Source: Spirogloea muscicola
Taxonomy: Eukaryota > Streptophyta > Zygnematophyceae > Spirogloeales > Spirogloeaceae
Reading direction: 5' to 3'
Assembly: GCA_009602725.1 (NCBI GenBank)
Contig: WELB01000326.1
Span: forward strand, 1 to 58,353
DNA length: 58,353 bases
Part shown: positions 1-58,353 of the stretch, in pieces
How the letters are laid out: the number at the start of each line of letters is the position of its first letter
How positions within the stretch are numbered: the first letter of the stretch is position 1
Made by a program: the position numbers and the translations under genes
The notes under the pieces: model-generated
What the model saw: the letters and a program-made list of their open reading frames with translations, nothing else
Database searches by the model: none
Told to the model about the DNA's origin: nothing

Positions 1-326
1 CCGCCTCCGCCCCGGGCTCCCGCGACGGCAGCGGCAGCAGCGACTCCGAGCGCACGGCCGCCGGCCGCCGCCGCAAGAGCCGCTCCACCGCCGGCGCTGG
101 CTCCTCCAAGAAGGTGCCTGCCCTCCCCCTGCTTCGTGCCGCATCACCGTCGTCTGCCCCTCCCCGACGCGGTCGGGCCCCCCCACCATCCGGCCTCCAG
201 CTTCCCGCGATCACCTCTCCCTGCCTGCTCGTGCGCCAGGCGAAGCGCCGGAGAAGCGAAGAGCCGCGGGAGAGGCACAGGAGAGAGCACAGATCCCGCA
301 CAGACGGCACTCGCCGGGAACACGAG
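1..326 (+). CDS. Possible 3' exons of a host gene (partial, Ser/Arg-rich)
   Basis: Frame 3 is open from the left edge to 113 and encodes a Gly/Ser-rich, basic stretch ending in SSKK. It stops at a good splice donor (AAG|GTGCCT at 113/114). A C-rich tract and CAG acceptor end at 239, and the same phase then reads AKRRRSEEPRERHRR and further Arg/Glu/His-rich residues up to a second donor-like GAG|GTGCGC near 326. If that donor is not used, the frame runs to a stop at 483-485. The composition resembles a disordered, SR-like tail, but no domain is recognised. The exon model is inferred from splice consensus and composition only. This is the only stretch in the window that looks like an ordinary host gene. 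Confidence 0.4.
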
Positions 327-2759
327 GTGCGCGTTGCACCAGGCGCCAGCAGCCGCTACCTGCATGGTTGTGTGCAGTCCTGCCAAGCAGGACTGCAGCT
401 CGCTCCTCTGCAGCCCAGCCCTCTGCTGCCTACAATTTGTTGCCGTGAAAGTACTTGTGGGAGTTTGCGGTCTCCGTGCCTCTAATACCTGGGAGCACTC
501 CGTGCTGCGTAATCTGGAGCCCAGCGGCACAAAAAGCGCGCGCCACACGGTAGCTCTGGCCCAGATCCGGGACCTGTACAGCTCTCCAAGGTACAATTCC
601 AGATTCGCTTGCGTGCAATCCTTGCGCCCATCTTGAGGTTGCCTGCTGCGCTGCAGGGTTGGCAGCACAGACTTTTGCTTGCGTCACCCGGCTCCCCTAG
701 TCCATGCCCGTTAGCTCCAACATCAGCATGCGCCGGACTTATTTGTGCCTCACGAGAAGCCATTGATCCTTTCATCTTAGTGAATCCACATTCTCATGAA
801 AGCATGTGCATGTGTCGTGCCCTGTTTCCGTTGGTCAGGCTGCACTGGGCACGATAGCCCCGATTGATTGCTTTGTTTGTAGTTGTTGGGTGCGAGGTGG
901 GTGATTAGTTCTTAGAGAGTGACGGTGACAGACACGGAGCACGTCGCAGTGTAATATCTGGCAAGAAGGTATGCATATCAAGAAATGCAGAAATGCCTTG
1001 AGGAGGATGTGCTAGTGCTTGCCGAGCTTCACAGTAGCTCATATTGGACAGTGGACTTTGCAGGTGACCACATCTGGTGTGCCTTGTGCAGATCCAACTC
1101 AAAGTGGAAAAGACAAAGGAGGACAAGGTCGCCGAAAGCAATCGGAGCGAGCTTCTCAAATTTCTTAATGCAAGCTATGATTGACGAGTTGAGTTTCTCG
1201 ACAATGTTCGCTTGGACCTTTGACCTTGGTTGCTGCAGCCATGACACAGCCACTGCTTGCTTGATGCAAACATACGTTATCAAGAGCAAGTCCAGCTCAT
1301 TTGCTTCTGGTTGCTGACGATGTGTGCTTGGTTGTATGTCTCAGGCCAGTATGATGTTGCCATGTTGGCACTGGTCGGTCATGGTTGCACCTTGAGCTTT
1401 CTGTCCATGATGTGAAGTGCACCAGGTGTCACACAAACACTTCTTGCCTGTTATTTGATGTCATATACTGAACTCAATGGCTTTGCTGTCCTCTGCTGTT
1501 GGTCGCCAACAGACTAAGACTGTACATTGTTGCAATGACCGACAGAGTTTGCCTTTGACTCATTGCCTTGCTTTGAGTCTTACTTGTGATTTACACATCT
1601 GTATAGTATTTGCAATCTGTTGCTCCTGGCTATGTGGGTATGCGCCTGTGATGGAGGTACGCGCTTTTGAGGGAAGGGGCCCAACCATCACAGAGCAAAT
1701 TGATGACTTAATAAGAACCTAATGACTAGTACCATAGGTGCAGGGGAGCTACTAAGGGAGGTCAGTGCTATGTTCGATATAGAGTTGTGGCCTCCTTCCT
1801 TCCCTCCTCCTTCTCCTCCTGTTCTATACCCTACTTGGGGATATTGATGATCTAGGTTATGCACGACGTCAGGACGTACTTCAGGCTCAGATGGGCTTGC
1901 CGGCAGCAGATGTCTGTTTTTACGCCGTCGTGTGTCAGCCTGTTCACAGCGAACTGGTGCTTTCCACCTGAGCCCTGGGCAATCTTTAGTTGGTGGCAGA
2001 AGGGCTTGGGGTTTGCCGTCCAGTATGTGGGCATCGAGCAGCGACCTCTACTTGTGACCTCTGCTTATTAGAGGTTTGGCTAAGCAGCAGGTGTTGTACA
2101 TCTGTGGATGTGCTTGTCTTCGTACTGGGATAACCCCTCGAGCCATACACGTCTCTCTCTCCTCCTTGAGTGGGCATGTTGGGGTTTAAATAGTTCCTAG
2201 ATGGAGGCCTCCCCTGTGCAATCTTACTGCACGTAAATGTGACTAGGACTGCAGTACAATAATCCAAACATGGGAATCTGTTTGTGTGGTGTGGACGGCT
2301 GATGAGAGTGTATGTGTGAGGCCCACTGATCTACACGCTTCACATACCAGCTTTCTAGTGCTTGCACTTGAGGCCATGCTGACCTTAGTCCAGCTGAATA
2401 TATGCACACCATCATTGTATTACAATGTCCCATTTTCCAAATTGCGTGACTGCTGCACGTCTGCCTCTGGTGGCGTTATCATGCTCGTCTCTTGGCTAAA
2501 AGACATCTAGCTGCAGATTGAGCTCCTCGATGGGTCACTCCTTTCAGGTCGTTGCCTGTGGTACCTTAACATTGCGTCAGACAGCTCTTCGTTGTATGCA
2601 TGGTAACATTATCAACATCTATGAGTTCCGAAGCTGTGAGGCTTGTGGCTATCAATGTGGTAAATTCGAAGCATTACATTACATGCGAGCACTTTTAGCA
2701 CTCTCGCATCGTGCTGTGGGGGAGATGGAGTTCGGCCGGCACTGGCTTATGTGACCAGC
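327..2759. other. No gene recognised; possible 3' UTR or intergenic DNA
   Basis: The base composition drops compared with the flanks and only short chance ORFs are present. A TGTAA motif near 948 matches the poly(A) signal known from chlorophyte algae and could end the left-hand gene, but this is speculative. No transposon signature was seen here. Confidence 0.4.
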
Positions 2760-3232
2760 ATCCAAAAAAAAGTGAAAAGCGCGGCCGAATTGACTGTGGC
2801 TGGGAGAAGCCAGCCCAAAAGGAATGGACAAGGTCAAGAGGAGCCAAATGGCGCAGAAAGCAGGGGACTAAGTGCTAAGACGACAAGGAGGCTCTCACCT
2901 GAACCTCTAGTCAGCAAGTGCAGGTCAGAATAGCTAGAGGGCGGGAAGACGTCACCCTGACGAGACCCGGAGGCAGCCGCCAGGGCGCGGCCTGCACGTA
3001 GGTGGACGGCAAACGCAAGAGACCGCTGGAGGGAAACGGCAAGGCGCATCCTGAACACCTGTGCGAGGGACCCGGCGACGTTGAAGCCAGGCTGCTCGCC
3101 GTGCTGCCCGTGGCGGCGGGCCACCGCACGGCGAGCAAGGCGGTGGAGAAGGTCGAGCCATTTGGTCCCAAAGGCCCAGTGCACGTCGACGGCGAGTGGG
3201 ACAAACTCGTCGCCTTGCTCGCCGTGCGGTGA
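2760..3232 (-). mobile_element. 5'-truncated LINE copy (3' end)
   Basis: On the minus strand the frame reads GDEFVPLAVDVHWAFG and continues through LARRAVARRHG, SLAQVFRMRLAVSLQRS and LHLLTRG. This is the C-terminal tail of a LINE reverse transcriptase protein shared with about a dozen other copies in this window. The usual stop after LLTRGY is lost through a small indel. The 3' UTR (about 2780-2930) contains the family hairpin GGCTGGGAGAAGCCAGCC near 2805. The copy begins abruptly at about 3232, consistent with incomplete reverse transcription. Confidence 0.75.
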
Positions 3233-3235
3233 AAA

Positions 3236-3470
3236 ATGAAAGATTGACGCGCCATCGACTCTTCACATTTGAGAAAGCACAGCACGGCGAGCTGGCCACC
3301 TCTTTCCACAGTTGTGTCATTAGGTGCTCTTACGTGCCAACGGCCTTACGAGTCCAGCATCCGAAAAACTTTGACTTGCCATCGACCTTTCAATGGGGAA
3401 AGCACAGCGAGGCGAGCTTGCCACCTCTTTCCACAGTCGTGGTCATTAGGTGCTCTCACGTGCTCAATGC
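3236..3470 (+). repeat. Diverged two-copy tandem repeat (about 127-bp period)
   Basis: Two units, about 3236-3345 and 3363-3470, share a CCATCGAC segment, AAAGCACAGC, the identical block CCACCTCTTTCCACAGT, and TCATTAGGTGCTC followed by ACGTGC. Substitutions and small indels between them indicate an old local duplication. No coding role is seen. Confidence 0.7.
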
Positions 3471-4525
3471 CATGTGCCTTCTGTAGATCACTTCTGAAGC
3501 AAGCGAGCCCACATAAGTGACCACGTGCACATCGCCTCCAAACCTACTCGAGGTTGGCCTTGGCCTTGAGATTAAGCCAAGTGAGTGTTGCCATGTTGGA
3601 GGCCAGCTTCTCTTGCAAATGTGCCCGCGGGAATGCATCACAAGTGTACGTAGCTGTAGAAGCCCTAGCAAGGTGAATGGTAGCAGAAGCCAAATTTCGC
3701 TATATGGCCACAGAGTAGGTGCTACAGCTCCGATGAACCGAGAAAGAGTGCCGGGCTGACAACACTAGATAGCCGATTGCCGACCGTGGTTGGCAATGGG
3801 CAGAGGTGTAGATATTAGCTCGGGCGGCGCTGGAAGGGGCGGGCCGAAAGCGTCCCCGAGGCAGGAATCGCGGAGGTGAAGTCAGAGCTCGTTCCCACGT
3901 CGTGCTGGTTTCGGTGGGGAATTGTGGCCTCAGTGTGACCGGGCCGGGAAAACAAGCAACCAGTTTGGAAAGACCATGCGTACTGATTTTCATAGCTGGA
4001 ACATCATTGATGCAGGGCAGGCTTGACAGATACCTGGAGAGACAAGACTTCGAACTCGCTAACACTGTCACTCCACTGAGTACGACTCTACATGTCATCA
4101 GACCAAGTGCTGTACACACCTGTAATACCAGCATGCATACACCCTTCGTCGTGCTGTCAGGAGCCATTTTGGCAATTGAGCACTACATGAAGCTGACCTC
4201 GGCCCCTCGATGTGTTTCCGCAATGATGGTCAGGTAACTGAGTGTGCTTGCTCTTATCATTAGGAAGATTTCTGGAAGGACAGCTACTCTCAGCAATGCT
4301 GAGTGACGATTTAGCAAAGGTTTACCCCTCCATTAGTAATCCTGTCAGCCACAAAGCCTCTCATGCTTACAAGATTGCGGCCATGTGAGCTGCATCTATA
4401 CTAAAGCCAGCTGATCGCCAAGCCCGAGATGCCGTTGGAGCAAGCATTGTGGGGAATTCACTGGATGGGGTTACAAATGATGTGAAGTCAGCAAGGATAC
4501 TGCAAGTTCCAGGCAGAAGGGCCCG
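3471..4525. other. No feature recognised
   Basis: This is about 1 kb of unique-looking sequence between two LINE tails. ORFs are short and show no motif. Confidence 0.4.
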
Positions 4526-5095
4526 AAGAAGTGGCACTCCCAATGGGGGCAAGGGCTGCGAAAAGCCAGCCCAAAAGGAATTGACAAAGGTTTGGAGGGG
4601 CCTACAAGCGATTAGCAGCTACAAAGGGCCTGGAAGATGCTATGTCAGAACAGGGGGAGGATGGATCACTCAGTAGGTACAAGTGAGTAGCCTCAGATCC
4701 GACAGACTAGCTGCCGGGAAACTATCCCCCTGACGAAAGCCGGAGGCCGCAGCGAGAGCACGGCCAGCACGCAGATGCAGAGCGTGGGCCATGGACCGCT
4801 GGAGGGATACTGACAAGCTCATACGATATACCTGAGCCCACGAGCCAGCTACGTTGAAATCGGCCGGCTCGCCGCGCCTACGGGACACAGCGCGCCGCGC
4901 AAGCCTGGCCAGCAGGTCGAGCCGCTGGGAACCAAGAGCCCCGTGCACGTCCACAGCCAGGGGGACGACTTCATCTGTAGCCGGGTGATCGGCGTGTTTG
5001 GCCGCCTTGCTGCGAGCGGCCTTCGCCGCAGCGTGGCCAGCCCGCGAGGCAGAGAGGGTGGGTGAAGGTCTCAACCCCCTTCCATATCGGACCAC
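4526..5095 (-). mobile_element. 5'-truncated LINE copy, subfamily A
   Basis: The minus-strand ORF 4670-5095 encodes the family tail: DEVVPLAVDVHGALGSQ, LARLARRAVSRRRGEPADF, WAQVYRMSLSVSLQRSMAHA, then a stop after LRLLTCTY. The 3' UTR (4535-4669) is nearly the same as that of the copy ending near 57604, and contains the GGGCTGCGAAAAGCCAGCCC hairpin near 4555. The 3' terminus is GTGCCACTTCTTC (read on the minus strand) at about 4526. The break at 5095 marks the truncation point. Confidence 0.85.
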
Positions 5096-5104
5096 CCCCT
5101 ATAG

Positions 5105-5345
5105 GTAGACGGACTGCGGGTCTCCCCGTATCAGGCCCTACAGGCCGAGATCAATCAGTGCACCGACATCATCCGTCGCCGACTTGTCAACGGCCTGTTG
5201 ACGGCTATCAAGAAGTGAGCTCTTCCATCCGCTATCAAGGGTCTACCCACGACAATTTACCCCTTCGGTCAGCCACCACCGACTAACATGGTGGTGGTGC
5301 CCCTTCAATCACCAGCCAATGCCCCGTCAGTGTTCACTGACGCTC
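5105..5345 (+). pseudogene. Unidentified coding fragment
   Basis: The frame starting at 5105 reads PYQALQAEINQCTDIIRRRL and NGLLTAIKK, then a stop, then a further 47 codons in frame to the TAG near 5345. The composition looks like real protein rather than a shadow frame, but no family is recognised. It abuts the truncation point of the LINE copy, so it may be a remnant of the sequence that LINE inserted into. Confidence 0.2.
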
Positions 5346-5629
5346 TACTACCAACGGGCTAGCTTGCGTCCATCGACGTCCACGTCAACGTCAACTTCAG
5401 CAACTACTGATGGTGCCGTTAGAAGTGATGTCAAACACGGTCGCCTCCCGTCGGAATTATCCCATGGTCGCCTCCTGTCGCTTTGCTTTGCCATGCTGTC
5501 TTGCGCCGTGACTCGGGTCGGCCGTTCTCAGCTCGAGGATAATAAGTAATATTTGGTCCTCAGCCTGGTGCAGTGTTCCGTGTCCAGGCATCTGTCAAGC
5601 CATTTAAGCGGCATTGACAGCCAGACATG

Positions 5630-5980
5630 TCAGCCTGTTGAGGTGTCTAGTCTCCATAGATCTGCCGAGCCGTCGCTGATGCATTGGCAGTCCAGCCATG
5701 TAAAACCGTTACAGCAGTAGCAGCGGCGGGGAACAGCCAGGAGATACGGTGTCGTATTTGATGACAGGCACGAGGCCAGATCATGCTGCAGCTCGGCTCG
5801 ATCGCCGTCATGCATCGGAAAGCATGCCAAAGGGATGGCAGAAGGAAGCTTCTCGGCAAAGGAGCGACCCAAAATACTCGCCGGTAGGGTATGCTTGACA
5901 TGTTTGCTTACTCCGTTGCTGTCTGCAGTACCTACCCCCTTGTCAGTGTATACTTTAAGTCCATAGGTGGCCTGTCTCAA
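5630..5980 (-). pseudogene. Probable copia RNase H remnant
   Basis: The frame reads GLKVYTDKGVGTADSNGVSK and then HVKH. This resembles the copia RNase H region with its L..YTDN..A...A.N...SK..KH pattern. The position after the RT fragment supports the call. Frame decay makes the boundaries approximate. Confidence 0.5.
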
Positions 5981-5991
5981 TGCGAACAGCT

Positions 5992-6189
5992 TCAGCGCCT
6001 GACCTGCTCGGCATATCGGACCAGCTTGATGCTTCTCCGCGTCCTACCTCTGTCCATCTGCATGCTCAGCAGGTAGGACACCTTCTCAATATCCGAAATA
6101 CGTGGCACACTTGGTAGTACCCTACGTACAATCTCCAGACTAGACGAAGTAAAGTAACATATCAGCAAGTATAGCGGGTCTATCAACAT
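5992..6189 (-). pseudogene. copia reverse transcriptase fragment
   Basis: The segment VSYLLSMQMDRGRTRRSIKL followed by YAEQV matches the thumb region of copia RTs (usually YLLGMEI...R....I.LSQ..Y...VL). It lies downstream of the integrase piece in the correct pol order. The catalytic YVDD region upstream could not be read, apart from a possible domain start near 6741-6800. Confidence 0.7.
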
Positions 6190-7059
6190 ATAGGGCTGGC
6201 GATACTATAGGCTGTCATGTATTAGGTATACTGGTACAGTTCGCGCATCTGGCAGATCGTGCCCTCATGAGTACACCGTCTTTTTCCGGTGTTCCATTTT
6301 GAAGGCAGCTTTTTAAGCTTGTTCGATCACGACTTTTGTCGCTTATTCAACAGCATCTGGCTGCTACATATTGGATCTGCAAATCCTCATCGAGCAAAGT
6401 GTCTTCATATCCATCTGATGCACCTCCAGGTCCATCACTGTAGCTCAATAGCAGCACACTGATTTGGGAATACTTGGCTACTGGCGCAAAGGTCTGATAA
6501 TGGATCTCATCCTGTGCTTATCCCATGGCAAGCAGTCTGCTTGTACTGCTTCTCATCTGCACCCACATTCTCCCACAGAGGCCACTTGCAGCCGCCAATG
6601 GACTGCCTACCGTCTGGTGAGACAACCAGCTCCACTGCTCGTTGTCTTCCTATAAGTGCAGCTATCTCAGCTGCTGCATCTCCTACTAGCTCCTACTGTT
6701 CAATATCGCCGCTCTGCCGTGCATGCGTCATGGTCAGAGGTTATTCATTGGAAGCTGCAAACCACATAGAAGCGTGCTGGACGTTGCACTCTACTTTTCC
6801 CATGAGCTGATGCTGCAGCTGCGATAGATTTTCTACATCTTCAGGCTGCTGCTGTGGTAAAGTGACCTCCTCCTTCTCCACCTTGTCAAATTCTTGACGG
6901 GTTGCGATGGGTTTCTCTTGCACAGCTAATTAGTCCAAGATATGATGTCCAAGCTGAATAGGTTCCAACAATTCAGGGATTGCAGGTCTTAGCTTCCAAC
7001 ACAAGCGAGTCCCCTCTTTCTGCTCCTACGTCCAATGTTCTGCCTCCTCTCTCGTTGAA

Positions 7060-7690
7060 CAGAACATCTCTGCTGAGTATAACGCGCTTGCTCGCAGAAT
7101 CACGATATGTATTTGTCGCTGTTTCACTCATACTCAAATAAAGATGCACCTCATACTCTTGTCATAGAGTCTTCTGCGTAGTGGGGACATTTCCAAGGTT
7201 CGCACGCATCGCAGCCAAAGACCCTGAGGTATGCGACATCCTGCTTCCTGCCTGTCCACGCCTCCTCCGGCATGTCTCCTCCGCAGCTTTTGTGATGCAC
7301 CTTGCAAGCAGGTACTCTGCTTTTGCAACTAACATTTAGGGAAGCATACAGCCTCCCTTTCCTGCTTATGACCGTCGCACCCTCCAGCAAGATATCGTTC
7401 ACCTTTTGCTGGTCTGCTTGATCAGCAGTGCAGGGCACCATCTTTTAGTGCTTGATGTTTTAACCGGCCACGAAGCAAAGTCCTTGAAGATGTAAGTCCC
7501 GCCGTCGTCAGATTGCAGCACCTTCATTGATCGTGCTGCTTGTATCTCAGTTGTCTCTGTCCACCTTTCAAAGGTCCTAGGCACGCTGGACCTCTTCGAG
7601 GGTGATACACCAACACTTCGGCTGAAGTTCGTCGATGGAGGTGACCTAGGTCCTTCCATGTAAGCCACTGCTTCAAGGCCCCCACGAATT
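7060..7690 (-). pseudogene. copia integrase C-terminal region (pseudogene)
   Basis: The minus-strand frame 7399-7668 carries the post-catalytic motif KVLQSDDGG(T/E)Y...KDF typical of Ty1/copia integrase. The next frame (7151-7441) carries PEEAWTGRK and AYLRVFGCDA, the family's well-known PEEAW.G..P...LR.FGC signature. A third segment at about 7060-7140 gives SASKRVILSRDVLFNE, the usual end of the integrase region before RT. Three frames are needed, so at least two frameshifts have accumulated. The integrase zinc finger and first catalytic Asp were not located with confidence. Confidence 0.8.
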
Positions 7691-8244
7691 TGTGTGTATG
7701 AAGTCCCGGAAAGCAGTAGTTATGGTCCCTCCTCCGCCGGGATTATAATTCTTTGTTGCTTTCCTTGGGGCCCAGTCTCTATATACATCCCGTACCTATG
7801 CCAGCTTACAAGCATCGGCCCTTCTACAAGTGTCTTCGTGCCACTCCCCTGCAAAATTGTTGACTAAGGTGACCCATCATTTTTGCAAAAGGTCCAAAAT
7901 GTGGCCCTGAGTTGCCGACGTATTGACTTCTGATCTGAATACGCACCCGAATAACCAAACCATAGCGTCCACTGCCTCGTCTTGCTACTCGCGAAGCACT
8001 CCTTGGATAGAATATAATGTCAGCACCTATGGCTTTGATTCCAGGAGTTCCCACCAGTAAATGGAGGAGGTGGCTGTGCAGTGCGCCAAGCGGTAGGTGC
8101 CAAGGATATCAGGAATGCAGGTTACCCTGCTTGTAACGTCCCCCCCGTTTAAGCGTGCCAACGGTGCCTGTAACTACCGTTTGGGAGTTTCAGACGGTAC
8201 GGGCAATTTCGCTGCACTCTGTGTAGCTCAGTGAGGGCTGAGAC

Positions 8245-8500
8245 CCTGGGCACGTGCGGCACGCGCTACGTGCGGCACGCGTGGCACGCGCCCCGCGACA
8301 CGCACTGCACGCGTCACGTGCGGCGCGTGCCACGCGCAGCACGCGCTACGCAACTCGCCTATCCATTCGTCCGGCTCGCGCCACGCTCAGCACGCGCTAC
8401 GTGACTCGCCTTCCCATTCGTCAGGCCCGTGCCACGGGCAGCACACGCCACGCGGCACGCGCTGCATGCGCCACGCGCGGCACGCGCCAGTCCCCTGGAT
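8245..8500 (+). promoter_or_regulatory. CACGYG-rich array in LTR U3
   Basis: About 250 bp contain many closely spaced CACGCG, CACGTG and GCACGCG hexamers, alternating with short CCCATTCGTC(A/C)GG units that recur three times. CACGTG is the G-box/E-box bound by bZIP or bHLH factors in plants and algae. The dense spacing suggests an enhancer-like U3 region. No other LTR family in the window has this array. Confidence 0.55.
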
Positions 8501-8744
8501 CCGTATTCCCGTATTCCCATTCGTCAGGCCCGCCCCTCCAAAGGAGGACCTTGGGGGCTACCCTCGTCACACCTTCTGGGGAGGGGCGGCAGGAGAAACG
8601 CTTCAAGTAGTGGGCCGAGTCCAGAGTCAGCAGTCCGACCAACGCCCGAGAGAGACACAGGCTTGCTGCTGCCTAGCCAGCCCCGATGCTGCATGCTGCT
8701 GCCGCCGCCGCCACAGCTCTGCTGCTGCCGCCTGCCGCCCAGCC

Positions 8745-9595
8745 TGTAAAGTTCCCTCCGTTTAAGAGTGCTAACGGTGCCGGTAACCTTGCATGATCGT
8801 ATCGTATCTACCGTTTGGAAGTACCAAACGGTACCGGTAGCTTTGCTCCACTGTATGTAGCTAAGTACGGCTCGAGGGTCCCGGGCTCCGTACCACGTGC
8901 GCACGCTCCGGGGCCCACGCCCTGTGGGCTGGCCGGGTGGGCCAGCTCTCCCTCGGGCCCCGCCCTGCGGGCCGGCCGGGTGGGCCAGCTCGCCTGGCCT
9001 CATGGCCTCATGGCCCCAGTTCCTTGGCCCCGTGAGCCAGGCTCTTGGCCTGGTGCGCCACTCTCTTGGCGCCAGTCCCTTGGCGCTGTGTGCCAGTGTC
9101 TCTTGGATTCGTCGTATCCCCTTGTCAGGGCCGCCCCTCCGGGGGAGGACCTTGGGGGCGACCCTCGTCACACCCTCGGGGAAGGGGTGGCAGATGGAAC
9201 GCTTATCTGTAGTAGGCAGAGGCCAGACTGCGCAGTCGGACCCGTGACGCCACGAGAGGCACAGCCCTGCTGCTGCCTGCTGCCGCAGCCGCCACAGCTC
9301 TGCTGCTGCCGCCTGCTGCCCAGCCCATCGCCACAGCTCATCGCTGCGGGCATCGCCGGCTCTCCGTAAGTACCATGGCTGCGCCCCTTGCGGGGTTAGC
9401 TGCTGACCCTCGTCGAGTCGCCGCCTTCCGGCGGTGCCTCAGGGTAAGACTTCCGCTGCGCTATGTGCGCGTACGTGTGCGCTGTGCGCGCTGGCGTTCC
9501 ACTCTGTAAGGGGGTTGTCTCCAAAACAACCTATGTCCGAATTCTAAACAGGACGTTCTGACCATAACTGTGTGGTTAGGGACAGGGGCGTTACA
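8745..9595 (+). mobile_element. Solo LTR, family A' (TSD CAGCC)
   Basis: It starts TGTAAAGTTCCCTCCG and ends GGGGCGTTACA. CAGCC is present on both sides (8740-8744 and 9596-9600), which proves insertion into the surrounding A'' LTR. It carries TTGGC/GCCA-rich U3 repeats (about 8930-9110), the box CTTGGGGGCGACCCTCGTC, the hairpin at 9419-9436 and TTCCGCTGCG at 9451-9460. No internal region remains, so it is a solo LTR produced by recombination. Confidence 0.9.
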
Positions 9596-9909
9596 CAGCC
9601 CATCGCCGCAGCTCGTGCTGCAGGGCCCCGCCGGCTCTCTGTAAGTCTATTGGTAGAGTCACCGCCCCAGGGCGGTGCCTCAGGGTAAGACTGCCGCTGC
9701 GCTCTGTGCGCGTATGTGCGTTGGCGTTCTCTTGTATGAGGGTTATCTCCTAAACACCCTATGCTGAAATCCAGACCAGGACATTCTGACCCTAACTGTG
9801 TGATGAGGGGCAGGGATATTGTACAGGCCCGGGGCTTTGAACCGCGCGTGCACGCGGCATCGTCCTGAAGTCGTACTGCCCTGGAGGCGCTGCTCGCTGC
9901 GCGTGGTAC

Positions 9910-10416
9910 AGTAGAGAACCTCGCCCTACACACGCAGTCAGGGTGAGCAGTCCTTGTTGAGTTCGGCTGTAGGGGGTTTAGGGACCAACCCGCTACACAG
10001 GCAAAGCACTAGCGCATAGGCGCAGCGGAAGACAGGCCCTGTGGCGCCGCCGTCCGGCGGCGACTCCACTCCTGGGCGCAGGCCGGCGCAGCAGGCCCCG
10101 CAGCAGAGTGTGGCGGCGGCTGCGGCGGCGAGCAGCGGTAAGGCTGCTCCTGGGCTTCCCTGGTTCTAACTCCTGTCGAGCCTCAGCCCCAAGACTTCTC
10201 GTGCTTCCCCGTGCCCTTCTCCCTCCAGGGGTGTGAGCGGGTCGCCCCATGGCCTGCCTTGCGGCGGGCCAAAGATCCTCTCTTGAACTGGTGGATCCTA
10301 GCGAGGGGTAATTTAGGACGGGCGGGGCCCGCACATGGCGGGCCGCTTGTCCCAAATGGGCGGTCAGGTAATGCCAACAGAGCCGTGTGGCTTAAGCAAA
10401 CGGCTGGTTTATTTCA
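9910..10416 (-). mobile_element. Solo LTR, family B (near-perfect TSD GGTAC/GGTAT)
   Basis: Read on the minus strand this is a family-B LTR with the GTGGCATTACCTGACCGCCC start region, the perfect hairpin GCCGCCGGACGGCGGC and TTCCGCTGCGCC. Flanks are GGTAC (9905-9909) and GGTAT (10417-10421), a duplication with one change. Its ends have decayed (AGTAG...TTTCA), so it is older than the other family-B solos. Confidence 0.8.
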
Positions 10417-10421
10417 GGTAT

Positions 10422-10699
10422 CGTCCGGAGTCGTACCCCTTCCGGTCGGCGCTGTTTCTGCATGCGGCATCGACCCGGATTTGTAATCCATCTGCCAGTT
10501 GCTGCTTCGCTGCATGCGGCAGCGTCTGGCAGTCAACGAAACCAATTCGATTAGGATTTTATCCCCTTTGTCGAGCTCGCTCCGCCAAGGGTAGACCTTG
10601 GGGCTACCTTCGTCAGATTCTCGGAGGGGTAGCAGGTGGAATGATCTAAGTAGTAGGCCGAGGCCGGACTTAACCAGGTCGGTGCAGTGACATCCAGAG
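10422..10699 (+). mobile_element. Left part of a fourth A-related LTR
   Basis: The sequence carries AGACCTTGGGGCTACC, TTCGTCAGATTCTCGGAGGGGTAGCA and AGTAGTAGGCCGAGGCCGG, all homologous to the promoter-proximal core of the family-A LTRs. It is cut at 10699 by the minus-strand element, and its right part resumes at 14120. Confidence 0.65.
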
Positions 10700-11278
10700 T
10701 GTAGTGAACTCGCCCCTACACACCAGTTAGGGTGAGTCGTCCTTGTAAAGTTCGGCTGTAGGGGGTTTAGGGACCAACCCACCACATGGCAAAGCACTAG
10801 CGCATAGCGCAGCGGAAGACAGGCCCTGTGGCGCCGCTGTCCGGCGGCGACTCCACCTCCTGGGCGCGAGCCAGCAACTGGCCCACTACGGGCGCAGCCA
10901 CGGACTCCCCGCAGCGAGCCCCGCAGCAGGCTGCGGCGGCGGCTGCAGCGGCGAGCAGCAGCAAGGCTGCTCCTGGGCTTCACCGATCCGAACTCCTTGT
11001 CGAGCCTCAGCCCCCAAGGCTCGTAGTGCTTCCCCGTGCCACCCCCCCTCCAGGGGTGCGAGCGGGTCGCCCCAAGGCCCGCCTTGCGGCAGGCCAAAAG
11101 GTCCTCCCTTGAACGGATGGATCCTGGCGAGGGTATTTTAGCACGGGCGGGGCCCGCCTGTGGGCGGGCCACCTGCCCGGCAAGCCAGCCCGTCACCTGG
11201 CGGGCCACTTGTCCCGAATGGCCGGTCATGTAGTGCCAACAGAGCCATGTGGCTTAATCAAACGGCTGGTTCATTACA
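10700..11278 (-). repeat. 3' LTR of element D
   Basis: 579 bp; on the minus strand it runs TGTAATGAACCAGCCGTTTG to TTCACTACA. It contains the hairpin at 10832-10849 and the TTCCGCTGCG box at 10808-10817 (both read in reverse). The polypurine tract AGTGGGGAGGTA (11279-11290, minus strand) precedes it. Confidence 0.9.
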
Positions 11279-11488
11279 TACCTCCCCACTCTGATATGCA
11301 CGTCCTTGGGAACAACGAGAGAACAGCCGACAGGTTTTACGCCCGACCGATGCGGCCTCGACCAAGCTTAGGGATTCACCACCCTTGGGCCAAGTAATCC
11401 AGAAAAGCAGGCGGACAATGTGCCAGATTGACCGCAGGCTCCACGTGATGTGCTCAGGCCCACACCCGAGCCACTTTACCAGAATCAT
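11260..11488 (-). pseudogene. Chromodomain stub of element D
   Basis: The minus-strand frame begins VKWLGCGPEHITW, the centre of the chromodomain seen intact in element B (VKWLGYGPEHNTWEP). The rest of pol is absent upstream. The conserved pre-PPT sequence GTTCCCAAGGACGTG follows. Confidence 0.75.
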
Positions 11489-12092
11489 GGGTCTTGGATG
11501 AGGTGGTTCTTATCTGCGCAGCGAAAGCAACCATTCCCTCCGTAGCTGGCTTCTCCAAGCCTCTGATAGGACGGATGTTCAGCCCCTCGGGCCGAAACTC
11601 CTCCGGTCCCCTCTCTGCCTCAGCAGATACTCCCGCCTCAAGCAGGGAGCGCTTGCCCAATAAACTTGGATAAGTGTTCAGCACCTTCCTAGCGTGCTCC
11701 ACCAGCTGGGGCAAGTTGGCAAGGGCTGCGAAGTGGCGGACTCCACCGCCCCACTTCCGCATCGGCTCGGACAGCCCAGCCTCAAATCGCTGGCACTGAT
11801 TGACAGCCTTCATAGGCTCGTTGCGCAGCTTAGAGACCAGCAGCCTCAATTGCCGCATTTGGTCCTCAAAGTCTCTGCGCATACGAATAGCATCCAGCTC
11901 ATCACTAGCCTTCAGCTCCCCATGAATCTCACCACACACCTTGGTGAGCGAGCTCGAGAAGCACTTCCAGGTGTTGCACACCTCTGGCATGGAAGTCTTC
12001 CTCATGGAGTCCCACCACGGGGATCTCCCTCGAGATAAGTGGCAGCGAGTGGCAGTCTTGCCGTCGCATCCGTGTAGCTCAACACGAACCAC
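11454..12092 (-). CDS. Gag capsid-region ORF of element D (212 aa)
   Basis: The open frame matches the retrotransposon gag domain of element A: VCGEIHGELKASDELDAIRM, DFEDQMRQLRLLVSKLRNEP, NQCQRFEAGL and LVEHARKVLNTYP. Gag assembles the virus-like particle. The start shown is the first Met of the open frame; the true gag start lies farther upstream beyond frame breaks. No CCHC zinc knuckle remains before the chromodomain stub. Kept open while pol was deleted, this may have been a trans-packaged gag, but one ORF is weak evidence for selection. Confidence 0.75.
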   Translation of the reverse strand: MVRVELHGCDGKTATRCHLSRGRSPWWDSMRKTSMPEVCNTWKCFSSSLTKVCGEIHGELKASDELDAIRMRRDFEDQMRQLRLLVSKLRNEPMKAVNQCQRFEAGLSEPMRKWGGGVRHFAALANLPQLVEHARKVLNTYPSLLGKRSLLEAGVSAEAERGPEEFRPEGLNIRPIRGLEKPATEGMVAFAAQIRTTSSKTHDSGKVARVWA

Positions 12093-13075
12093 TCTGTGAT
12101 CTCGATGAGCCAGGCCTGGAGACCACCCCGGTCATCCTGACCAGATTGTTGCTGAGGTTAGTGGGCCCTCGCAAGTCCATGCGCAGGGGTGCCGCGGTTC
12201 TGACGCATCAGATGCACCTCAGCATCGACCCCTTGCCAATGCCTCTCGCCAGCAGCATGCCGGCCGAGCAAGCAATGCACTTCCCCACACAGCGCCCCCC
12301 ATAGGGCGTGGGAAGCTGGGTCCAACACAGCCTTGGCTGTCTCCAGGTGCTCCGTGAGGAATGCAAGTCATTGCATCTCCTCCACTCTGGTCAGATTGAC
12401 CGGAGTATGGCTGACATTGGGCGGCCCTGGCAAGTCCATGCGCAAAATTCCCCAACCGGCTTGGCGCATCAAATGCACCTCAGCCCCGACCCCTTGCAAA
12501 CGCCTCTCGCCGGCACGAAGCCGGCCGAGCAAAGATTGCACCCCCACACACAATGTCCCCAGTAGGGCGTGGGAGGACGGGTCCAGCACAGCAGCTGCCT
12601 CCAAGGAGTGTTGCCGAGATTAGTGGGCCCTCGCAAGTCCGTGCGACGGGTTGCCACTGCTCTGGCGAATCAAATGCACCGCAGCATCGACCCCTTGCAC
12701 ATGCCGCTCTCCGGCCCGCAGCCGGACGAGGTGGGCACGCTGTTCCTCATGCGATCCCTCGAGGTAGGCACGAAGGAACGGGTCCAGGCCAGCCTTCGCT
12801 GCCTCCAGCTGCTCAGTGAGGAGTGCCATGCTTTGCATCTCCCCAGCCGACAAGCCCTCTTGGCCTTCGGCTCCCAGCTCGGCGTGCCCCGCAGCAGCCA
12901 CTGCATCCGCAGCATCTGGCCCTGCTGCAGCCGCTGCATCCACAGCCGACCGCCCCACAGCAGCCGCTGCATCCACAGCCGACCGCTCCGCAGCAGCCGC
13001 TGCATCCGCAGCCGACCGTTCTGCCTCCCGAGGAGGGCCTGGCCGCGCACTGGAGGTGTGCAATACCATGCTGTC
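12093..13075 (-). pseudogene. Gag N-terminal repeat region of element D
   Basis: The minus-strand ORF 12620-13069 holds decapeptide repeats of the ERSAVDAAAA type, then LLTEQLEAAKAGLDPFLRAY and AGERHVQGVDAAVHLIRQ, and ends at a stop after GLARAH. Two further related modules follow in shifted frames (LEAAAVLDPSSHALLG... and a third before 12200), each ending HLMRQ..G.P.HGLARA. The modules look helical and coiled-coil-like. The array is the N-terminal arm of gag, broken by stops and frameshifts. Confidence 0.7.
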
Positions 13076-13545
13076 TGAAGGACACTTGAAGGATCAGTCC
13101 AGGCTCCGACAGTCAGCAGATCATACACTCCATACCGCAATACAGGGCATCGCAAGACTGCTGCAGCAGCGAGCGAGCAAACAAGGCAGCGCGCAGCCTC
13201 ACACCTCCAAAGCAGGCAGGCAGACAGCCGCAGACGTGACCAAGAATGATGCACACGATCAATGCTGGCCACACGACTGACCTCAACACATTGCAAGCTC
13301 AAGCCACACCTCACAAGATGCGAAAGCAGCAAGTGGTTCTCAAGGGTCAGTCCGCAATCTGGCGTTGGTCGCTGGCTTACGGCGCACCCGGCGCTTCCAC
13401 GGAGCCACCCCACGGACCAACGTCTGGCAAGCACTTCAACTTTGACAGAAAAAGGTCAGGCCAGCACATCAGGGTGATCCCTTGCAACATCAGCGGCGAG
13501 CACAAGAAGTCACAACCGCGATGGATGCAAGACCGCCTCTGATAC

Positions 13546-13558
13546 CAAATGTAGTGAA
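13546..13558 (-). promoter_or_regulatory. Primer-binding site of element D
   Basis: The minus strand reads TTGGTATCAGAGG next to the 5' LTR. The TGGTATCAGAG core is complementary to the 3' end of initiator tRNA-Met, the usual primer for gypsy and copia elements. Confidence 0.9.
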
Positions 13559-13559
13559 C

Positions 13560-14119
13560 TCGCCCCTACACACGCAGTTAGGATGAGTCGTCCTTCTTAA
13601 GTTTGGCTGTAGGGGGTTTAGGGACCAACCCACCACATAGCAAAGCACTAGCGCATAGCGCAGCGGAAGACAGGCCCTGTGGCGCCGCTGTCCGGCGGCG
13701 ACTCCACCTCCTGGGCGCGAGCCAGCAACTGGCCCACTACGGGCGCAGCCACGGACTCCCCGCAGCGAGCCCCGCAGCAAGCTGCGGCGGCTGCAGCGGC
13801 GAGCAGCGGCAAGGCTGCTCCTGGGCTTCACCGGTCCGAACTCCTTGTCGAGCCTCAGCCCCCAAGGCTCGTAGTGCTTCCCCGTGCCACCCCCCCTCCA
13901 GGGGTGTGAGCGAGTCCCCCCAAGGCCCGCCTTGCGGCAGGCCAAAAGGTCCTCCCTTGAACGGGTGGATCCTGGCGAGGCTATTTTAGCACGGGCGGCC
14001 TCTGGCGGGGCACCTGCCCGGCAAGCCAGCCCGCCACCTGGCGGGCCACTTGTCCCGAATGGCCGGTCATGTAATGCCAACAGAGCCATGTGGCTTAACC
14101 AAACGGCTGGTTCATTACA
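13560..14119 (-). repeat. 5' LTR of element D
   Basis: 560 bp, TG...CA ends, and very similar to 10700-11278 (the same GTAGGGGGTTTAGGGACCAACC segment and an equivalent hairpin). CAGAG follows at 14120-14124. Confidence 0.9.
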
Positions 14120-14450
14120 CAGAGAGAGGCACAGCCTTTATGCTACATGCTGCCGCAGCCGGCGCCACCAGCGCTGCTACTGCCGTCTGCTGCTCAGTCC
14201 GTCGCCGCAGCTCGTAGGCTGTGGGAATTGCCGGCTCTCTGTAAGTGCTGTGGCTGCGTCCCATGTCGGCACAGCTAGTAAGGCAGACCCGCAGTACATC
14301 TATATCGTCCTGGCGGTGCCTCAGTGTAAGACTTCCACTGCGCTGTGTGCGCGGCATTTGCATTTGTGTGCGCTGGCGTCCACTTTTAAGGGGCTGACCT
14401 TAAACCCCTTGGGTTCAAAGCCCAACGTTCTAAGCGCTAATAGTTCAACA
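14120..14450 (+). mobile_element. Right part of the A-related LTR split by element D
   Basis: The continuation AGAGAGGCACAGCC, the CTGCTGCTCAGTCCGTCGCCGCAGC region, CGGCTCTCTGTAAGTGC, and GCCTCAGTGTAAGACTTCCACTGCG match the distal core of family-A LTRs. The end near 14450 (TTCAACA) is approximate. Confidence 0.65.
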
Positions 14451-14889
14451 GGGAGACGTCGCAGGGCAGGCCGCGCCTTGGCTGCTGTTTCCCATCTTCG
14501 CCAGGGCGACGCTACTTCGGCCTCTCTTACTCCGACCTGTATGGATTAAGTAGGCTTATGCCAGCTTAGCAAATGACAAAGATGTACGTTTCTTCAAAGC
14601 GCTTCGGCCCTTTCAGACCTTCTCAACTCTTCTGGCTGGCCTCCACTGTCTTAGATTGAACCGGAAGAGTTTCTCCTCCTTTTCCTTCTCATGATTAAAT
14701 GGGTGGAACACAACCTGGAGCTATCGACGATTAGGATGTCATCGACAATGCTCTAAACGACTCTCTTGTTCATGTGAGATCCCTCCACGATGGTTCTTGT
14801 TACCTTGCCCGTGTCTTATGGTCCGATTGTAAACCAGCCCAAATCCAACAGCATGAGCTATGCAATAACACTTAAGCACTATGCAGTTG
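14451..14889. other. No feature recognised
   Basis: A short lower-GC stretch between two LTRs, with no coding motif. Confidence 0.4.
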
Positions 14890-15699
14890 TCGCCTTTATG
14901 TGCTGGGCGGGTTCAGATACGTGCGACGTGCTGGTGACGCGCGAGGTGACGTGCGGTGTGACGCGCCTGCTGGCGATGTGACGTGCAGGTGCGCCGCTTC
15001 AGAAGAGGAGCGTATCTTGGGCTTCCAGAAGAGCAGAAGAGGGCTTCTGGGCGGGCACTCGAACCTGCCGCCGTACTCGTAGTGACACGCATGTGATGCG
15101 GTGTTATGCGCCTGCGACGCCGCGACACGCCTGTGACGCGCGTGTGACGCGCAGGGTGCGCCGCTTCCAGAAGGAAGTAGCTGGCAAGGTCCTCGTGAAC
15201 CACCTGCTCTCGCATTAGTATCCCCTGTAGTGACCCGACCCTTGAACACAGGCAATAAGGCGGTCCAGTCCTGATTGGGTCCGGACGTAGGTATTCAGGA
15301 GCAAACCCGTAAACCGTGAACCACCTCGCGCCTCAGTGCGCAGAGAAAGTCTTGCCCTGTGCGCCGCCGTCAGGCAGCGTCTCCACCTCGCGGGCACCAG
15401 CCCGCAGCTAGCCCACCAAGGGCCAGCACGAACGCCTCGCAGCAAGCCGGCAGCGTCCTGCGGGACGGACTGCGGCAGCAGGCGCAGCAGCAGGGCTGCG
15501 CCTCTCTCAGGCCTTCACAGATCCGAACTGCAATTCGTGTCTCTGCCCCCAAACTCCCAGTGCTCCCCGGTGCCGCCCCCGCTCCAGGGGTGCATGGGGT
15601 CGCCCCATGGCCCATCCCATGGGGCGGGCCGCATGATGCCCGCCCCAAGGTGCAGACCTGTCGAGGGGAAGGCCCGGCTGTCGGGGTCGACGTGTCGAG

Positions 15700-16520
15700 G
15701 CGCCGGGGTAAACACCGCGCCACCGAGGCCCCCCTGCGTGGGGCGCCAGAGTGGACACCGCGCCACCGAGGCCCCCGTGCGCGGGGCGCCAGGTTGGACA
15801 CCACGCCACTGAGGCCCCCGTGGGCGACCACCTGGCCAGGCCAGGTCGGTCATGGCGGGGGACCAGGGTGGACACATTCGTGAATCCACGCCCTACACAT
15901 GCAGTTAGGGTGAGCAGTCCTTATTGGGTTCGGCCTCAGAGTATTTACGGGCCAACCCACGACACAGAGAAGCACTAGCGCAAAGGCGCAGCGGAAGATA
16001 GGCCCCGTGGCGCCGCCGTGCGGCGGCGACTCCACCTCCTGGGCGCAGGCCGGCGCAGTAGGCCCCGCAGTGGAGTGCGGCGGCGGCTGCGGCGGCGAGC
16101 AGCGGCAAGGCTGCTCTAGGCTTCACTGGCTCGAACTGTCTGTTGAGCCTCAGCCCCCAAGGCTCCTTGTGCTTCCCCGTGCCACCCCCCCTCCAGGGGT
16201 GTAAGCAGGTTCGCCCCAAGGCCCGCGTTGCGGCGGGCCCCAAGATCTTCCGGTTTGAACCGGCGAATCATCGAGGGGTATTTCGAATGGCGGGACCCCC
16301 CTCCGGGCGGGCCCCTGCGCGGCAAGCCGGCCCGCCGAGCGGGCCCCTGCGCGCCAAGCCGGCCCGCCACCTGGCGGGCCCGCTTGTCCCAAATAGTCGG
16401 TCATGTAATGCCATCAGAGTTATGTGGCTTAACTTAAACACACGGCTGGTTCATTACAGACACCGTGCCACCGAGGCCCCCGTGCGGGACCACCTGGCCA
16501 CGCCAGGTCGGCCACGTGCC
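15700..16520 (+). repeat. About 43-bp minisatellite inside LTR F (split by the LTR-B insert)
   Basis: Units of the form GTGGACACCGCGCCACCGAG, then GCCCCCGTGCG and GGGCGCCAG, recur about four times at 15700-15870 and 16459-16520. The nested family-B LTR landed in a GACAC of one unit. The repeats are imperfect. Confidence 0.75.
15876..16458 (-). mobile_element. Solo LTR, family B (TSD GACAC)
   Basis: 583 bp of family-B LTR on the minus strand, starting TGTAATGAACCAGCCGTG. The duplication GACAC is at 15871-15875 and 16459-16463. Its 3' terminus has decayed (plus-strand ATTCGTGAATCC instead of TGTAGTGAATCC). It has the perfect hairpin CGCCGCCGTGCGGCGGCG. This is the third nesting level at this site: B in F in E. 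Confidence 0.85.
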
Positions 16521-17056
16521 AATAGGTAAGCGTAACCACCTGGGTACTTCTCACAGTGGGTGGGAACGATACATCCCCCTCGTCGGGCCCGCCTTCTCGA
16601 AGGTGGGCCTTGAGGCGAGCCTTCCAGAGATCCCTCGGGAGGGTGGCACATGAAGCACTGTAAGCAGGGCTGGGACCATACTCAGCACACCCGGTCAGGA
16701 TCAGTGAAGCCCACGAGAGAAAGAGGCGCAGTCCTGCTGCCGCCTGCTGCCACAGCCCATCGACGCAGCCCTGCTGCTGCCTGCTGCTGCAGCCCGTCGC
16801 CGCAGCCCGTTGCCGCAGACCTCCACCGGCTCTCCTGTGAACTCACGGTGGCTGCTCCCTTGAGGACCGTAGTTGCTGGCCCGTATCCGAGAGGTGAGTC
16901 GCCACTTGTCGGCGGTGCCTTAGGGTAAGGTATACCGCTGCGATGTATGCTCGGTGCCTCACTGTTGCGGGGGTTCGCTTCTAAACCCCTAGTGACCGAA
17001 GCCAACAAGGACGATCTAAACCCTGACTGCGTGTATGGGGGTTGGGATCTTACACA

Positions 17057-17337
17057 GTGCAGCGCTCGACCGCGACTAGGCGGGATTCAGTAGGTGCAAG
17101 GTTTGCAGGGCTCCCTGTCGTGTACCGTCTCTTAACCCTGCGTGGGGCACATGAAACTGCGCAGGTGCGAACTTCCACCGCTCGGGGTCTGCATGCGCAC
17201 GCGCCCGGCCGCGCGCCGAGTCGGCCAGCTCAAAGTAGGACTTGCTGACCTGGCAACCAGGGTGGAGGTTTTATCGAATCTGTGCAAGCTGGCGCCACTG
17301 GACTCCCTGCTGTTTAGTCCCACTTCTCGGCGACTGC
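17057..17337 (+). pseudogene. Probable gag remnant of deleted element E
   Basis: One frame reads GQLKVGLADLATRVEVLSNL followed by CKLAPLDSLLF, a helical stretch resembling a gag N-terminal arm. It lies between the family-E LTR and a minus-strand LTR, where gag would be expected. The assignment rests on position and composition only. Confidence 0.3.
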
Positions 17338-17874
17338 TGTCACAACTCGCCCCTACTTTAGCGTACGGTCCCTGACTGGCAGCTTGGAGCCGAATGCGTC
17401 CTTATTGGGATCGAGTTTTGGGAATCTAGGGACAACCACCCGCCACAGGAAGCACTCCGGTACAGCGGAAGCAAGAACTTGCCCTGTAGCGCTGCCGCCA
17501 GGCAGCAGCACCACCTCCTGGACACGCGCTGCAGACTTGCCCCTAACGGAACGCCGTCAAGGTCTCCACAGCAGAGCCAGCAACGAGCCGCGCGCGGGAT
17601 CCGTCTGCAGCAGGAGGCAGCAGCAGGGCTGCGCCTTTCTCAGAGCGTCACTGAGTCCCAGCCCCCGGTCGGGTCTCTCTCTGCTCCGTGCAATAGTAAA
17701 AACTTACCCGTGCCACTTTCCCTCCAGGGTGTATGGGGGTCGAGCCAAGGCTCGCCCACGAGGAGCGTGCCTGACGAGAGCACTATAATTTGTCTCTAGC
17801 AGGCGCCATGGCGCCGAGCATGGCCGCGGCAGAGCGTGCCGCCAAGCATGGCCAAGGCTGGGCATGGCCGAGCA
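17338..17874 (-). mobile_element. LTR, family G (related to B/F), minus strand
   Basis: On the plus strand it opens TGTCACAACTCGCCCCTAC, like the family-B LTR end. It holds a box (ACAGCGGAA, 17462-17470), the hairpin GCTGCCGCCAGGCAGC (17491-17506) and CCACTTTCCCTCCAGGGTG. The right end is approximate and no target duplication was found. Chromovirus integrase sequence resumes immediately after it. Confidence 0.6.
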
Positions 17875-18490
17875 CCTTTGCAGGTGGGGAGGCCGGAATG
17901 CGTGCCGGCCGCAACAACCTTTACCGGTCACCTCCTGGAAGCTCAGCGGAGGGCTAGGCAATGCTTGAAGATTGCCCAGCAACGGCAAAAGGAGTATGCT
18001 GATCGACGTCGTCGAGATATATCCTTCGACGGGGGTGCTCAAGTGCTCTTAAGCACGAAGCACCTCTCCTTGTGAACTGTCGGCACGCCTAAATTGCTGC
18101 CAAAGTGGGTTGGACCCTTTCGCGTAGTGCGCCGTATCCGTCCGGTCGCATATGAGCTGAAAACACCGGTAAACTGGAAAATCCACAAGGTATTCCACGT
18201 GTCCCAACTAACCATTCCATTCGGATGGTCGTGTCCAACCGCCCCCACCTTCCCTTGTCGTTGCCGACGAGGAAGACTTTAAGGTGGAGGAGATCTTGTC
18301 TTACCTCGACAAACTTCGTGGGCGACGTAAGTTCCGAGAGTACCTTGTCAAGTGGCTAGGTTATGGACCTGAGCACAACACGAGGAAACCGGCGGCCAAT
18401 CTTGCTCATTGTCGCGCCGTTCTCCGTAAGTATCTTGCAAAAGGGCATTCCCCTTTGCGTCGTAGTACCACACGTCCCCGTCGAACTTAA
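17875..18490 (+). pseudogene. Chromovirus integrase C-terminus and chromodomain (element E)
   Basis: The region begins with the integrase tail (LQVGRPECVPA-like, then LLEAQRRARQCLKIAQQRQ, DGGAQVLLSTKHLSL and a premature stop). It continues LLPKWVGPFRVVRRI and VNWKIHKVFHVSQL, then the chromodomain EEILSYLDKLRGRRKFREYL and VKWLGYGPEHNTRKP, ending at the stop near 18490. Chromodomains read histone marks and can steer integration. The catalytic integrase, RT, RH and PR are missing, so element E is a large-deletion derivative. Confidence 0.85.
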
Positions 18491-18540
18491 CCTCGTCGGG
18501 TTTGTGCCCCCTTAACTAGTTCCCGAGGACGTGAACATCT

Positions 18541-18553
18541 AAGTGGGAAGTAA
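18541..18553 (+). promoter_or_regulatory. Polypurine tract of element E
   Basis: AAGTGGGAAGTAA directly precedes the TGTAACG start of the LTR. The motif GTTCCCGAGGACGTGAACA lies just upstream, as in elements A and B. Confidence 0.8.
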
Positions 18554-18990
18554 TGTAACGTTCCCACCGTTACGTGACGTTTGACCGCGCGATGGGACGT
18601 GCGGAGTGACGCGGCTGTCAGCAATGTGACGCGCAGGCGCGCCGCCTCCAGCAGAGGCGGCGGATTCCTGGCTTCCGGCGAGAAGCTCCTCGGCTTATGC
18701 TGGTATCTGCCGACACACTCGTTATGACGTGTATGTGACACGTGTGGCGCGCCCGTGACGCCACGCCACACCCCGTGACGCACTGGCAGCGCCGCAAGCC
18801 GGCGCCGCAGGGCGCCGCCGCAGGGCGCCGCTTGGCGGCGCTGCAGACAGAGCGCCGCCGCAAGGCGGCGCCGCAGGCTGGCCGCCGTTGGCCGCCATTG
18901 GCCGCCACTGGCCGCCACTTCCAGAAGGAAGCCGCGTGGCCTGACCACGTACTAGATTCCCCTTGTCGGGCCTGCCTTCCCGAGGTGGGC
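18554..18990 (+). mobile_element. 3' LTR of element E, truncated
   Basis: It begins TGTAACGTTCCCACCG, then a TGACG-rich array (about 18570-18780) and a GGCGCCGC/CGCAGG palindromic stretch. It breaks off at CGAGGTGGGC, where family-B LTR sequence begins at 18991. The distal half is missing. Confidence 0.8.
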
Positions 18991-19114
18991 TGTAATGAAA
19001 CAGCTGTCTGGTTAATCCACATGGCTCTGTTGGCATTACAAGACCGACTATTTGGGCCAGGTGACCCGCCAGCTGGCTGGCCAAGAAGTGGCCCGCTCGG
19101 GTGCGGGCCCCGCC
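18991..19114 (+). mobile_element. Truncated family-B LTR (first 124 bp)
   Basis: TGTAATGAAACAGCTGTCTG through CGGGTGCGGGCCCCGCC repeats the start of the LTR that follows at 19115 and stops where that LTR begins. It is probably a rearranged copy left by LTR-LTR recombination. Confidence 0.8.
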
Positions 19115-19645
19115 TGTAATGAACCAGCCGTCTGGTTAAGCCACATGGCTCTGTTGGCATTACATGACCGGCCATTCTGGGACAAGTGGCCAGCGAGGTG
19201 GCGGGCTCGCTTGCCGAGCAGGTGCCCCGCCCAGAGGCGCGCCCCGCCCCCTCGCCGGGATCCCCCCGTTCAAGGGAGGACCTTTGGCCTGCCGCAAGGC
19301 GGGCCTTGGGGCGACCCGCTCACACCCCTGGAAGGGGGTGGCACGGGAATGCACTAAGGAGCCTCAGGGGCTAAGGCTCCTCAATCAGTTCGAGCCCGGG
19401 AAGCCTCGGAGCAGCCTTGCCGCTGCTCGCCGCCGCAGCCGCCGCCGCACTGCGCTGCGGGGCCTGCTGCGCCGGCCTGCGCCCAGGAGGTGGAGTTCAC
19501 GTCAGGCGGCGCCACAGGGCCTGTCTTCCGCTGCGCTATGCGCTAGTACTTCCTTGTGTAGTGGGTTGGCCCCTACACCCCCTATGCTCGACTACAATAA
19601 GGACTCTCTCCCTCTAACTGCGTGTTCAGGGCGAGATTCACTGCA
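19115..19645 (+). repeat. 5' LTR of element B
   Basis: 531 bp, TGTAATGAACCAGCCGTCTG to GAGATTCACTGCA. It carries GGGCCTTGGGGCGACCCGC, TCACACCCCTGG and TTCCGCTGCGC. The hairpin is degenerate here compared with the other family-B LTRs. Confidence 0.9.
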
Positions 19646-19658
19646 TTGGTATCAGAGG
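19646..19658 (+). promoter_or_regulatory. Primer-binding site, element B
   Basis: TTGGTATCAGAGG directly follows the LTR. It is complementary to the initiator tRNA-Met 3' end. Confidence 0.9.
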
Positions 19659-20128
19659 TGGTCTTGCATCCATCGTGCTTGTGACTTTTTGTGCTCGCTG
19701 ATAATGCAAGGATCTCCTTTATATTCTGGCCTGACTTTTCTGTCAAAGTTGAAGTGCTTGCCAGACGTTGGTCCGTGGGACGGCTCCACTGACGCGCCGG
19801 GTGCAGAGGCATCTGTGCGCAGAGCCGGCAACGACCAAGGCCCACATTGCGGACTGATCCTCCAGGACCACTTGCTGTGTTCGCTCCTTTTGAGGTGAAG
19901 CTTGGGCTTGCAGCTTTGTGTGGTGAGGTCAGTCGTGTGCCCAGCGTTGCTCGCGAGCATCGGTCTTGGTCACATCGCGGCTGTCTACCTGCCTGCTGTG
20001 GACTCGCGCGCTGTCTTGCTCGCTCGCTCGCTGCTGCAGCAGTCTTGAGATGTCTTGTATTGCAGTATGGAGTGTGTGAACTGCTGACTGTCGGAGCTGA
20101 ATTGATCTCTCAGTGTCCGTCAGACAGC

Positions 20129-20958
20129 ATGATCTCACCCACGACCAGCGCAAGATCCAGCCGTCCTCGGACGGCAGCGCGAACGGCAGCGCGGTCAGCT
20201 GCGGATGCAGCGGCGGCGGCGCGGTCGGCTGTGGATGCAGCGACTGCAGCGCGGTCAGCTGTGGATGCAGCGGCTGCCGTGGAGCGGTCAGCTGTGGATG
20301 CAGCGGCTGCGGCGCAGTCGGCTGCGGATGCAGCGGCTGCAGGGCGGTTGACTGTGGATGCAGCAACTGCGGAGCGGTTGGCTGTGGATGCAGCAACTGC
20401 GAAGCGGTCGGCTGTGGATGCAGCGGCTGCGGGGTAGTCGGCTGTGGATGCAGCGGCTGCGGAGCGGTCGGCTGTAGATGCAGCGGCTGCTATTGGGCGG
20501 TCGGCTGTGGATTCAGCGTCTGCGGCAGGGCCAGATACTGCGGATGCACTGGTTGCTGCGGGGCAAGCCTTTGAGGGGCACGCCGAGCTGTGAGCCGAAG
20601 GCCAAGCGAGCTTGTCGGCTGTGGAGGTGCAAAGCATGGCACTCCTTACTGAGCAGCTGCAGGCAGCTAAGGCTGGCCTGACCCGTTCCTTTCTTGCCTA
20701 CCTCGAGGGGTCGCATGAGGAACAGCGTGCCCACCTCGTCCGGCTGCGGGCCGGAGAGCGGCATGTGCATGGGGTCGATGCTGCGGTGCATTTGATGCGC
20801 CAGAGCAATGGCAACCTGTCGCATGGACTTGCGAGGGCCCACTCATCTCGGCAACAATCCTTGGAGGCAGCTGCTGTGCTGGACCCGTCCTCCCACGCCC
20901 TACTGGGGGCATTGTGGGGCGACATTCCAGGCGGTGTGTTGAGGGTCTTTGGCCCCTT
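20129..20958 (+). pseudogene. Gag N-terminus of element B
   Basis: The ATG at 20129 starts MISPTTSARSSRPRTAARTA, followed by about a dozen RSAVDAAAAA-type decapeptides until a TAG at 20435-20437 inside the repeat. After a frame break the second half (20612 on) reads LLTEQLQAAKAGL, EEQRAHLVRLRAGERHVHGV, DAAVHLMRQ and LEAAAVLDPSSHALLGAL. It then jumps to RT-type sequence that ends at the element A insertion. The first residues agree with the ATG of the gag at 32804. Gag of this family is unusual for its long Ala-rich repeat arm. Confidence 0.75.
20177..20560 (+). repeat. 30-bp minisatellite encoding Ala-rich decapeptides
   Basis: About 13 units of CGGTCGGCTGTGGATGCAGC plus GGCTGCRGCG encode RSAVDAAAAA variants. 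The same array is shorter in the copies at 32845-33040 (about 7 units) and on the minus strand at about 12905-13025 (about 5 units), so unit number changes quickly between copies. Confidence 0.9.
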
Positions 20959-22094
20959 TGTAACGTTTCCTCCGTTTGGGAGTGCCAACGGTGCCGGTGA
21001 CCTTACATGTATGTATTTGTATTTGCCGCGGGAACGCTTCAACGGCCCCGGCTCCGCCCCGGCGCCGCGGCCCGAGGGCCCGGTCCTGTATCACACGTGC
21101 TCCGCCCCCGTTGCCGCGGCCCGCGACCCCGGTTCCGTACTGCACGTGTTCCGTCCCCGGCGCCGCGGCCCGCGGCCCCGGTTCCGTACCGTACTTGCGC
21201 CGCCCTCCGGCGCCGCGGCCCGAACCGCCACGAGGCGCCGCCCGAGGCGCCCCGTCGCGCCCCCGGAGGGGTGCCCCCTAAGGCGCCCCTCCATCTTGTT
21301 GGTGCCACCTCAGGCGCCCCGTCGCCTCTCATTGGTGCTTGTCTGAAGCGCCGCTATTGCGCTTCCTTGGTGCCGCCAAGAGGCGCCCCTTCGCGCCCCC
21401 TTGGCGCCACCCGAGTCGCCGCGTCGTGCCGTCCCAGGCGCCGCGTCGCCTCACCCGAGGTGCCGCGTCGCGCCTCCTCGGCGCCACCCGAGGCACCCCG
21501 TGGTACCTCATTGGCTTTGCCAAGGCGCCCCTCCGCGCCGTCCCATAGCGCCGCGTTCACGCGCCGCTTCGCGCCTCCTTCGAGCCGCCCAAGGCGCCGC
21601 TTCGCGCCTCCTTGGAGCCGCCCAAAGGCGCCGCTCTCCGTGTCCCCTTCGTCCGGCCCGCCCCCTCGGGGGAGGGCCTTGGGGGCGACCCTCGTCACAC
21701 CCTCGGGGGAGGGGTGGCAGATGGAACGCTATATAAGTAGTAGGCCTCGGCCGGGCTCCCCAGTCCGACCAGCGCCGAGAGAGACACAGGCCTGCTGCTG
21801 CCTAGCCAGCTCCGCTGCTGCCTGCTGCCGCCGCCGCCGCCACAGCTCTGCTGCTGCCGCCTGCTGCCCAGCCCGTCGCCGCAGCTCGTCGCTGCCGCCC
21901 CGCCGGCTCTCTGTGAGTCTATGGTAGAGTCACCGCCCTAGGGCGGTGCCTCAGGGTAAGACTTCCGCTGCGCTCTATGCGTGTATGTGCGTTGGCGTTC
22001 TCCTGTAGGAGGGTTGTCCACTAAACACCCTATGCTTTAATCCAAATCAGGACATTCTGACCCTTTCTGTGTGATTAGGGGCAGAGATGTTACA
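20959..22094 (+). repeat. 5' LTR of element A
   Basis: 1136 bp, TGTAACGTTTCCTCCG to AGATGTTACA. It differs from the 3' LTR by one extra 46-bp unit near 21090-21170 and a handful of substitutions. The U3 is a dense GGCGCC/AGGCGCC array. The LTR ends with the hairpin CACCGCCCTAGGGCGGTG (21931-21948) and TTCCGCTGCG (21963-21972). Confidence 0.95.
21730..21736 (+). promoter_or_regulatory. TATA box of the element A LTR
   Basis: TATATAA lies just downstream of the GGGGCGACCCTCGTCACACC box. The same site is at 28995-29001 in the 3' LTR. Transcription, and thus the R region, probably starts about 25-30 bp downstream, near AGTCCGACC. Confidence 0.75.
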
Positions 22095-22107
22095 TTGGTA
22101 TCAGAGG
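22095..22107 (+). promoter_or_regulatory. Primer-binding site, element A
   Basis: TTGGTATCAGAGG immediately follows the LTR (initiator tRNA-Met type). Confidence 0.9.
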
Positions 22108-22646
22108 ACTTCTTGCATCTAGCCAGTCATGTAAAAGGTTGTGTTTTACTGCTGACAGTGCAAGGATCCCTCTGTATTCTGGACTAATCTTTTTCTTTCG
22201 AGTGAAACGTTTTCCAGAGTGGACGCGGACCTGTCATCGGCGAAGCGGCACGTGTGCCGACCTCTCGCCTTCGACATCCACGTCCGGGACCTTCAAGATG
22301 CCAAGCGGCTCTTCGTCCCAGCGGCAATCTCAATTGCCAGGTCAGTACTTGCCTGCGTAAATAAACCACCTGTGTCCGGCGGATTGCCGGCCGGTATGGC
22401 ACGGAAGTGAACCTGGTCGCCGGTGGGCGGCAAAGTCTGATCGTATGCCAGGGGCTGGTTTTTGTTCCACTCCTGGTCCCTCCCTCTTGCTGCTCGTACA
22501 GCTTTGTGGTTTGGAGGTATGATGCAGGCGCTGTCATGATTGCTTGTTGGCCTGGGGCACCAGTCCTTCTGAGTATCATCGTGACAGTATGGAGCCCGAT
22601 ATGTCTGCCGCCTCTGACTTGATCCGTCAGTGTGTGGTACATAAGG
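22108..22646 (+). other. 5' leader of element A
   Basis: Non-coding leader between PBS and gag. It includes TGCAAGGATCCCTCTGTATTC and TTCGAGTGAAACG, which align with the leaders of element B and the unit at 38884. It probably contains packaging or dimerisation signals. It also holds a solo LTR at its 3' end. Confidence 0.5.
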
Positions 22647-23219
22647 TGTAGTGAATCCTCGCCCTACACATGCAGTTAGGGTGAGCAGTCCTTATTGAGT
22701 TCGAACATAGTGGGTTTAGGAGCCAACCCACTACACCAGGAAGCACTAGCGCAATGCGCAGCGGAAGACAGGCCCTGTGGCGCCACCGTCCGGCGGCGAC
22801 TCCACCTCCTGGGCGCAGACCAGCAACTGGCCCTTGACGGGCGCAGCCACGGGCGCCCCGCAGCAGGCCCGCGGCAGTGCGGCGGCTGCTGCGGCGGCGA
22901 GCAGCGGCAAGGCTGCTCCTGGGACTTCACTGGCTCGAACTGATTAATGAGCCTCGGCCCCCGAGGCTCCTTAGTGCTTCCCCGTGCCACCCCCCCTCCA
23001 GGGGTGTGAGCAGGTTCGCCCCAAGGCCCGCCTTGCGGCAGGCCAAAGGTCCACCCTTGAAAGGGCGGACCTTGGCGAAGGGTAATTCGGGACGGGCGAG
23101 GCCCGCACCCGGGCGGGCCACTTCCCGGCCAGCCAGCTGGCGGGTCACCTGGCCCAAATAGTCGGTCATGTAATGCCAACAGAGCCATGTGGGCTTAACC
23201 AGACAGCTGTTTCATTACA
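22647..23219 (-). mobile_element. Solo LTR, family B (TSD TAAGG)
   Basis: 573 bp on the minus strand, with TG...CA ends and perfect TAAGG duplications at 22642-22646 and 23220-23224. It sits a few bases upstream of the gag ATG of element A (23226). It shows the CGCCACCGTCCGGCGGCG hairpin and CGCAGCGGAA box. It is the most recent event in the B-A-B nest. Confidence 0.95.
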
Positions 23220-23225
23220 TAAGGC

Positions 23226-24353
23226 ATGGAGTCGCCGATATCCAGTACCTGTCCTAGCCCTCCTCCATCGGACGTACCAGCCCTCGAGGTCGAGGAACTC
23301 GTTGATGACCTGGCGGAGCTCGATGCGCCAAGTGCGGATGGCTTGTCCTCCGCCGACGTGCAGCGCGCTGCGCACCTTGTCGAGCTTCAGGCGGCCGCGG
23401 TCCAGAGTGGGGACCCGGCAGTAACCTCCTTCACGGGAGCGCTTCCGGCAGAAGTGCAAGCGCTTACCGCCCGCATCACCAAGGGCGAGAAGCGCATCCG
23501 GAAGCTGAAGGGTAAACTCCGTGAGTCGCAGGTGGGGCGTGCTAAGCCTGCCTTACCGGCGAGGTTCAGCGGACAGTCCTTCCGAGGTGGTCTGAATGCC
23601 TGGCTGGCCGAGACAATGGCTTGGTCCGTGCAGTGCGGCACGGGCGCGCAACATCGCGTTGGTCTTGCAGCTACTCATCTGTCCGGCGATCCCGCCCAGT
23701 GGTGGGAAAGTGTGAAAAAGTCGTCCACCGCGGGGACTTACAATCATTGGGACTTTTTCGTGAGGTCTTTAACGAGTATGTACGGCGAGGTGCACGCCGA
23801 ATTGAACGCCCGCAACGAATTGGACATTATTCGTATGCGCAATGGTGACTTTGAGGACTATGTTCGACGGTTCCACATGTTGCTGTCGAAGCTCAACACC
23901 AAGCCCATGGACAACGCGGATCAATGTCAACGATTCAAGGCAGGGCTGCCCGAGCATGTGGCCCTGCTTGCCCAATTGGATGCTGTGACCTTCCAGCCGG
24001 TGGATACTTTGGACCGCTTGATCGAGCAAGCGCGTCTGACTTTCGCGATGTACCCGCGCAAGCGCCCCCTGGCGGAAGCTGTCGTCACCCCGGCTGCCCC
24101 TTCATCCTCGAAGCGGCTGCCTAGCAGTATGCCCAGTACAAGTGCCAAGCCCTATGTGGGGCAACGGCGCCCCAACAAGCCATTGGCCTTCGTCCCCGAG
24201 GAGGCCGTGCGTGTTATCGCTGTGGCCAGAAGGGCCACCGCATCCGCGACTGCACTCGACCTCCCAAGCACCACTCATCTGCAAGCAAGTCTGCTCCACC
24301 CGGCCCCAAGGGGCAGTACAAGGGCAAGGGCAAACGTGAGTGCCTTTCCCTAA
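23226..24353 (+). CDS. Gag polyprotein of element A (375 aa frame)
   Basis: The first ATG after the solo LTR starts MESPISSTCPSPPPSDVPAL. Residues about 75-105 form a charged helix (EVQALTARITKGEKRIRKLK). Residues about 115-295 are the retrotransposon gag/capsid domain, with LNAWLAETMAWSVQ, LSGDPAQWWESV, SMYGEVHAELNARNELDIIR, ADQCQRFKAGLPEHV and LIEQARLTFAMYP. After about residue 320 the frame is wrong. The zinc knuckle CYRCGQKGHRIRDC is read in another frame at 24212-24253, and that frame stays open to 24541. Either an old frameshift or a real -1 shift separates capsid from nucleocapsid. Confidence 0.85.
   Translation: MESPISSTCPSPPPSDVPALEVEELVDDLAELDAPSADGLSSADVQRAAHLVELQAAAVQSGDPAVTSFTGALPAEVQALTARITKGEKRIRKLKGKLRESQVGRAKPALPARFSGQSFRGGLNAWLAETMAWSVQCGTGAQHRVGLAATHLSGDPAQWWESVKKSSTAGTYNHWDFFVRSLTSMYGEVHAELNARNELDIIRMRNGDFEDYVRRFHMLLSKLNTKPMDNADQCQRFKAGLPEHVALLAQLDAVTFQPVDTLDRLIEQARLTFAMYPRKRPLAEAVVTPAAPSSSKRLPSSMPSTSAKPYVGQRRPNKPLAFVPEEAVRVIAVARRATASATALDLPSTTHLQASLLHPAPRGSTRARANVSAFP
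24212..24253 (+). other. CCHC zinc knuckle (nucleocapsid) in a shifted frame
   Basis: C-Y-R-C-G-Q-K-G-H-R-I-R-D-C matches the CX2CX4HX4C nucleic-acid-binding knuckle exactly. It is -1 relative to the capsid ORF and is followed by a basic Lys/Gly tail (GQYKGKGKR). Confidence 0.85.
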
Positions 24354-24414
24354 ATCCTGTGTGGAGTCCTCGACTGCATGATGTGCGAATGCTATTTGAA
24401 CGCGTAGGACGTGC

Positions 24415-25458
24415 TTGTCCGCAGTCTCCTATCCCAGTAGTACGCTCCCTGCATATGCTAATGCAAGCCTTGGTAAACAAGGGCCCCTTGTCGTCTGGGT
24501 TCCCCGTAACCAATTGCACTCAGCTGCTCAGATGTATCTGAAATGGGTGAATCATCATAGGGCTGACGACCCTGTGTATTCCATCGTGCGATGCAGGCGA
24601 GGACTGAACCCTCCACCACCACCGGGCCTGTCCCTGCTCTGTCGCTACACAGCAGGCCATCCCCACATAGTACCTGGTGCTGCTGGATCACCCAGGAAAC
24701 TGCTCATATATGTAGTTCGCAAATTCTGTCTTGCTTCAGTTGGCGACTTAGCACTTTGTGCTTCAACGCCTAGTATGCTTTTTACCGGAATAGCGGCTGG
24801 TCAGCCAGCCCAGATCCTTGTAGACACGGGTGCTTCGCAATCCTGTGTTAATAAGACTTTTGTGTGTAACAATGGCTTGCCTGTGCAACCCATTCATGTA
24901 TTGCAAGCTACAATGGCCAATGGTCAGCATATTAAAGTTTTGGGCCTTTACAAAGTGGCCCTTCGCATCCAAAATTACAAGACGGTTGTGTCTTGTCATG
25001 TCATTGATTTGGCGTCTGCCTTTAACCTAATCTTAGGCTATGATTGCTTCTGTGCCACCGCGTCTGTGCTTGATTGTAAACAGCGCACATGTATCGGTCG
25101 AAGTGGTACTCGTCGCTTCAAATTGCACAACGTCGACATTTCCTGTGTATCACCACCTGCGCAAGACTCTTGTCTGCGGCTCTCAGCTGTGCGGATGAAG
25201 AAGCTCCTTCGCAAGGAACCAGCGTCGGCTGCGTATCTGGGTGTGGTGATGAGTGCTGAGTCTCCCCCTGACTCTGATGTGAGTATCGTGGCCTCACGTA
25301 GTCAGGCTCTTGACAAGTTGTTGGCGGAGTATTCGGATGTGTTCCCGGATGCACTTCCAGACGGATTGCCTCCTCATCGAGGCGTGGCTCATACAATTCC
25401 ACTGGAGCCCGGCGCTGTGCCGCCGTACCGCCCTATGTATCGACTGAGTCCGCTATAA
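24415..25458 (+). CDS. Aspartic protease and RT N-terminus of element A
   Basis: This open frame carries the retropepsin active site D-T-G-A-S (Asp codon 24823-24825) in AQILVDTGASQSCVNK, then LQATMANGQHIKVLG and the ILGYD motif of the protease core. It continues into the region joining RT: LLAEYSDVFPDALPDGLPPH, RGVAHTIPLEPGAVPPYRP, and stops at TAA (25456-25458) after MYRLSPL. The copy at 37400 has a sense codon there, so the stop is a mutation in this copy. The protease cleaves Gag-Pol. The ORF start is the first Met of the frame, not a true initiation site. Confidence 0.85.
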   Translation: MSAVSYPSSTLPAYANASLGKQGPLVVWVPRNQLHSAAQMYLKWVNHHRADDPVYSIVRCRRGLNPPPPPGLSLLCRYTAGHPHIVPGAAGSPRKLLIYVVRKFCLASVGDLALCASTPSMLFTGIAAGQPAQILVDTGASQSCVNKTFVCNNGLPVQPIHVLQATMANGQHIKVLGLYKVALRIQNYKTVVSCHVIDLASAFNLILGYDCFCATASVLDCKQRTCIGRSGTRRFKLHNVDISCVSPPAQDSCLRLSAVRMKKLLRKEPASAAYLGVVMSAESPPDSDVSIVASRSQALDKLLAEYSDVFPDALPDGLPPHRGVAHTIPLEPGAVPPYRPMYRLSPL

Positions 25459-26200
25459 TTTCTAGAGATGCAATCCCAAGTGACGGAATTGCTCCGTAAA
25501 GGCCATATCGAGCCTTCTCAGTCCCCGTATGGTGCACCTATTCTCTTCGTTAAGAAGAAGGATGGTAGTCTCCGGATGTGCATCGACTACCGAGCCCTCA
25601 ACAAGCTCACTGTCAAGAATTGATACCCGTTGCCTCGTATCGATGATCTCTTCGATCGTTTCGCGGAAGCTAAAGTGTTCAGCTCCCTCGATTTGCAAAG
25701 CGGGTATCACCAAATTCGTATCACTCCTGAGGATGTTCCGAAGTCTGCGTTTCGTACGCCGGTCGGACACTTCCAGTTCAAGGTGCTGAGTTTTGGTCTG
25801 ACCAACGCACCTGCCACGTTTCAGGCAGTTATGACGAAGGTCTTTGGCCCCCTTTTGTATGACTTCGTGCTGGTCTATCTGGATGACATACTGGTGTTTA
25901 GCAAAATGCCCGAGGATCATGTACGGCACCTGCGGAAAGTTCAGCAGTTGCTACGTGAAAATCATTTGTATGCCAAGACCTCCAAGTGTGTATTCAACCA
26001 GCCCGAATTGACGTACTTAGGGCATGTGGTGGGCAAAGACGGGGTGCGCGTCGACCCCAGAAAGATAGTGATAGTCAAGGACTGGCCTGTGCCGCGGACT
26101 GTGCCGGCAGTTGCGTTCCTTTTTGGGATTCGCAAATTACTTCCGAAAATTCCTTCAAGGATATGGAAGCATGGCATCTCCTCTTACGAAGCTCACTCGT
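25459..26200 (+). pseudogene. Reverse transcriptase of element A
   Basis: After the stop the same frame gives [32 protein letters not shown], a TGA (25621-25623) in place of Arg before [14 protein letters not shown], then SSLDLQSGYHQIRI, LSFGLTNAPATFQAVM and the catalytic V-Y-L-D-D (25876-25887). A frameshift follows near 26110 (after DWPVPRTVPA). The order and motifs are those of Ty3/gypsy RT. Two stops and a frameshift make it inactive. Confidence 0.9.
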
Positions 26201-27000
26201 AAGGACGTACCCTGGGGGTGGACGTCCGAATGCCAGTAGGCGTTCGAGGATATAAAACGGATATTGGTATCCCCGCCCGTTTTGGCTTTGCCTCGAGAAG
26301 GTGTGCCGTATGAAGTCGTATGTGACGCCTCTTTGATCGGCATTGGTGCCGTTCTCCTGCAGGAGGGTCATCCCGTAGCATTTGAAAGTCGCCTGCTCAG
26401 TCCTGCAGAAATTATACTACGGGTGAGCAGGAGCTCCTTGCTGTTGTGCACGCCCTCCGTGTGTGGCGATGCTATCTCGAGGGTGTTGAATTTACGGTCG
26501 TAACGGATCATTGCCCGTTGACCTACTTTCACACACAGCAGCAATTGAGCAGGCATCAAGCTCGGTGGGCTGAGAGCATGGCACAATTCCGATTCCAGTG
26601 ATTGTACCGCCCTGGAAGGATCAATGTAGCGGACCCAGTGAGCGGCAACATTGTAGGGGCTGCTGTGGCGCCTGTCCTGTGTGCCATACGGATTCAGACT
26701 GCAGACGTGCGGCCTACCCGTGGGGCCGCAGGGCCAAGTACCACCAACCTCTCTGAGCTGTATGTGCGTATTCGTGATGGGTATGGCACAGACCCTTGGT
26801 TTGCATCTGCAACCAAACCACGCACAGTAGTGAATGACCAAGGCTTCTGGTGGCGAGGTGACGCCATTGTGGTGCCCAACTGCAATGCCTTGCGCACTAG
26901 TATCATGCAAGAGATGCATGAGCCTCCGTATAGTGGTCATTTGGGTATGGAAAGACCAAGAAAGCTGTTCAGCTTCTCTTTTGGTGGCCGGGTTTAGCGG
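26201..27000 (+). pseudogene. RNase H and integrase zinc-finger region of element A
   Basis: The segments are ALPREGVPYEVVCDASLIGI and GAVLLQEGHPVAFESRLLSP (RNase H), a shifted frame through TDHCPLTYFHTQQ, and RINVADPVSGN. Then comes ELYVRIRDGYGTDPWF and QEMHEPPYSGHLGME from the integrase HHCC zinc finger. At least three frameshifts or stops are present. Confidence 0.8.
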
Positions 27001-28198
27001 CCCAAGTAAAGTCTTTTGTGAAGACTTGTGCCACCTGCCAGCGTAGTAAGGCGCGCTCTCACAAGCCTGCCGGGTTACTCCAACCTTTGGAGATACCTCC
27101 GCGGAACTGGTCTGATGTAAGTGTGGATTTTATCACCCAGTTGCCCAAGACGCGCAACGGCTTTGATGCCATTGTCGTGTTTGTGGATCGTTTGAGTTAA
27201 ATGGTGCACTTTGCACCTACGACCACACGGGTGTCTGCGCGGGAATTTGCTGGCATATTTGTGGACAGAGTATGGAAACTGCACGGAGTACCTGAGCGCA
27301 TCGTGTCTGACCGCGATCCTCGCTTCACGGGTCACTTCTGGAAAGAAGTGTGCAGGCTTCTTGGCACGAAGCAATCCATGTCCACTGCTTTCCACCCCCA
27401 AACTGATGGTCAGACCGAAAGGATGAATCGGGTTTTGGAAGACATGTTACGGCATTTTGTAAACCCCAGTCAGACTGATTGGGACGAGTATCTTGCTCCA
27501 GCGGAATATGCTGTAAATAATACCTTTCATGAGTCTACCAAGCACACACCCTTCTTCCTGAATTATGGTCAGCATCCCCGATCACCTTTGCAGGTGGGGA
27601 GGCCAGAGCGCGTTCCGGTCGCAGTAAGCTTCACCGGTACTCTCCTGGAAGCTCAGCGGAGGGCTAAGCAATTCTTGACAATTGCTCAGAACCGGCAAAA
27701 GCAGTATGCTGATCTCCGTCGCAGGGACGTGTTCTTCGACGTGGGTGCCCAGGTTAAGCACAAAGCACTTAACCTTGCGGGCTGTCGGTACGCACAAGTT
27801 GCTACCCAAGTGGGTTGGACCTTTTCGTGTAATGCGCCTCATCGGCAAGGTCGCATAAGAGCTTGATACACCGGTACAATGGAAAATCCACAAAGTTTTT
27901 CATGTGTCTCAACTCGAACCATACCATACGGATGGCCGTGTCCAACCGCCCCCACCTCCGCTCGTCATTGACAACGAGGAAGAGATTCAAGTGGAGGAGA
28001 GTTTTGTCACACCGGGACAATCTTCGTGGGCGTCGTAAGTCCCGTGAGTACCTTATCAAGTGGCTCGGCTATGGGCCTGAGCACAACACATGGGAGCCTG
28101 CGGGCAATCTTGCCGATTGTCCATCCCTCGTCCAGAAGTATCTGACAAGTAACACCGTCTCTTCTGTCCGTCGTCCAGTACCTTCCCGCCGGGGTTGA
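27001..28198 (+). pseudogene. Integrase core and chromodomain of element A
   Basis: Frames 27018-27200 and 27201-27866 give KTCATCQRSKA, WSDVSVDFITQLPKTRNG (first catalytic Asp), a TAA (27198-27200) replacing Lys in VDRLSKMV, VSDRDPRFTGHFW (second Asp) and STAFHPQTDGQTERMNR (catalytic Glu, with the D-35-E spacing). After a shift the C-terminal part ends in a chromodomain (27990-28197) with REYLIKWLGYGPEHNTWEP. One stop and two frameshifts inactivate it. Confidence 0.9.
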
Positions 28199-28235
28199 TT
28201 CCCCTGGGTCCAATTCTGTAGTTCCTCCCTTCTTG

Positions 28236-28269
28236 TTCCCGAGGACGTGAACAGCTAAGTGAGGAGGTA
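28236..28269 (+). promoter_or_regulatory. Polypurine tract and conserved pre-PPT motif, element A
   Basis: GTTCCCGAGGACGTGAACA is followed by AGTGAGGAGGTA and then the LTR start. The same pair occurs before the 3' LTRs of B, E, D and the 32-kb derivative. Confidence 0.8.
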
Positions 28270-29359
28270 TGTAACGTTCCCTCCGTTTGGGAGTGCCAAC
28301 GGTGCCGGTAACCTTACATGTTTGTATCTGAATTTGCCGCGGGAACGCTTCAACGGCCCCGGCTCCGCCCCGGCGCCGCGGCCCGAGGGCCCGGTCCCGT
28401 ATCACACGTGCTCCGCCCCCCCCGGCGCCGCGGCCCGCGGCCCCGGTTCCGTACCGTACTTGCGCCGCCCTCCGGCGCCGCGGCCCGAACCGCCACGAGG
28501 CGCCGCCCGAGGCGCCCCGTCGCGCCCCCGGAGGGGTGCCCCCTAAGGCGCCCCTCCATCTTGTTGGTGCCACCTCAGGCGCCCCGTCGCCTCTCATTGG
28601 TGCTTGTCTGAAGCGCCGCTATTGCGCTTCCTTGGTGCCGCCAAGAGGCGCCCCTTCGCGCCCCCTTGGCGCCACCCGAGTCGCCGCGTCGTGCCGTCCC
28701 AGGCGCCGCGTCGCCTCACCCGAGGTGCCGCGTCGCGCCTCCTCGGCGCCACCCGAGGCACCCCGTGGTACCTCATTGGCTTTGCCAAGGCGCCCCTCCG
28801 CGCCGTCCCATAGCGCCGCGTTCACGCGCCGCTTCGCGCCTCCTTCGAGCCGCCCAAGGCGCCGCTTCGCGCCTCCTTGGAGCCGCCCAAAGGCGCCGCT
28901 CTCCGTGTCCCCTTCGTCCGGCCCGCCCCCTCGGGGGAGGGCCTTGGGGGCGACCCTCGTCACACCCTCGGGGGAGGGGTGGCAGATGGAACGCTATATA
29001 AGTAGTAGGCCTCGGCCGGGCTCCCCAGTCCGACCAGCGCCGAGAGAGACACAGGCCTGCTGCTGCCTAGCCAGCTCCGCTGCTGCCTGCTGCCGCCGCC
29101 GCCGCCACAGCTCTGCTGCTGCCGCCTGCTGCCCAGCCCGTCGCCGCAGCTCGTCGCTGCCGCCCCGCCGGCTCTCTGTAAGTCTATGGTAGAGTCACCG
29201 CCCTAGGGCGGTGCCTCAGGGTAAGACTTCCGCTGCGCTCCATGCGCGTATGTGCGTTGGCGTTCTCCTGTATGAGGGTTGTCCACTGAACACCCTATTT
29301 TTTAATCCAAATCAGGACATTCTGACCCTTTCTGTGTGATTAGGGGCAGAGATGTTACA
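28270..29359 (+). repeat. 3' LTR of element A
   Basis: 1090 bp, TGTAACGTTCCCTCCG to AGATGTTACA. Hairpin at 29196-29213, TTCCGCTGCG at 29228-29237, and a consensus-like splice donor CTGTAAGT at about 29177. CCCTT follows at 29360. Confidence 0.95.
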
Positions 29360-30061
29360 CCCTTGCTCTATCATTTTGTGCTGGTATATCTGGACGATAT
29401 CCTCGTGTTCAGCAAAACACCTGAGGATCACGCGAAGCACCTGCGCCAAGTGCTGCAGCTGCTGCGTGACAATCACTTGTACGCAAAGCGGTCCAAGTGC
29501 GCATTTAAGCAGCCAGAGTTGACATACCTCGGGCATGTCGTAGGCAAGGACGGAATACGCGTTGATCACAAAAAGACTTCGGTCGTACGGGATTGGCCTG
29601 TGCCAAAGACGGTCCCTGCATTGCGCTCCTTTTTGGGCTTTGCAAACTACTTTCGACAGTTCCTACAAGGCTATGGGAACTTGGCACTTCCTCTTACGAA
29701 GTTGACTCGTAAGGACGTTCCTTGGGACTGGTCGTCCGGATGCCAGAGTGCATTTGAGGAAATCCAGCAGGCGCTCACGTCTCCGCCTGTGCTGGCCTTT
29801 CCTCGTGAAGGCGTGCCATATGAGCTTGTCTGCGATGCCTCTTTGACCGGCATTGGTGCCGTGCTCTTGCAAGAGGGTCACTTGTTAGCGTTTGAGAGTC
29901 GCCTGCTCATACCTGCCGAGCGAAATTACATTACGGGCGAGCAGGAATTGCTGGCTGTGGTGCACGCCTTACGTGTCCGGCGTTGCTACCTGGAAGGTGT
30001 GGCATTTACGGTTGTCACGGATCATTGCCCGTTGCCCATTTCCACACACAGCAGCATTTGA
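29360..30061 (+). pseudogene. RT palm/thumb and RNase H of element B
   Basis: Coding resumes right after the element A insertion at LYHFVLVYLDDILVFSKTP (catalytic YLDD). It continues KCAFKQPELTYLGHVVGKDG, LRSFLGFANYFRQFLQGYG and the RNase H region ELVCDASLTGIGAVLLQEG, ERNYITGEQELLAVVHALR and TVVTDHCPL. One missing base near 30038 shifts the frame, giving a premature stop at 30061. The following ORF picks up FHTQQHLTRRQARW in the right frame. The N-terminal RT lies beyond the gag-RT deletion and is lost. Confidence 0.9.
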
Positions 30062-31713
30062 CTCGGCGTCAAGCTCGATGGTCGGAGTGCATTGCACAAT
30101 TCGACTTCCAATGGGTTTATTGCCCTGGCCGCCTTAATGTTGCGGACCCTGTGAGTCGCAACATTAGCGGCGCTGCTGCGTTGGCCACCTTGAATGCTTC
30201 AGGAGTGCGTGCTGCTGGATTGCGTCCGACTCGTCAAGCTTCTGAGCTACCCACGGCAGACCTCTCTGAGCTCTATGTCCGTATCCGTCAAGGGTATGGC
30301 ACCGACCCGTGGTTTGCTGAGTCCGCCAACGTGAGTTCCCTCAATGATGACAAAGGCTTTTGGTGGCAAGGCGAAGCTATTGTGGCCCCAGACTGCAATG
30401 CCTTGCGCACTGACATAATGCAGGAGCTGCATGATCCGCCTTACAGTGGTCATCTGGGCGTGGGCAAAACCCAAAAGGCTGTGCGACGCCTCTTTTGGTG
30501 GCCGGGCTCTTCAGCCCAGGTGCGCGCTTTTGTGGTCAGTTGTGCCACATGCCAGCGTACTAAGGCAATCTCTGGCAAACCTGCCGATTTACTTCAGCCC
30601 TTGCAGATTCCAGAGCGGAATTGGTCTGATGTAAGTGTGGACTTCATCACACAATTGCCTAAGACGCGGAATGGCTATGATGCCATTGTTGTCTTTGTGG
30701 ATCGCTTGAGTAAAATGGTGCTTTTTGCTCCCACAATTACGCGGGTTTCTGCGAAGGATTTCGCTGGCATCTTTGTGGATAAGGTGTGGAAATTGCATGG
30801 CGTACCTGAGAGGATGGTCTCGGACCGCGATCCTCGCTTTACAGGTTACTTCTGGACAGAAGTTTGCAAGATTCTTGGCACGAAACAAGCCATGTCCACA
30901 GCCTTTCACCCACAAACTGATGGTCAAACTGAGCGAATGAATCGAGTTCTCGAGGACATGTTACGGCACTTTGTCAATCCTAGCCAAACTGACTGGGATG
31001 AGTTTTTGGCTCCAGCTGAATATGCTGTGAACAATGCCTATCATGTGTCCACAAAGGAGACTCCGTTCTTCCTCAACTATGGTCAGGATCCCCGAGCTCC
31101 ACTTCAGGTGGGGAGGCCGGAACGAGTTCCCGCCACGGTAGCCTTTACTGGGACTCTTTTGGAGGCTCAGAGACGAGCTCGGCAATTCTTGGAAATTGCT
31201 CAAAGTCGCCAGAAGGCTTATGCTGACAAACATCGGAAGGACGTCTCCTTCGATGTTGGTGCACAAGTGCTGCTTAGCACGAAGCACTTATCCTTGCGGG
31301 CTGTGGGTACGCGCAAGTTGCTGCCCAAGTGGGTTGGACCATTTGCAGTAGTACGCCTTGTGGGCAAGGTGTCCTACGAGCTGAAGACACCGGTGCATTG
31401 GAAGGTCCATAATGTCTTCCATGTGTCTCAGCTGAGGGCCTTCCTTTCGGATGTTCGTGTCCAACCGCCCCCACCTCCACTACTGGTCGAGGATGATCTT
31501 GAGTTTGAGGTGGAAGAGATCTTGTCTCACAGGGACAAGCCTCGAGGGCGTAAGACCCGTGAGTATCTGGTGAAGTGGCTCGGGTATGGGCCTGAGCACA
31601 ACACGTGGGAGCCTGCGGCCATTATGGCCAATTGTCCGGATGCTCTCAGGGAATACCTGGCCAAGGTTGGTAATGCTCCTAGGCTTGGTCGGGGCAGCAA
31701 CCGTCGGGTGTAA
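30038..31713 (+). CDS. Integrase with C-terminal chromodomain, element B (intact segment)
   Basis: An uninterrupted frame of about 558 codons. In order: end of RNase H (NVADPVSRN); HHCC zinc finger (ELHDPPYSGHLG...CATCQR); catalytic core with Asp in SVDFITQLPK, Asp in VSDRDPRFTG and Glu in QTDGQTERMN (35 residues between the last two); C-terminal DNA-binding region (LLPKWVGPFAVVRLVGKVSY); then a chromodomain with EVEEILSHRDKPRGRKTREY and KWLGYGPEHNTWEPAA. Integrase inserts the cDNA. The chromodomain is expected to bind methylated histone H3 and bias integration to heterochromatin. The enzyme looks intact, but its polyprotein is broken upstream. Confidence 0.92.
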
Positions 31714-31759
31714 AATCTGTCGGTTGTTCTCTCGAGGTTCCCGAGGACGTGAACACCAG

Positions 31760-31771
31760 AGTGGGGAGGTA
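31760..31771 (+). promoter_or_regulatory. Polypurine tract, element B
   Basis: AGTGGGGAGGTA abuts the 3' LTR. GTTCCCGAGGACGTGAACA lies just upstream. Confidence 0.85.
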
Positions 31772-32310
31772 TGTAATGAAACAGCCGTCTGATTAAGCCA
31801 CATGGCTCTGTTGGCATCACATGACCGACTATTTGGGCCAGGTGACCCGCCAGCTGGCTGGCCGGGAAGTGGCCCGCCCGGGTGCGGGCCCTGCCCGTCC
31901 CGAATTACCCTTCGCCAAGGTCCGCTCTTTCAAGGGAGGATCTTTGGGCCCGCCGCAAGGTGGGCCTTGGGGCGACCCGCTCACACCCCTGGGGGGGGGG
32001 TTGGCACTGGGAAGCATAAGGAGCCTTGGAGGCAGAGGCTCCACAATCAGTTCGAGCCCGGGAAGCCTCGTGGCAGCCTTGCCGCTGCTCGCCGCCGCAG
32101 TCGCCGCCGCACTGCGCTGCGGGGCCTGCTGCGCCGGCCTGCGCCCAGGAGGTGGAGTCGCCGTCAAGGTGGCGCCACAGGGCCTGTCTTCCGCTGCGCT
32201 ATGCGCTAGTGCTTCCTGGTGTAGTGGGTTGTCTCCTAAACCCCCTATGCTCGATTACAATAAGGACTCTCTCTCTCTCTAACTGCGTGTTCAGGGCGAG
32301 ATTCACTACA
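31772..32310 (+). repeat. Family-B LTR shared by element B and the next unit
   Basis: 539 bp, TGTAATGAAACAGCCGTCTG to GATTCACTACA. It is preceded by a PPT (as a 3' LTR) and followed by a PBS (as a 5' LTR). It therefore joins two units in an LTR-internal-LTR-internal-LTR chain, a usual product of unequal recombination. Confidence 0.92.
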
Positions 32311-32311
32311 A

Positions 32312-32324
32312 TTGGTATCAGAGG
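32312..32324 (+). promoter_or_regulatory. Primer-binding site, derivative unit
   Basis: TTGGTATCAGAGG one base after the LTR end. Confidence 0.9.
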
Positions 32325-32803
32325 TGGTCTTGCATCCATCGTGCTTGTGACTTCTTGTGCTCGCTGATGATGCAAGGATCTCCTTGACATTCTGGCCTGA
32401 CTTTTTCTGTCAAAGTTGAAGTGCTTGCCAGACGTTGGTCCGTGGGACGGCTCCGCGGACGCGCCGGGTGCAGAGGCATCTTTGCGCAGAGCCGGCAACG
32501 ACCAACGCCACATTGCGGACTGATCCTCCAGGACCACTTGCTGTGTTTGCTCCTTTTGAGGTGAAGCTTGGGCTTGCAGCTTTGTGTGGTGAGGTCAGTC
32601 GTGTGCCCAGCGTTGCTCGCGAGCATCGGTCTTGGTCACATCGCGGCTATCTGCCTGCCTGCTGATTGAGGTGTGGATTTGTGCGCTGCCTTGCTTGCTC
32701 GCTCGCTGCTGCAGCAGTCTTGCGATGTCTTGTATTGCAGTTTGGAGTGTGTGATTTGCTGACTGTCGGAGCTGAATTTACCTCTCAGTGTCCGTCAGAC
32801 AGC

Positions 32804-33352
32804 ATGACTTCACCCACGTCCAGCGCAAGATCCAGCCGTCCTCGGACGGCAGCGCGGTCGGCTGTGGATGCAGTGGCTGCAGGGCGGTCGGCTGTGGATG
32901 CAGCGGCTGCAGCGCGGTCGGCTGTGGATGCAGCGGCTGCGGCGCGGTCGGCTGCGGATGCAGCGGCTGCAGGGCGGTCGGCTGTGGATGCAGCGGCTGC
33001 AGCGCGGTTGGCTGTGGATGCAGCGGCTGCGGCAGGGCCAGATACTGCGGATGCAGTGGCTTCTGTGGGGCAAGCCCTGGAGGGGCACGCCGAGCTGGGA
33101 GCCGAAGGCCTGGAGGGCTTGTCGGCTGGGGGGGTACAAAGCATGGTACTCCTCACTGAGCAGCTGGAGGCAGCTAAGGCTGGCCTGGACATATTTCTTC
33201 GTGCCTACCTCGAGGGGTCGCATGAGGAACGGCGTGCCCACCTCGTCCGGCTGCAGGCCGGAGAGCAGCATGTTGAAGGGGTCGATGCTGCGGTGCATTT
33301 GATGCGCCAGAGCAGTGGCAACCCGTCGCATGGACTTGCGAGGGCCCACTAA
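32804..33352 (+). CDS. Gag N-terminal arm (182 aa frame) of the derivative
   Basis: The ATG at 32804 begins MTSPTSSARSSRPRTAARSA, followed by seven decapeptides of the GRSAVDAAAA type, then EGHAELGAEGLEGLSAG, LLTEQLEAAKAGLDIFLRAY, EERRAHLVRLQAGEQHVEGV and DAAVHLMRQ. It stops at TAA after GLARAH. In element B the same position is TCA (Ser), so the stop arose from TCA to TAA. The arm is Ala-rich and helical and may mediate Gag multimerisation; the function is inferred. Confidence 0.75.
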   Translation: MTSPTSSARSSRPRTAARSAVDAVAAGRSAVDAAAAARSAVDAAAAARSAADAAAAGRSAVDAAAAARLAVDAAAAAGPDTADAVASVGQALEGHAELGAEGLEGLSAGGVQSMVLLTEQLEAAKAGLDIFLRAYLEGSHEERRAHLVRLQAGEQHVEGVDAAVHLMRQSSGNPSHGLARAH

Positions 33353-33890
33353 TCTCGGCAACACTCCTTGGAGGCAGCTGCTGTGCTGGACCCGTCCTCC
33401 CACGCCCTACTGGGGGCGTTATGTGTGGAGGTGCAATCCTTGCTTGGCAGGCTTTGTGCTGGCGAGAGGCGTTTGCAAGGGGTCGGGGCTGAGGTGCATT
33501 TGATTCGCCAAAGCCGGTTGGTGAATCCTGCGCATGGACATGCCAGGGCCGCCCAATGTCAGCCATTCTCTGGTCAATCTGACCAGAGTGGGAGGAGATG
33601 CAATGACTTGCATTCCTCACGGAGCACCTGGAAACAGCCAAGGCTGTGTTGGATCCAACTTCCCACGTCCTATGGGGGACGATGTGTGGGGAAGTGCATT
33701 GCTTGCTCGGCCGGCACGCTGCTGGCAAGAGGCGTTTGCAAGCGGTCGATGCTGAGGTGCATCTGATGCGTCAGAACCGTGGCAACCCTGCGCATGGACT
33801 TGCCAGGGCCGCCCAATGTCAGCCATACTCCGGTTAATCTGACCAGAGTGGGAGGAGTTGCAATGACTTGCATTCCTCACGGAGCCACCT
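33353..33890 (+). pseudogene. Tandem gag modules 2 and 3
   Basis: Two further diverged copies of the gag module follow: LEAAAVLDPSSHALLGALCV...AGERRLQGVGAEVHLIRQ and a third beginning near 33628 with AVLDPTSHV-like sequence and RRLQAVDAEVHLMRQNRG. Each is about 200-260 bp and ends in a P.HG.ARA motif plus a conserved linker. Frameshifts separate them. Confidence 0.7.
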
Positions 33891-34480
33891 TATTCGCCAT
33901 ACAGAGCACCTATTCTCTTTGTCAAAAGGAGGACTGGCACTCTACAGATGTGCATTGGTTCTCGAGGCTTTGCATCAGCAACATTCGCAACGCCGTTGCG
34001 TTGGCTACCTTGACTGCTTCTGGAGTGCGGGCTGCAGGATTGCGTCCGACTCCTCAAGCTTCTCGGCAAATCTCGGCTGACCCTTATCAGCTGTACATGC
34101 GTGTCCGTAAAGGTTATGTTTGTGCTTTGGTAGAGGGGCTTCTCAGCCCAGGTGGCTAACATTCCCGAGCTCCGCTACAAGTGGGGAGGGAGGCCGGAAT
34201 CATATTCCCGCCGTGGTAGCTTTTATTGGGACCCTCTTGCAGGCTCAGAGCTGAGCTGGGCATCTCTTGGAAATTGCCCAGAGTCGCCAGAGGCTTATGC
34301 TGCCAAACATCGGAAGGATCTGTCCTTCAATGTTGGTGCTCAAGTGCTACTAAGGACGGAGTACTATCTGATGAAGTGTCTCGGGTATGGGCCTGAGCAC
34401 TAAACGTGGAAACCTGTGGTCAATTTGGAAAATTGTCCAGGTGACTGTTCTCTTGGTGTTCCCGAGGACGTGAACACCAG
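33891..34480 (+). pseudogene. Scraps of pol (RT edge, pre-integrase, integrase tail, chromodomain)
   Basis: Short matches in the right order: AYRAPILFVK-like (about 33890), then NAVALATLTASGVRAAGLRP, QLYMRVRKGYV, integrase-tail sequence around 34190-34340, and CLGYGPEH. Large internal deletions join them. Confidence 0.65.
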
Positions 34481-34492
34481 AGTGGGGAGGTA

Positions 34493-35028
34493 TGTAATGA
34501 AACAGCCGTCTGATTAAGCCACATGGCTCTGTTGGCATCACATGACCGACTATTTGGGCCAGGTGACCCGCCAGCTGGCTGGCCGGGAAGTGGCCCGCCC
34601 GGGTGCGGGCCCCGCCCGTCCCGAATTACCCTTCGCCAAGGTCCGCTCTTTCAAGGGAGGATCTTTGGGCACGCCGCAAGGTGGGCCTTGGGGCGACCCG
34701 CTCACATTCCTGGAGGGGGGGTGGCACTGGGAAGCATGAGGAGCCTTGGAGGCAGAGGCTCCACAATCAGTTCGAGCCCGGGAAGCCTCGGAGCAGCCTT
34801 GCCGCTGCTCGCCGCCGCAGCCGCCGCCGCACTGCGCTGCGGGGCCTGCTGCGCCGGCCTGCGCCCAGGAGGTGGAGTCGCCGTCAAGGCGGCGCCACAG
34901 GGTCTGTCTTCCGCTGCGCTATGCGCTAGTGCTTCCTAGTGTAGTGGGTTAGCTCCTAAACCCCCTATGCTCGAATACAATAAGGACTCTCTCTCTCTAA
35001 CTGCGTGTTCAGGGCGAGATTCACTACA
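34493..35028 (+). repeat. Third family-B LTR of the chain
   Basis: 536 bp, TGTAATGAAACAGCCGTCTG to TTCACTACA, very close to 31772-32310. Hairpin CGCCGTCAAGGCGGCG at 34879-34894 and TTCCGCTGCG at 34909-34918. Mid-gag sequence follows directly (TTGAGGGGCACGCCGAGC) with no PBS. Confidence 0.92.
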
Positions 35029-36103
35029 CTTGAGGGGCACGCCGAGCTGGGAGCCGAAGGCCACAAGGGTTGTCGGCTGGGGAACTGTAACGCGTTGACT
35101 CCTCACGCAGGACCTGGCGGCAGTCCAGGCTGCCATGGACCCAGTTCCGCAGGGGCTATACCGCCTCCTTGAGAGGATGTTGGAGGAGCACCGCGCCCAC
35201 ATTGCCGAGATCCGCGCGGAACAGCGGCATGTGCAAGAGACCGATGCCGCGGGGCATCTGGTGCGCAAGAGCGGTGGCCACCCTGCGCATGGCCTTGCCA
35301 AGGCCCACGCACCATGGCAATCCTCCGGTCGGGACGACCGGGGTGGGCTGCAGTCCTGGCTCAGCGAGATGTCGGAGTGGCTCACTCCGATGCTGGTGGA
35401 GCACGCTCGGAAGGTGCTCAGCTCGCCGGACATTGGGCTTGGCAAGCGTCTCCTGCTGGAGGCAGGCAGATCTGCAGAGGCAGAGCGGGGGAGGAAGAGA
35501 TTTAACCCTAAGGAGGGCTCAAATGCTCGTTCCCACGGCGGCTTTCAGAAGCCACGCGTGACAGGTGCTGGCCCGCGGGTGGAAGGAGGTGTGACTGCTA
35601 TGGCTACGCGCCAAGAGCCACCAGCACAGGGACTGCCCGGCGGCAGGTCCACCTTCCTCGAGGCCACGTCCACAGCGGCCGATGGGCCGGGACACGGGCA
35701 AGCGGGAGTGCCTGACCCTTGCCTCAGAGAGCAATCTCATTCAGCCAGATGCACTCGCGCTGTTCTACCTTGCTGGCATTGCTTGCCCGTCAATCAACAT
35801 ACCGGTTGTGCTTTGTTGCTAGGTCTGGAGGCCGGAGGGCCTCTATTTGTGTGGGTTGCCCACAATGACTTGCAAGTGGCTGCTGATGTTTATCTGAGCT
35901 GGCATAAGTGCCGTCGGCCTGAAGAAGTGCTGTTCTTCATTGTGCCACAGAAGCGCGGCGTGATTGATCGAGCTTCGCTGGGGATGTCGCTGTTGTGCTC
36001 GCACGAGGCGGGACACAGGCTCCTTAGGCGTAGTGTCGATGCCACCCGGGTTAGGCCTTACCCGACAGCGGTCAGGGTATGTCGCTCGCACCCCAATCCT
36101 TGG
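35029..36103 (+). pseudogene. Gag of decayed chromovirus H
   Basis: Starting in the middle of gag, one frame (35135 on) gives VPQGLYRLLERMLEEHRAHI, AEQRHVQETDAAGHLVRKSG and HPAHGLAKAH (a gag module). A deleted capsid follows, ending LVEHARKVLSSPDIGLGKRL. A remnant knuckle region near 35600 is out of frame. Another frame downstream encodes the spacer that precedes protease (HNDLQVAADVYLSWHKCRRP), similar to the HSAAQMYLKWVNHH segment of element A. It is interrupted at 36103 by a solo LTR. Confidence 0.7.
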
Positions 36104-36692
36104 TGTAAGGAACCTGCGCCCTAAACATGCAGTTAGAGAGAGCAGTCCTTATTGGGTTCGAGCATAGGGGTTTGGGGGCCAACCCACTACACGAGGAAGC
36201 ACTAGCGCATAGCGCAGCGGAAGACAGGCCCTGTGGCGCCGCCTTGACGGCGACTCCACCTCCTGGGCGCAGGCCGGCGCAGCAGGCCCCGCAGCGCAGT
36301 GCGGCGGCGGCTGCGGCGGCGAGCAGCGGCATGGCTGCTCCGAGGCATCCCGGGCTCAAACTGTCTGCTGAGCCTCAGCCCCCAAGGCTCCTTGTGCTTC
36401 CCCGTGCCCCCCCCCCATCCCCCACCCAGGGGTGTGAGCGGGTCGCCCGAAGGCCCGCCTTGCAGCGGGCCCAAGATCTTCCGGTTTGAACCGGTGAATC
36501 ATCGAGGGGTATTTCGAATGGCGGGACCCGCCTCCGGGCGGGCCCTTGCGCGCCCAGCCAGCCCGCCACCTGCCGGGCCCCTTGCGCGCCAAGCCGGCCC
36601 GCCACCTGGCGGGCCCACTTGTCCAAAAGACTTCGGTCATGTAATGCAACAGAGCCATGTGGCTTAATTAACCAAACGGCTGGTTCATTACA
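36104..36692 (-). mobile_element. Solo LTR, family B (TSD CTTGG)
   Basis: 589 bp on the minus strand. It starts TGTAATGAACCAGCCGTTTG (minus) and ends CCTTACA. CTTGG is duplicated at 36099-36103 and 36693-36697. Hairpin GCCGTC/GGCGGC at about 36237-36252 and box CGCAGCGGAA at 36213-36222. It separates gag from protease of element H. Confidence 0.95.
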
Positions 36693-36697
36693 CTTGG

Positions 36698-37351
36698 TAG
36701 CAGTGTCCGTGGGGGACACACGATGCTATTTGAGGGGCTAATTGCTGAGGCACCGGCCAGGATCCTCATGGACTCAGGGGCCTCCGTCCCCTTCGTCAAT
36801 AAAATCTGGTGTGTTACACTGGCTTGCATTTGCAAGCAGATGGTCTGCCTAAAGTGACATTGGCCGATGGCCACCCAACCGATGTGTTGGGCCTGTGCAA
36901 GGTTCCCATTCGCATCCAGCAATGCAGAGCCGAGATGCCTTGTTATGCCATTGCGTTGACTGTCGCCTTTGATGTGATATTGGGAGGTGACTGGCTCTGT
37001 GCCACATCAGTATGCCTTGATTTTGAACGCCAGACTTGCACGGTATCACGTGGCGCATGGCGCTTTGTCCTTTGCAAGCAGATTCCCTGTGCACCGCCGC
37101 TGGCGGCAGGGGCTTCCATTCTGCTGTTCGCCGTGCAGATGAAGCGATTGATTTACAAGAACACTGTGCAGATGGCATTTCTTGTGATGGTGGCGTTGAG
37201 TGACGAGTCTCAGCCTGACTTGTGTGTGACTGCTGCGCATTCACATGGCGGGGTTCTTGATAAGCTGCTGGAAGAGTTTGCGGATGTGTTTCCCGACTCT
37301 CTTCCGGACGGTCTACCTCCTCACCGAGGTGTGGCTCATACAATTCCATAG
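36698..37351 (+). pseudogene. Aspartic protease region of element H
   Basis: From the ATG at 36723 the frame reads MLFEGLIAEAPARILMDSGA, with the retropepsin D-S-G-A-S motif, then SVPFVNK. A shift near 36810 moves to the frame 36809-37351, with VTLADGHPTDVLGLCKVPIR, AFDVILGGDWLC and the pre-RT segment EEFADVFPDSLPDGLPPHRG, and a stop after AHTIP. Divergence from element A is clear, so H is a distinct, older lineage. Confidence 0.8.
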
Positions 37352-38055
37352 GAGCCAGGCGCTCACCCGCCTTGCCGTCCCATGTACCGGCTGAGCCCTC
37401 TCGAATTTCGAGTAATGCAATCCCAGGTCGAGGACCTGCTGGCGAAGGGCTATATTGAGCCATCTCAGTTACCATACGGAGCACCTATCCTCTTTGTCTA
37501 AATGAAGGATGGCACTGTACGGATATGCATTGACTTTGAATAAGCTTACCATCAAGAACCGATATCCATTGCCTCGGATAGATGATCTGTTCGATTGGCT
37601 TGCAGGGGCTACTGTGGTTAGCTCCCTGGACCTGGCAAGTGAGTATCATCAGATATGAATCACGCCTGCGGATGTTCTGGAGTTGGTCCTCCTTACGCCG
37701 CTTGGACATTTTCAGTTCGAGGTGCTGAGCTTTGGTGTGACCAATGCACCGGCTACGTTCCAGGCGGTGATATCGAGGGTCTTTGGCCCCCTGCTCTACG
37801 ATTTTGTGCTGGTCTACTTGGACGATATACTGGAGTTCAGCAGAATGGCTTAGGATCACGTGAAGCACCTGCGCCGAGTGCTGCAGTTGCTGCGTGAAAA
37901 TCAATTGTATACCAAGAGGTCCAAGTGCGCATTCAACCAGCCAGCGCTGACATATCTCGGGCATGTCGTGGGCAAAGACGGCATACGTGTCGACCCCGAG
38001 AAGACTTCGGTCGTACGGGATTGGCCTGTGCCACGGACAGTACCTCAGTTAGCCA
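37352..38055 (+). pseudogene. Reverse transcriptase of element H
   Basis: [37 protein letters not shown], then several stops and shifts. VLVYLDDILEFS-type catalytic sequence lies near 37810-37835, and CAFNQPALTYLGHVVGKDGI and DWPVPRTVPQL precede the break at about 38050. It is heavily decayed, and RNase H and integrase are absent. Confidence 0.8.
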
Positions 38056-38334
38056 CAGGTGATGAACATCTGTTGATGTGCTTGCCTTGTACTTGGCCAC
38101 TCAGGCCCTCCACCACTCACTACGCACTACATTCCTCGAAAGGCCAGCCGGGTTGGCTAGAGTGAATACAAATTATCTTGACTCTTTCCAGAGTATAGAA
38201 TGGCTGTGAAAGGCCCGAAGAGAGTGCGTAACGTTCCCACCATATGTAAGGTGGTAAAAGAGGACGATCATGTTTGTAACTAATATTTGTTAGGGTACTG
38301 ACGCGGGGATGTCCAGAAGTAACGGATAAGCCCA
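38056..38334. other. No feature recognised
   Basis: A short junction region between the broken RT and a LINE fragment. Confidence 0.4.
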
Positions 38335-38596
38335 AAAGCAGGCCCATTGACGCTCGCCGGAGGCGGCAGCTAGACCACAGCCAGCTTGCAGATATGCAAG
38401 TCGAGGGCAAAAGCCCACTGGAGGCATATGGAAGGCTCGTCCGTAACACGTGCGCTAGGGAGCCAGCGGCATCGAAGGCAGCTTGCTCGCCGTGCCGCCG
38501 GTGGGACAACGCGTTGTGTGAAGCTGGGTCAAAGAGGTCCAGCCAATGAGACTCGAAAGCCCAGTGGACGGTGACGGGCCGGAACGTGCAAAACAC
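38335..38596 (-). mobile_element. Degenerate LINE 3' fragment
   Basis: The minus strand reads VHWAFESHWLDLFDPASHNA and RRHGEQAAFDAAGSLAHVLR, then shifts frame. This is the shared LINE tail without a recognisable hairpin or terminus. Confidence 0.65.
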
Positions 38597-39130
38597 GATT
38601 TTGCATTATGTGACTTCGTTTGGACTCGTTGGATGTCCGCTTCCGAAAGCAGTCAGCTAGAGAAAGTCGGAAAAGAGAAAGAGTGGCTATTTCCAAAAGC
38701 AGGGCGCAAGGTCTATGAAGAGTTAGCCCAGACATAGTGGACGAGGTCCAAGGAGCCCGATAATTGCAAAACCACACGCTATGCCCTGCTTGGCTTGCCC
38801 CTCCAAGGGGTGGGCCCTGAGGGCGAGCAAGAGACACACTCTCGGACGAGCTAGGGAAGTGTGATTCTCAGACCGACGTTAGCTTGGTATCAGAGGCATT
38901 TTGCAACTATCTGCCTGTATTTTTTCGGGTTTCTTGCGGCTAATGATGCAAAGATGTTTCTGATGCTCTGGCCTGAGTCTCCCTTCGAAGTGAAGCATCC
39001 TGTCTTGGTCCGTTGCTTCTCAGCGGGATCTACAGGTGCTGACCCGCTCGGTAAGTACGAGTCAGCACACCCATCACCTCACAGGCCTTTTACCTTACAC
39101 CCATCACTTCGTAAAACCGGCCAATTGCCG
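38597..39130 (+). mobile_element. LTR end, PBS and leader of another gypsy unit
   Basis: GGGGTGGGCCCTGAGGGCGAGC (about 38806-38828) resembles the LTR core box. TTGGTATCAGAGG at 38884-38896 is a PBS. The following leader (TAATGATGCAAAGATGTTTC, CTCTGGCCTGAG, GAAGTGAAGC) aligns with the leaders of A and B. The LTR end has decayed (GTTAGC). No gag of this unit is recognisable. Confidence 0.6.
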
Positions 39131-39699
39131 TTGCAACTCCGAATCGTCGCGATCCACATATGGCAAACCGTGCAAAGCTACCAAGGGACTTCGAATCCAC
39201 CGGATTGCGCTTGCCTGCTCCTTGGCAGGATAAAGTTGTTTACCATTACAGCTTGAGGCAGAGTTTGGCTCACTGGCCAACTCCTAGCCGACTCCACCGA
39301 GCCATGTCATGCCCGGGCGCAGAGCGTCGTTGTAGCGTCGGCTAGAGGGCGGTTGGGCGGAACCGACCAGGGCTAACCCTGGTTGGATATCTCAGGTAGG
39401 AAGGTGGTATAGGGAACCTCAGCGGGGGTAACCCATGGGGTGGCTCGCTGGGTAGGGCGCACCCCGTATGGGCGGGCTGGAGTGTTCCGGGCTGCCGAGC
39501 ACTAATTCCCTGTACCTACTGCCTTGACCTCCCCTCGCGGGGTGGGCTCTTAAGAGATCGGACGGCGGAGAGAGGCCATCTCTCCGCAAGTAGATACTCG
39601 CACCTCGCCTCTCTCTCGCTTGCGTCGTCACCACCGCCGGGGGATCTCTAGTCGCTTCGGCCCCCTGACCAACCTGGCCCGGAGCTTCAACCTGCGCTG
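39131..39699. other. Unassigned GC-rich sequence
   Basis: No domain or repeat boundary is recognised. It could include the LTR or 5' UTR of the methyltransferase element, but no matching 3' LTR was found downstream of the PHD finger. Confidence 0.35.
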
Positions 39700-39765
39700 C
39701 GCCAAGGAAGGAGGAAGAAGAGGCGGAACATCGCCTCCGCTACGGAATGGGTGTAGAGATGGTAG

Positions 39766-40527
39766 ATGCAGCGATGGCGGGGCGGCATGAGCGTGGTAGC
39801 CGCCAGCCTCTGGGGGGTTGCAGATCGCTTGGCGGGTAGAGAGCACGGCCACCGTGAGGAGCAGGGCGGGCGTTACCCATTGTCGTTTGCGCGGCTGCCG
39901 GCGGTGACTGCAGACGGGCCAGCGGCGGTCGGAGAGGGCGCGGGGCAAGTCTCCGCGCGGCAGCTAGCGGCCGCACTTATGAGCACGCCCTTGCTGTGCT
40001 TGGCAAGCGTGGGCTGCTCAGAGTCGGTGCTGAGGAAGGCGCTGCAGCAGCACCTTCCTGACGGGCTGGAGGGCGACGTGGCGGGCTCGAGTGAATCGCT
40101 CAAGGCTGCAGGGGGGGCGAATTCGCCAACCGCCTTCAATAATCAATTAGGGGCTTCCGAAAGGGGCCCCTGCAGGTCGTCTCTATCTGAGCCTGCACCC
40201 AATGATCGGGATGGGGTGGAAGAAGTTTCTGCGGCAGTTCTGCATGCGGTGCCGGCTGCAGTGGCACAGTCGCATTCACCGAGCACTGGGGCCCTGGGGG
40301 CTGCCCATACAGGGGGGAGCCGGGCGCTCAAGGCCGCGCGGGGGCCGGACACCCCAACTGCCTGCAGCGCCAAATTCAGGGGCTCCCGAAGGGGGCCCCT
40401 GCAGGTCGATTCCACTCCTTCTGCCTGCGCCAGCATCCTTGGGCGAGGAATCGGTGGAAATGGAGCGACCACCAAGCACGCGTGTCGTTGGGCCGGCCCT
40501 TGCAGGAGAGAGCCCGTCGCTGCCTAA
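39766..40527 (+). CDS. N-terminal (gag-like) ORF of the methyltransferase element
   Basis: A 253-aa open frame with no recognised capsid domain. It contains two copies of the internal linker repeat (residues about 112-140 ESLKAAGGANSPTAF... and about 187-250 ALKAARGPDTPTAC...), separated by an acidic helix (VEEVSAAVLHAVPAAVAQ). The position upstream of protease suggests Gag. The start used is the first Met and is unverified. The stop lies just before the protease segment, in another frame. Confidence 0.45.
   Translation: MQRWRGGMSVVAASLWGVADRLAGREHGHREEQGGRYPLSFARLPAVTADGPAAVGEGAGQVSARQLAAALMSTPLLCLASVGCSESVLRKALQQHLPDGLEGDVAGSSESLKAAGGANSPTAFNNQLGASERGPCRSSLSEPAPNDRDGVEEVSAAVLHAVPAAVAQSHSPSTGALGAAHTGGSRALKAARGPDTPTACSAKFRGSRRGPLQVDSTPSACASILGRGIGGNGATTKHACRWAGPCRREPVAA
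40099..40180 (+). repeat. Internal linker repeat, copy 1
   Basis: CTCAAGGCTGCAGGGGGGGC, then CCGAAAGGGGCCCCTGCAGG and TCG. It is about 80 bp, matching the first part of copies 2 and 3. Confidence 0.75.
40324..40523 (+). repeat. Internal linker repeat, copy 2
   Basis: GCGCTCAAGGCCGCGCGGGG through CCTGCAGGTCGATTCCACTC, CATCCTTGGGCGAGGAATCG and CACCAAGCACGCGTG to GTCGCTG. About 200 bp; it aligns over its full length with copy 3. Confidence 0.85.
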
Positions 40528-40530
40528 GCG

Positions 40531-40630
40531 GCGGGTGGCGGAGGCATCACCCCGGATGTGGCGCTTGTGGATAATAGCCGCGGCCTCATTACCTTCAATG
40601 GCGCGGCGCCGCTACGGGTGATGTTGGATA
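40531..40630 (+). pseudogene. Protease N-terminal half of the methyltransferase element
   Basis: ITPDVALVDNSRGLITFNGA and APLRVMLD lead up to the retropepsin active site, where the coding is cut by the TIR element at TA (40629-40630). Joined conceptually to 41945, the motif would read L-D-M-G-A-Q rather than the usual D-T/S-G. Confidence 0.75.
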
Positions 40631-40653
40631 CAGTCATACCTCGTTACAGGCAC
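40631..40653 (+). repeat. Left TIR of the pogo-like element
   Basis: CAGTCATACCTCGTTACAGG then CAC. It pairs with the right TIR at 41920-41942. Confidence 0.9.
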
Positions 40654-41919
40654 CCACGGATAAGGGCACATCCTCGATAGTGGCACCATTTTGCGGGAAG
40701 CACTTTTTTCCCCAGGTAGAAGTGACTCGATAAGGGAACGTGCCTTGATGTACAGGCACAGTTTCGGGGCAGATTTCCCCACTAGAAGTGCCTATATGAA
40801 AAAAACTCAACGTTTCTCTTATATTCTCTAGAGGCCGGGGGTTCATGAACCGGGCGCGAGGGTTTGGGCTTTACTGCCTCGGAAAGCAAGCGCAGAGCGG
40901 CTCATTACCGTCTCCCCGACGGCCCCCACCAGTCTCCATGTCTCCCAGATGGCCCCCACCCTTCTCCAGGCCACGGCGTCACGAGGCCCTCTTTGAGACC
41001 GCTGCTCGCCGCTAGTAGCGCCGCTTCCAGGCGGTCGTCGACGGCTTCGTCTTCGTCGCGGAACGTACCTCGTCGACCTGAGAACAGCTTGTGGACCGAG
41101 AAAGTGCAATTCTTGTGCGAGGTAGTGAGAGACACACCTCATCAGCATCAGAATTCGCTGGTCTTCATTTTTCATTGAGCTTGCAAGGCTCACCAACATC
41201 GAGCACGTCTTGAGGCTAGGTAGAGCTGAAATGTGCACTCCCTCGCTTCCTCCTTCTACTTTCAGGTGCGCTTGCTTGCCCTCTTATATGCAAGCAGGGC
41301 ACCTATGCATGCTCGGGCCATATGTGCCCTTGCCGAGGCTGGTCCACAATGTAGCCCACATCGCACTTTGCTTGTCTTAGCCAACCCCATCGACTTGCGG
41401 TCCCATCTAATGCGTCCTTACATCACCCTTGATATTACTAGTCAGCCTGCCTACACTTGTATGCGAGCTTACAGTCCCACCTCCTATCGGTGTCCTGCGA
41501 TCTTGCATCGTTGCATTGAGGGCGCGATGAGCGATGGTAGCCGCTTATTTAGGGTGCTTGGCTCCATCACAATGTGTCTTTTGTACTTGCTCACAAGTGA
41601 ATTGCCATCTCGATTGCCGTGTTTCTCGAGCGGCTTCCCCTCCTTCGCCCCCATGGCCACCTTGAGAGTGGTTGCTACCATTGCTTGCGTTTGGGTGTCT
41701 CTTTGTGGAAGAAGTGGATGCCCATGTGGGCGATTGTGGTGCCAAGAGAATGATGCTTGCAACCACGTTGCCACCCGAGCTTTGCTCATTCGCCAATTTT
41801 CCATATAATCTTATATATTGCTGATTGTCACGGTAGAAGCACGTTTGGGGGCAATAGTGCCTCTAACACGGACACAAGCACACCTCGATATAGTCACATA
41901 TTTCGCCAAACAGGCCGAC

Positions 41920-41942
41920 GTGCCTATAACGAGGTATGACTG
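41920..41942 (-). repeat. Right TIR of the pogo-like element
   Basis: On the minus strand CAGTCATACCTCGTTATAGG then CAC; one mismatch to the left TIR. Confidence 0.9.
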
Positions 41943-41944
41943 TA

Positions 41945-42220
41945 TGGGGGCACAGCCAGTGCTGCTTGACCACAGCATGGCGCGGCAGCTGGGGCTGCGC
42001 GTGCAGGACTTGCAGCCGTCCCCATCGCCATCAAGACGGCAACAGGAGGCGTCTCAGTGGGCCTTCGCCAGACCAAGGAGCCCATCCGCATCACAAACAA
42101 CAAGGGTGGTCCGGATGAGGTCAGCCAGCACCTCCACTGCTTGCTGACGGAGGCGACTTCATACGACGTGCTCCTTGGGACGGAGTTCCTGTACCCCTGT
42201 GGTGTTAGCATTGACCTATG
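41945..42220 (+). pseudogene. Protease C-terminal half of the methyltransferase element
   Basis: After the TIR element the frame gives MGAQPVLLDHSMARQLGLRV. A shift follows near 42010, to AAVPIAIKTATGGVSVGLRQ, TKEPIRITNNKGG and LTEATSYDVLLGTEFLYPCG. The last part is the second conserved segment of retropepsin-like proteases (..YDVLLG..FL...G). It ends just before the methyltransferase region. Confidence 0.8.
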
Positions 42221-43540
42221 GGAAGAGTTAGCGAGATGTCGCCCGGGGGCGGCGGAGAGGGGCGTCAGGTGGAGATCCCACTGCAGCTGGTGGCTACAGC
42301 GGAGGATGGGGCCGCATTCGCCTGCTACGGAGAAGCAGCATGGGTGGGTAGCGACTTGTGTGACATGCCGCAAGACGAGGCGGTCACCACCCCACTGGCG
42401 CCCGTGCGGTTGGGAGCAGCTGCCGCTGGCCACAGGCCCGTGGTGCAAGCACGGCAGGTGGAAGAGCTGGTGGACCGTGCGTGGCAGCAGCTACCCCTGG
42501 TGGCGCAGGAGCTGCCAGCGTGTTAACCGGCGGTTGTGCAGCTGCACGGAGAGCCGCTGGTGGAGAGTACAACGATTGAGTGGACGATCCCGCACAGCAG
42601 GGTTGTTTTTTTGGAGCTCTTTGGCGACATCGCCACCGGGTTGGCGGCGGTGCTGGCCAATGGCGTGCGGGTCCGACGGTACGTCTACGTTGACCCGGAT
42701 CCGGTGGCGCAGGCGGCAGCAGCGCACCACATCCGGCGGCTGATGGACCAGTACCCAGACTTGCTGACCTCGGAGGCCATCAAGGGGTACCTCACCACCC
42801 TGCCGGCTGACATCCAGCTGGTGGGCCCACATCACTTGAGGGGGTTGGGACAGGTGGATTTGGTGATTGCAGGGTGGGGTTGCCAAGGGCATTCCAGCGC
42901 TGGTGCAGGCCGGGGGTTGGATGACCACCGCTCACGGCTCTTTGGGGAGCTGGAGCGTGTTTTGGCGCTGCTGCAGGGAGGGCAGGAGGCCCCCCCAGCA
43001 TACGTGTTGGAGAACGTGCCATCAGGCGACGACCACCGCGAGAATGTGCGGCGTGCCTTCCAGGTGGTGGAGACCCACATTTGGCGCGGTGTGCCTCTGG
43101 ACGCAGCTGCTGTGGGCAGCCGTGCGCACCGGCTGCGAATGAAGTGGACCAAGCCAGAGTTGGTGGCAGCTGCGGTCGCGTTAGTCAAGCGCCCAGCCGG
43201 GCTGTTAGTGGCAGACATATTGGACCCGGGGAGGGTGCCTCAGCCAGTGACGAGGGACGACATTCCTCCATACGCGCTGTGCAACAAGGTGGGGCAGCCA
43301 CAGGCGGCGTTGCCCACGCTGGTGAGCTACCCGTCGTCTTATGCATTCAGGAATGGAGGCCAGGGCATGGTGTGGGACAACACCACGCAGCGCCTGGAGG
43401 AGCCCCGTGCCGACGAGCGGGAGCGGGCGCTGGGCTTCCCGTCAGGCACAACAGCAGCTCCTGGGCTTACCGAGCGGCAGCGTTGGAAGCCGTAGGGCAG
43501 GCTATGGACCTGAGGGCTCTCACGTGGGTGCTGGCAGTAG
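42218..43540 (+). pseudogene. C5 cytosine DNA methyltransferase domain in pol
   Basis: Would transfer methyl from S-adenosylmethionine to cytosine C5. Numbering from Met 42536: motif I FLELFGDIATGL (25-36); acidic residue in YVYVDPD (49-55); motif IV VIAGWGCQGHS with the catalytic Cys116 at 42881-42883; motif VI LENV (158-161); motif VIII SRAHRLR (195-201); motif IX-like EEPRADERERALGFPSGTT; motif X VGQAMD in the +1 frame after a shift near 43490. The GIATGL motif is of the kind seen in Dnmt3/DRM enzymes. The Pro before the catalytic Cys, nearly invariant in the family, is Gly here. Upstream, the same frame (42218-42526) is continuous except for one TAA at 42527-42529. The region lies between protease and RT, so it would be part of the polyprotein. 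Confidence 0.88.
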
Positions 43541-44113
43541 GCTTTGCCGCGCAGCGGCGCCAGCAGGCAGCGTGGCAGCTGGCGCAGGGGCTCTACGTGC
43601 AGTGGGCGGCGCGCGCAGGCGCCGGCGGCTTCCCACTTGGGGGGGGAGTAGAGTCGCAGCACGAATTGGTGGCGCTCAAGGCCGCGCGGGGGGCGGACTC
43701 CCCGACTGCTTTCAGCGAGAATTCAGGGGCTCCCGAAAGGGGCCCTGGCAGGTCGATTCAACTCCTCCTGCCCGCGCTGGCATCCTTGGGCGAGGTATCG
43801 GTGGCCATGGTGCAGCCACCAAGCACTCGTGCCGTTGGGGGCGGTTCTTGCAGGAAGGAGCGCGTCGCTGTACGGGGCCCAGCAGCAGGAGGCTGGGGGG
43901 GGGGCCAGCGTAGCAACCACAGCAGGTTGAAGTGGGAGCAGGGAAGGAGAAGCTGCCCCACGAGTGGGTGTGGGCTAGGAGTTGTCCAACGAGGAGCGGA
44001 AGCATTGTATGGATTTGCTGGAGAGGCACCGGCTGAATTTTGCCTTCTCAATGGCGGAGTTTGGCACCTGCCAGTAAGGGGAAATAACAATTGCTCTGAC
44101 CACGGCAAAGCCT
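43541..44113 (+). other. Methyltransferase-RT spacer with linker repeat copy 3
   Basis: Coding continues in the +1 frame for some distance (VLAVGFAAQRRQQAAWQLAQ), then enters linker repeat copy 3 (43672-43872). A Gly-rich stretch follows, and a short pre-RT segment (KPVYRRRHMLSPVEWA) starts just before 44114. No other domain is seen. Confidence 0.5.
43672..43872 (+). repeat. Internal linker repeat, copy 3
   Basis: GCGCTCAAGGCCGCGCGGGG...CCGAAAGGGGCCCTGGCAGG...CATCCTTGGGCGAGGTATCG...CACCAAGCACTCGTGCCG...GTCGCTG, about 200 bp, collinear with copy 2. Confidence 0.85.
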
Positions 44114-45142
44114 GTGTACCGGCGGAGGCATATGCTCAGCCCGGTGGAGTGGGCGCTGGTGCAGGCGCGCTGTGAGGAGCTAATGCAGGTGGGCCTCATT
44201 GAGGAGTCGGAGTCGCAATACGCGGCCCCGACGGTGATGCCGGCGAAGAAGGACCTCTTTGGCCAGTGGACGGAGAAGAGGATGTGCAGGGACTACCGCG
44301 CCCTGAATAAGGTGACTCAGCCCGATCGCTTTCCCATGCCTACCCCGGAGGAGATCTTTGATGAGCTGGGGGCAGCGTGCGTGGTCAGCGTCTTGGACCT
44401 GCGTCAGGGTTTCAATCAAATTGGGATCAAGATGGAGGACATGGCGAAGACAGCTTCCTGGGGAGCGGAACGGCTCTACCGTTGGACGCGTATGCCATTC
44501 GGGCTGCGCAACGCCCCGGCCAGATTCCAACGAGTCAAGGACCAGGTCTTGGCGGGCTTGCGCTTTGCCAGATGTTACATTGACGATGTGTTGGTGTTTA
44601 GCACAACGGTGGCAGAGCACGTGGTGCACGTGGAGGCGGTGCTGGGGAGAATTGGGGCGTCGGGCATGCAGTGCCATCCCGGCAAGTGCCGGTTCCGGGG
44701 GGGCACGGTATCGTATTTGGGACACGAGGTGTCACCGGGAGGGTTGGGCGTGCAGCGGGCGAAGGTAGACGCCTTGCTGCGCTTGCCAGCTTTTACGGAC
44801 ATCAGCAGGCTGCGGCCCTTCCTGGGCCTGGCAACTTACTATCGGCAGTTTGTGAAGGGCTTCTCCGCCGTGGTCAAGCCGCTGAACGAACTACTGAAGA
44901 AGGGGGAGCCGTGGGTGTGGACAGCGCCGCGGCAGGAGGCGTTCGAGGAGGTGAAGGAGCGCCTGTCATTTGCGCCGGTGCTGAGGCGGCCGGACTACTC
45001 CAAGCCGTTCCACCTACTCACGGACTGGAGCCGGCAGGGGCTAGGAGCCGTGTTGGTGCAGGAGGAGGAGACGGGACAGGAATATGTGATCGCGTATGCG
45101 AGCCGGTCCAACAACGCCGCGGAGGCTAACTACAGCTCCTAA
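44114..45142 (+). CDS. Reverse transcriptase-RNase H of the methyltransferase element
   Basis: An intact 342-aa frame. Ty3/gypsy RT blocks in order: LIEESESQYAAPTVMPAKKD, MCRDYRALNKVTQPDRFPMP, VVSVLDLRQGFNQI, RMPFGLRNAPARFQ, the catalytic C-Y-I-D-D-V-L-V-F (about 44574-44600), GTVSYLGHEVSPGGLGV and LRPFLGLATYYRQFVKGFSA. RNase H follows, with HLLTDWSRQGLGAVLVQEEE and VIAYASRSNNAAEANYSS, then a TAA at 45140-45142 where related enzymes continue YS.Y.GE...VVWAV. The region after the stop continues the RNase H (FVLVTDHQPLKWI) in the next frame. This RT is clearly a different lineage from elements A, B and H. Confidence 0.92.
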   Translation: MYRRRHMLSPVEWALVQARCEELMQVGLIEESESQYAAPTVMPAKKDLFGQWTEKRMCRDYRALNKVTQPDRFPMPTPEEIFDELGAACVVSVLDLRQGFNQIGIKMEDMAKTASWGAERLYRWTRMPFGLRNAPARFQRVKDQVLAGLRFARCYIDDVLVFSTTVAEHVVHVEAVLGRIGASGMQCHPGKCRFRGGTVSYLGHEVSPGGLGVQRAKVDALLRLPAFTDISRLRPFLGLATYYRQFVKGFSAVVKPLNELLKKGEPWVWTAPRQEAFEEVKERLSFAPVLRRPDYSKPFHLLTDWSRQGLGAVLVQEEETGQEYVIAYASRSNNAAEANYSS

Positions 45143-45480
45143 GAGGGCGAGTGACTTTGCGTTGTGTGGGCGGTGGCGCACTTCTGTCCCTACTTGTACT
45201 GCAGAACATTCGTGCTGGTCACCGATCACCAGCCGTTGAAGTGGATTATGACGAACCAAAAGCTGACAGGAAAGCACGCAAGATGGGCGTTATCCTGCAG
45301 GAGTACACCTTTGAGATCCGTCATCGTGCGGGGGAGGCACACTTGGACGCGGACGGCCTCAGTCGCAATCCCAACCCAAGTACTCAAGACAGGAGTGTGG
45401 CACGGGCGGACCACGACCGAGCGGAGGTGGAGCTGCCCGCGTGGATGGGTTCGGCGATGCTGCTGCAGTTGCTTGACACG
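45143..45480 (+). pseudogene. RNase H C-terminus of the methyltransferase element
   Basis: CVVWAVAHFCPYLYCRTFVL and VTDHQPLKWIM (45160-45270), then after a shift LQEYTFEIRHRAGEAHLDAD and GLSRNP. These complete the RNase H and the characteristic RH-integrase junction of gypsy elements. The two frames and the preceding stop show decay. Confidence 0.85.
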
Positions 45481-45483
45481 ACC

Positions 45484-45600
45484 GAAGGCCGCGCGGGGGG
45501 CGCATACCCCGACCGTTTGCAGCGAGACATCAGGGGCAACCGGAAGGGGCCCCTGCAGGTCGATTCCACTCCTTCTCCTGGCGCTGGGGCGCGTGCATGT
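45484..45600 (+). repeat. Internal linker repeat, copy 4
   Basis: AAGGCCGCGCGGGGGGCGCA...CGGAAGGGGCCCCTGCAGGT...CGATTCCACTCCTTC. It lies between RNase H and integrase and aligns with the first half of copy 2. Confidence 0.8.
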
Positions 45601-47113
45601 GACGTTGGAACTATGCAATGCGGGATGAAGTCATCTCTGGCGTGGCGGCACAGTCCGACCACCGTGGCGTCTCAAATGAGCGGCGGCGCGGCCGGAGCCG
45701 GAGCTTCGGGAGCGTCGGGAGCGGGGAGCGGGAGCCAGCGATTGAAGAACGCGGGGGTAGCGAATAGCCTGGCCGCCGTGATGGAAGAGACCTCCAAGTG
45801 GTACTGCCGCCGTGGAGCCATGCCGCAGCTGCTAGGCTTTGCCACTAGCGATGTTGCACTGGAGGGCGGTGTCGTGGCAGGAGGCAGATGGACTACATAT
45901 ACCACTCCGAGGCTCGTGCCAGGGGAGACCTCCCAGCAGGCGGCTGGGGGTGATCCGGACGTCTGGAGCGACATGGAGGTGCTGGAGTACCTCCAACGGC
46001 CTGAGCATCCTGTTGGGGAGGAGCAAGGCGAGCAAGGACCGTGTGCAGCGGCGGGCGCAGTGGTACCGGTGGCGCGAGGGCCACCTTCTGCGGTTGAAGA
46101 AGGATGGTGGGGAGCGAGTGGTGCTCAGGCCAGCGGAGCGGACGCCGCTGGTGCTGCAGCAGCATGAGATGCTGGGCCACTTTGGGGTGAAGAGGACCCA
46201 CAGCCTGGTGGCGTGTGGTCACTGGTGGAAGGGGATGGCCAGGGATGTGGCTGCGGTCGTGGCGCGCTGCCAGGCTGCGACCGCGTCCGAGCCAACCTCA
46301 CGGTGCGCAGCGTGGAGCTGCATCCACTCCCCATCAACGGATTCTTCTACAGGTGGAGTCTCGATCTTGCAGGCGAGCTGCCACTGTCGAAGCGTGGACA
46401 ACGCTACATTCTTATCATGGTCGAGCACGCAAGCAAGTGGGTGGAGGTTGTGGCGATTCCAGACAAGTCCAGCTCGCTGATAGCGGCTTGTTTCCTGGAT
46501 TGGGTGTTGTGCCGCTTTGGGGCCTGCGCTGAGGTGCTTACCGATGGCGGTAGCGAGTTCCGCGGTGCGTCCGACGAGCTGTTGGAGGAGGCCCTGATCG
46601 ACCACAGGATAACCTCGCGGAACACTCCGCAGGCGGACGGGCTGGCGGAACGGATGGTTCAGACAGTGAAGAAGGGACTGCAAAAATTATTTCTGGAGAG
46701 GGACACCAGGGATTGGGATCTTTTCCTCCCCTGATTGCTCATGGGGTATCGAATGAGTAAGCAGGCGGCGTTGGCGAGCTACTCGCCGTACTTCTTGCTC
46801 TTTGGCAGGCATCCTCTGCTGCCAGCTGCCATCCGACCGCGGGTGGAGCCAGTGGTGGACATGAATAGCCCAGGGCGCTCTGCGAGGAGCGCGGGAGGCT
46901 CTTCCGCAGGGTAATGCCGATGGCGGTGGACAACCTGGCGGTGGCGCAGCATCGCGACAACCTGCGTTACGCGCAGGTACGGTCGGGCAAGTACCAGCCA
47001 CGGGCGATGAAGTTCGAGAAGGCCGACTTCGTATACGTGCAGCGCCAGCAGCGCAGCACCTTGGACGCGGGTGTCCGGCGGGTCGTCCTGCAAGTGAAGG
47101 AGGTGAGGCCCAG
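45601..47113 (+). pseudogene. Integrase of the methyltransferase element
   Basis: A pre-integrase segment (DVWSDMEVLEYLQRPEHPVG) is followed by the zinc-finger region WREGHLLRLKKDGGERVVLR, HEMLGHFGVKRTHSL and WWKGMARDVAAVVARCQ (46050-46280). After a frameshift comes the catalytic core: RWSLDLAGELP (first Asp), EVLTDGGSEFRGA (second Asp) and NTPQADGLAERMVQ (Glu), with 34 residues between the last two acids. A stop follows DWDLFLP (46734). Later frames give SPYFLLFGRHPLLPAAIRPR, VAQHRDNLRYAQVRSGKYQP and FVYVQRQQRSTLDAGVRRVV. At least three frameshifts or stops are present. It is interrupted by the solo LTR at 47114. Confidence 0.85.
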
Positions 47114-47953
47114 TGTGATGACCCTAAGCCCTATACCGGCACTTAGGGGTTAGGACGTCCTTGGTTTCGGTCGCTGGGATTTAGGGACAAAGCCCCAGCA
47201 CAGTGAAGCACCACGTGTACCACGCAGCGGAATACCTTGCCCTGAGGTGCCGCCGACAGGCGGCGACTCACCTCACAGGTTCGGGCCAGCACCTGTCCTC
47301 AAAGGAGCAGTCACAGTCTTACCACAGGAGAGCCGATGAAGGTCCGCGACGACACGATGCGGCGACGGGCTGCAGCAGCAGGCAGCAGCAGGGCTGCGTC
47401 GGCGGTGCTGCGGCAGCAGGCGGCAGCAGGGCTGCGCCTTTCTCTCGCGGGCTTCACCGATGTTGACCGGGTGACCCGACTTTGCTCTCAGCCCTACTTG
47501 TAGTGTGCTTCATGTGCCACCCTCCCCAGGGGTCTCTCGGAGGCTCGTCCTAGGGCCCACCTCGGGAGCCGGACAAGCGAATCTAGTACGAGGGCAGGCC
47601 ACGCGGCTCCCTTCCGGAAGCGGCGGCCGTCCTGCGGCGCCGCCGAGCGGCGCCGCCAGTGGGTCACGGGTGTGGCGCGGCGTCACTGGCGCGCCACACG
47701 TGTCGCATACACATCATTGCGAGTACGGCAGATTCAGGAATACGCCGAGGAGCTTCGCTCCGGAAGTCCAGGATTCGCCACCTCTGCTGGAGGCGGCGCG
47801 CCTGCACGTCATATCGTCAGCAGGCGCGTCACACCGCGCGACACCTTGCGTGGGTCGCCCGCGCGTCGCACGCGTCAGGCACGTGCGCGTCAGTGGTTAC
47901 ACGGTAGCGCTTAACTCGGAGTTAAGCGTCCCGTAACGGCGGGGACGTTTACA
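47114..47953 (-). mobile_element. Solo LTR, family E (TSD CCCAG)
   Basis: 840 bp; the minus strand starts TGTAAACGTCCCCGCCG and ends CTTAGGGTCATCACA. CCCAG occurs at 47109-47113 and 47954-47958. Perfect hairpin GCCGCCGACAGGCGGC (47249-47264) and CGCAGCGGAA box (47223-47232). It sits between the integrase C-terminus and the PHD region. Confidence 0.95.
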
Positions 47954-47958
47954 CCCAG

Positions 47959-48231
47959 TGCCGTGCTGCTGCTGCAGGCCCAGTGCGGATCCACTGTTGC
48001 GGAGCACCAGCGCAACTGTGCGCCGTGCCACCTCCCGGACCTGGATAGCACTATCGACCAGACCTTGTCGTGGACAATGGAGGGGATGAGGATGAAGTGT
48101 GTGACGGCTTGAACACTGAGCCGCCCATGCTGCTATGCGACCGTTGCAACGAAGGGTGGCACACTGGCTGCCTGCAACCACCTCTTGCTGAGGTGCCGGT
48201 GGGGCAATGGTTTTGCCCTTGCTGCGCATAG
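47959..48231 (+). pseudogene. C-terminal PHD finger of the methyltransferase element
   Basis: After the LTR, frame 2 reads GSTVAEHQRNCAPCHLPDLD. A shift near 48060 leads to DNGGDEDEVCDGLN, PPMLLCDRCNEGWHTGCLQP and PLAEVPVGQWFCPCCA, then a stop. The PHD pattern (Cys4-His-Cys3) is clear: LLC, DRC, WH, GC, WFC and CC are present. The first ligand, expected three residues before V-C, is Asp here. PHD fingers read the histone H3 tail; here the domain takes the place of the chromodomain of the other gypsy elements in the window. Confidence 0.85.
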
Positions 48232-48563
48232 CGCTGAGTTAGGATGCTTAACCCTCAGAGGATGCAGCTGCCTCAGTCCAGGCAGCTGGGGCGCGGTGTG
48301 GTGACTCTTCTGCCACATTCTTTGCAGGTCTGCTCATCTGGTAGTGAGGCCATGCAGGGCAGGCTGCTGCTAGCCAAGCAGAGTCCTGGCCTGTAGGCGG
48401 AGCTTCAGGTGTGGCACTTCGACGCATTGTGAGCGCTATACGGGCAGGCACGACAGCCAGCTGCACTACACCAACTTGCGGCTCTTACCTTGCGCTAAAT
48501 GTGTACCCACCAATCTGGCTTACTGCTTTGCGCTGTCGAGGCTCCCCCGTTGACCTTGCAAAT
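48232..48563. other. No gene; probable 3' UTR of the methyltransferase element
   Basis: Non-coding sequence after the PHD stop. No polypurine tract or LTR was recognised. Confidence 0.4.
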
Positions 48564-49200
48564 ACGGGCTAGCCATTCACGGTCATCACCCCCTTCGTAA
48601 TAGCTCCTCCTTTCCTACGCAGTATGGTCGCTCTCTCAGCTGGAATACTAACTTTGGCTCATCAGTGCAGCACGGAGCAGTGCTGTTTTGCTTTCTCAAG
48701 AGATTCCTTCGACTTTTGCAGAAAGGCTTGACCATCGGTGTTCACGTTGTTATAGGTGATTTTAAGATGCTTCTCAAATCTGAGAGAAGATGGAGGAAAG
48801 CCGTCAAATCCATGAAGCTTGTCAAAGTAAACTCCACAGCTGGTACGGTAATTCTATCTTCCCGTGACCTTTGATTGCTGACGGGCTAGCCATTCACGGT
48901 CATCACCCCCTTCGTAATAGCTCCTCCTTTCCTACGCAGTATGGTCGCTCTCTCAGCTGGAATACTTACTTTGGCTCATCAGTGCAGCACGGAGCAGTGC
49001 TGTTTTGCTTTCTCAAAAGATTCCTTCGACTTTTGCAGAAAGGCTTGACCATCAGTGTTCACGTTGTTATAGGTGATCTTTGAGATGCTTCCCAAATCTG
49101 AGAGAAGATGGAGGAAAGCCGGTCAAATTCAGTAAGCTTTTCAAAGTAAACTCCACAGCTGGTACGGTAATTCTATCTTCCCGTGACCTTTGATTGCTGA
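48564..49200 (+). repeat. 317-bp tandem duplication
   Basis: Two adjacent copies (48564-48880 and 48881-49200) begin ACGGGCTAGCCATTCACGG and end CCGTGACCTTTGATTGCTGA. They differ at only a few positions and small indels (for example CATCGGTG/CATCAGTG), so the duplication is recent. The unit includes TGGGCTAGCC/ATTCACGG-like LINE 3' UTR sequence, and a LINE tail follows at 49203. Confidence 0.92.
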
Positions 49201-49202
49201 GC

Positions 49203-49855
49203 TTACGACTTGGTTACCACAGATGGGGTTGAGCGCTTTGACCCCGGGCTTTCAGCTTCGATAACGGGCATGCAGCAGCGGACGCCAATCTGGCAAAGAG
49301 GCAAAGTACACGGACCATCCGGAAGGGGACGAATTGCTCCACACTGGCCATCGATGTGCACGGTGCTTTTGGATCTCAGTGGCTGGACCATTTGGCCCGG
49401 CTTGTGCGCCACGCTGTGTCTCGCAGGCGGGGCGAGCAGGCTGACTTCATTGCGCGCTGGCTCACCAGCGCATTCTTTCATATGCGCCTGTCCATTGCCC
49501 TCGAAGCGGTGCTTGGCTTACGCCTTGCAACTGCAAGCTGGCTGTGTTCTAGTTGCCGCCTCTGGCTATCTTAACAAGACTGCTTTCCACTAGTCATTTT
49601 GGCTAGTGGCCTCGAGGTCACAGAGCTATCATTCTTCCTGGCACTTTATAAGTGAGATGTTAGCACTCTCCGGCAAATTTGGGCCTTGTCCGCTATTGTT
49701 GGGCTTGCTCGCTGTGCAAAGCCCCCGCTTCTACAGAAGTGCTCACTTTGATTATCTTTCGGCAAGAGCTTACTCTCTTCTGGCTGCCTTTCCGCCCTGT
49801 CCATTCTATTCGTGGTGGCTTTCCAATGCCCTCGCCCCCTTTGGAGAATGCTAAG
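49203..49855 (+). mobile_element. LINE 3' copy
   Basis: VTTDGVERFDPGLSAS opens the C-terminal domain, then after a shift DVHGAFGSQWLDHLARLVRH, AVSRRRGEQADF and FFHMRLSIALEAVLGLRL. The 3' UTR contains TTGGGCCTTGTCCGC and a degenerate TGGGCTTGCTCGCTG in place of the hairpin. Decayed. Confidence 0.75.
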
Positions 49856-50430
49856 TTCATTCTTTTGAAAACTGGGCATGCAAACGCCGCTCACGGCAAA
49901 GAGGGCAAGTTTCGGGACCCATTCGGAAGGAGACGAGTTCGTTCCACTGGCCATCGATGTGCACGTGGCTTTCGGGTCTCAGTGGCTAGATTGTTGACCC
50001 GACTTGCGCGCCGCACTGTAATTTGCAGGCGGTCGAGCAGGCCGACTTCAATTCCGCTGATTTGCTATCGCAGGCTTTCTGCAAGCCCCTGTCCTTCTCC
50101 GTCCAGCGGTCCTTGGCCAACGCCTTGCATCTGCATGCTGGCCGTGCTTTAGTTGCAGGCTCTGACTTTCGTCAATGGGACTGCTTGCTAGAATTTCAGC
50201 AGCTAATTTCCAAATTGCGGCTGCTATCAGAGGTTACTGAGTGACCATCCTTCGTGAACTCTACTTCATTGTGTGTTTCGACGCTTCCCGGCCCCTTCGG
50301 ACCTTGTCCACTTTTTTCGAGCTGGCTTTCACGGCCCTCGCGCCCCCCTCAGATGAGCTATTTTATTTCCGAACCTGTGGGCCTTGTCCATTTTTGCGAG
50401 CTGGCTTTGCAGGCCTCGCCTTTGTCAAAG
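49856..50430 (+). mobile_element. LINE 3' copy
   Basis: It begins abruptly, then DVHVAFGSQWLD, a shifted segment, QAFCKPLSFSVQRSLANALH and LHAGRALVAGSDFRQWDC, ending at the stop near 50243 after RLLSEVTE. The 3' UTR runs to about 50430 with TTGTCCATTTTTGCGAGCTG. Confidence 0.75.
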
Positions 50431-50880
50431 CTAGATGACACAGCCATTGCCTTCCATCGTACGAGCTGTTCCTTGTTGTCCAGATCCTTCCCCTTGCCAT
50501 CAAGATTCACAGGGCATTCGGCGCTTGGTGGCTTGAGCACTTGCACCAGCTAGCGTGCAATGCGGTGTCCCGACGACACCAAGGGCAGCAGGCCGAGTAC
50601 TACGATGCCGACTCTCTCGCCCAGGTGTTTTGTGTGCGCTTGTAATTATTGTTGCAGCCATCAACTGCACTCGCGTTGCATCGGCGTGGCGGTCGCGCCT
50701 TGGCTGCCTTTAGACAAGGGACCTGCTACCCTGAGACTAGTATCTCTGACATGCAGCTGCTCACCAGGGGGGTATTGAGCACCCAGTGACCACTTAAGAC
50801 GCTGTGCCTGAGCGCTGTTCTGGCCCCTGCCCCTTTAAATTTCAGTCATTCATTTACTGAGCTGGCCTATCACATCCATC
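50431..50880 (+). mobile_element. Decayed LINE 3' copy
   Basis: In mixed frames: KIHRAFGAWWLEHLHQLACN, AVSRRHQGQQAEYYDADSLA, QVFCVRL, then LALHRRGGRALAA and ISDMQLLTRGY followed by TGA near 50780. Many indels. Confidence 0.65.
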
Positions 50881-51289
50881 GGCCTTTGCTGGTAGGAGTA
50901 TTTTGCATAATCACAGACATCGGGCTCTACTGGGAGTAATTACTTACTTTGTTTCCCTGTTTCGACCCCTCCATCACATTGGGCTGGCCAATCACAGCCC
51001 TCACCCCATATGGAGTAATTGCTCCTCATCTCATTTGCGGGCCTTCCATTTCCCTTTGACTCTTGTTCAGTATTTTAGTACACGGATGCCGTGCACCGGA
51101 GCAGGCGGTGGTGCGGGTGCGCTGTTCTTCCACGTGTCGCTGTGCACTTGTCGACTAGAGTTATTGAGCCCACTTGCCGAGGTCTTCGGAGATTACCACT
51201 GTTATTTTTGCCATCCAGCATCCTAAGAGATCTTTTCCATTGCTTTGGCGGGGCCTTCCACAGTTACTGCTGTCAAAGTGGAAAATCTC
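50881..51289. other. LINE-derived or unassigned sequence
   Basis: Phrases such as GGGCTGGCCAATCACAGCCCTCACCCC resemble the LINE 3' UTR hairpin and terminus, but no coding tail is readable. Confidence 0.4.
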
Positions 51290-51870
51290 TTTCTCTATTA
51301 GGAAGACACGCCCGTCGTGCCGATCTTGTCGGCAGCGCGCTGGGCGTGGGCCCCCGGAATATTACAAACGTTGTCACCACCGACTGCTCTTATTCCAGGA
51401 GCTCCCAAGTGATCGGTAGAGGCAGCAGGCTATGCAGTTCGCCAAGCGGCGGGCGCCAAGGGAGCAAGTACGCTGACCACCTCGCTGGCGACACGTGTGT
51501 CGCCCTCGCGGTTGAAGTCCACGGGCTTTTGGAATCTGGTGCTCGACTTCCTCTAGCGACTTGCGCAGCCAGCTGTGTCGCGATGTCAAGAACGGCAGAG
51601 CGAGCAGCCCAGCTTCACAACCGTATGCCGTCGGGTCGCGGCTCAGATTGACAACATGCGACTTGCAGTATCCCAGCAGCGGTCCTTAGAATCTGCCGTC
51701 CACTTGCGTGCAGCTCGTGCCTTGGCTCTGCCTCCCAATTCCGTCAGGCCAACGCCTTTCCGCCCACTACTTAAACTGACTTGCACTTGCTGACTCGAGG
51801 CAATTGAGCGCCTCTTGCTGACGTCTGGATCTCTTCATCCGGCCCTTTACGGCCTTGTACATTCCTAACC
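51290..51870 (+). mobile_element. LINE 3' copy with upstream domain
   Basis: It starts farther upstream than most copies: RRADLVGSALGVGPRNITN and VVTTDCSYSRSSQVI, then KYADHLAGDTCVALAVEVHG. Later frames give NMRLAVSQQRSLESAVHLRA and LLTRGN near 51800. The RRADL...GGGPR...VVTTD segment is the part of the C-terminal domain that precedes FVPLAVDVHG. Confidence 0.75.
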
Positions 51871-52690
51871 TTCTACTTTGGCGTCGTCTCTATGGGCTGG
51901 CCTCTCACAGCCACTGTCGTAAATTTGAAGAGCACGTGTTCCTATCAGGAGGCACTTTCTCACAACCATTGCCGTAAATTGGAAGAGCTGTTTCAGTCCT
52001 TGGCCTTTGTAAATTAGAAGGCCAAAGTGGCCAAGTAGGAAGTACAGTGGCAAGCACATCTGATGACAACCCAGTGGCCACTTGAGCCGCTGTGTAACGA
52101 AGTTACGTGGCTGGAATATCAATACCATGGGAATGATAGCTGGTGAGGGTACTCGGGAGGCTAATCACCTCACCAGTCGGGCCGAGGACGACGCGCAACA
52201 TTGGACAAAGCGAAGTCTGAAATGGCGCGCGATGCTGATGAGGGAGCAATCTGGCATTCTAGCGCGCGACGGCGACAAAAGGCACAACTCGGAATGTTGA
52301 CTTCTATTTAGTGTCAGACCTCTATTAGAATTAGAACATATAGTGGCGAAATGTTAGTGGTAGGCCGTGGGGGTTCCTATCGAGGAATTCCCCCTCGATG
52401 CCTGAATCATCCTTATTAGGATCGGTCTCCGCAGTCCCTGGCGACTTCAGCGGCGGAGGGGGCGGCCACGGGTGTATACTCTGTGAGAGCTTGTGACGGA
52501 AGTGGCCGGACGCTCTATAACCCTGGGAGGCCGGAGGCAGGGCTCCATGAAACCTCGATGGGTACTTAGGGGGAGAAGCAGGCAATGTCGGCTCTCCCCG
52601 GACCCTTGCATTATGAACTCTTTACACGTTCACCCGTTGGCTTGTTGCTTTGTTTGACTCCTGGAGTGCTTCGGTTCCGACGCTTGCTTT
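51871..52690. other. No gene recognised
   Basis: Includes two short GTAAATT(T/G)GAAGAGC repeats near 51930-52000 and some GGGCTGGCC.TCACAGCC hairpin-like sequence. Otherwise unassigned. Confidence 0.4.
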
Positions 52691-53099
52691 GTGACACACC
52701 GACGCCTCATCTTTGGGCTTGACGATCCTCATTCCTTGCACGATGTGTGCTTCAGCGCTATCGATCGTCGGCAGGGTCAGCAAGGGGAGCTGCCCAGCTT
52801 CATTGCCGGGGCGCTTGCCCAGGTGATACTACTCGACTGTCTGTCTCCTTCCAAATGCTCTCTGGCTCACGCAGTGCAGTTGCGGCAGGCCGTGCCATGG
52901 CTGCTGCTTCTGGGTCTCGTCGGGGTCCCTCTTTTCTAGTTGCAAGTTACTCCGACTTGCTGTTGCTAACTTGGGGGACTAAGGTCCCCTTCGCCATAGT
53001 CTCGTGCATAGCTGTGTTGTTTGGGCTCCTTACGGGCTGTTTGGACCTTGTCCATTCTTTTCTGGGCTGGCCTTTTTACACAGTCACTGCTCACAGCCG
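52691..53099 (+). mobile_element. LINE 3' copy
   Basis: AIDRRQGQQGELPSFIAGAL and AQV, then in the next frame SVSFQMLSGSRSAVAAGRAM and AAASGSRRGPSFLVASYSDL, LLLTWGT. The 3' UTR has TTTGGACCTTGTCCATTC and GGGCTGGCC. One frameshift near 52820. Confidence 0.75.
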
Positions 53100-53665
53100 G
53101 TGGTGACCGCCGATTGTGTCGACTCCGCTAACCCCTCCAAGTCGGCGTCGACCGCTGGGCATGCGGTTGCTCTGGCGGCCCGAGGCAAGGAGCGGAAGTA
53201 TGCAGACCCACCCCCCGGCGACGAATTTGCGGCCCTTGCCATCGACGTCATGGAGCTTATGGCAGCGGCTGGCTGGATCTCCTCCAGCAGCTTGCCCGGC
53301 AGCCATTGAGCGGCGGCCGGGTCTGCCAGGGGGGCTGCCCGGCTTCAATGCGGCCGGCTCCCTGGCCCAGGTATACCGGATGCGGCTCTCCAAGTCCCTC
53401 CAACGCTCCCTCGCTCATGCCGTCCACTCGCGAGCAGCCCGCGCTATCGCGGCTGCGTCTGGGTCGCGTCTGCCTGCTTCTTTTCCAGCTTCGAGCTACT
53501 CTGACCTGATGTTGCTCACCCGCGGGTATTGAGCTTCCTGTGGTCGTGTCTTCTTGTCTAGATGCCTAGCTGTGCGTTTCTTCTCTCTTTGGCTTTGGAC
53601 CTTGTCCATTCTTTTTGGGCTGGCTTTGCTAGCCCCCCTTCTCTATGGGCGAGCACTTTCTTCAC
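53100..53665 (+). mobile_element. LINE 3' copy (nearly intact tail)
   Basis: It begins VVTADCVDSANPSKSAS-like, directly after the previous copy, with KERKYADPPPGDEFAALAID (53190-53250). A shift follows, then PGLPGGLPGFNAAGSLAQVY, RMRLSKSLQRSLAHAVHSRA and SDLMLLTRGY with the stop at 53530. The 3' UTR holds the hairpin GGGCTGGCTTTGCTAGCCC (about 53619) and ends TATGGGCGAGCACTTTCTTC. Confidence 0.85.
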
Positions 53666-53754
53666 AGCCACTGCTGTCATGGAAGCGCTGTTTCTTTGGC
53701 CGGAAAGACAGAGCTACAACCAAGACACGAAACGATGCAGATGGAAGCTCAGCA

Positions 53755-54300
53755 TCCACGAGTGAGCAACAGCAAATCAGAAAAAGGGACTACACTACAA
53801 ATCACAGCAAAAACACACGACGATGCAAACAGAAGAAAGGGCTCGCCCGTAGAGAAGAGGGGCTGGCAAAGCCAGCCCAAAAAGAATGGTCAATGTCTAA
53901 AGCCAAAGAAAGAGATGCCGAAGAAGGACTACTCTACCAAACGCAACATCACACTAAGGAAGCTCAATACCCACGGGTGAGCAACAGCAGGTCAGAATAA
54001 CTCGATGCGGGGAAGGAGGCGCTCCGCCGAGATCCGGAGGCGGCGGCCAGAGCGCGTCCTGCGCGCGTGTGGACTGCGAGGGCAAGCGAACGTTGAAACG
54101 ATACCGCCAGGCGCATCTGAAAGACTTGGGCGAGCGACCCGGCGGCTTTGAAGCCGGGCAGCGCTCCGGACAGACCCGGCCTCCGGTCAATAGCCTGACG
54201 GGCAAGCCGCTGGAGGAGATTCAGCGAGCGGCTGCCGAACGCCCCGTGGACGTCGATCGCCAAGGCCGCGAACTCGTCGCCAACCGGGTGGTCAGCGCAT
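53755..54300 (-). mobile_element. LINE 3' copy
   Basis: The minus-strand ORF 53964-54263 reads AIDVHGAFGSRSLNLLQRLA, RQAIDRRPGLSGALPGFKAA, QMRLAVSFQRSLALAVHTRA and SDLLLLTRGY. The 3' UTR runs down to about 53820 and includes GGGCTGGCTTTGCCAGCCCC (minus). The TTTCTTC terminus is near 53825; a second piece of the same UTR type lies at 53755-53825. Confidence 0.85.
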
Positions 54301-54640
54301 TTACGGAAGCTCAGAACGGAAGCTCAGAACCCACGAGGCTGTCTTCGCACGGGTGAGCGACATCAGGTCGGAATGGCTGGCTGCAGGGAACGAGGCACTC
54401 CGTCGAGACCCAGAGGCGGCGGCCATAGCACGGCCGGCTCGCGTGTGGACGGCGTGGGCAAGGGAGCGTTGAAGCGATACTGCCAGGCGCATGCGAAGAC
54501 TTGCGCAAGCGAACCGGCGGCGTTTGAAGCCGGGCAGCGCTCCTGGCAGACCCGGCCGCCGATCAATGGCCTGACGGACAAGCTGCTGGAGGAGATCCAG
54601 CTAGCGGCTGCCGAAGCCGGAAGGCGCCCTAAAAGCGAGC
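54301..54640 (-). mobile_element. LINE 3' copy
   Basis: The minus strand gives LSVRPLIGGRVCQERCPAS in one frame and MRLAVSLQRSLAHAVHTRAG, SDLMSLTRAKT in another. It lacks the usual stop and most of the 3' UTR, apparently because it joins the next copy at 54300. Confidence 0.75.
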
Positions 54641-55410
54641 GCAGCCAGATTGACTGGTGGCTGGGAGAGGCCAGCCCAAAAGGAATGGACAAGGACAGAA
54701 GAATCCTGGGTGCTAAGTACTAAGATAGCAGCAAGGGGACTCTCAGTAACCTCTAGTCAGAAGATGCAAGTCTGAATAGCTAGACGGCGGAAAGTCGTCG
54801 CCCTGACGGTAGCCGGAGGCCGCAGCCAAAGCGCAGCCGGCGCGCAGGTGAACCGCGAAGGCAAGGGACCGCTGCAAAGAGATAGCCAAGCGCCTCCGGT
54901 AGACCTGAGCGAGGGACCTGGCCACGTTAAAGCCAGGCTACTCACCCTGTTGCCCGTGGGGGCGGCCCGCTGCGCACCGCGCAAAGCGGTGAAGCAGGTC
55001 CAGCCATTTGGTGCCAAAGGCGCCATGGACGTCGACAGCCAGTGGGACAAATTCGTCGCCCATCGGGTGGTCGGAGTATTTCCGTTCCTTTGCGCCCGCC
55101 GCTTGGCGGGCTGCGTAGCCCGCCTCCTCCGACGATCGCTTGGAGCTGCCGGAGACAACGCAGTAAGTCGTGATCACACCGGCGATGAGGCGAGGCCCCC
55201 CGCCGAGCGCGCTGGCGACAAGATCGGCCCGCCGGGTGTGGACGCGGCCATCCGCCCCAGCGGTCGGAGGCATGATGCTGGTATTTTCGAGCGCCACCGT
55301 GTAACCGGCCTCGAAAAGGGTGCCAAACATGGCGTTGCGCAGCAGGTCGTGTGTGCCTGTCGGCTCCCCGCCCCGTGCGCACCTGAGCATGTGAGAAAGG
55401 CAAGCGCGGC
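54641..55410 (-). mobile_element. Longest LINE 3' copy (about 180 codons upstream domain)
   Basis: Minus-strand frame 54938-55468 reads GTHDLLRNAMFGTLFEAGYT, HTRRADLVASALGGGPRLIA, GVITTYCVVSGSSKRSSEEA, KERKYSDHPMGDEFVPLAVD and VHGAFGTKWLDLLHRFARC. After one shift the tail 54743-54925 gives MARSLAQVYRRRLAISLQRS and LHLLTRGY. The HD..R..LF...AG......RRADL...DV/VITT pattern is the C-terminal domain of plant- and alga-type LINE proteins. It is the best copy for identifying the family. Its 3' UTR has the hairpin GGCTGGGAGAGGCCAGCC (about 54660, plus strand). Confidence 0.88.
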
Positions 55411-55600
55411 CAGATTGACCGGTGGCTGGGAGAGGCCAGCCCAAGAGGAATGGACAAGGACAGAACAATCCTGGGTGCTAAGTACTAAGATAGCAGCAAG
55501 GGGACTCTCAGGGCTGTGAGCTGCCAGCGATGCCGAAGGCCCCGCGCACATCAATCAGTCGCCAGGGCCGCGAATTGATCACCAACCCCGTGGGTACTGA
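55411..55600 (-). mobile_element. Short LINE 3' copy
   Basis: 3' UTR (55411-55510) nearly identical to that at 54650-54740, followed upstream by a fragment reading NQFAALATDVRGAFGIAGSS. The intervening tail is deleted. Confidence 0.75.
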
Positions 55601-57030
55601 GCTTCCCTTTGCATCGTCGTGTGTTTTTTGCTGTGGTTCGTAGTGTAGTCCCTTTTTCGGCGCCTCTTTCTTTGGCGGACATTGTCCATTCTTGTTGGGC
55701 TGGCTTTGCCAGCCCCTCTTCTCTATGAAGAAGAAGAAGTGGCACTCCCAATGGGGGCAAGGGCTGCAAAAAGCCAGCCCAAAAAAGAAATTGACCAAGG
55801 TTCGAAGGGGCGGAAAAAAAGATGTGCTCGCCCATAGAGAAGAGTGGCTGGCAAAGCCAGCCCAAAATGAATGGACAATGCATTGAGCAGCTACAGAGGG
55901 GTCGGAAGATGCTATGGTAGAGCAGGGGGAGGATGGACACTCAGTAGTTACGAGTGAGGAGCCTCAGATCCGACAGACTAGATCAGCAGGAAAACTATCC
56001 CCATGGGCGAGCACTTTCTTCTTCCTTCTTTCTTCTAATCAGAACAACTCGATGCAGGAAAAGCGGCACTCTGCCGAAGAGAGAAGTGATACTCCCAATG
56101 GGCAAGGGCTGCGAAAAGCCAGCCCAAAAGAATTGACAAAGGTTCGAAGGGGCCTAAGAGCGTTGAGCAGCTACAAAGGGGCCTGAGGATGCGTTGGGAA
56201 AAAGTGCCGAAGAAAGTGCGCGCCCATAGAGAAAGGGGGCCAGCAAAGCCAGCCCAGAAAGAATGGACAATGTCTGAAGCCGAAATTAACAAAAAACACA
56301 CAGCTAGGCAGCTAGTGAATAAGATACGACGAAATCACAGGAAGCTCAATACCCCCGGGTGAGCAACATCGAAGAAAGGGCTCGCCCATAGAGAAGAAGG
56401 GCTGGCAAAGCCAGCCCAAAAAGAATGGACAATGTCCAAAGCCAAAGAAGGACTACTCTACCAAACACAACATCACACTAGGGAAGCTCAATACCCACGA
56501 GTGAGCCACAGCAGGTCAGAATAGCTCGATGCGGGGAAGGAGGCGCTCCGCCGAGACCCGGAGGCGGCGGCCAGCCCCTCTTCTCTATGGGCGAGCCCTG
56601 TCTGCCAGAGCGCGTCCTGCGCGCGTGTGGACTGCGAGGGCAAGGGAAGAGCTGTTGCTTTTCTGGCCTCGTCGTTGTACATTCATTATCTGGGCTGGCC
56701 AATCACAGCCATCGGCCTCGCCCCCGTTTGAAGAAGAAGTGGCACTCCCAATGGGGGCAAGGGCTGCGAAAAGCCAGCCCAAAAAGAATTCACAAAGGTT
56801 CAGAGGGGCCTAAGAGCGGTGAGCAGCTACAAAGGGGCCTGAGGATGCAATGGTAAAACAGGGGGAGGATGGATCACTCAATAAGTACGAGTGAGGAGCC
56901 TCAGATCCGACAGACTAGCTGCCGGGAAGCTATCACCCCCGTTTGGGAGAGCCACTTTCTCTCCTGACGGACACCATACGCGTCGTGTGGACCTGGTGGC
57001 GCCACGCCGGGAGGTGGCGCGCGGATCATA
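55590..57030. mobile_element. Mosaic of LINE 3'-UTR fragments in both orientations
   Basis: At least five fragments. A plus-strand UTR at 55590-55735 ends in (GAA/CTT)-rich sequence. Minus-strand subfamily-A UTRs lie at 55722-55975, 56089-56185 and 56727-56935, each starting near GTGGCACTCCCAATGGGG and ending near CAGATCCGACAGACTAG. Minus-strand subfamily-B UTRs lie at about 55820-55885, 56200-56330 and 56365-56540. Hairpins GGGCTGGCAAAGCCAGCCC-type occur at about 55700, 55847, 56239 and 56399. Fragment joins usually fall in TTC/GAA-rich ends. Confidence 0.75.
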
Positions 57031-57610
57031 GCCGATGTAGTCACCACCGATGTGGTCGACCGCTCCAACCTGGGGCTCTCTGCCTCGCGGGCCGGCCACG
57101 CTGCCTCGAAGGCCGCTCGCTGCAAGGCGGCCAAGCACTCCGATCACCCACCTGCCGACGAGTTCGTCCCCTTGGCGGTGGACGTGCACGGGGCTCTTGG
57201 GTCCCAGTGGCTTGACCTATTGGCTAGGCTTGCGCGGCGGGCTGTGTCCCGCAGACGCGGCGAGCCAGCCGACTTCAACGCCGCGGGCTTGTGGGCTCAG
57301 GTATATCGGATGCGCCTCTCTGTATCCCTGCAGCGGTCCATGGCCCACGCTCTGCATCTGCGAGCTGGCCGTGCTCTCGCTGCGGGCTCTGGCTTTCGTC
57401 AGGGTGATAGCTTCCCGGCAGCTAGTCTGTCGGATCTGAGGCTCCTCACTCGTACTTATTGAGTGATCCATCCTCCCCCTGTTTTACCATTGCATCCTCA
57501 GGCCCCTTTGTAGCTGCTCACCGCTCTTAGGCCCCTCTGAACCTTTGTGAATTCTTTTTGGGCTGGCTTTTCGCAGCCCTTGCCCCCATTGGGAGTGCCA
57601 CTTCTTCCTC
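57031..57610 (+). mobile_element. LINE 3' copy, subfamily A (intact tail)
   Basis: The frame is open from ARIIADVVTTDVVDRS (about 57019) through SDHPPADEFVPLAVDVHGAL, GSQWLDLLARLARRAVSRRR, AQVYRMRLSVSLQRSMAHAL and a stop after LRLLTRTY (57462). The 3' UTR has GGGCTGGCTTTTCGCAGCCC near 57559 and ends GGGAGTGCCACTTCTTC at about 57606. It is the reference copy for subfamily A. Confidence 0.9.
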
Positions 57611-58013
57611 TAGTATTCAGGCATCGATTAGCGACCATCGAACTGCTCCACCAGCTTGCCCGTCACGCCGTCGCCCGCCGCTTCCATGGGGAGCCGGTGG
57701 ACTTCCCTGCAGCTGGGTCGCTCGCCCAGGTGTACCGCATGCGCCTGGCCGTCTCGCTGCAGAGGTCAATGGCCCGTGCGCTGCACCTGCGTGCCGACCA
57801 AGCCCTCGCTGCTGCCTCTGGCTCTGGCCAGGGGACATACTTCCAGGAGCATAGTCTCTCTGACCTGCGACTGCTTAGCAGGGGTTACTGAGTGATTAGT
57901 AGCTGCTTTGTTTCTTCTTGTGTGCTTGTCTTTCTTAGTGCTTCACCTAAGTGCTTCGCTTCACCCCCTTCTTGAACTGTGTTCATTCTTTTTCTTTGGC
58001 GAGCACTTTCTTC
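57611..58013 (+). mobile_element. LINE 3' copy inserted directly after the previous tail
   Basis: It starts immediately after the TTCTTC end of the previous copy. Frame: TIELLHQLARHAVARRFHGE, PVDFPAAGSLAQVYRMRLAV, SLQRSMARALHLRADQALAA, ending LRLLSRGY plus TGA at 57889-57891. The 3' UTR lacks a clear hairpin but ends GGCGAGCACTTTCTTCTC. Confidence 0.88.
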
Positions 58014-58353
58014 TCTTGCAAGCCATACGTGCGGCGTCTGGACGTGGTCGCTACCCCGCGGGGCGGTGGGCCTCGTCTGCTCTTGGACGTGGTACTGATC
58101 GACGCATACAAGGCTGGCGCACCAACGTCAACCGTGTCTGGCTGGGCCACGTCCAGCGCGGAGCGCAAGAAGGAGCGGCACTACCATGATCATCCTCGAG
58201 GGGACCATCTTTACCCGTGTGCCATGGATATCTATGGAGGCTACGGCGTGAAATGGTCCTCCCTGATCCAGCATCTGGCCCGGCTGGTTGATGCGCGTCG
58301 TCGAAGTCGGGGGGGCAGCTTGGGCCACTCCAGCATTCCGCAGGCCTTAGTTG
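58014..58353 (+). CDS. LINE C-terminal domain, running off the window
   Basis: It begins directly after the TTTCTTC tail of the preceding copy and stays open to the edge: RLDVVATPRGGGPRLLLDVV, LIDAYKAGAPTSTV, ERKKERHYHDHPRGDHLYPC, AMDIYGGYGVKWSSLIQHLA. It is collinear with the RRADLV..GGGPR..VVTTD...DEFVPLAVDVHG tail but the most diverged copy. The start is a 5' truncation, not an initiation codon. No stop or frameshift was seen in about 105 codons. Confidence 0.8.

Follow-up and report, generated by a model that had tools for sequence, protein, structure and literature searches.

A decayed Ty3/Gypsy-type retrotransposon, lying at about 39.7-48.46 kb of the 58,353-nucleotide stretch of DNA that we analysed (the window), is a member of a large family in the 153-Mb genome of Spirogloea muscicola whose copies carry a predicted Dnmt3-class cytosine methyltransferase (MTase) and, between MTase and reverse transcriptase (RT), a conserved in-frame stop. 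We put at roughly 0.7 the probability that the window element is a dead member of a streptophyte-algal family which has kept a captured Dnmt3 between protease (PR) and RT, ahead of a programmed leaky stop, and which packs this Dnmt3 at Gag-like amounts.

The element in the window

A preliminary description, made from the sequence of the window, had recognised a Gypsy-like retrotransposon with its own C5-MTase and the order PR-MTase-RT-RNase H (RH)-integrase (IN)-PHD on one strand. Profile and homology matches agree, placing each domain where it had been described, on the forward strand and behind a remnant of gag (Table 1). The span given there, 39700..48231, locates the element correctly but ends slightly short, as element-like sequence continues to about 48456; 29 of 46 matches from outside the window fall on this 3' terminal stretch, and most end at 48455-48458. 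The domain order of a polyprotein is retained, but not a single open polyprotein. The window copy is dead, because MTase motif X is out of frame with the remainder of the domain, RH has an in-frame stop, the integrase has a frameshift, foreign repeats are nested within the element, and gag has lost its upstream half or has it rearranged. In copy L017, the stretch matching 39711..40627 comes after the CCHC knuckle, and the DTGAQP form of the protease is present in both L017 and L023. The first nested insertion has inverted arms at 40628-40646 and 41927-41945, with element homology restarting at 41946. An Rfam search of the window returned no match.

Table 1. Features of the element, in window coordinates
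Feature	Position	Strand	Basis or remark
gag C-terminal/linker remnant	39711..40627	+	DNA matches to L017, L019, L022, L032 and L033 begin at 39711
Linker repeats 1 and 2 (103 nt; second also as 193-nt form, 40330-40522)	40102..40433	+	Sites matched in L017 and L018
Nested insertion, foreign repeat with 19-bp inverted ends	40628..41945	+	Parts match many contigs at 86-97%
Aspartic protease remnant (DVLLGTEF...)	42024..42245	+	tblastn, 44% to intact protease of L023
Predicted Dnmt3-class C5-MTase without motif X	42527..43495	+	PF00145, 33.1 bits (cut-off 22), E 5e-8
MTase motif X region (VGQAMDLRALTWVL)	43440..43560	+	Out of frame in window copy
Linker repeat 3, between MTase and stop	43678..43780	+	Repeat comparison
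Conserved stop with context TAG CAA CCA, putative type I readthrough signal	43911..43919	+	Between MTase and RT
RT and first part of RH	44078..45142	+	RVT_1, E 1e-24; 57-62% to L023
Remainder of RH, past in-frame stop	45155..45328 (end approximate)	+	Profile and homology
Linker repeat 4, between RH and integrase	45485..45587	+	Repeat comparison
DDE integrase, one frameshift	46115..46743	+	Profile and homology
Nested insertion between integrase and PHD	47113..47953	+	L018 aligns to 41946-47113 and 47954-48274, no intervening sequence
PHD finger	48049..48228 (second listing 48094-48231)	+	PF00628, 39.4 bits, E 6e-10
3' terminal stretch common to family-1 copies, B-like repeat	48229..48456	+	DNA matches

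The four internal linker repeats noted earlier are all present, starting at 40102, 40331, 43678 and 45485, and L018 has them at all four equivalent places, L017 at three. Among the genome matches listed for the repeat, 37 of 50 sit on contigs listed for the family (40 of 44 candidates scored). Their reading as a conserved peptide was rejected, the reading frame differing from site to site.

Copies in the genome

The preliminary description had held that absence or random placement of the MTase in other copies would mark it as a host fragment. Many further copies were found in which the MTase keeps a constant position; it lies directly upstream of RT in at least 36 of 49 related RT clusters and downstream in none. 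This is a lower bound, because the clusters (built from the 59 RT rows, out of 150, that reach an identity of at least 50%) were compared with a hand-picked part of 250 MTase rows. The order gag(CCHC)-PR-Dnmt3-[stop]-RT-RH-IN-PHD holds across two subfamilies, between which the MTase is about 40% identical. The PF00145 profile has 71 matches over the genome, host genes and element copies counted together. An RT tree of 14 rows places the window copy with family 1, at an unstarred fork, and a metagenomic protein, P0037, on a long branch whose position is unsure.

The MTase is under purifying selection (pooled dN/dS 0.27 over 20 pairs; RT, 0.18 over 11; RH, 0.19 over 19). In close pairs (dS < 0.3) its dN/dS is 0.58, which indicates that many copies are decaying.

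Class and active site of the methyltransferase

Compared with the known MTase classes, the enzyme is predicted by both profile and fold to be of the Dnmt3 class. DNMT3A gave the best profile score (76 bits, with HaeIII at 47, DRM2 at 35, DNMT2 at 31 and DNMT1 at 15), and the best 50 Foldseek rows for an AlphaFold model (pLDDT 89.7) are all DNMT3 enzymes or DNMT3 complexes. In the profile alignment the motifs follow the order of DNMT3A, with no DRM-like rearrangement. A single-sequence query had HhaI as its top match, over a short stretch only.

The catalytic motif reads GWGCQG in the window (42872-42889), with ENV at 43010. Among copies matching the search pattern, GWECQG is present in at least 8 others (7 of family 1, and L020) and GFPC in at least 15 of family 2. 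To judge from these residues, the Glu (Gly in the window) that replaces the catalytic-loop Pro in family 1 might weaken catalysis. For the idea, raised in the preliminary description, that the element may methylate its own copies, CpG-to-TpG change is a weak and indirect measure; in two close copy pairs it is only in slight excess (3.4% vs 2.5% and 2.9% vs 2.4%).

A conserved stop between methyltransferase and reverse transcriptase

The preliminary description overlooked a conserved leaky-type stop that divides the MTase from RT. An in-frame stop is present in 33 of 36 junctions, at 43911 in the window, and is the family's usual state, not damage. CAA follows in 34 of the 36, the codon is TAG in 26, and the exact sequence STOP-CARYYA occurs in 29; some subfamilies have TAG and others TGA, and codon +2 past the stop varies among TTA, TCA, CCA and CTA, all of them YYA. 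These 36 junctions are not independent, since the copies share ancestry. The stop is replaced by a sense codon in L025 (TAC), L039 (GAA) and L047 (TTA), and four further copies keep it in a changed context (L029, L043, L045 and L057). Outside the 36 rows stand L049 and L051, whose junctions are degraded, L058, masked by Ns, and L017, L019, L022, L024 and L032, which gave no alignment spanning the junction. L048 has another junction on its minus strand, with a stop followed by QSQP, that was left out of the count.

The motif is found in all nine family-1 junctions located by homology, the query L018 included, against a background of 8 among the 3128 stop triplets on both strands of the window. 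Over 31 non-redundant rows its conservation is 1.48 bits per nucleotide, against a mean of 0.41 and a maximum of 0.73 in 79 other sequence windows. Family 2 alone gives 1.42 (mean 0.57, maximum 0.80), and family 1 gives 1.94 with other windows close behind (maximum 1.76, mean 1.26). Pooled dN/dS over the first 62 codons past the stop is 0.42 (156 pairs), so protein reading resumes directly downstream.

CARYYA after a stop is the type I readthrough signal (PMC3542737, PMC5382211), and UAG with CARYYA ahead of an in-frame extension is present here. We therefore infer with good support, from sequence, that the conserved TAG/TGA-CAA-YYA acts as a programmed leaky stop. As it lies between MTase and RT, the MTase falls with Gag ahead of this probable leaky stop, and a stop of tobamovirus type suggests that the MTase is synthesised along with the particle shell and not with the copying enzymes.

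Terminal repeats

A simple search of window positions 36000-52000 and of L023 found no direct LTRs. Comparison of copies revealed DIRS-like split repeats in the order A-coding-B-A-B, TG...CA ends, and target duplications of 4 bp (ACAC in C65, GTGC in C328, GGCT in L023). The C65 copy has all four repeats, C328 and C17 have B-A-B, and C328 also has the 5' A; the layout is known from these other copies, the 5' end of the window copy being lost or rearranged. Insertions of the forms A-coding-B-A-B and A-coding-B are both present, and the B/A junction is palindromic (GACA-GC-TGTC). Membership of the DIRS order was rejected, as L023 has rve and 4-bp target duplications and, by Pfam, no phage integrase.

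Discussion

In the mechanism that we propose, most ribosomes would stop at the TAG/TGA to give Gag-PR-Dnmt3, and a few would read through and add RT-RH-IN-PHD. Dnmt3 would therefore reach amounts like those of Gag and enter the particle along with the genomic RNA. With weaker support we infer that Dnmt3 in the particle may methylate new cDNA before it is integrated, and that the PHD finger may steer the integrase to histone-marked chromatin. The fullest version of this model is tentative, and on balance we doubt it. In that version Dnmt3 would be a particle component by way of a tobamovirus-type leaky stop and would methylate the element's own cDNA, which would integrate through the DDE integrase and PHD reader from circles cut at the B/A junction. 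A 2-LTR circle cut there would yield an A-coding-B-A-B insertion and a 1-LTR circle an A-coding-B insertion.

Other explanations can be offered for the MTase and for the stop. That a fragment of a host MTase gene was trapped by chance would fit the 13 of 49 RT clusters without an MTase in the rows compared (at one, C142:374349, the upstream stretch is partly masked), but we give this almost no credence. Copy number and fixed position refute it, and purifying selection and the same domain set in P0037 also speak against it; the MTase is a domain of the element. A reading that we consider unlikely, yet the most plausible of the alternatives, is that the domain has lost its DNA-methylating activity and is retained to bind RNA or DNA or to help in Gag assembly. 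The active site of family-1 copies is ECQ instead of PCQ, and KnitGypsy-Dnmt3 of Klebsormidium nitens gave no methylation in yeast, a result that its authors call inconclusive (PMC5890265). Against this, an alignment of 13 proteins shows no change at the catalytic Cys, the Glu and Asn of ENV or either Arg of RxR, PC is retained in family 2, and SymbioDIRS-Dnmt3 is active (PMC5890265).

It is less probable still that the stop is the ordinary end of ORF1, with RT-RH-IN-PHD translated after reinitiation, from an internal start or from a spliced RNA. A terminal stop of ORF1 is unremarkable in itself, and in 23 of the 30 readable rows (of 36) an in-frame ATG first occurs 17-47 codons past the stop, and 10 of these rows have it at codon 35. 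The site of this ATG, however, differs among copies, and 5 of the 30 rows lack one over the length examined; moreover, the six bases past the stop are held to CARYYA as their surroundings vary freely, and the downstream frame is in use from its first codon. Very improbable, in our judgement, is that shared ancestry without selection explains the conserved stop and CAA-YYA. All copies do descend from a single ancestral element, and the family-1 junction is similar throughout, but over the 31 rows the equally old flanks have varied freely, the stop is kept though its codon switches between TAG and TGA, and the +2 codon shifts yet stays YYA. A programmed leaky stop remains our preferred reading.

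The preliminary description had suggested that such an element might be undescribed in this lineage. Our literature search found none reported for the Spirogloea lineage, but a Gypsy element with a Dnmt3 and the same repeat layout, the intronless KnitGypsy-Dnmt3, is already published for the charophyte Klebsormidium (PMC5890265, consulted in part). Like the Spirogloea family, it has a Gypsy RT, RNase H, DDE integrase and a Dnmt3-class DNMT in its coding region, DIRS-like A-coding-B-A-B repeats, and purifying selection on the DNMT (here 0.27 over 20 pairs, < 0.2 in K. nitens). Compared by description, its DNMT is placed in the Pol ORF, whereas the Spirogloea family has the conserved stop between MTase and RT and an ORF2 that ends in a PHD finger; the words 'readthrough' and 'PHD' are absent from the main text of PMC5890265. 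No sequence named as K. nitens was among the matches listed in our protein searches. Retroelement-borne DNMTs also occur in Symbiodinium, as SymbioDIRS-Dnmt3 and SymbioLINE-Dnmt; SymbioDIRS shares the A-coding-B-A-B repeats and its domain order also varies, but it is a DIRS element with a tyrosine recombinase, and SymbioLINE-Dnmt is a LINE, in contrast to the DDE integrase (rve) and 4-bp target duplications seen here (PMC5890265).

P0037, an ENA metagenome protein of 1938 aa, likewise combines a Dnmt3-like MTase with Gypsy RT-RH, integrase and PHD (39% identical to L023 in IN-PHD, 32% in RT, 31% in MTase), but has the MTase between RNase H and integrase and a single open frame. It alone was among the matches listed for the MTase region of P0035; an MTase profile search found at least five proteins, and IMG/VR gave four weak loci (26-37% identity over short stretches).

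UAG with CARYYA ahead of an in-frame extension is shared with the type I readthrough of tobamoviruses, benyviruses and pomoviruses (PMC3542737, PMC5382211), but here it lies in a retroelement, at the Gag-PR-MTase/RT junction, and is UGA in some subfamilies. As at the gag-pol UAG of Moloney murine leukaemia virus, an in-frame stop divides the polyprotein and the downstream enzymes would, judging from the Spirogloea sequences, be made by readthrough; the viral stop follows gag and has a pseudoknot, whereas that of the Spirogloea family follows PR and MTase and has a CARYYA-type signal (PMC5009743). We found no literature report, for such elements, of a conserved in-frame MTase-RT stop with STOP-CARYYA, of a PHD finger behind the integrase, or of a permuted repeat layout combined with TG...CA ends and target duplications of 4 bp.

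Altogether, this family adds a second charophyte lineage, after Klebsormidium, to those with Dnmt3 capture. It also provides an example of a DDE-integrase element in which permuted repeats occur with target duplications, and is relevant to the integration route of such elements. If Dnmt3 is encoded with Gag ahead of a leaky stop, it would be a structural-level product and not a rare catalytic one; this would favour a role within the particle, acting on cDNA, and touches on the question of what use a retrotransposon has for a DNA methyltransferase.

Results

The MTase-bearing elements of Spirogloea muscicola form a family and are not a chance event. Across 153 Mb of genome in 471 contigs, the C5-methyltransferase (MTase) query gave 125 matches, fragments counted. 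Matching EukProt proteins, named for example SM000026S08863, carry coordinates that agree with contigs C26, C39 and C77. The window's own family (family 1) shows roughly 55-92% amino-acid identity in the MTase and its copies are mostly broken; a second family (family 2), near 40% identical in the MTase, has long open frames. At the family-2 locus L023, on contig C2, ORF1 (1411 aa) encodes a CCHC knuckle scoring slightly below the Pfam cut-off, a protease with DTGAQPIL, and the MTase, and ORF2 (1037 aa) encodes reverse transcriptase (RT), RNase H, H2C2, rve and a PHD finger. Mapping the L023 domains on fetched loci revealed the order gag-protease-MTase-RT-RNase H-integrase-PHD in sufficiently long copies; L024 and L027 have lost parts of the element, and the order cannot be read at loci that are tangled (L032 and L033 are examples). 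Among the 49 RT clusters at ≥50% identity, the MTase lies upstream of RT on the same strand in at least 36, with a median gap of 495 nt, and downstream in none. The MTase, read in the preliminary description as an element domain from a single copy, is therefore such a domain at a fixed place. A 14-row tree places the RTs of three further Gypsy elements, 31-38% identical to L023, in a group of their own.

In the window, the one-strand set proposed earlier was confirmed, comprising a protease-like remnant, C5 MTase, RT, RNase H, integrase and PHD finger. This copy is dead: the last MTase motif is out of frame with the rest, a stop lies inside RNase H and a frameshift inside integrase, two nested foreign repeats interrupt it, and gag lacks its upstream half. 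Short DNA matches to sequence upstream of gag in L018, and also to L022 and L034, extend left to about 39305, so that rearrangement of the 5' end, instead of a plain cut at 39711, is possible.

With a profile of 13 MTase sequences, DNMT3A topped the PDB at 76 bits, ahead of the bacterial enzymes HaeIII (47) and HhaI (46), DRM2 (35), DNMT2 (31) and DNMT1 (15); with the L023 MTase as single query, HhaI scored slightly over DNMT3A, across a shorter stretch. The predicted fold has a pLDDT of 89.7, and the best 50 Foldseek rows are exclusively DNMT3 enzymes or complexes. By profile and fold, then, the comparison with Dnmt1, DRM and other classes suggested at the outset favors DNMT3A. Throughout the alignment there is no variation at the catalytic Cys, at Glu-Asn of ENV or at either Arg of RxR. 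Pooled dN/dS is 0.27 (20 pairs), falling from 0.58 at dS under 0.3 (nine pairs) to 0.20 at dS 0.7-1.2 (six pairs), a trend that fits selection during activity and decay once inserted. The catalytic loop reads ECQ in eight copies besides the window (seven of family 1, plus L020) and PC[EGQ] in 15 family-2 copies. The metagenomic protein P0022 likewise has GWECQG. A close relative of the MTase, P0003, comes from a 2.4-kb contig of a Candidatus Obscuribacterales MAG; our guess is that it is probably a eukaryotic element binned among bacteria.

The two L023 ORFs share one frame, with TAG between. Over 36 junctions, the stop site is TAG in 26, TGA in seven and sense in three, followed by CAA in 34 and then by YYA in 34; exact STOP-CARYYA occurs in 29, with seven exceptions. 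Information content over the nine motif bases is 1.48 bits per base (31 non-redundant rows), versus a mean of 0.41 and a maximum of 0.73 in 79 neighbouring windows. For family 1 alone it is 1.94 bits, versus at most 1.76 in other windows, a small contrast because these copies are close kin. When family-1 junctions were sought by DNA homology, nine were placed, query L018 counted, and all have the motif; as background, CARYYA follows 8 of 3128 stop triplets in the window.

Features of the window and of related loci
Position	Strand	Feature
25420-27494; 29375-31008		Additional Gypsy-type elements of a different RT clade, with RT, RNase H and integrase; no MTase match beside them in the L023-domain mapping
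36803-38050		Another Gypsy-type remnant (RVP_2 protease, RT), adjoining the element on the left
40628-41945		Nested insertion with 19-bp exact inverted ends, its parts in many genome copies; looks like a DNA transposon
42872-42889		Catalytic-loop Pro replaced by Gly in the window, by Glu in family 1
43911	+	Stop and context, TAG CAA CCA (junction reading)
48564-49200		Unit of ~318 bp, tandem duplicate (95-98%), downstream of the element
L023:4026-4314		Linker between protease and MTase: tract rich in Ala and Thr, derived from a GCT/GCC/ACT repeat
L023:9769-10000 and contig C2 beyond		Satellite-like repeat, ~230-250 bp, after the L023 insertion
Contig C91:239487-242218		Several oppositely oriented MTase fragments, two of them equal in score and identity, which points to an array that is inverted or duplicated

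Discussion

UAG-CARYYA is described in reviews (PMC3542737, PMC5382211) as the tobamovirus-type readthrough signal, which can act on UGA too. Given this context, the stop between MTase and RT is quite likely leaky, with programmed readthrough. The downstream frame continues from the first codon past the stop, and five of 30 readable rows have no ATG in the stretch examined. A separate downstream start of ORF2 is given slightly more room by an ATG at codon 35, the first in ten of these rows (17 to 97 in others), and this slightly reduces our confidence in the explanation of the element as a whole, which we put at about 0.70.

Both ends of the element are readable in three copies only. Those on contigs C65 and C328 start with TGTCG, end with GACA and are flanked by 4-bp duplications (ACAC and GTGC, respectively); L023 has the duplication GGCT. 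With repeat A of ~1 kb and repeat B of ~200 bp, the C65 layout is A-coding-B-A-B, C328 and C17 have B-A-B on the 3' side, and L023 has A-coding-B only. One internal deletion is common to both A repeats of C328, indicating that both were copied from one template. A G-run (polypurine tract) precedes the first B only, and the B|A junction reads GACA-GC-TGTC in C65, C328 and C17, lying within a 16-bp palindrome in C17. Together, tract position and junction suggest that the cDNA repeat is probably B-A, with integrating ends internal to it. The two insertion forms found would result if 2-LTR or 1-LTR circles were cleaved at B|A, and recombination between repeats would also produce them.

The domain type and repeat layout are the same as those of KnitGypsy-Dnmt3 of Klebsormidium nitens (PMC5890265), so this kind of element is already known; PMC12344493 repeats that DNMT3 occurs in streptophyte and dinoflagellate retrotransposons. 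The suggestion that the arrangement may be undescribed in this lineage thus stands for the lineage, for which the titles and text passages surveyed gave no report of a Dnmt3-bearing element, but not for the kind. The same limited survey, mostly of papers outside subscription, yielded no report of PHD in LTR elements, of a CARYYA or UAG-CAA stop in retrotransposons or, KnitGypsy-Dnmt3 aside, of such split repeats in Gypsy elements. The metagenomic protein P0037 (1938 aa) has the same domain set, but its MTase sits between RNase H and integrase, indicating that the place of the MTase can differ among elements, though it is fixed here.

The sequences establish the architecture, its conservation, the selection and the ends; the mode of action is inferred. 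Readthrough of a leaky stop would make the MTase part of the abundant Gag-protease product and, with about an even chance, bring it into the particle. It is possible, though somewhat less likely, that the PHD finger would read chromatin; more tentatively again, the MTase would methylate the element's cDNA.
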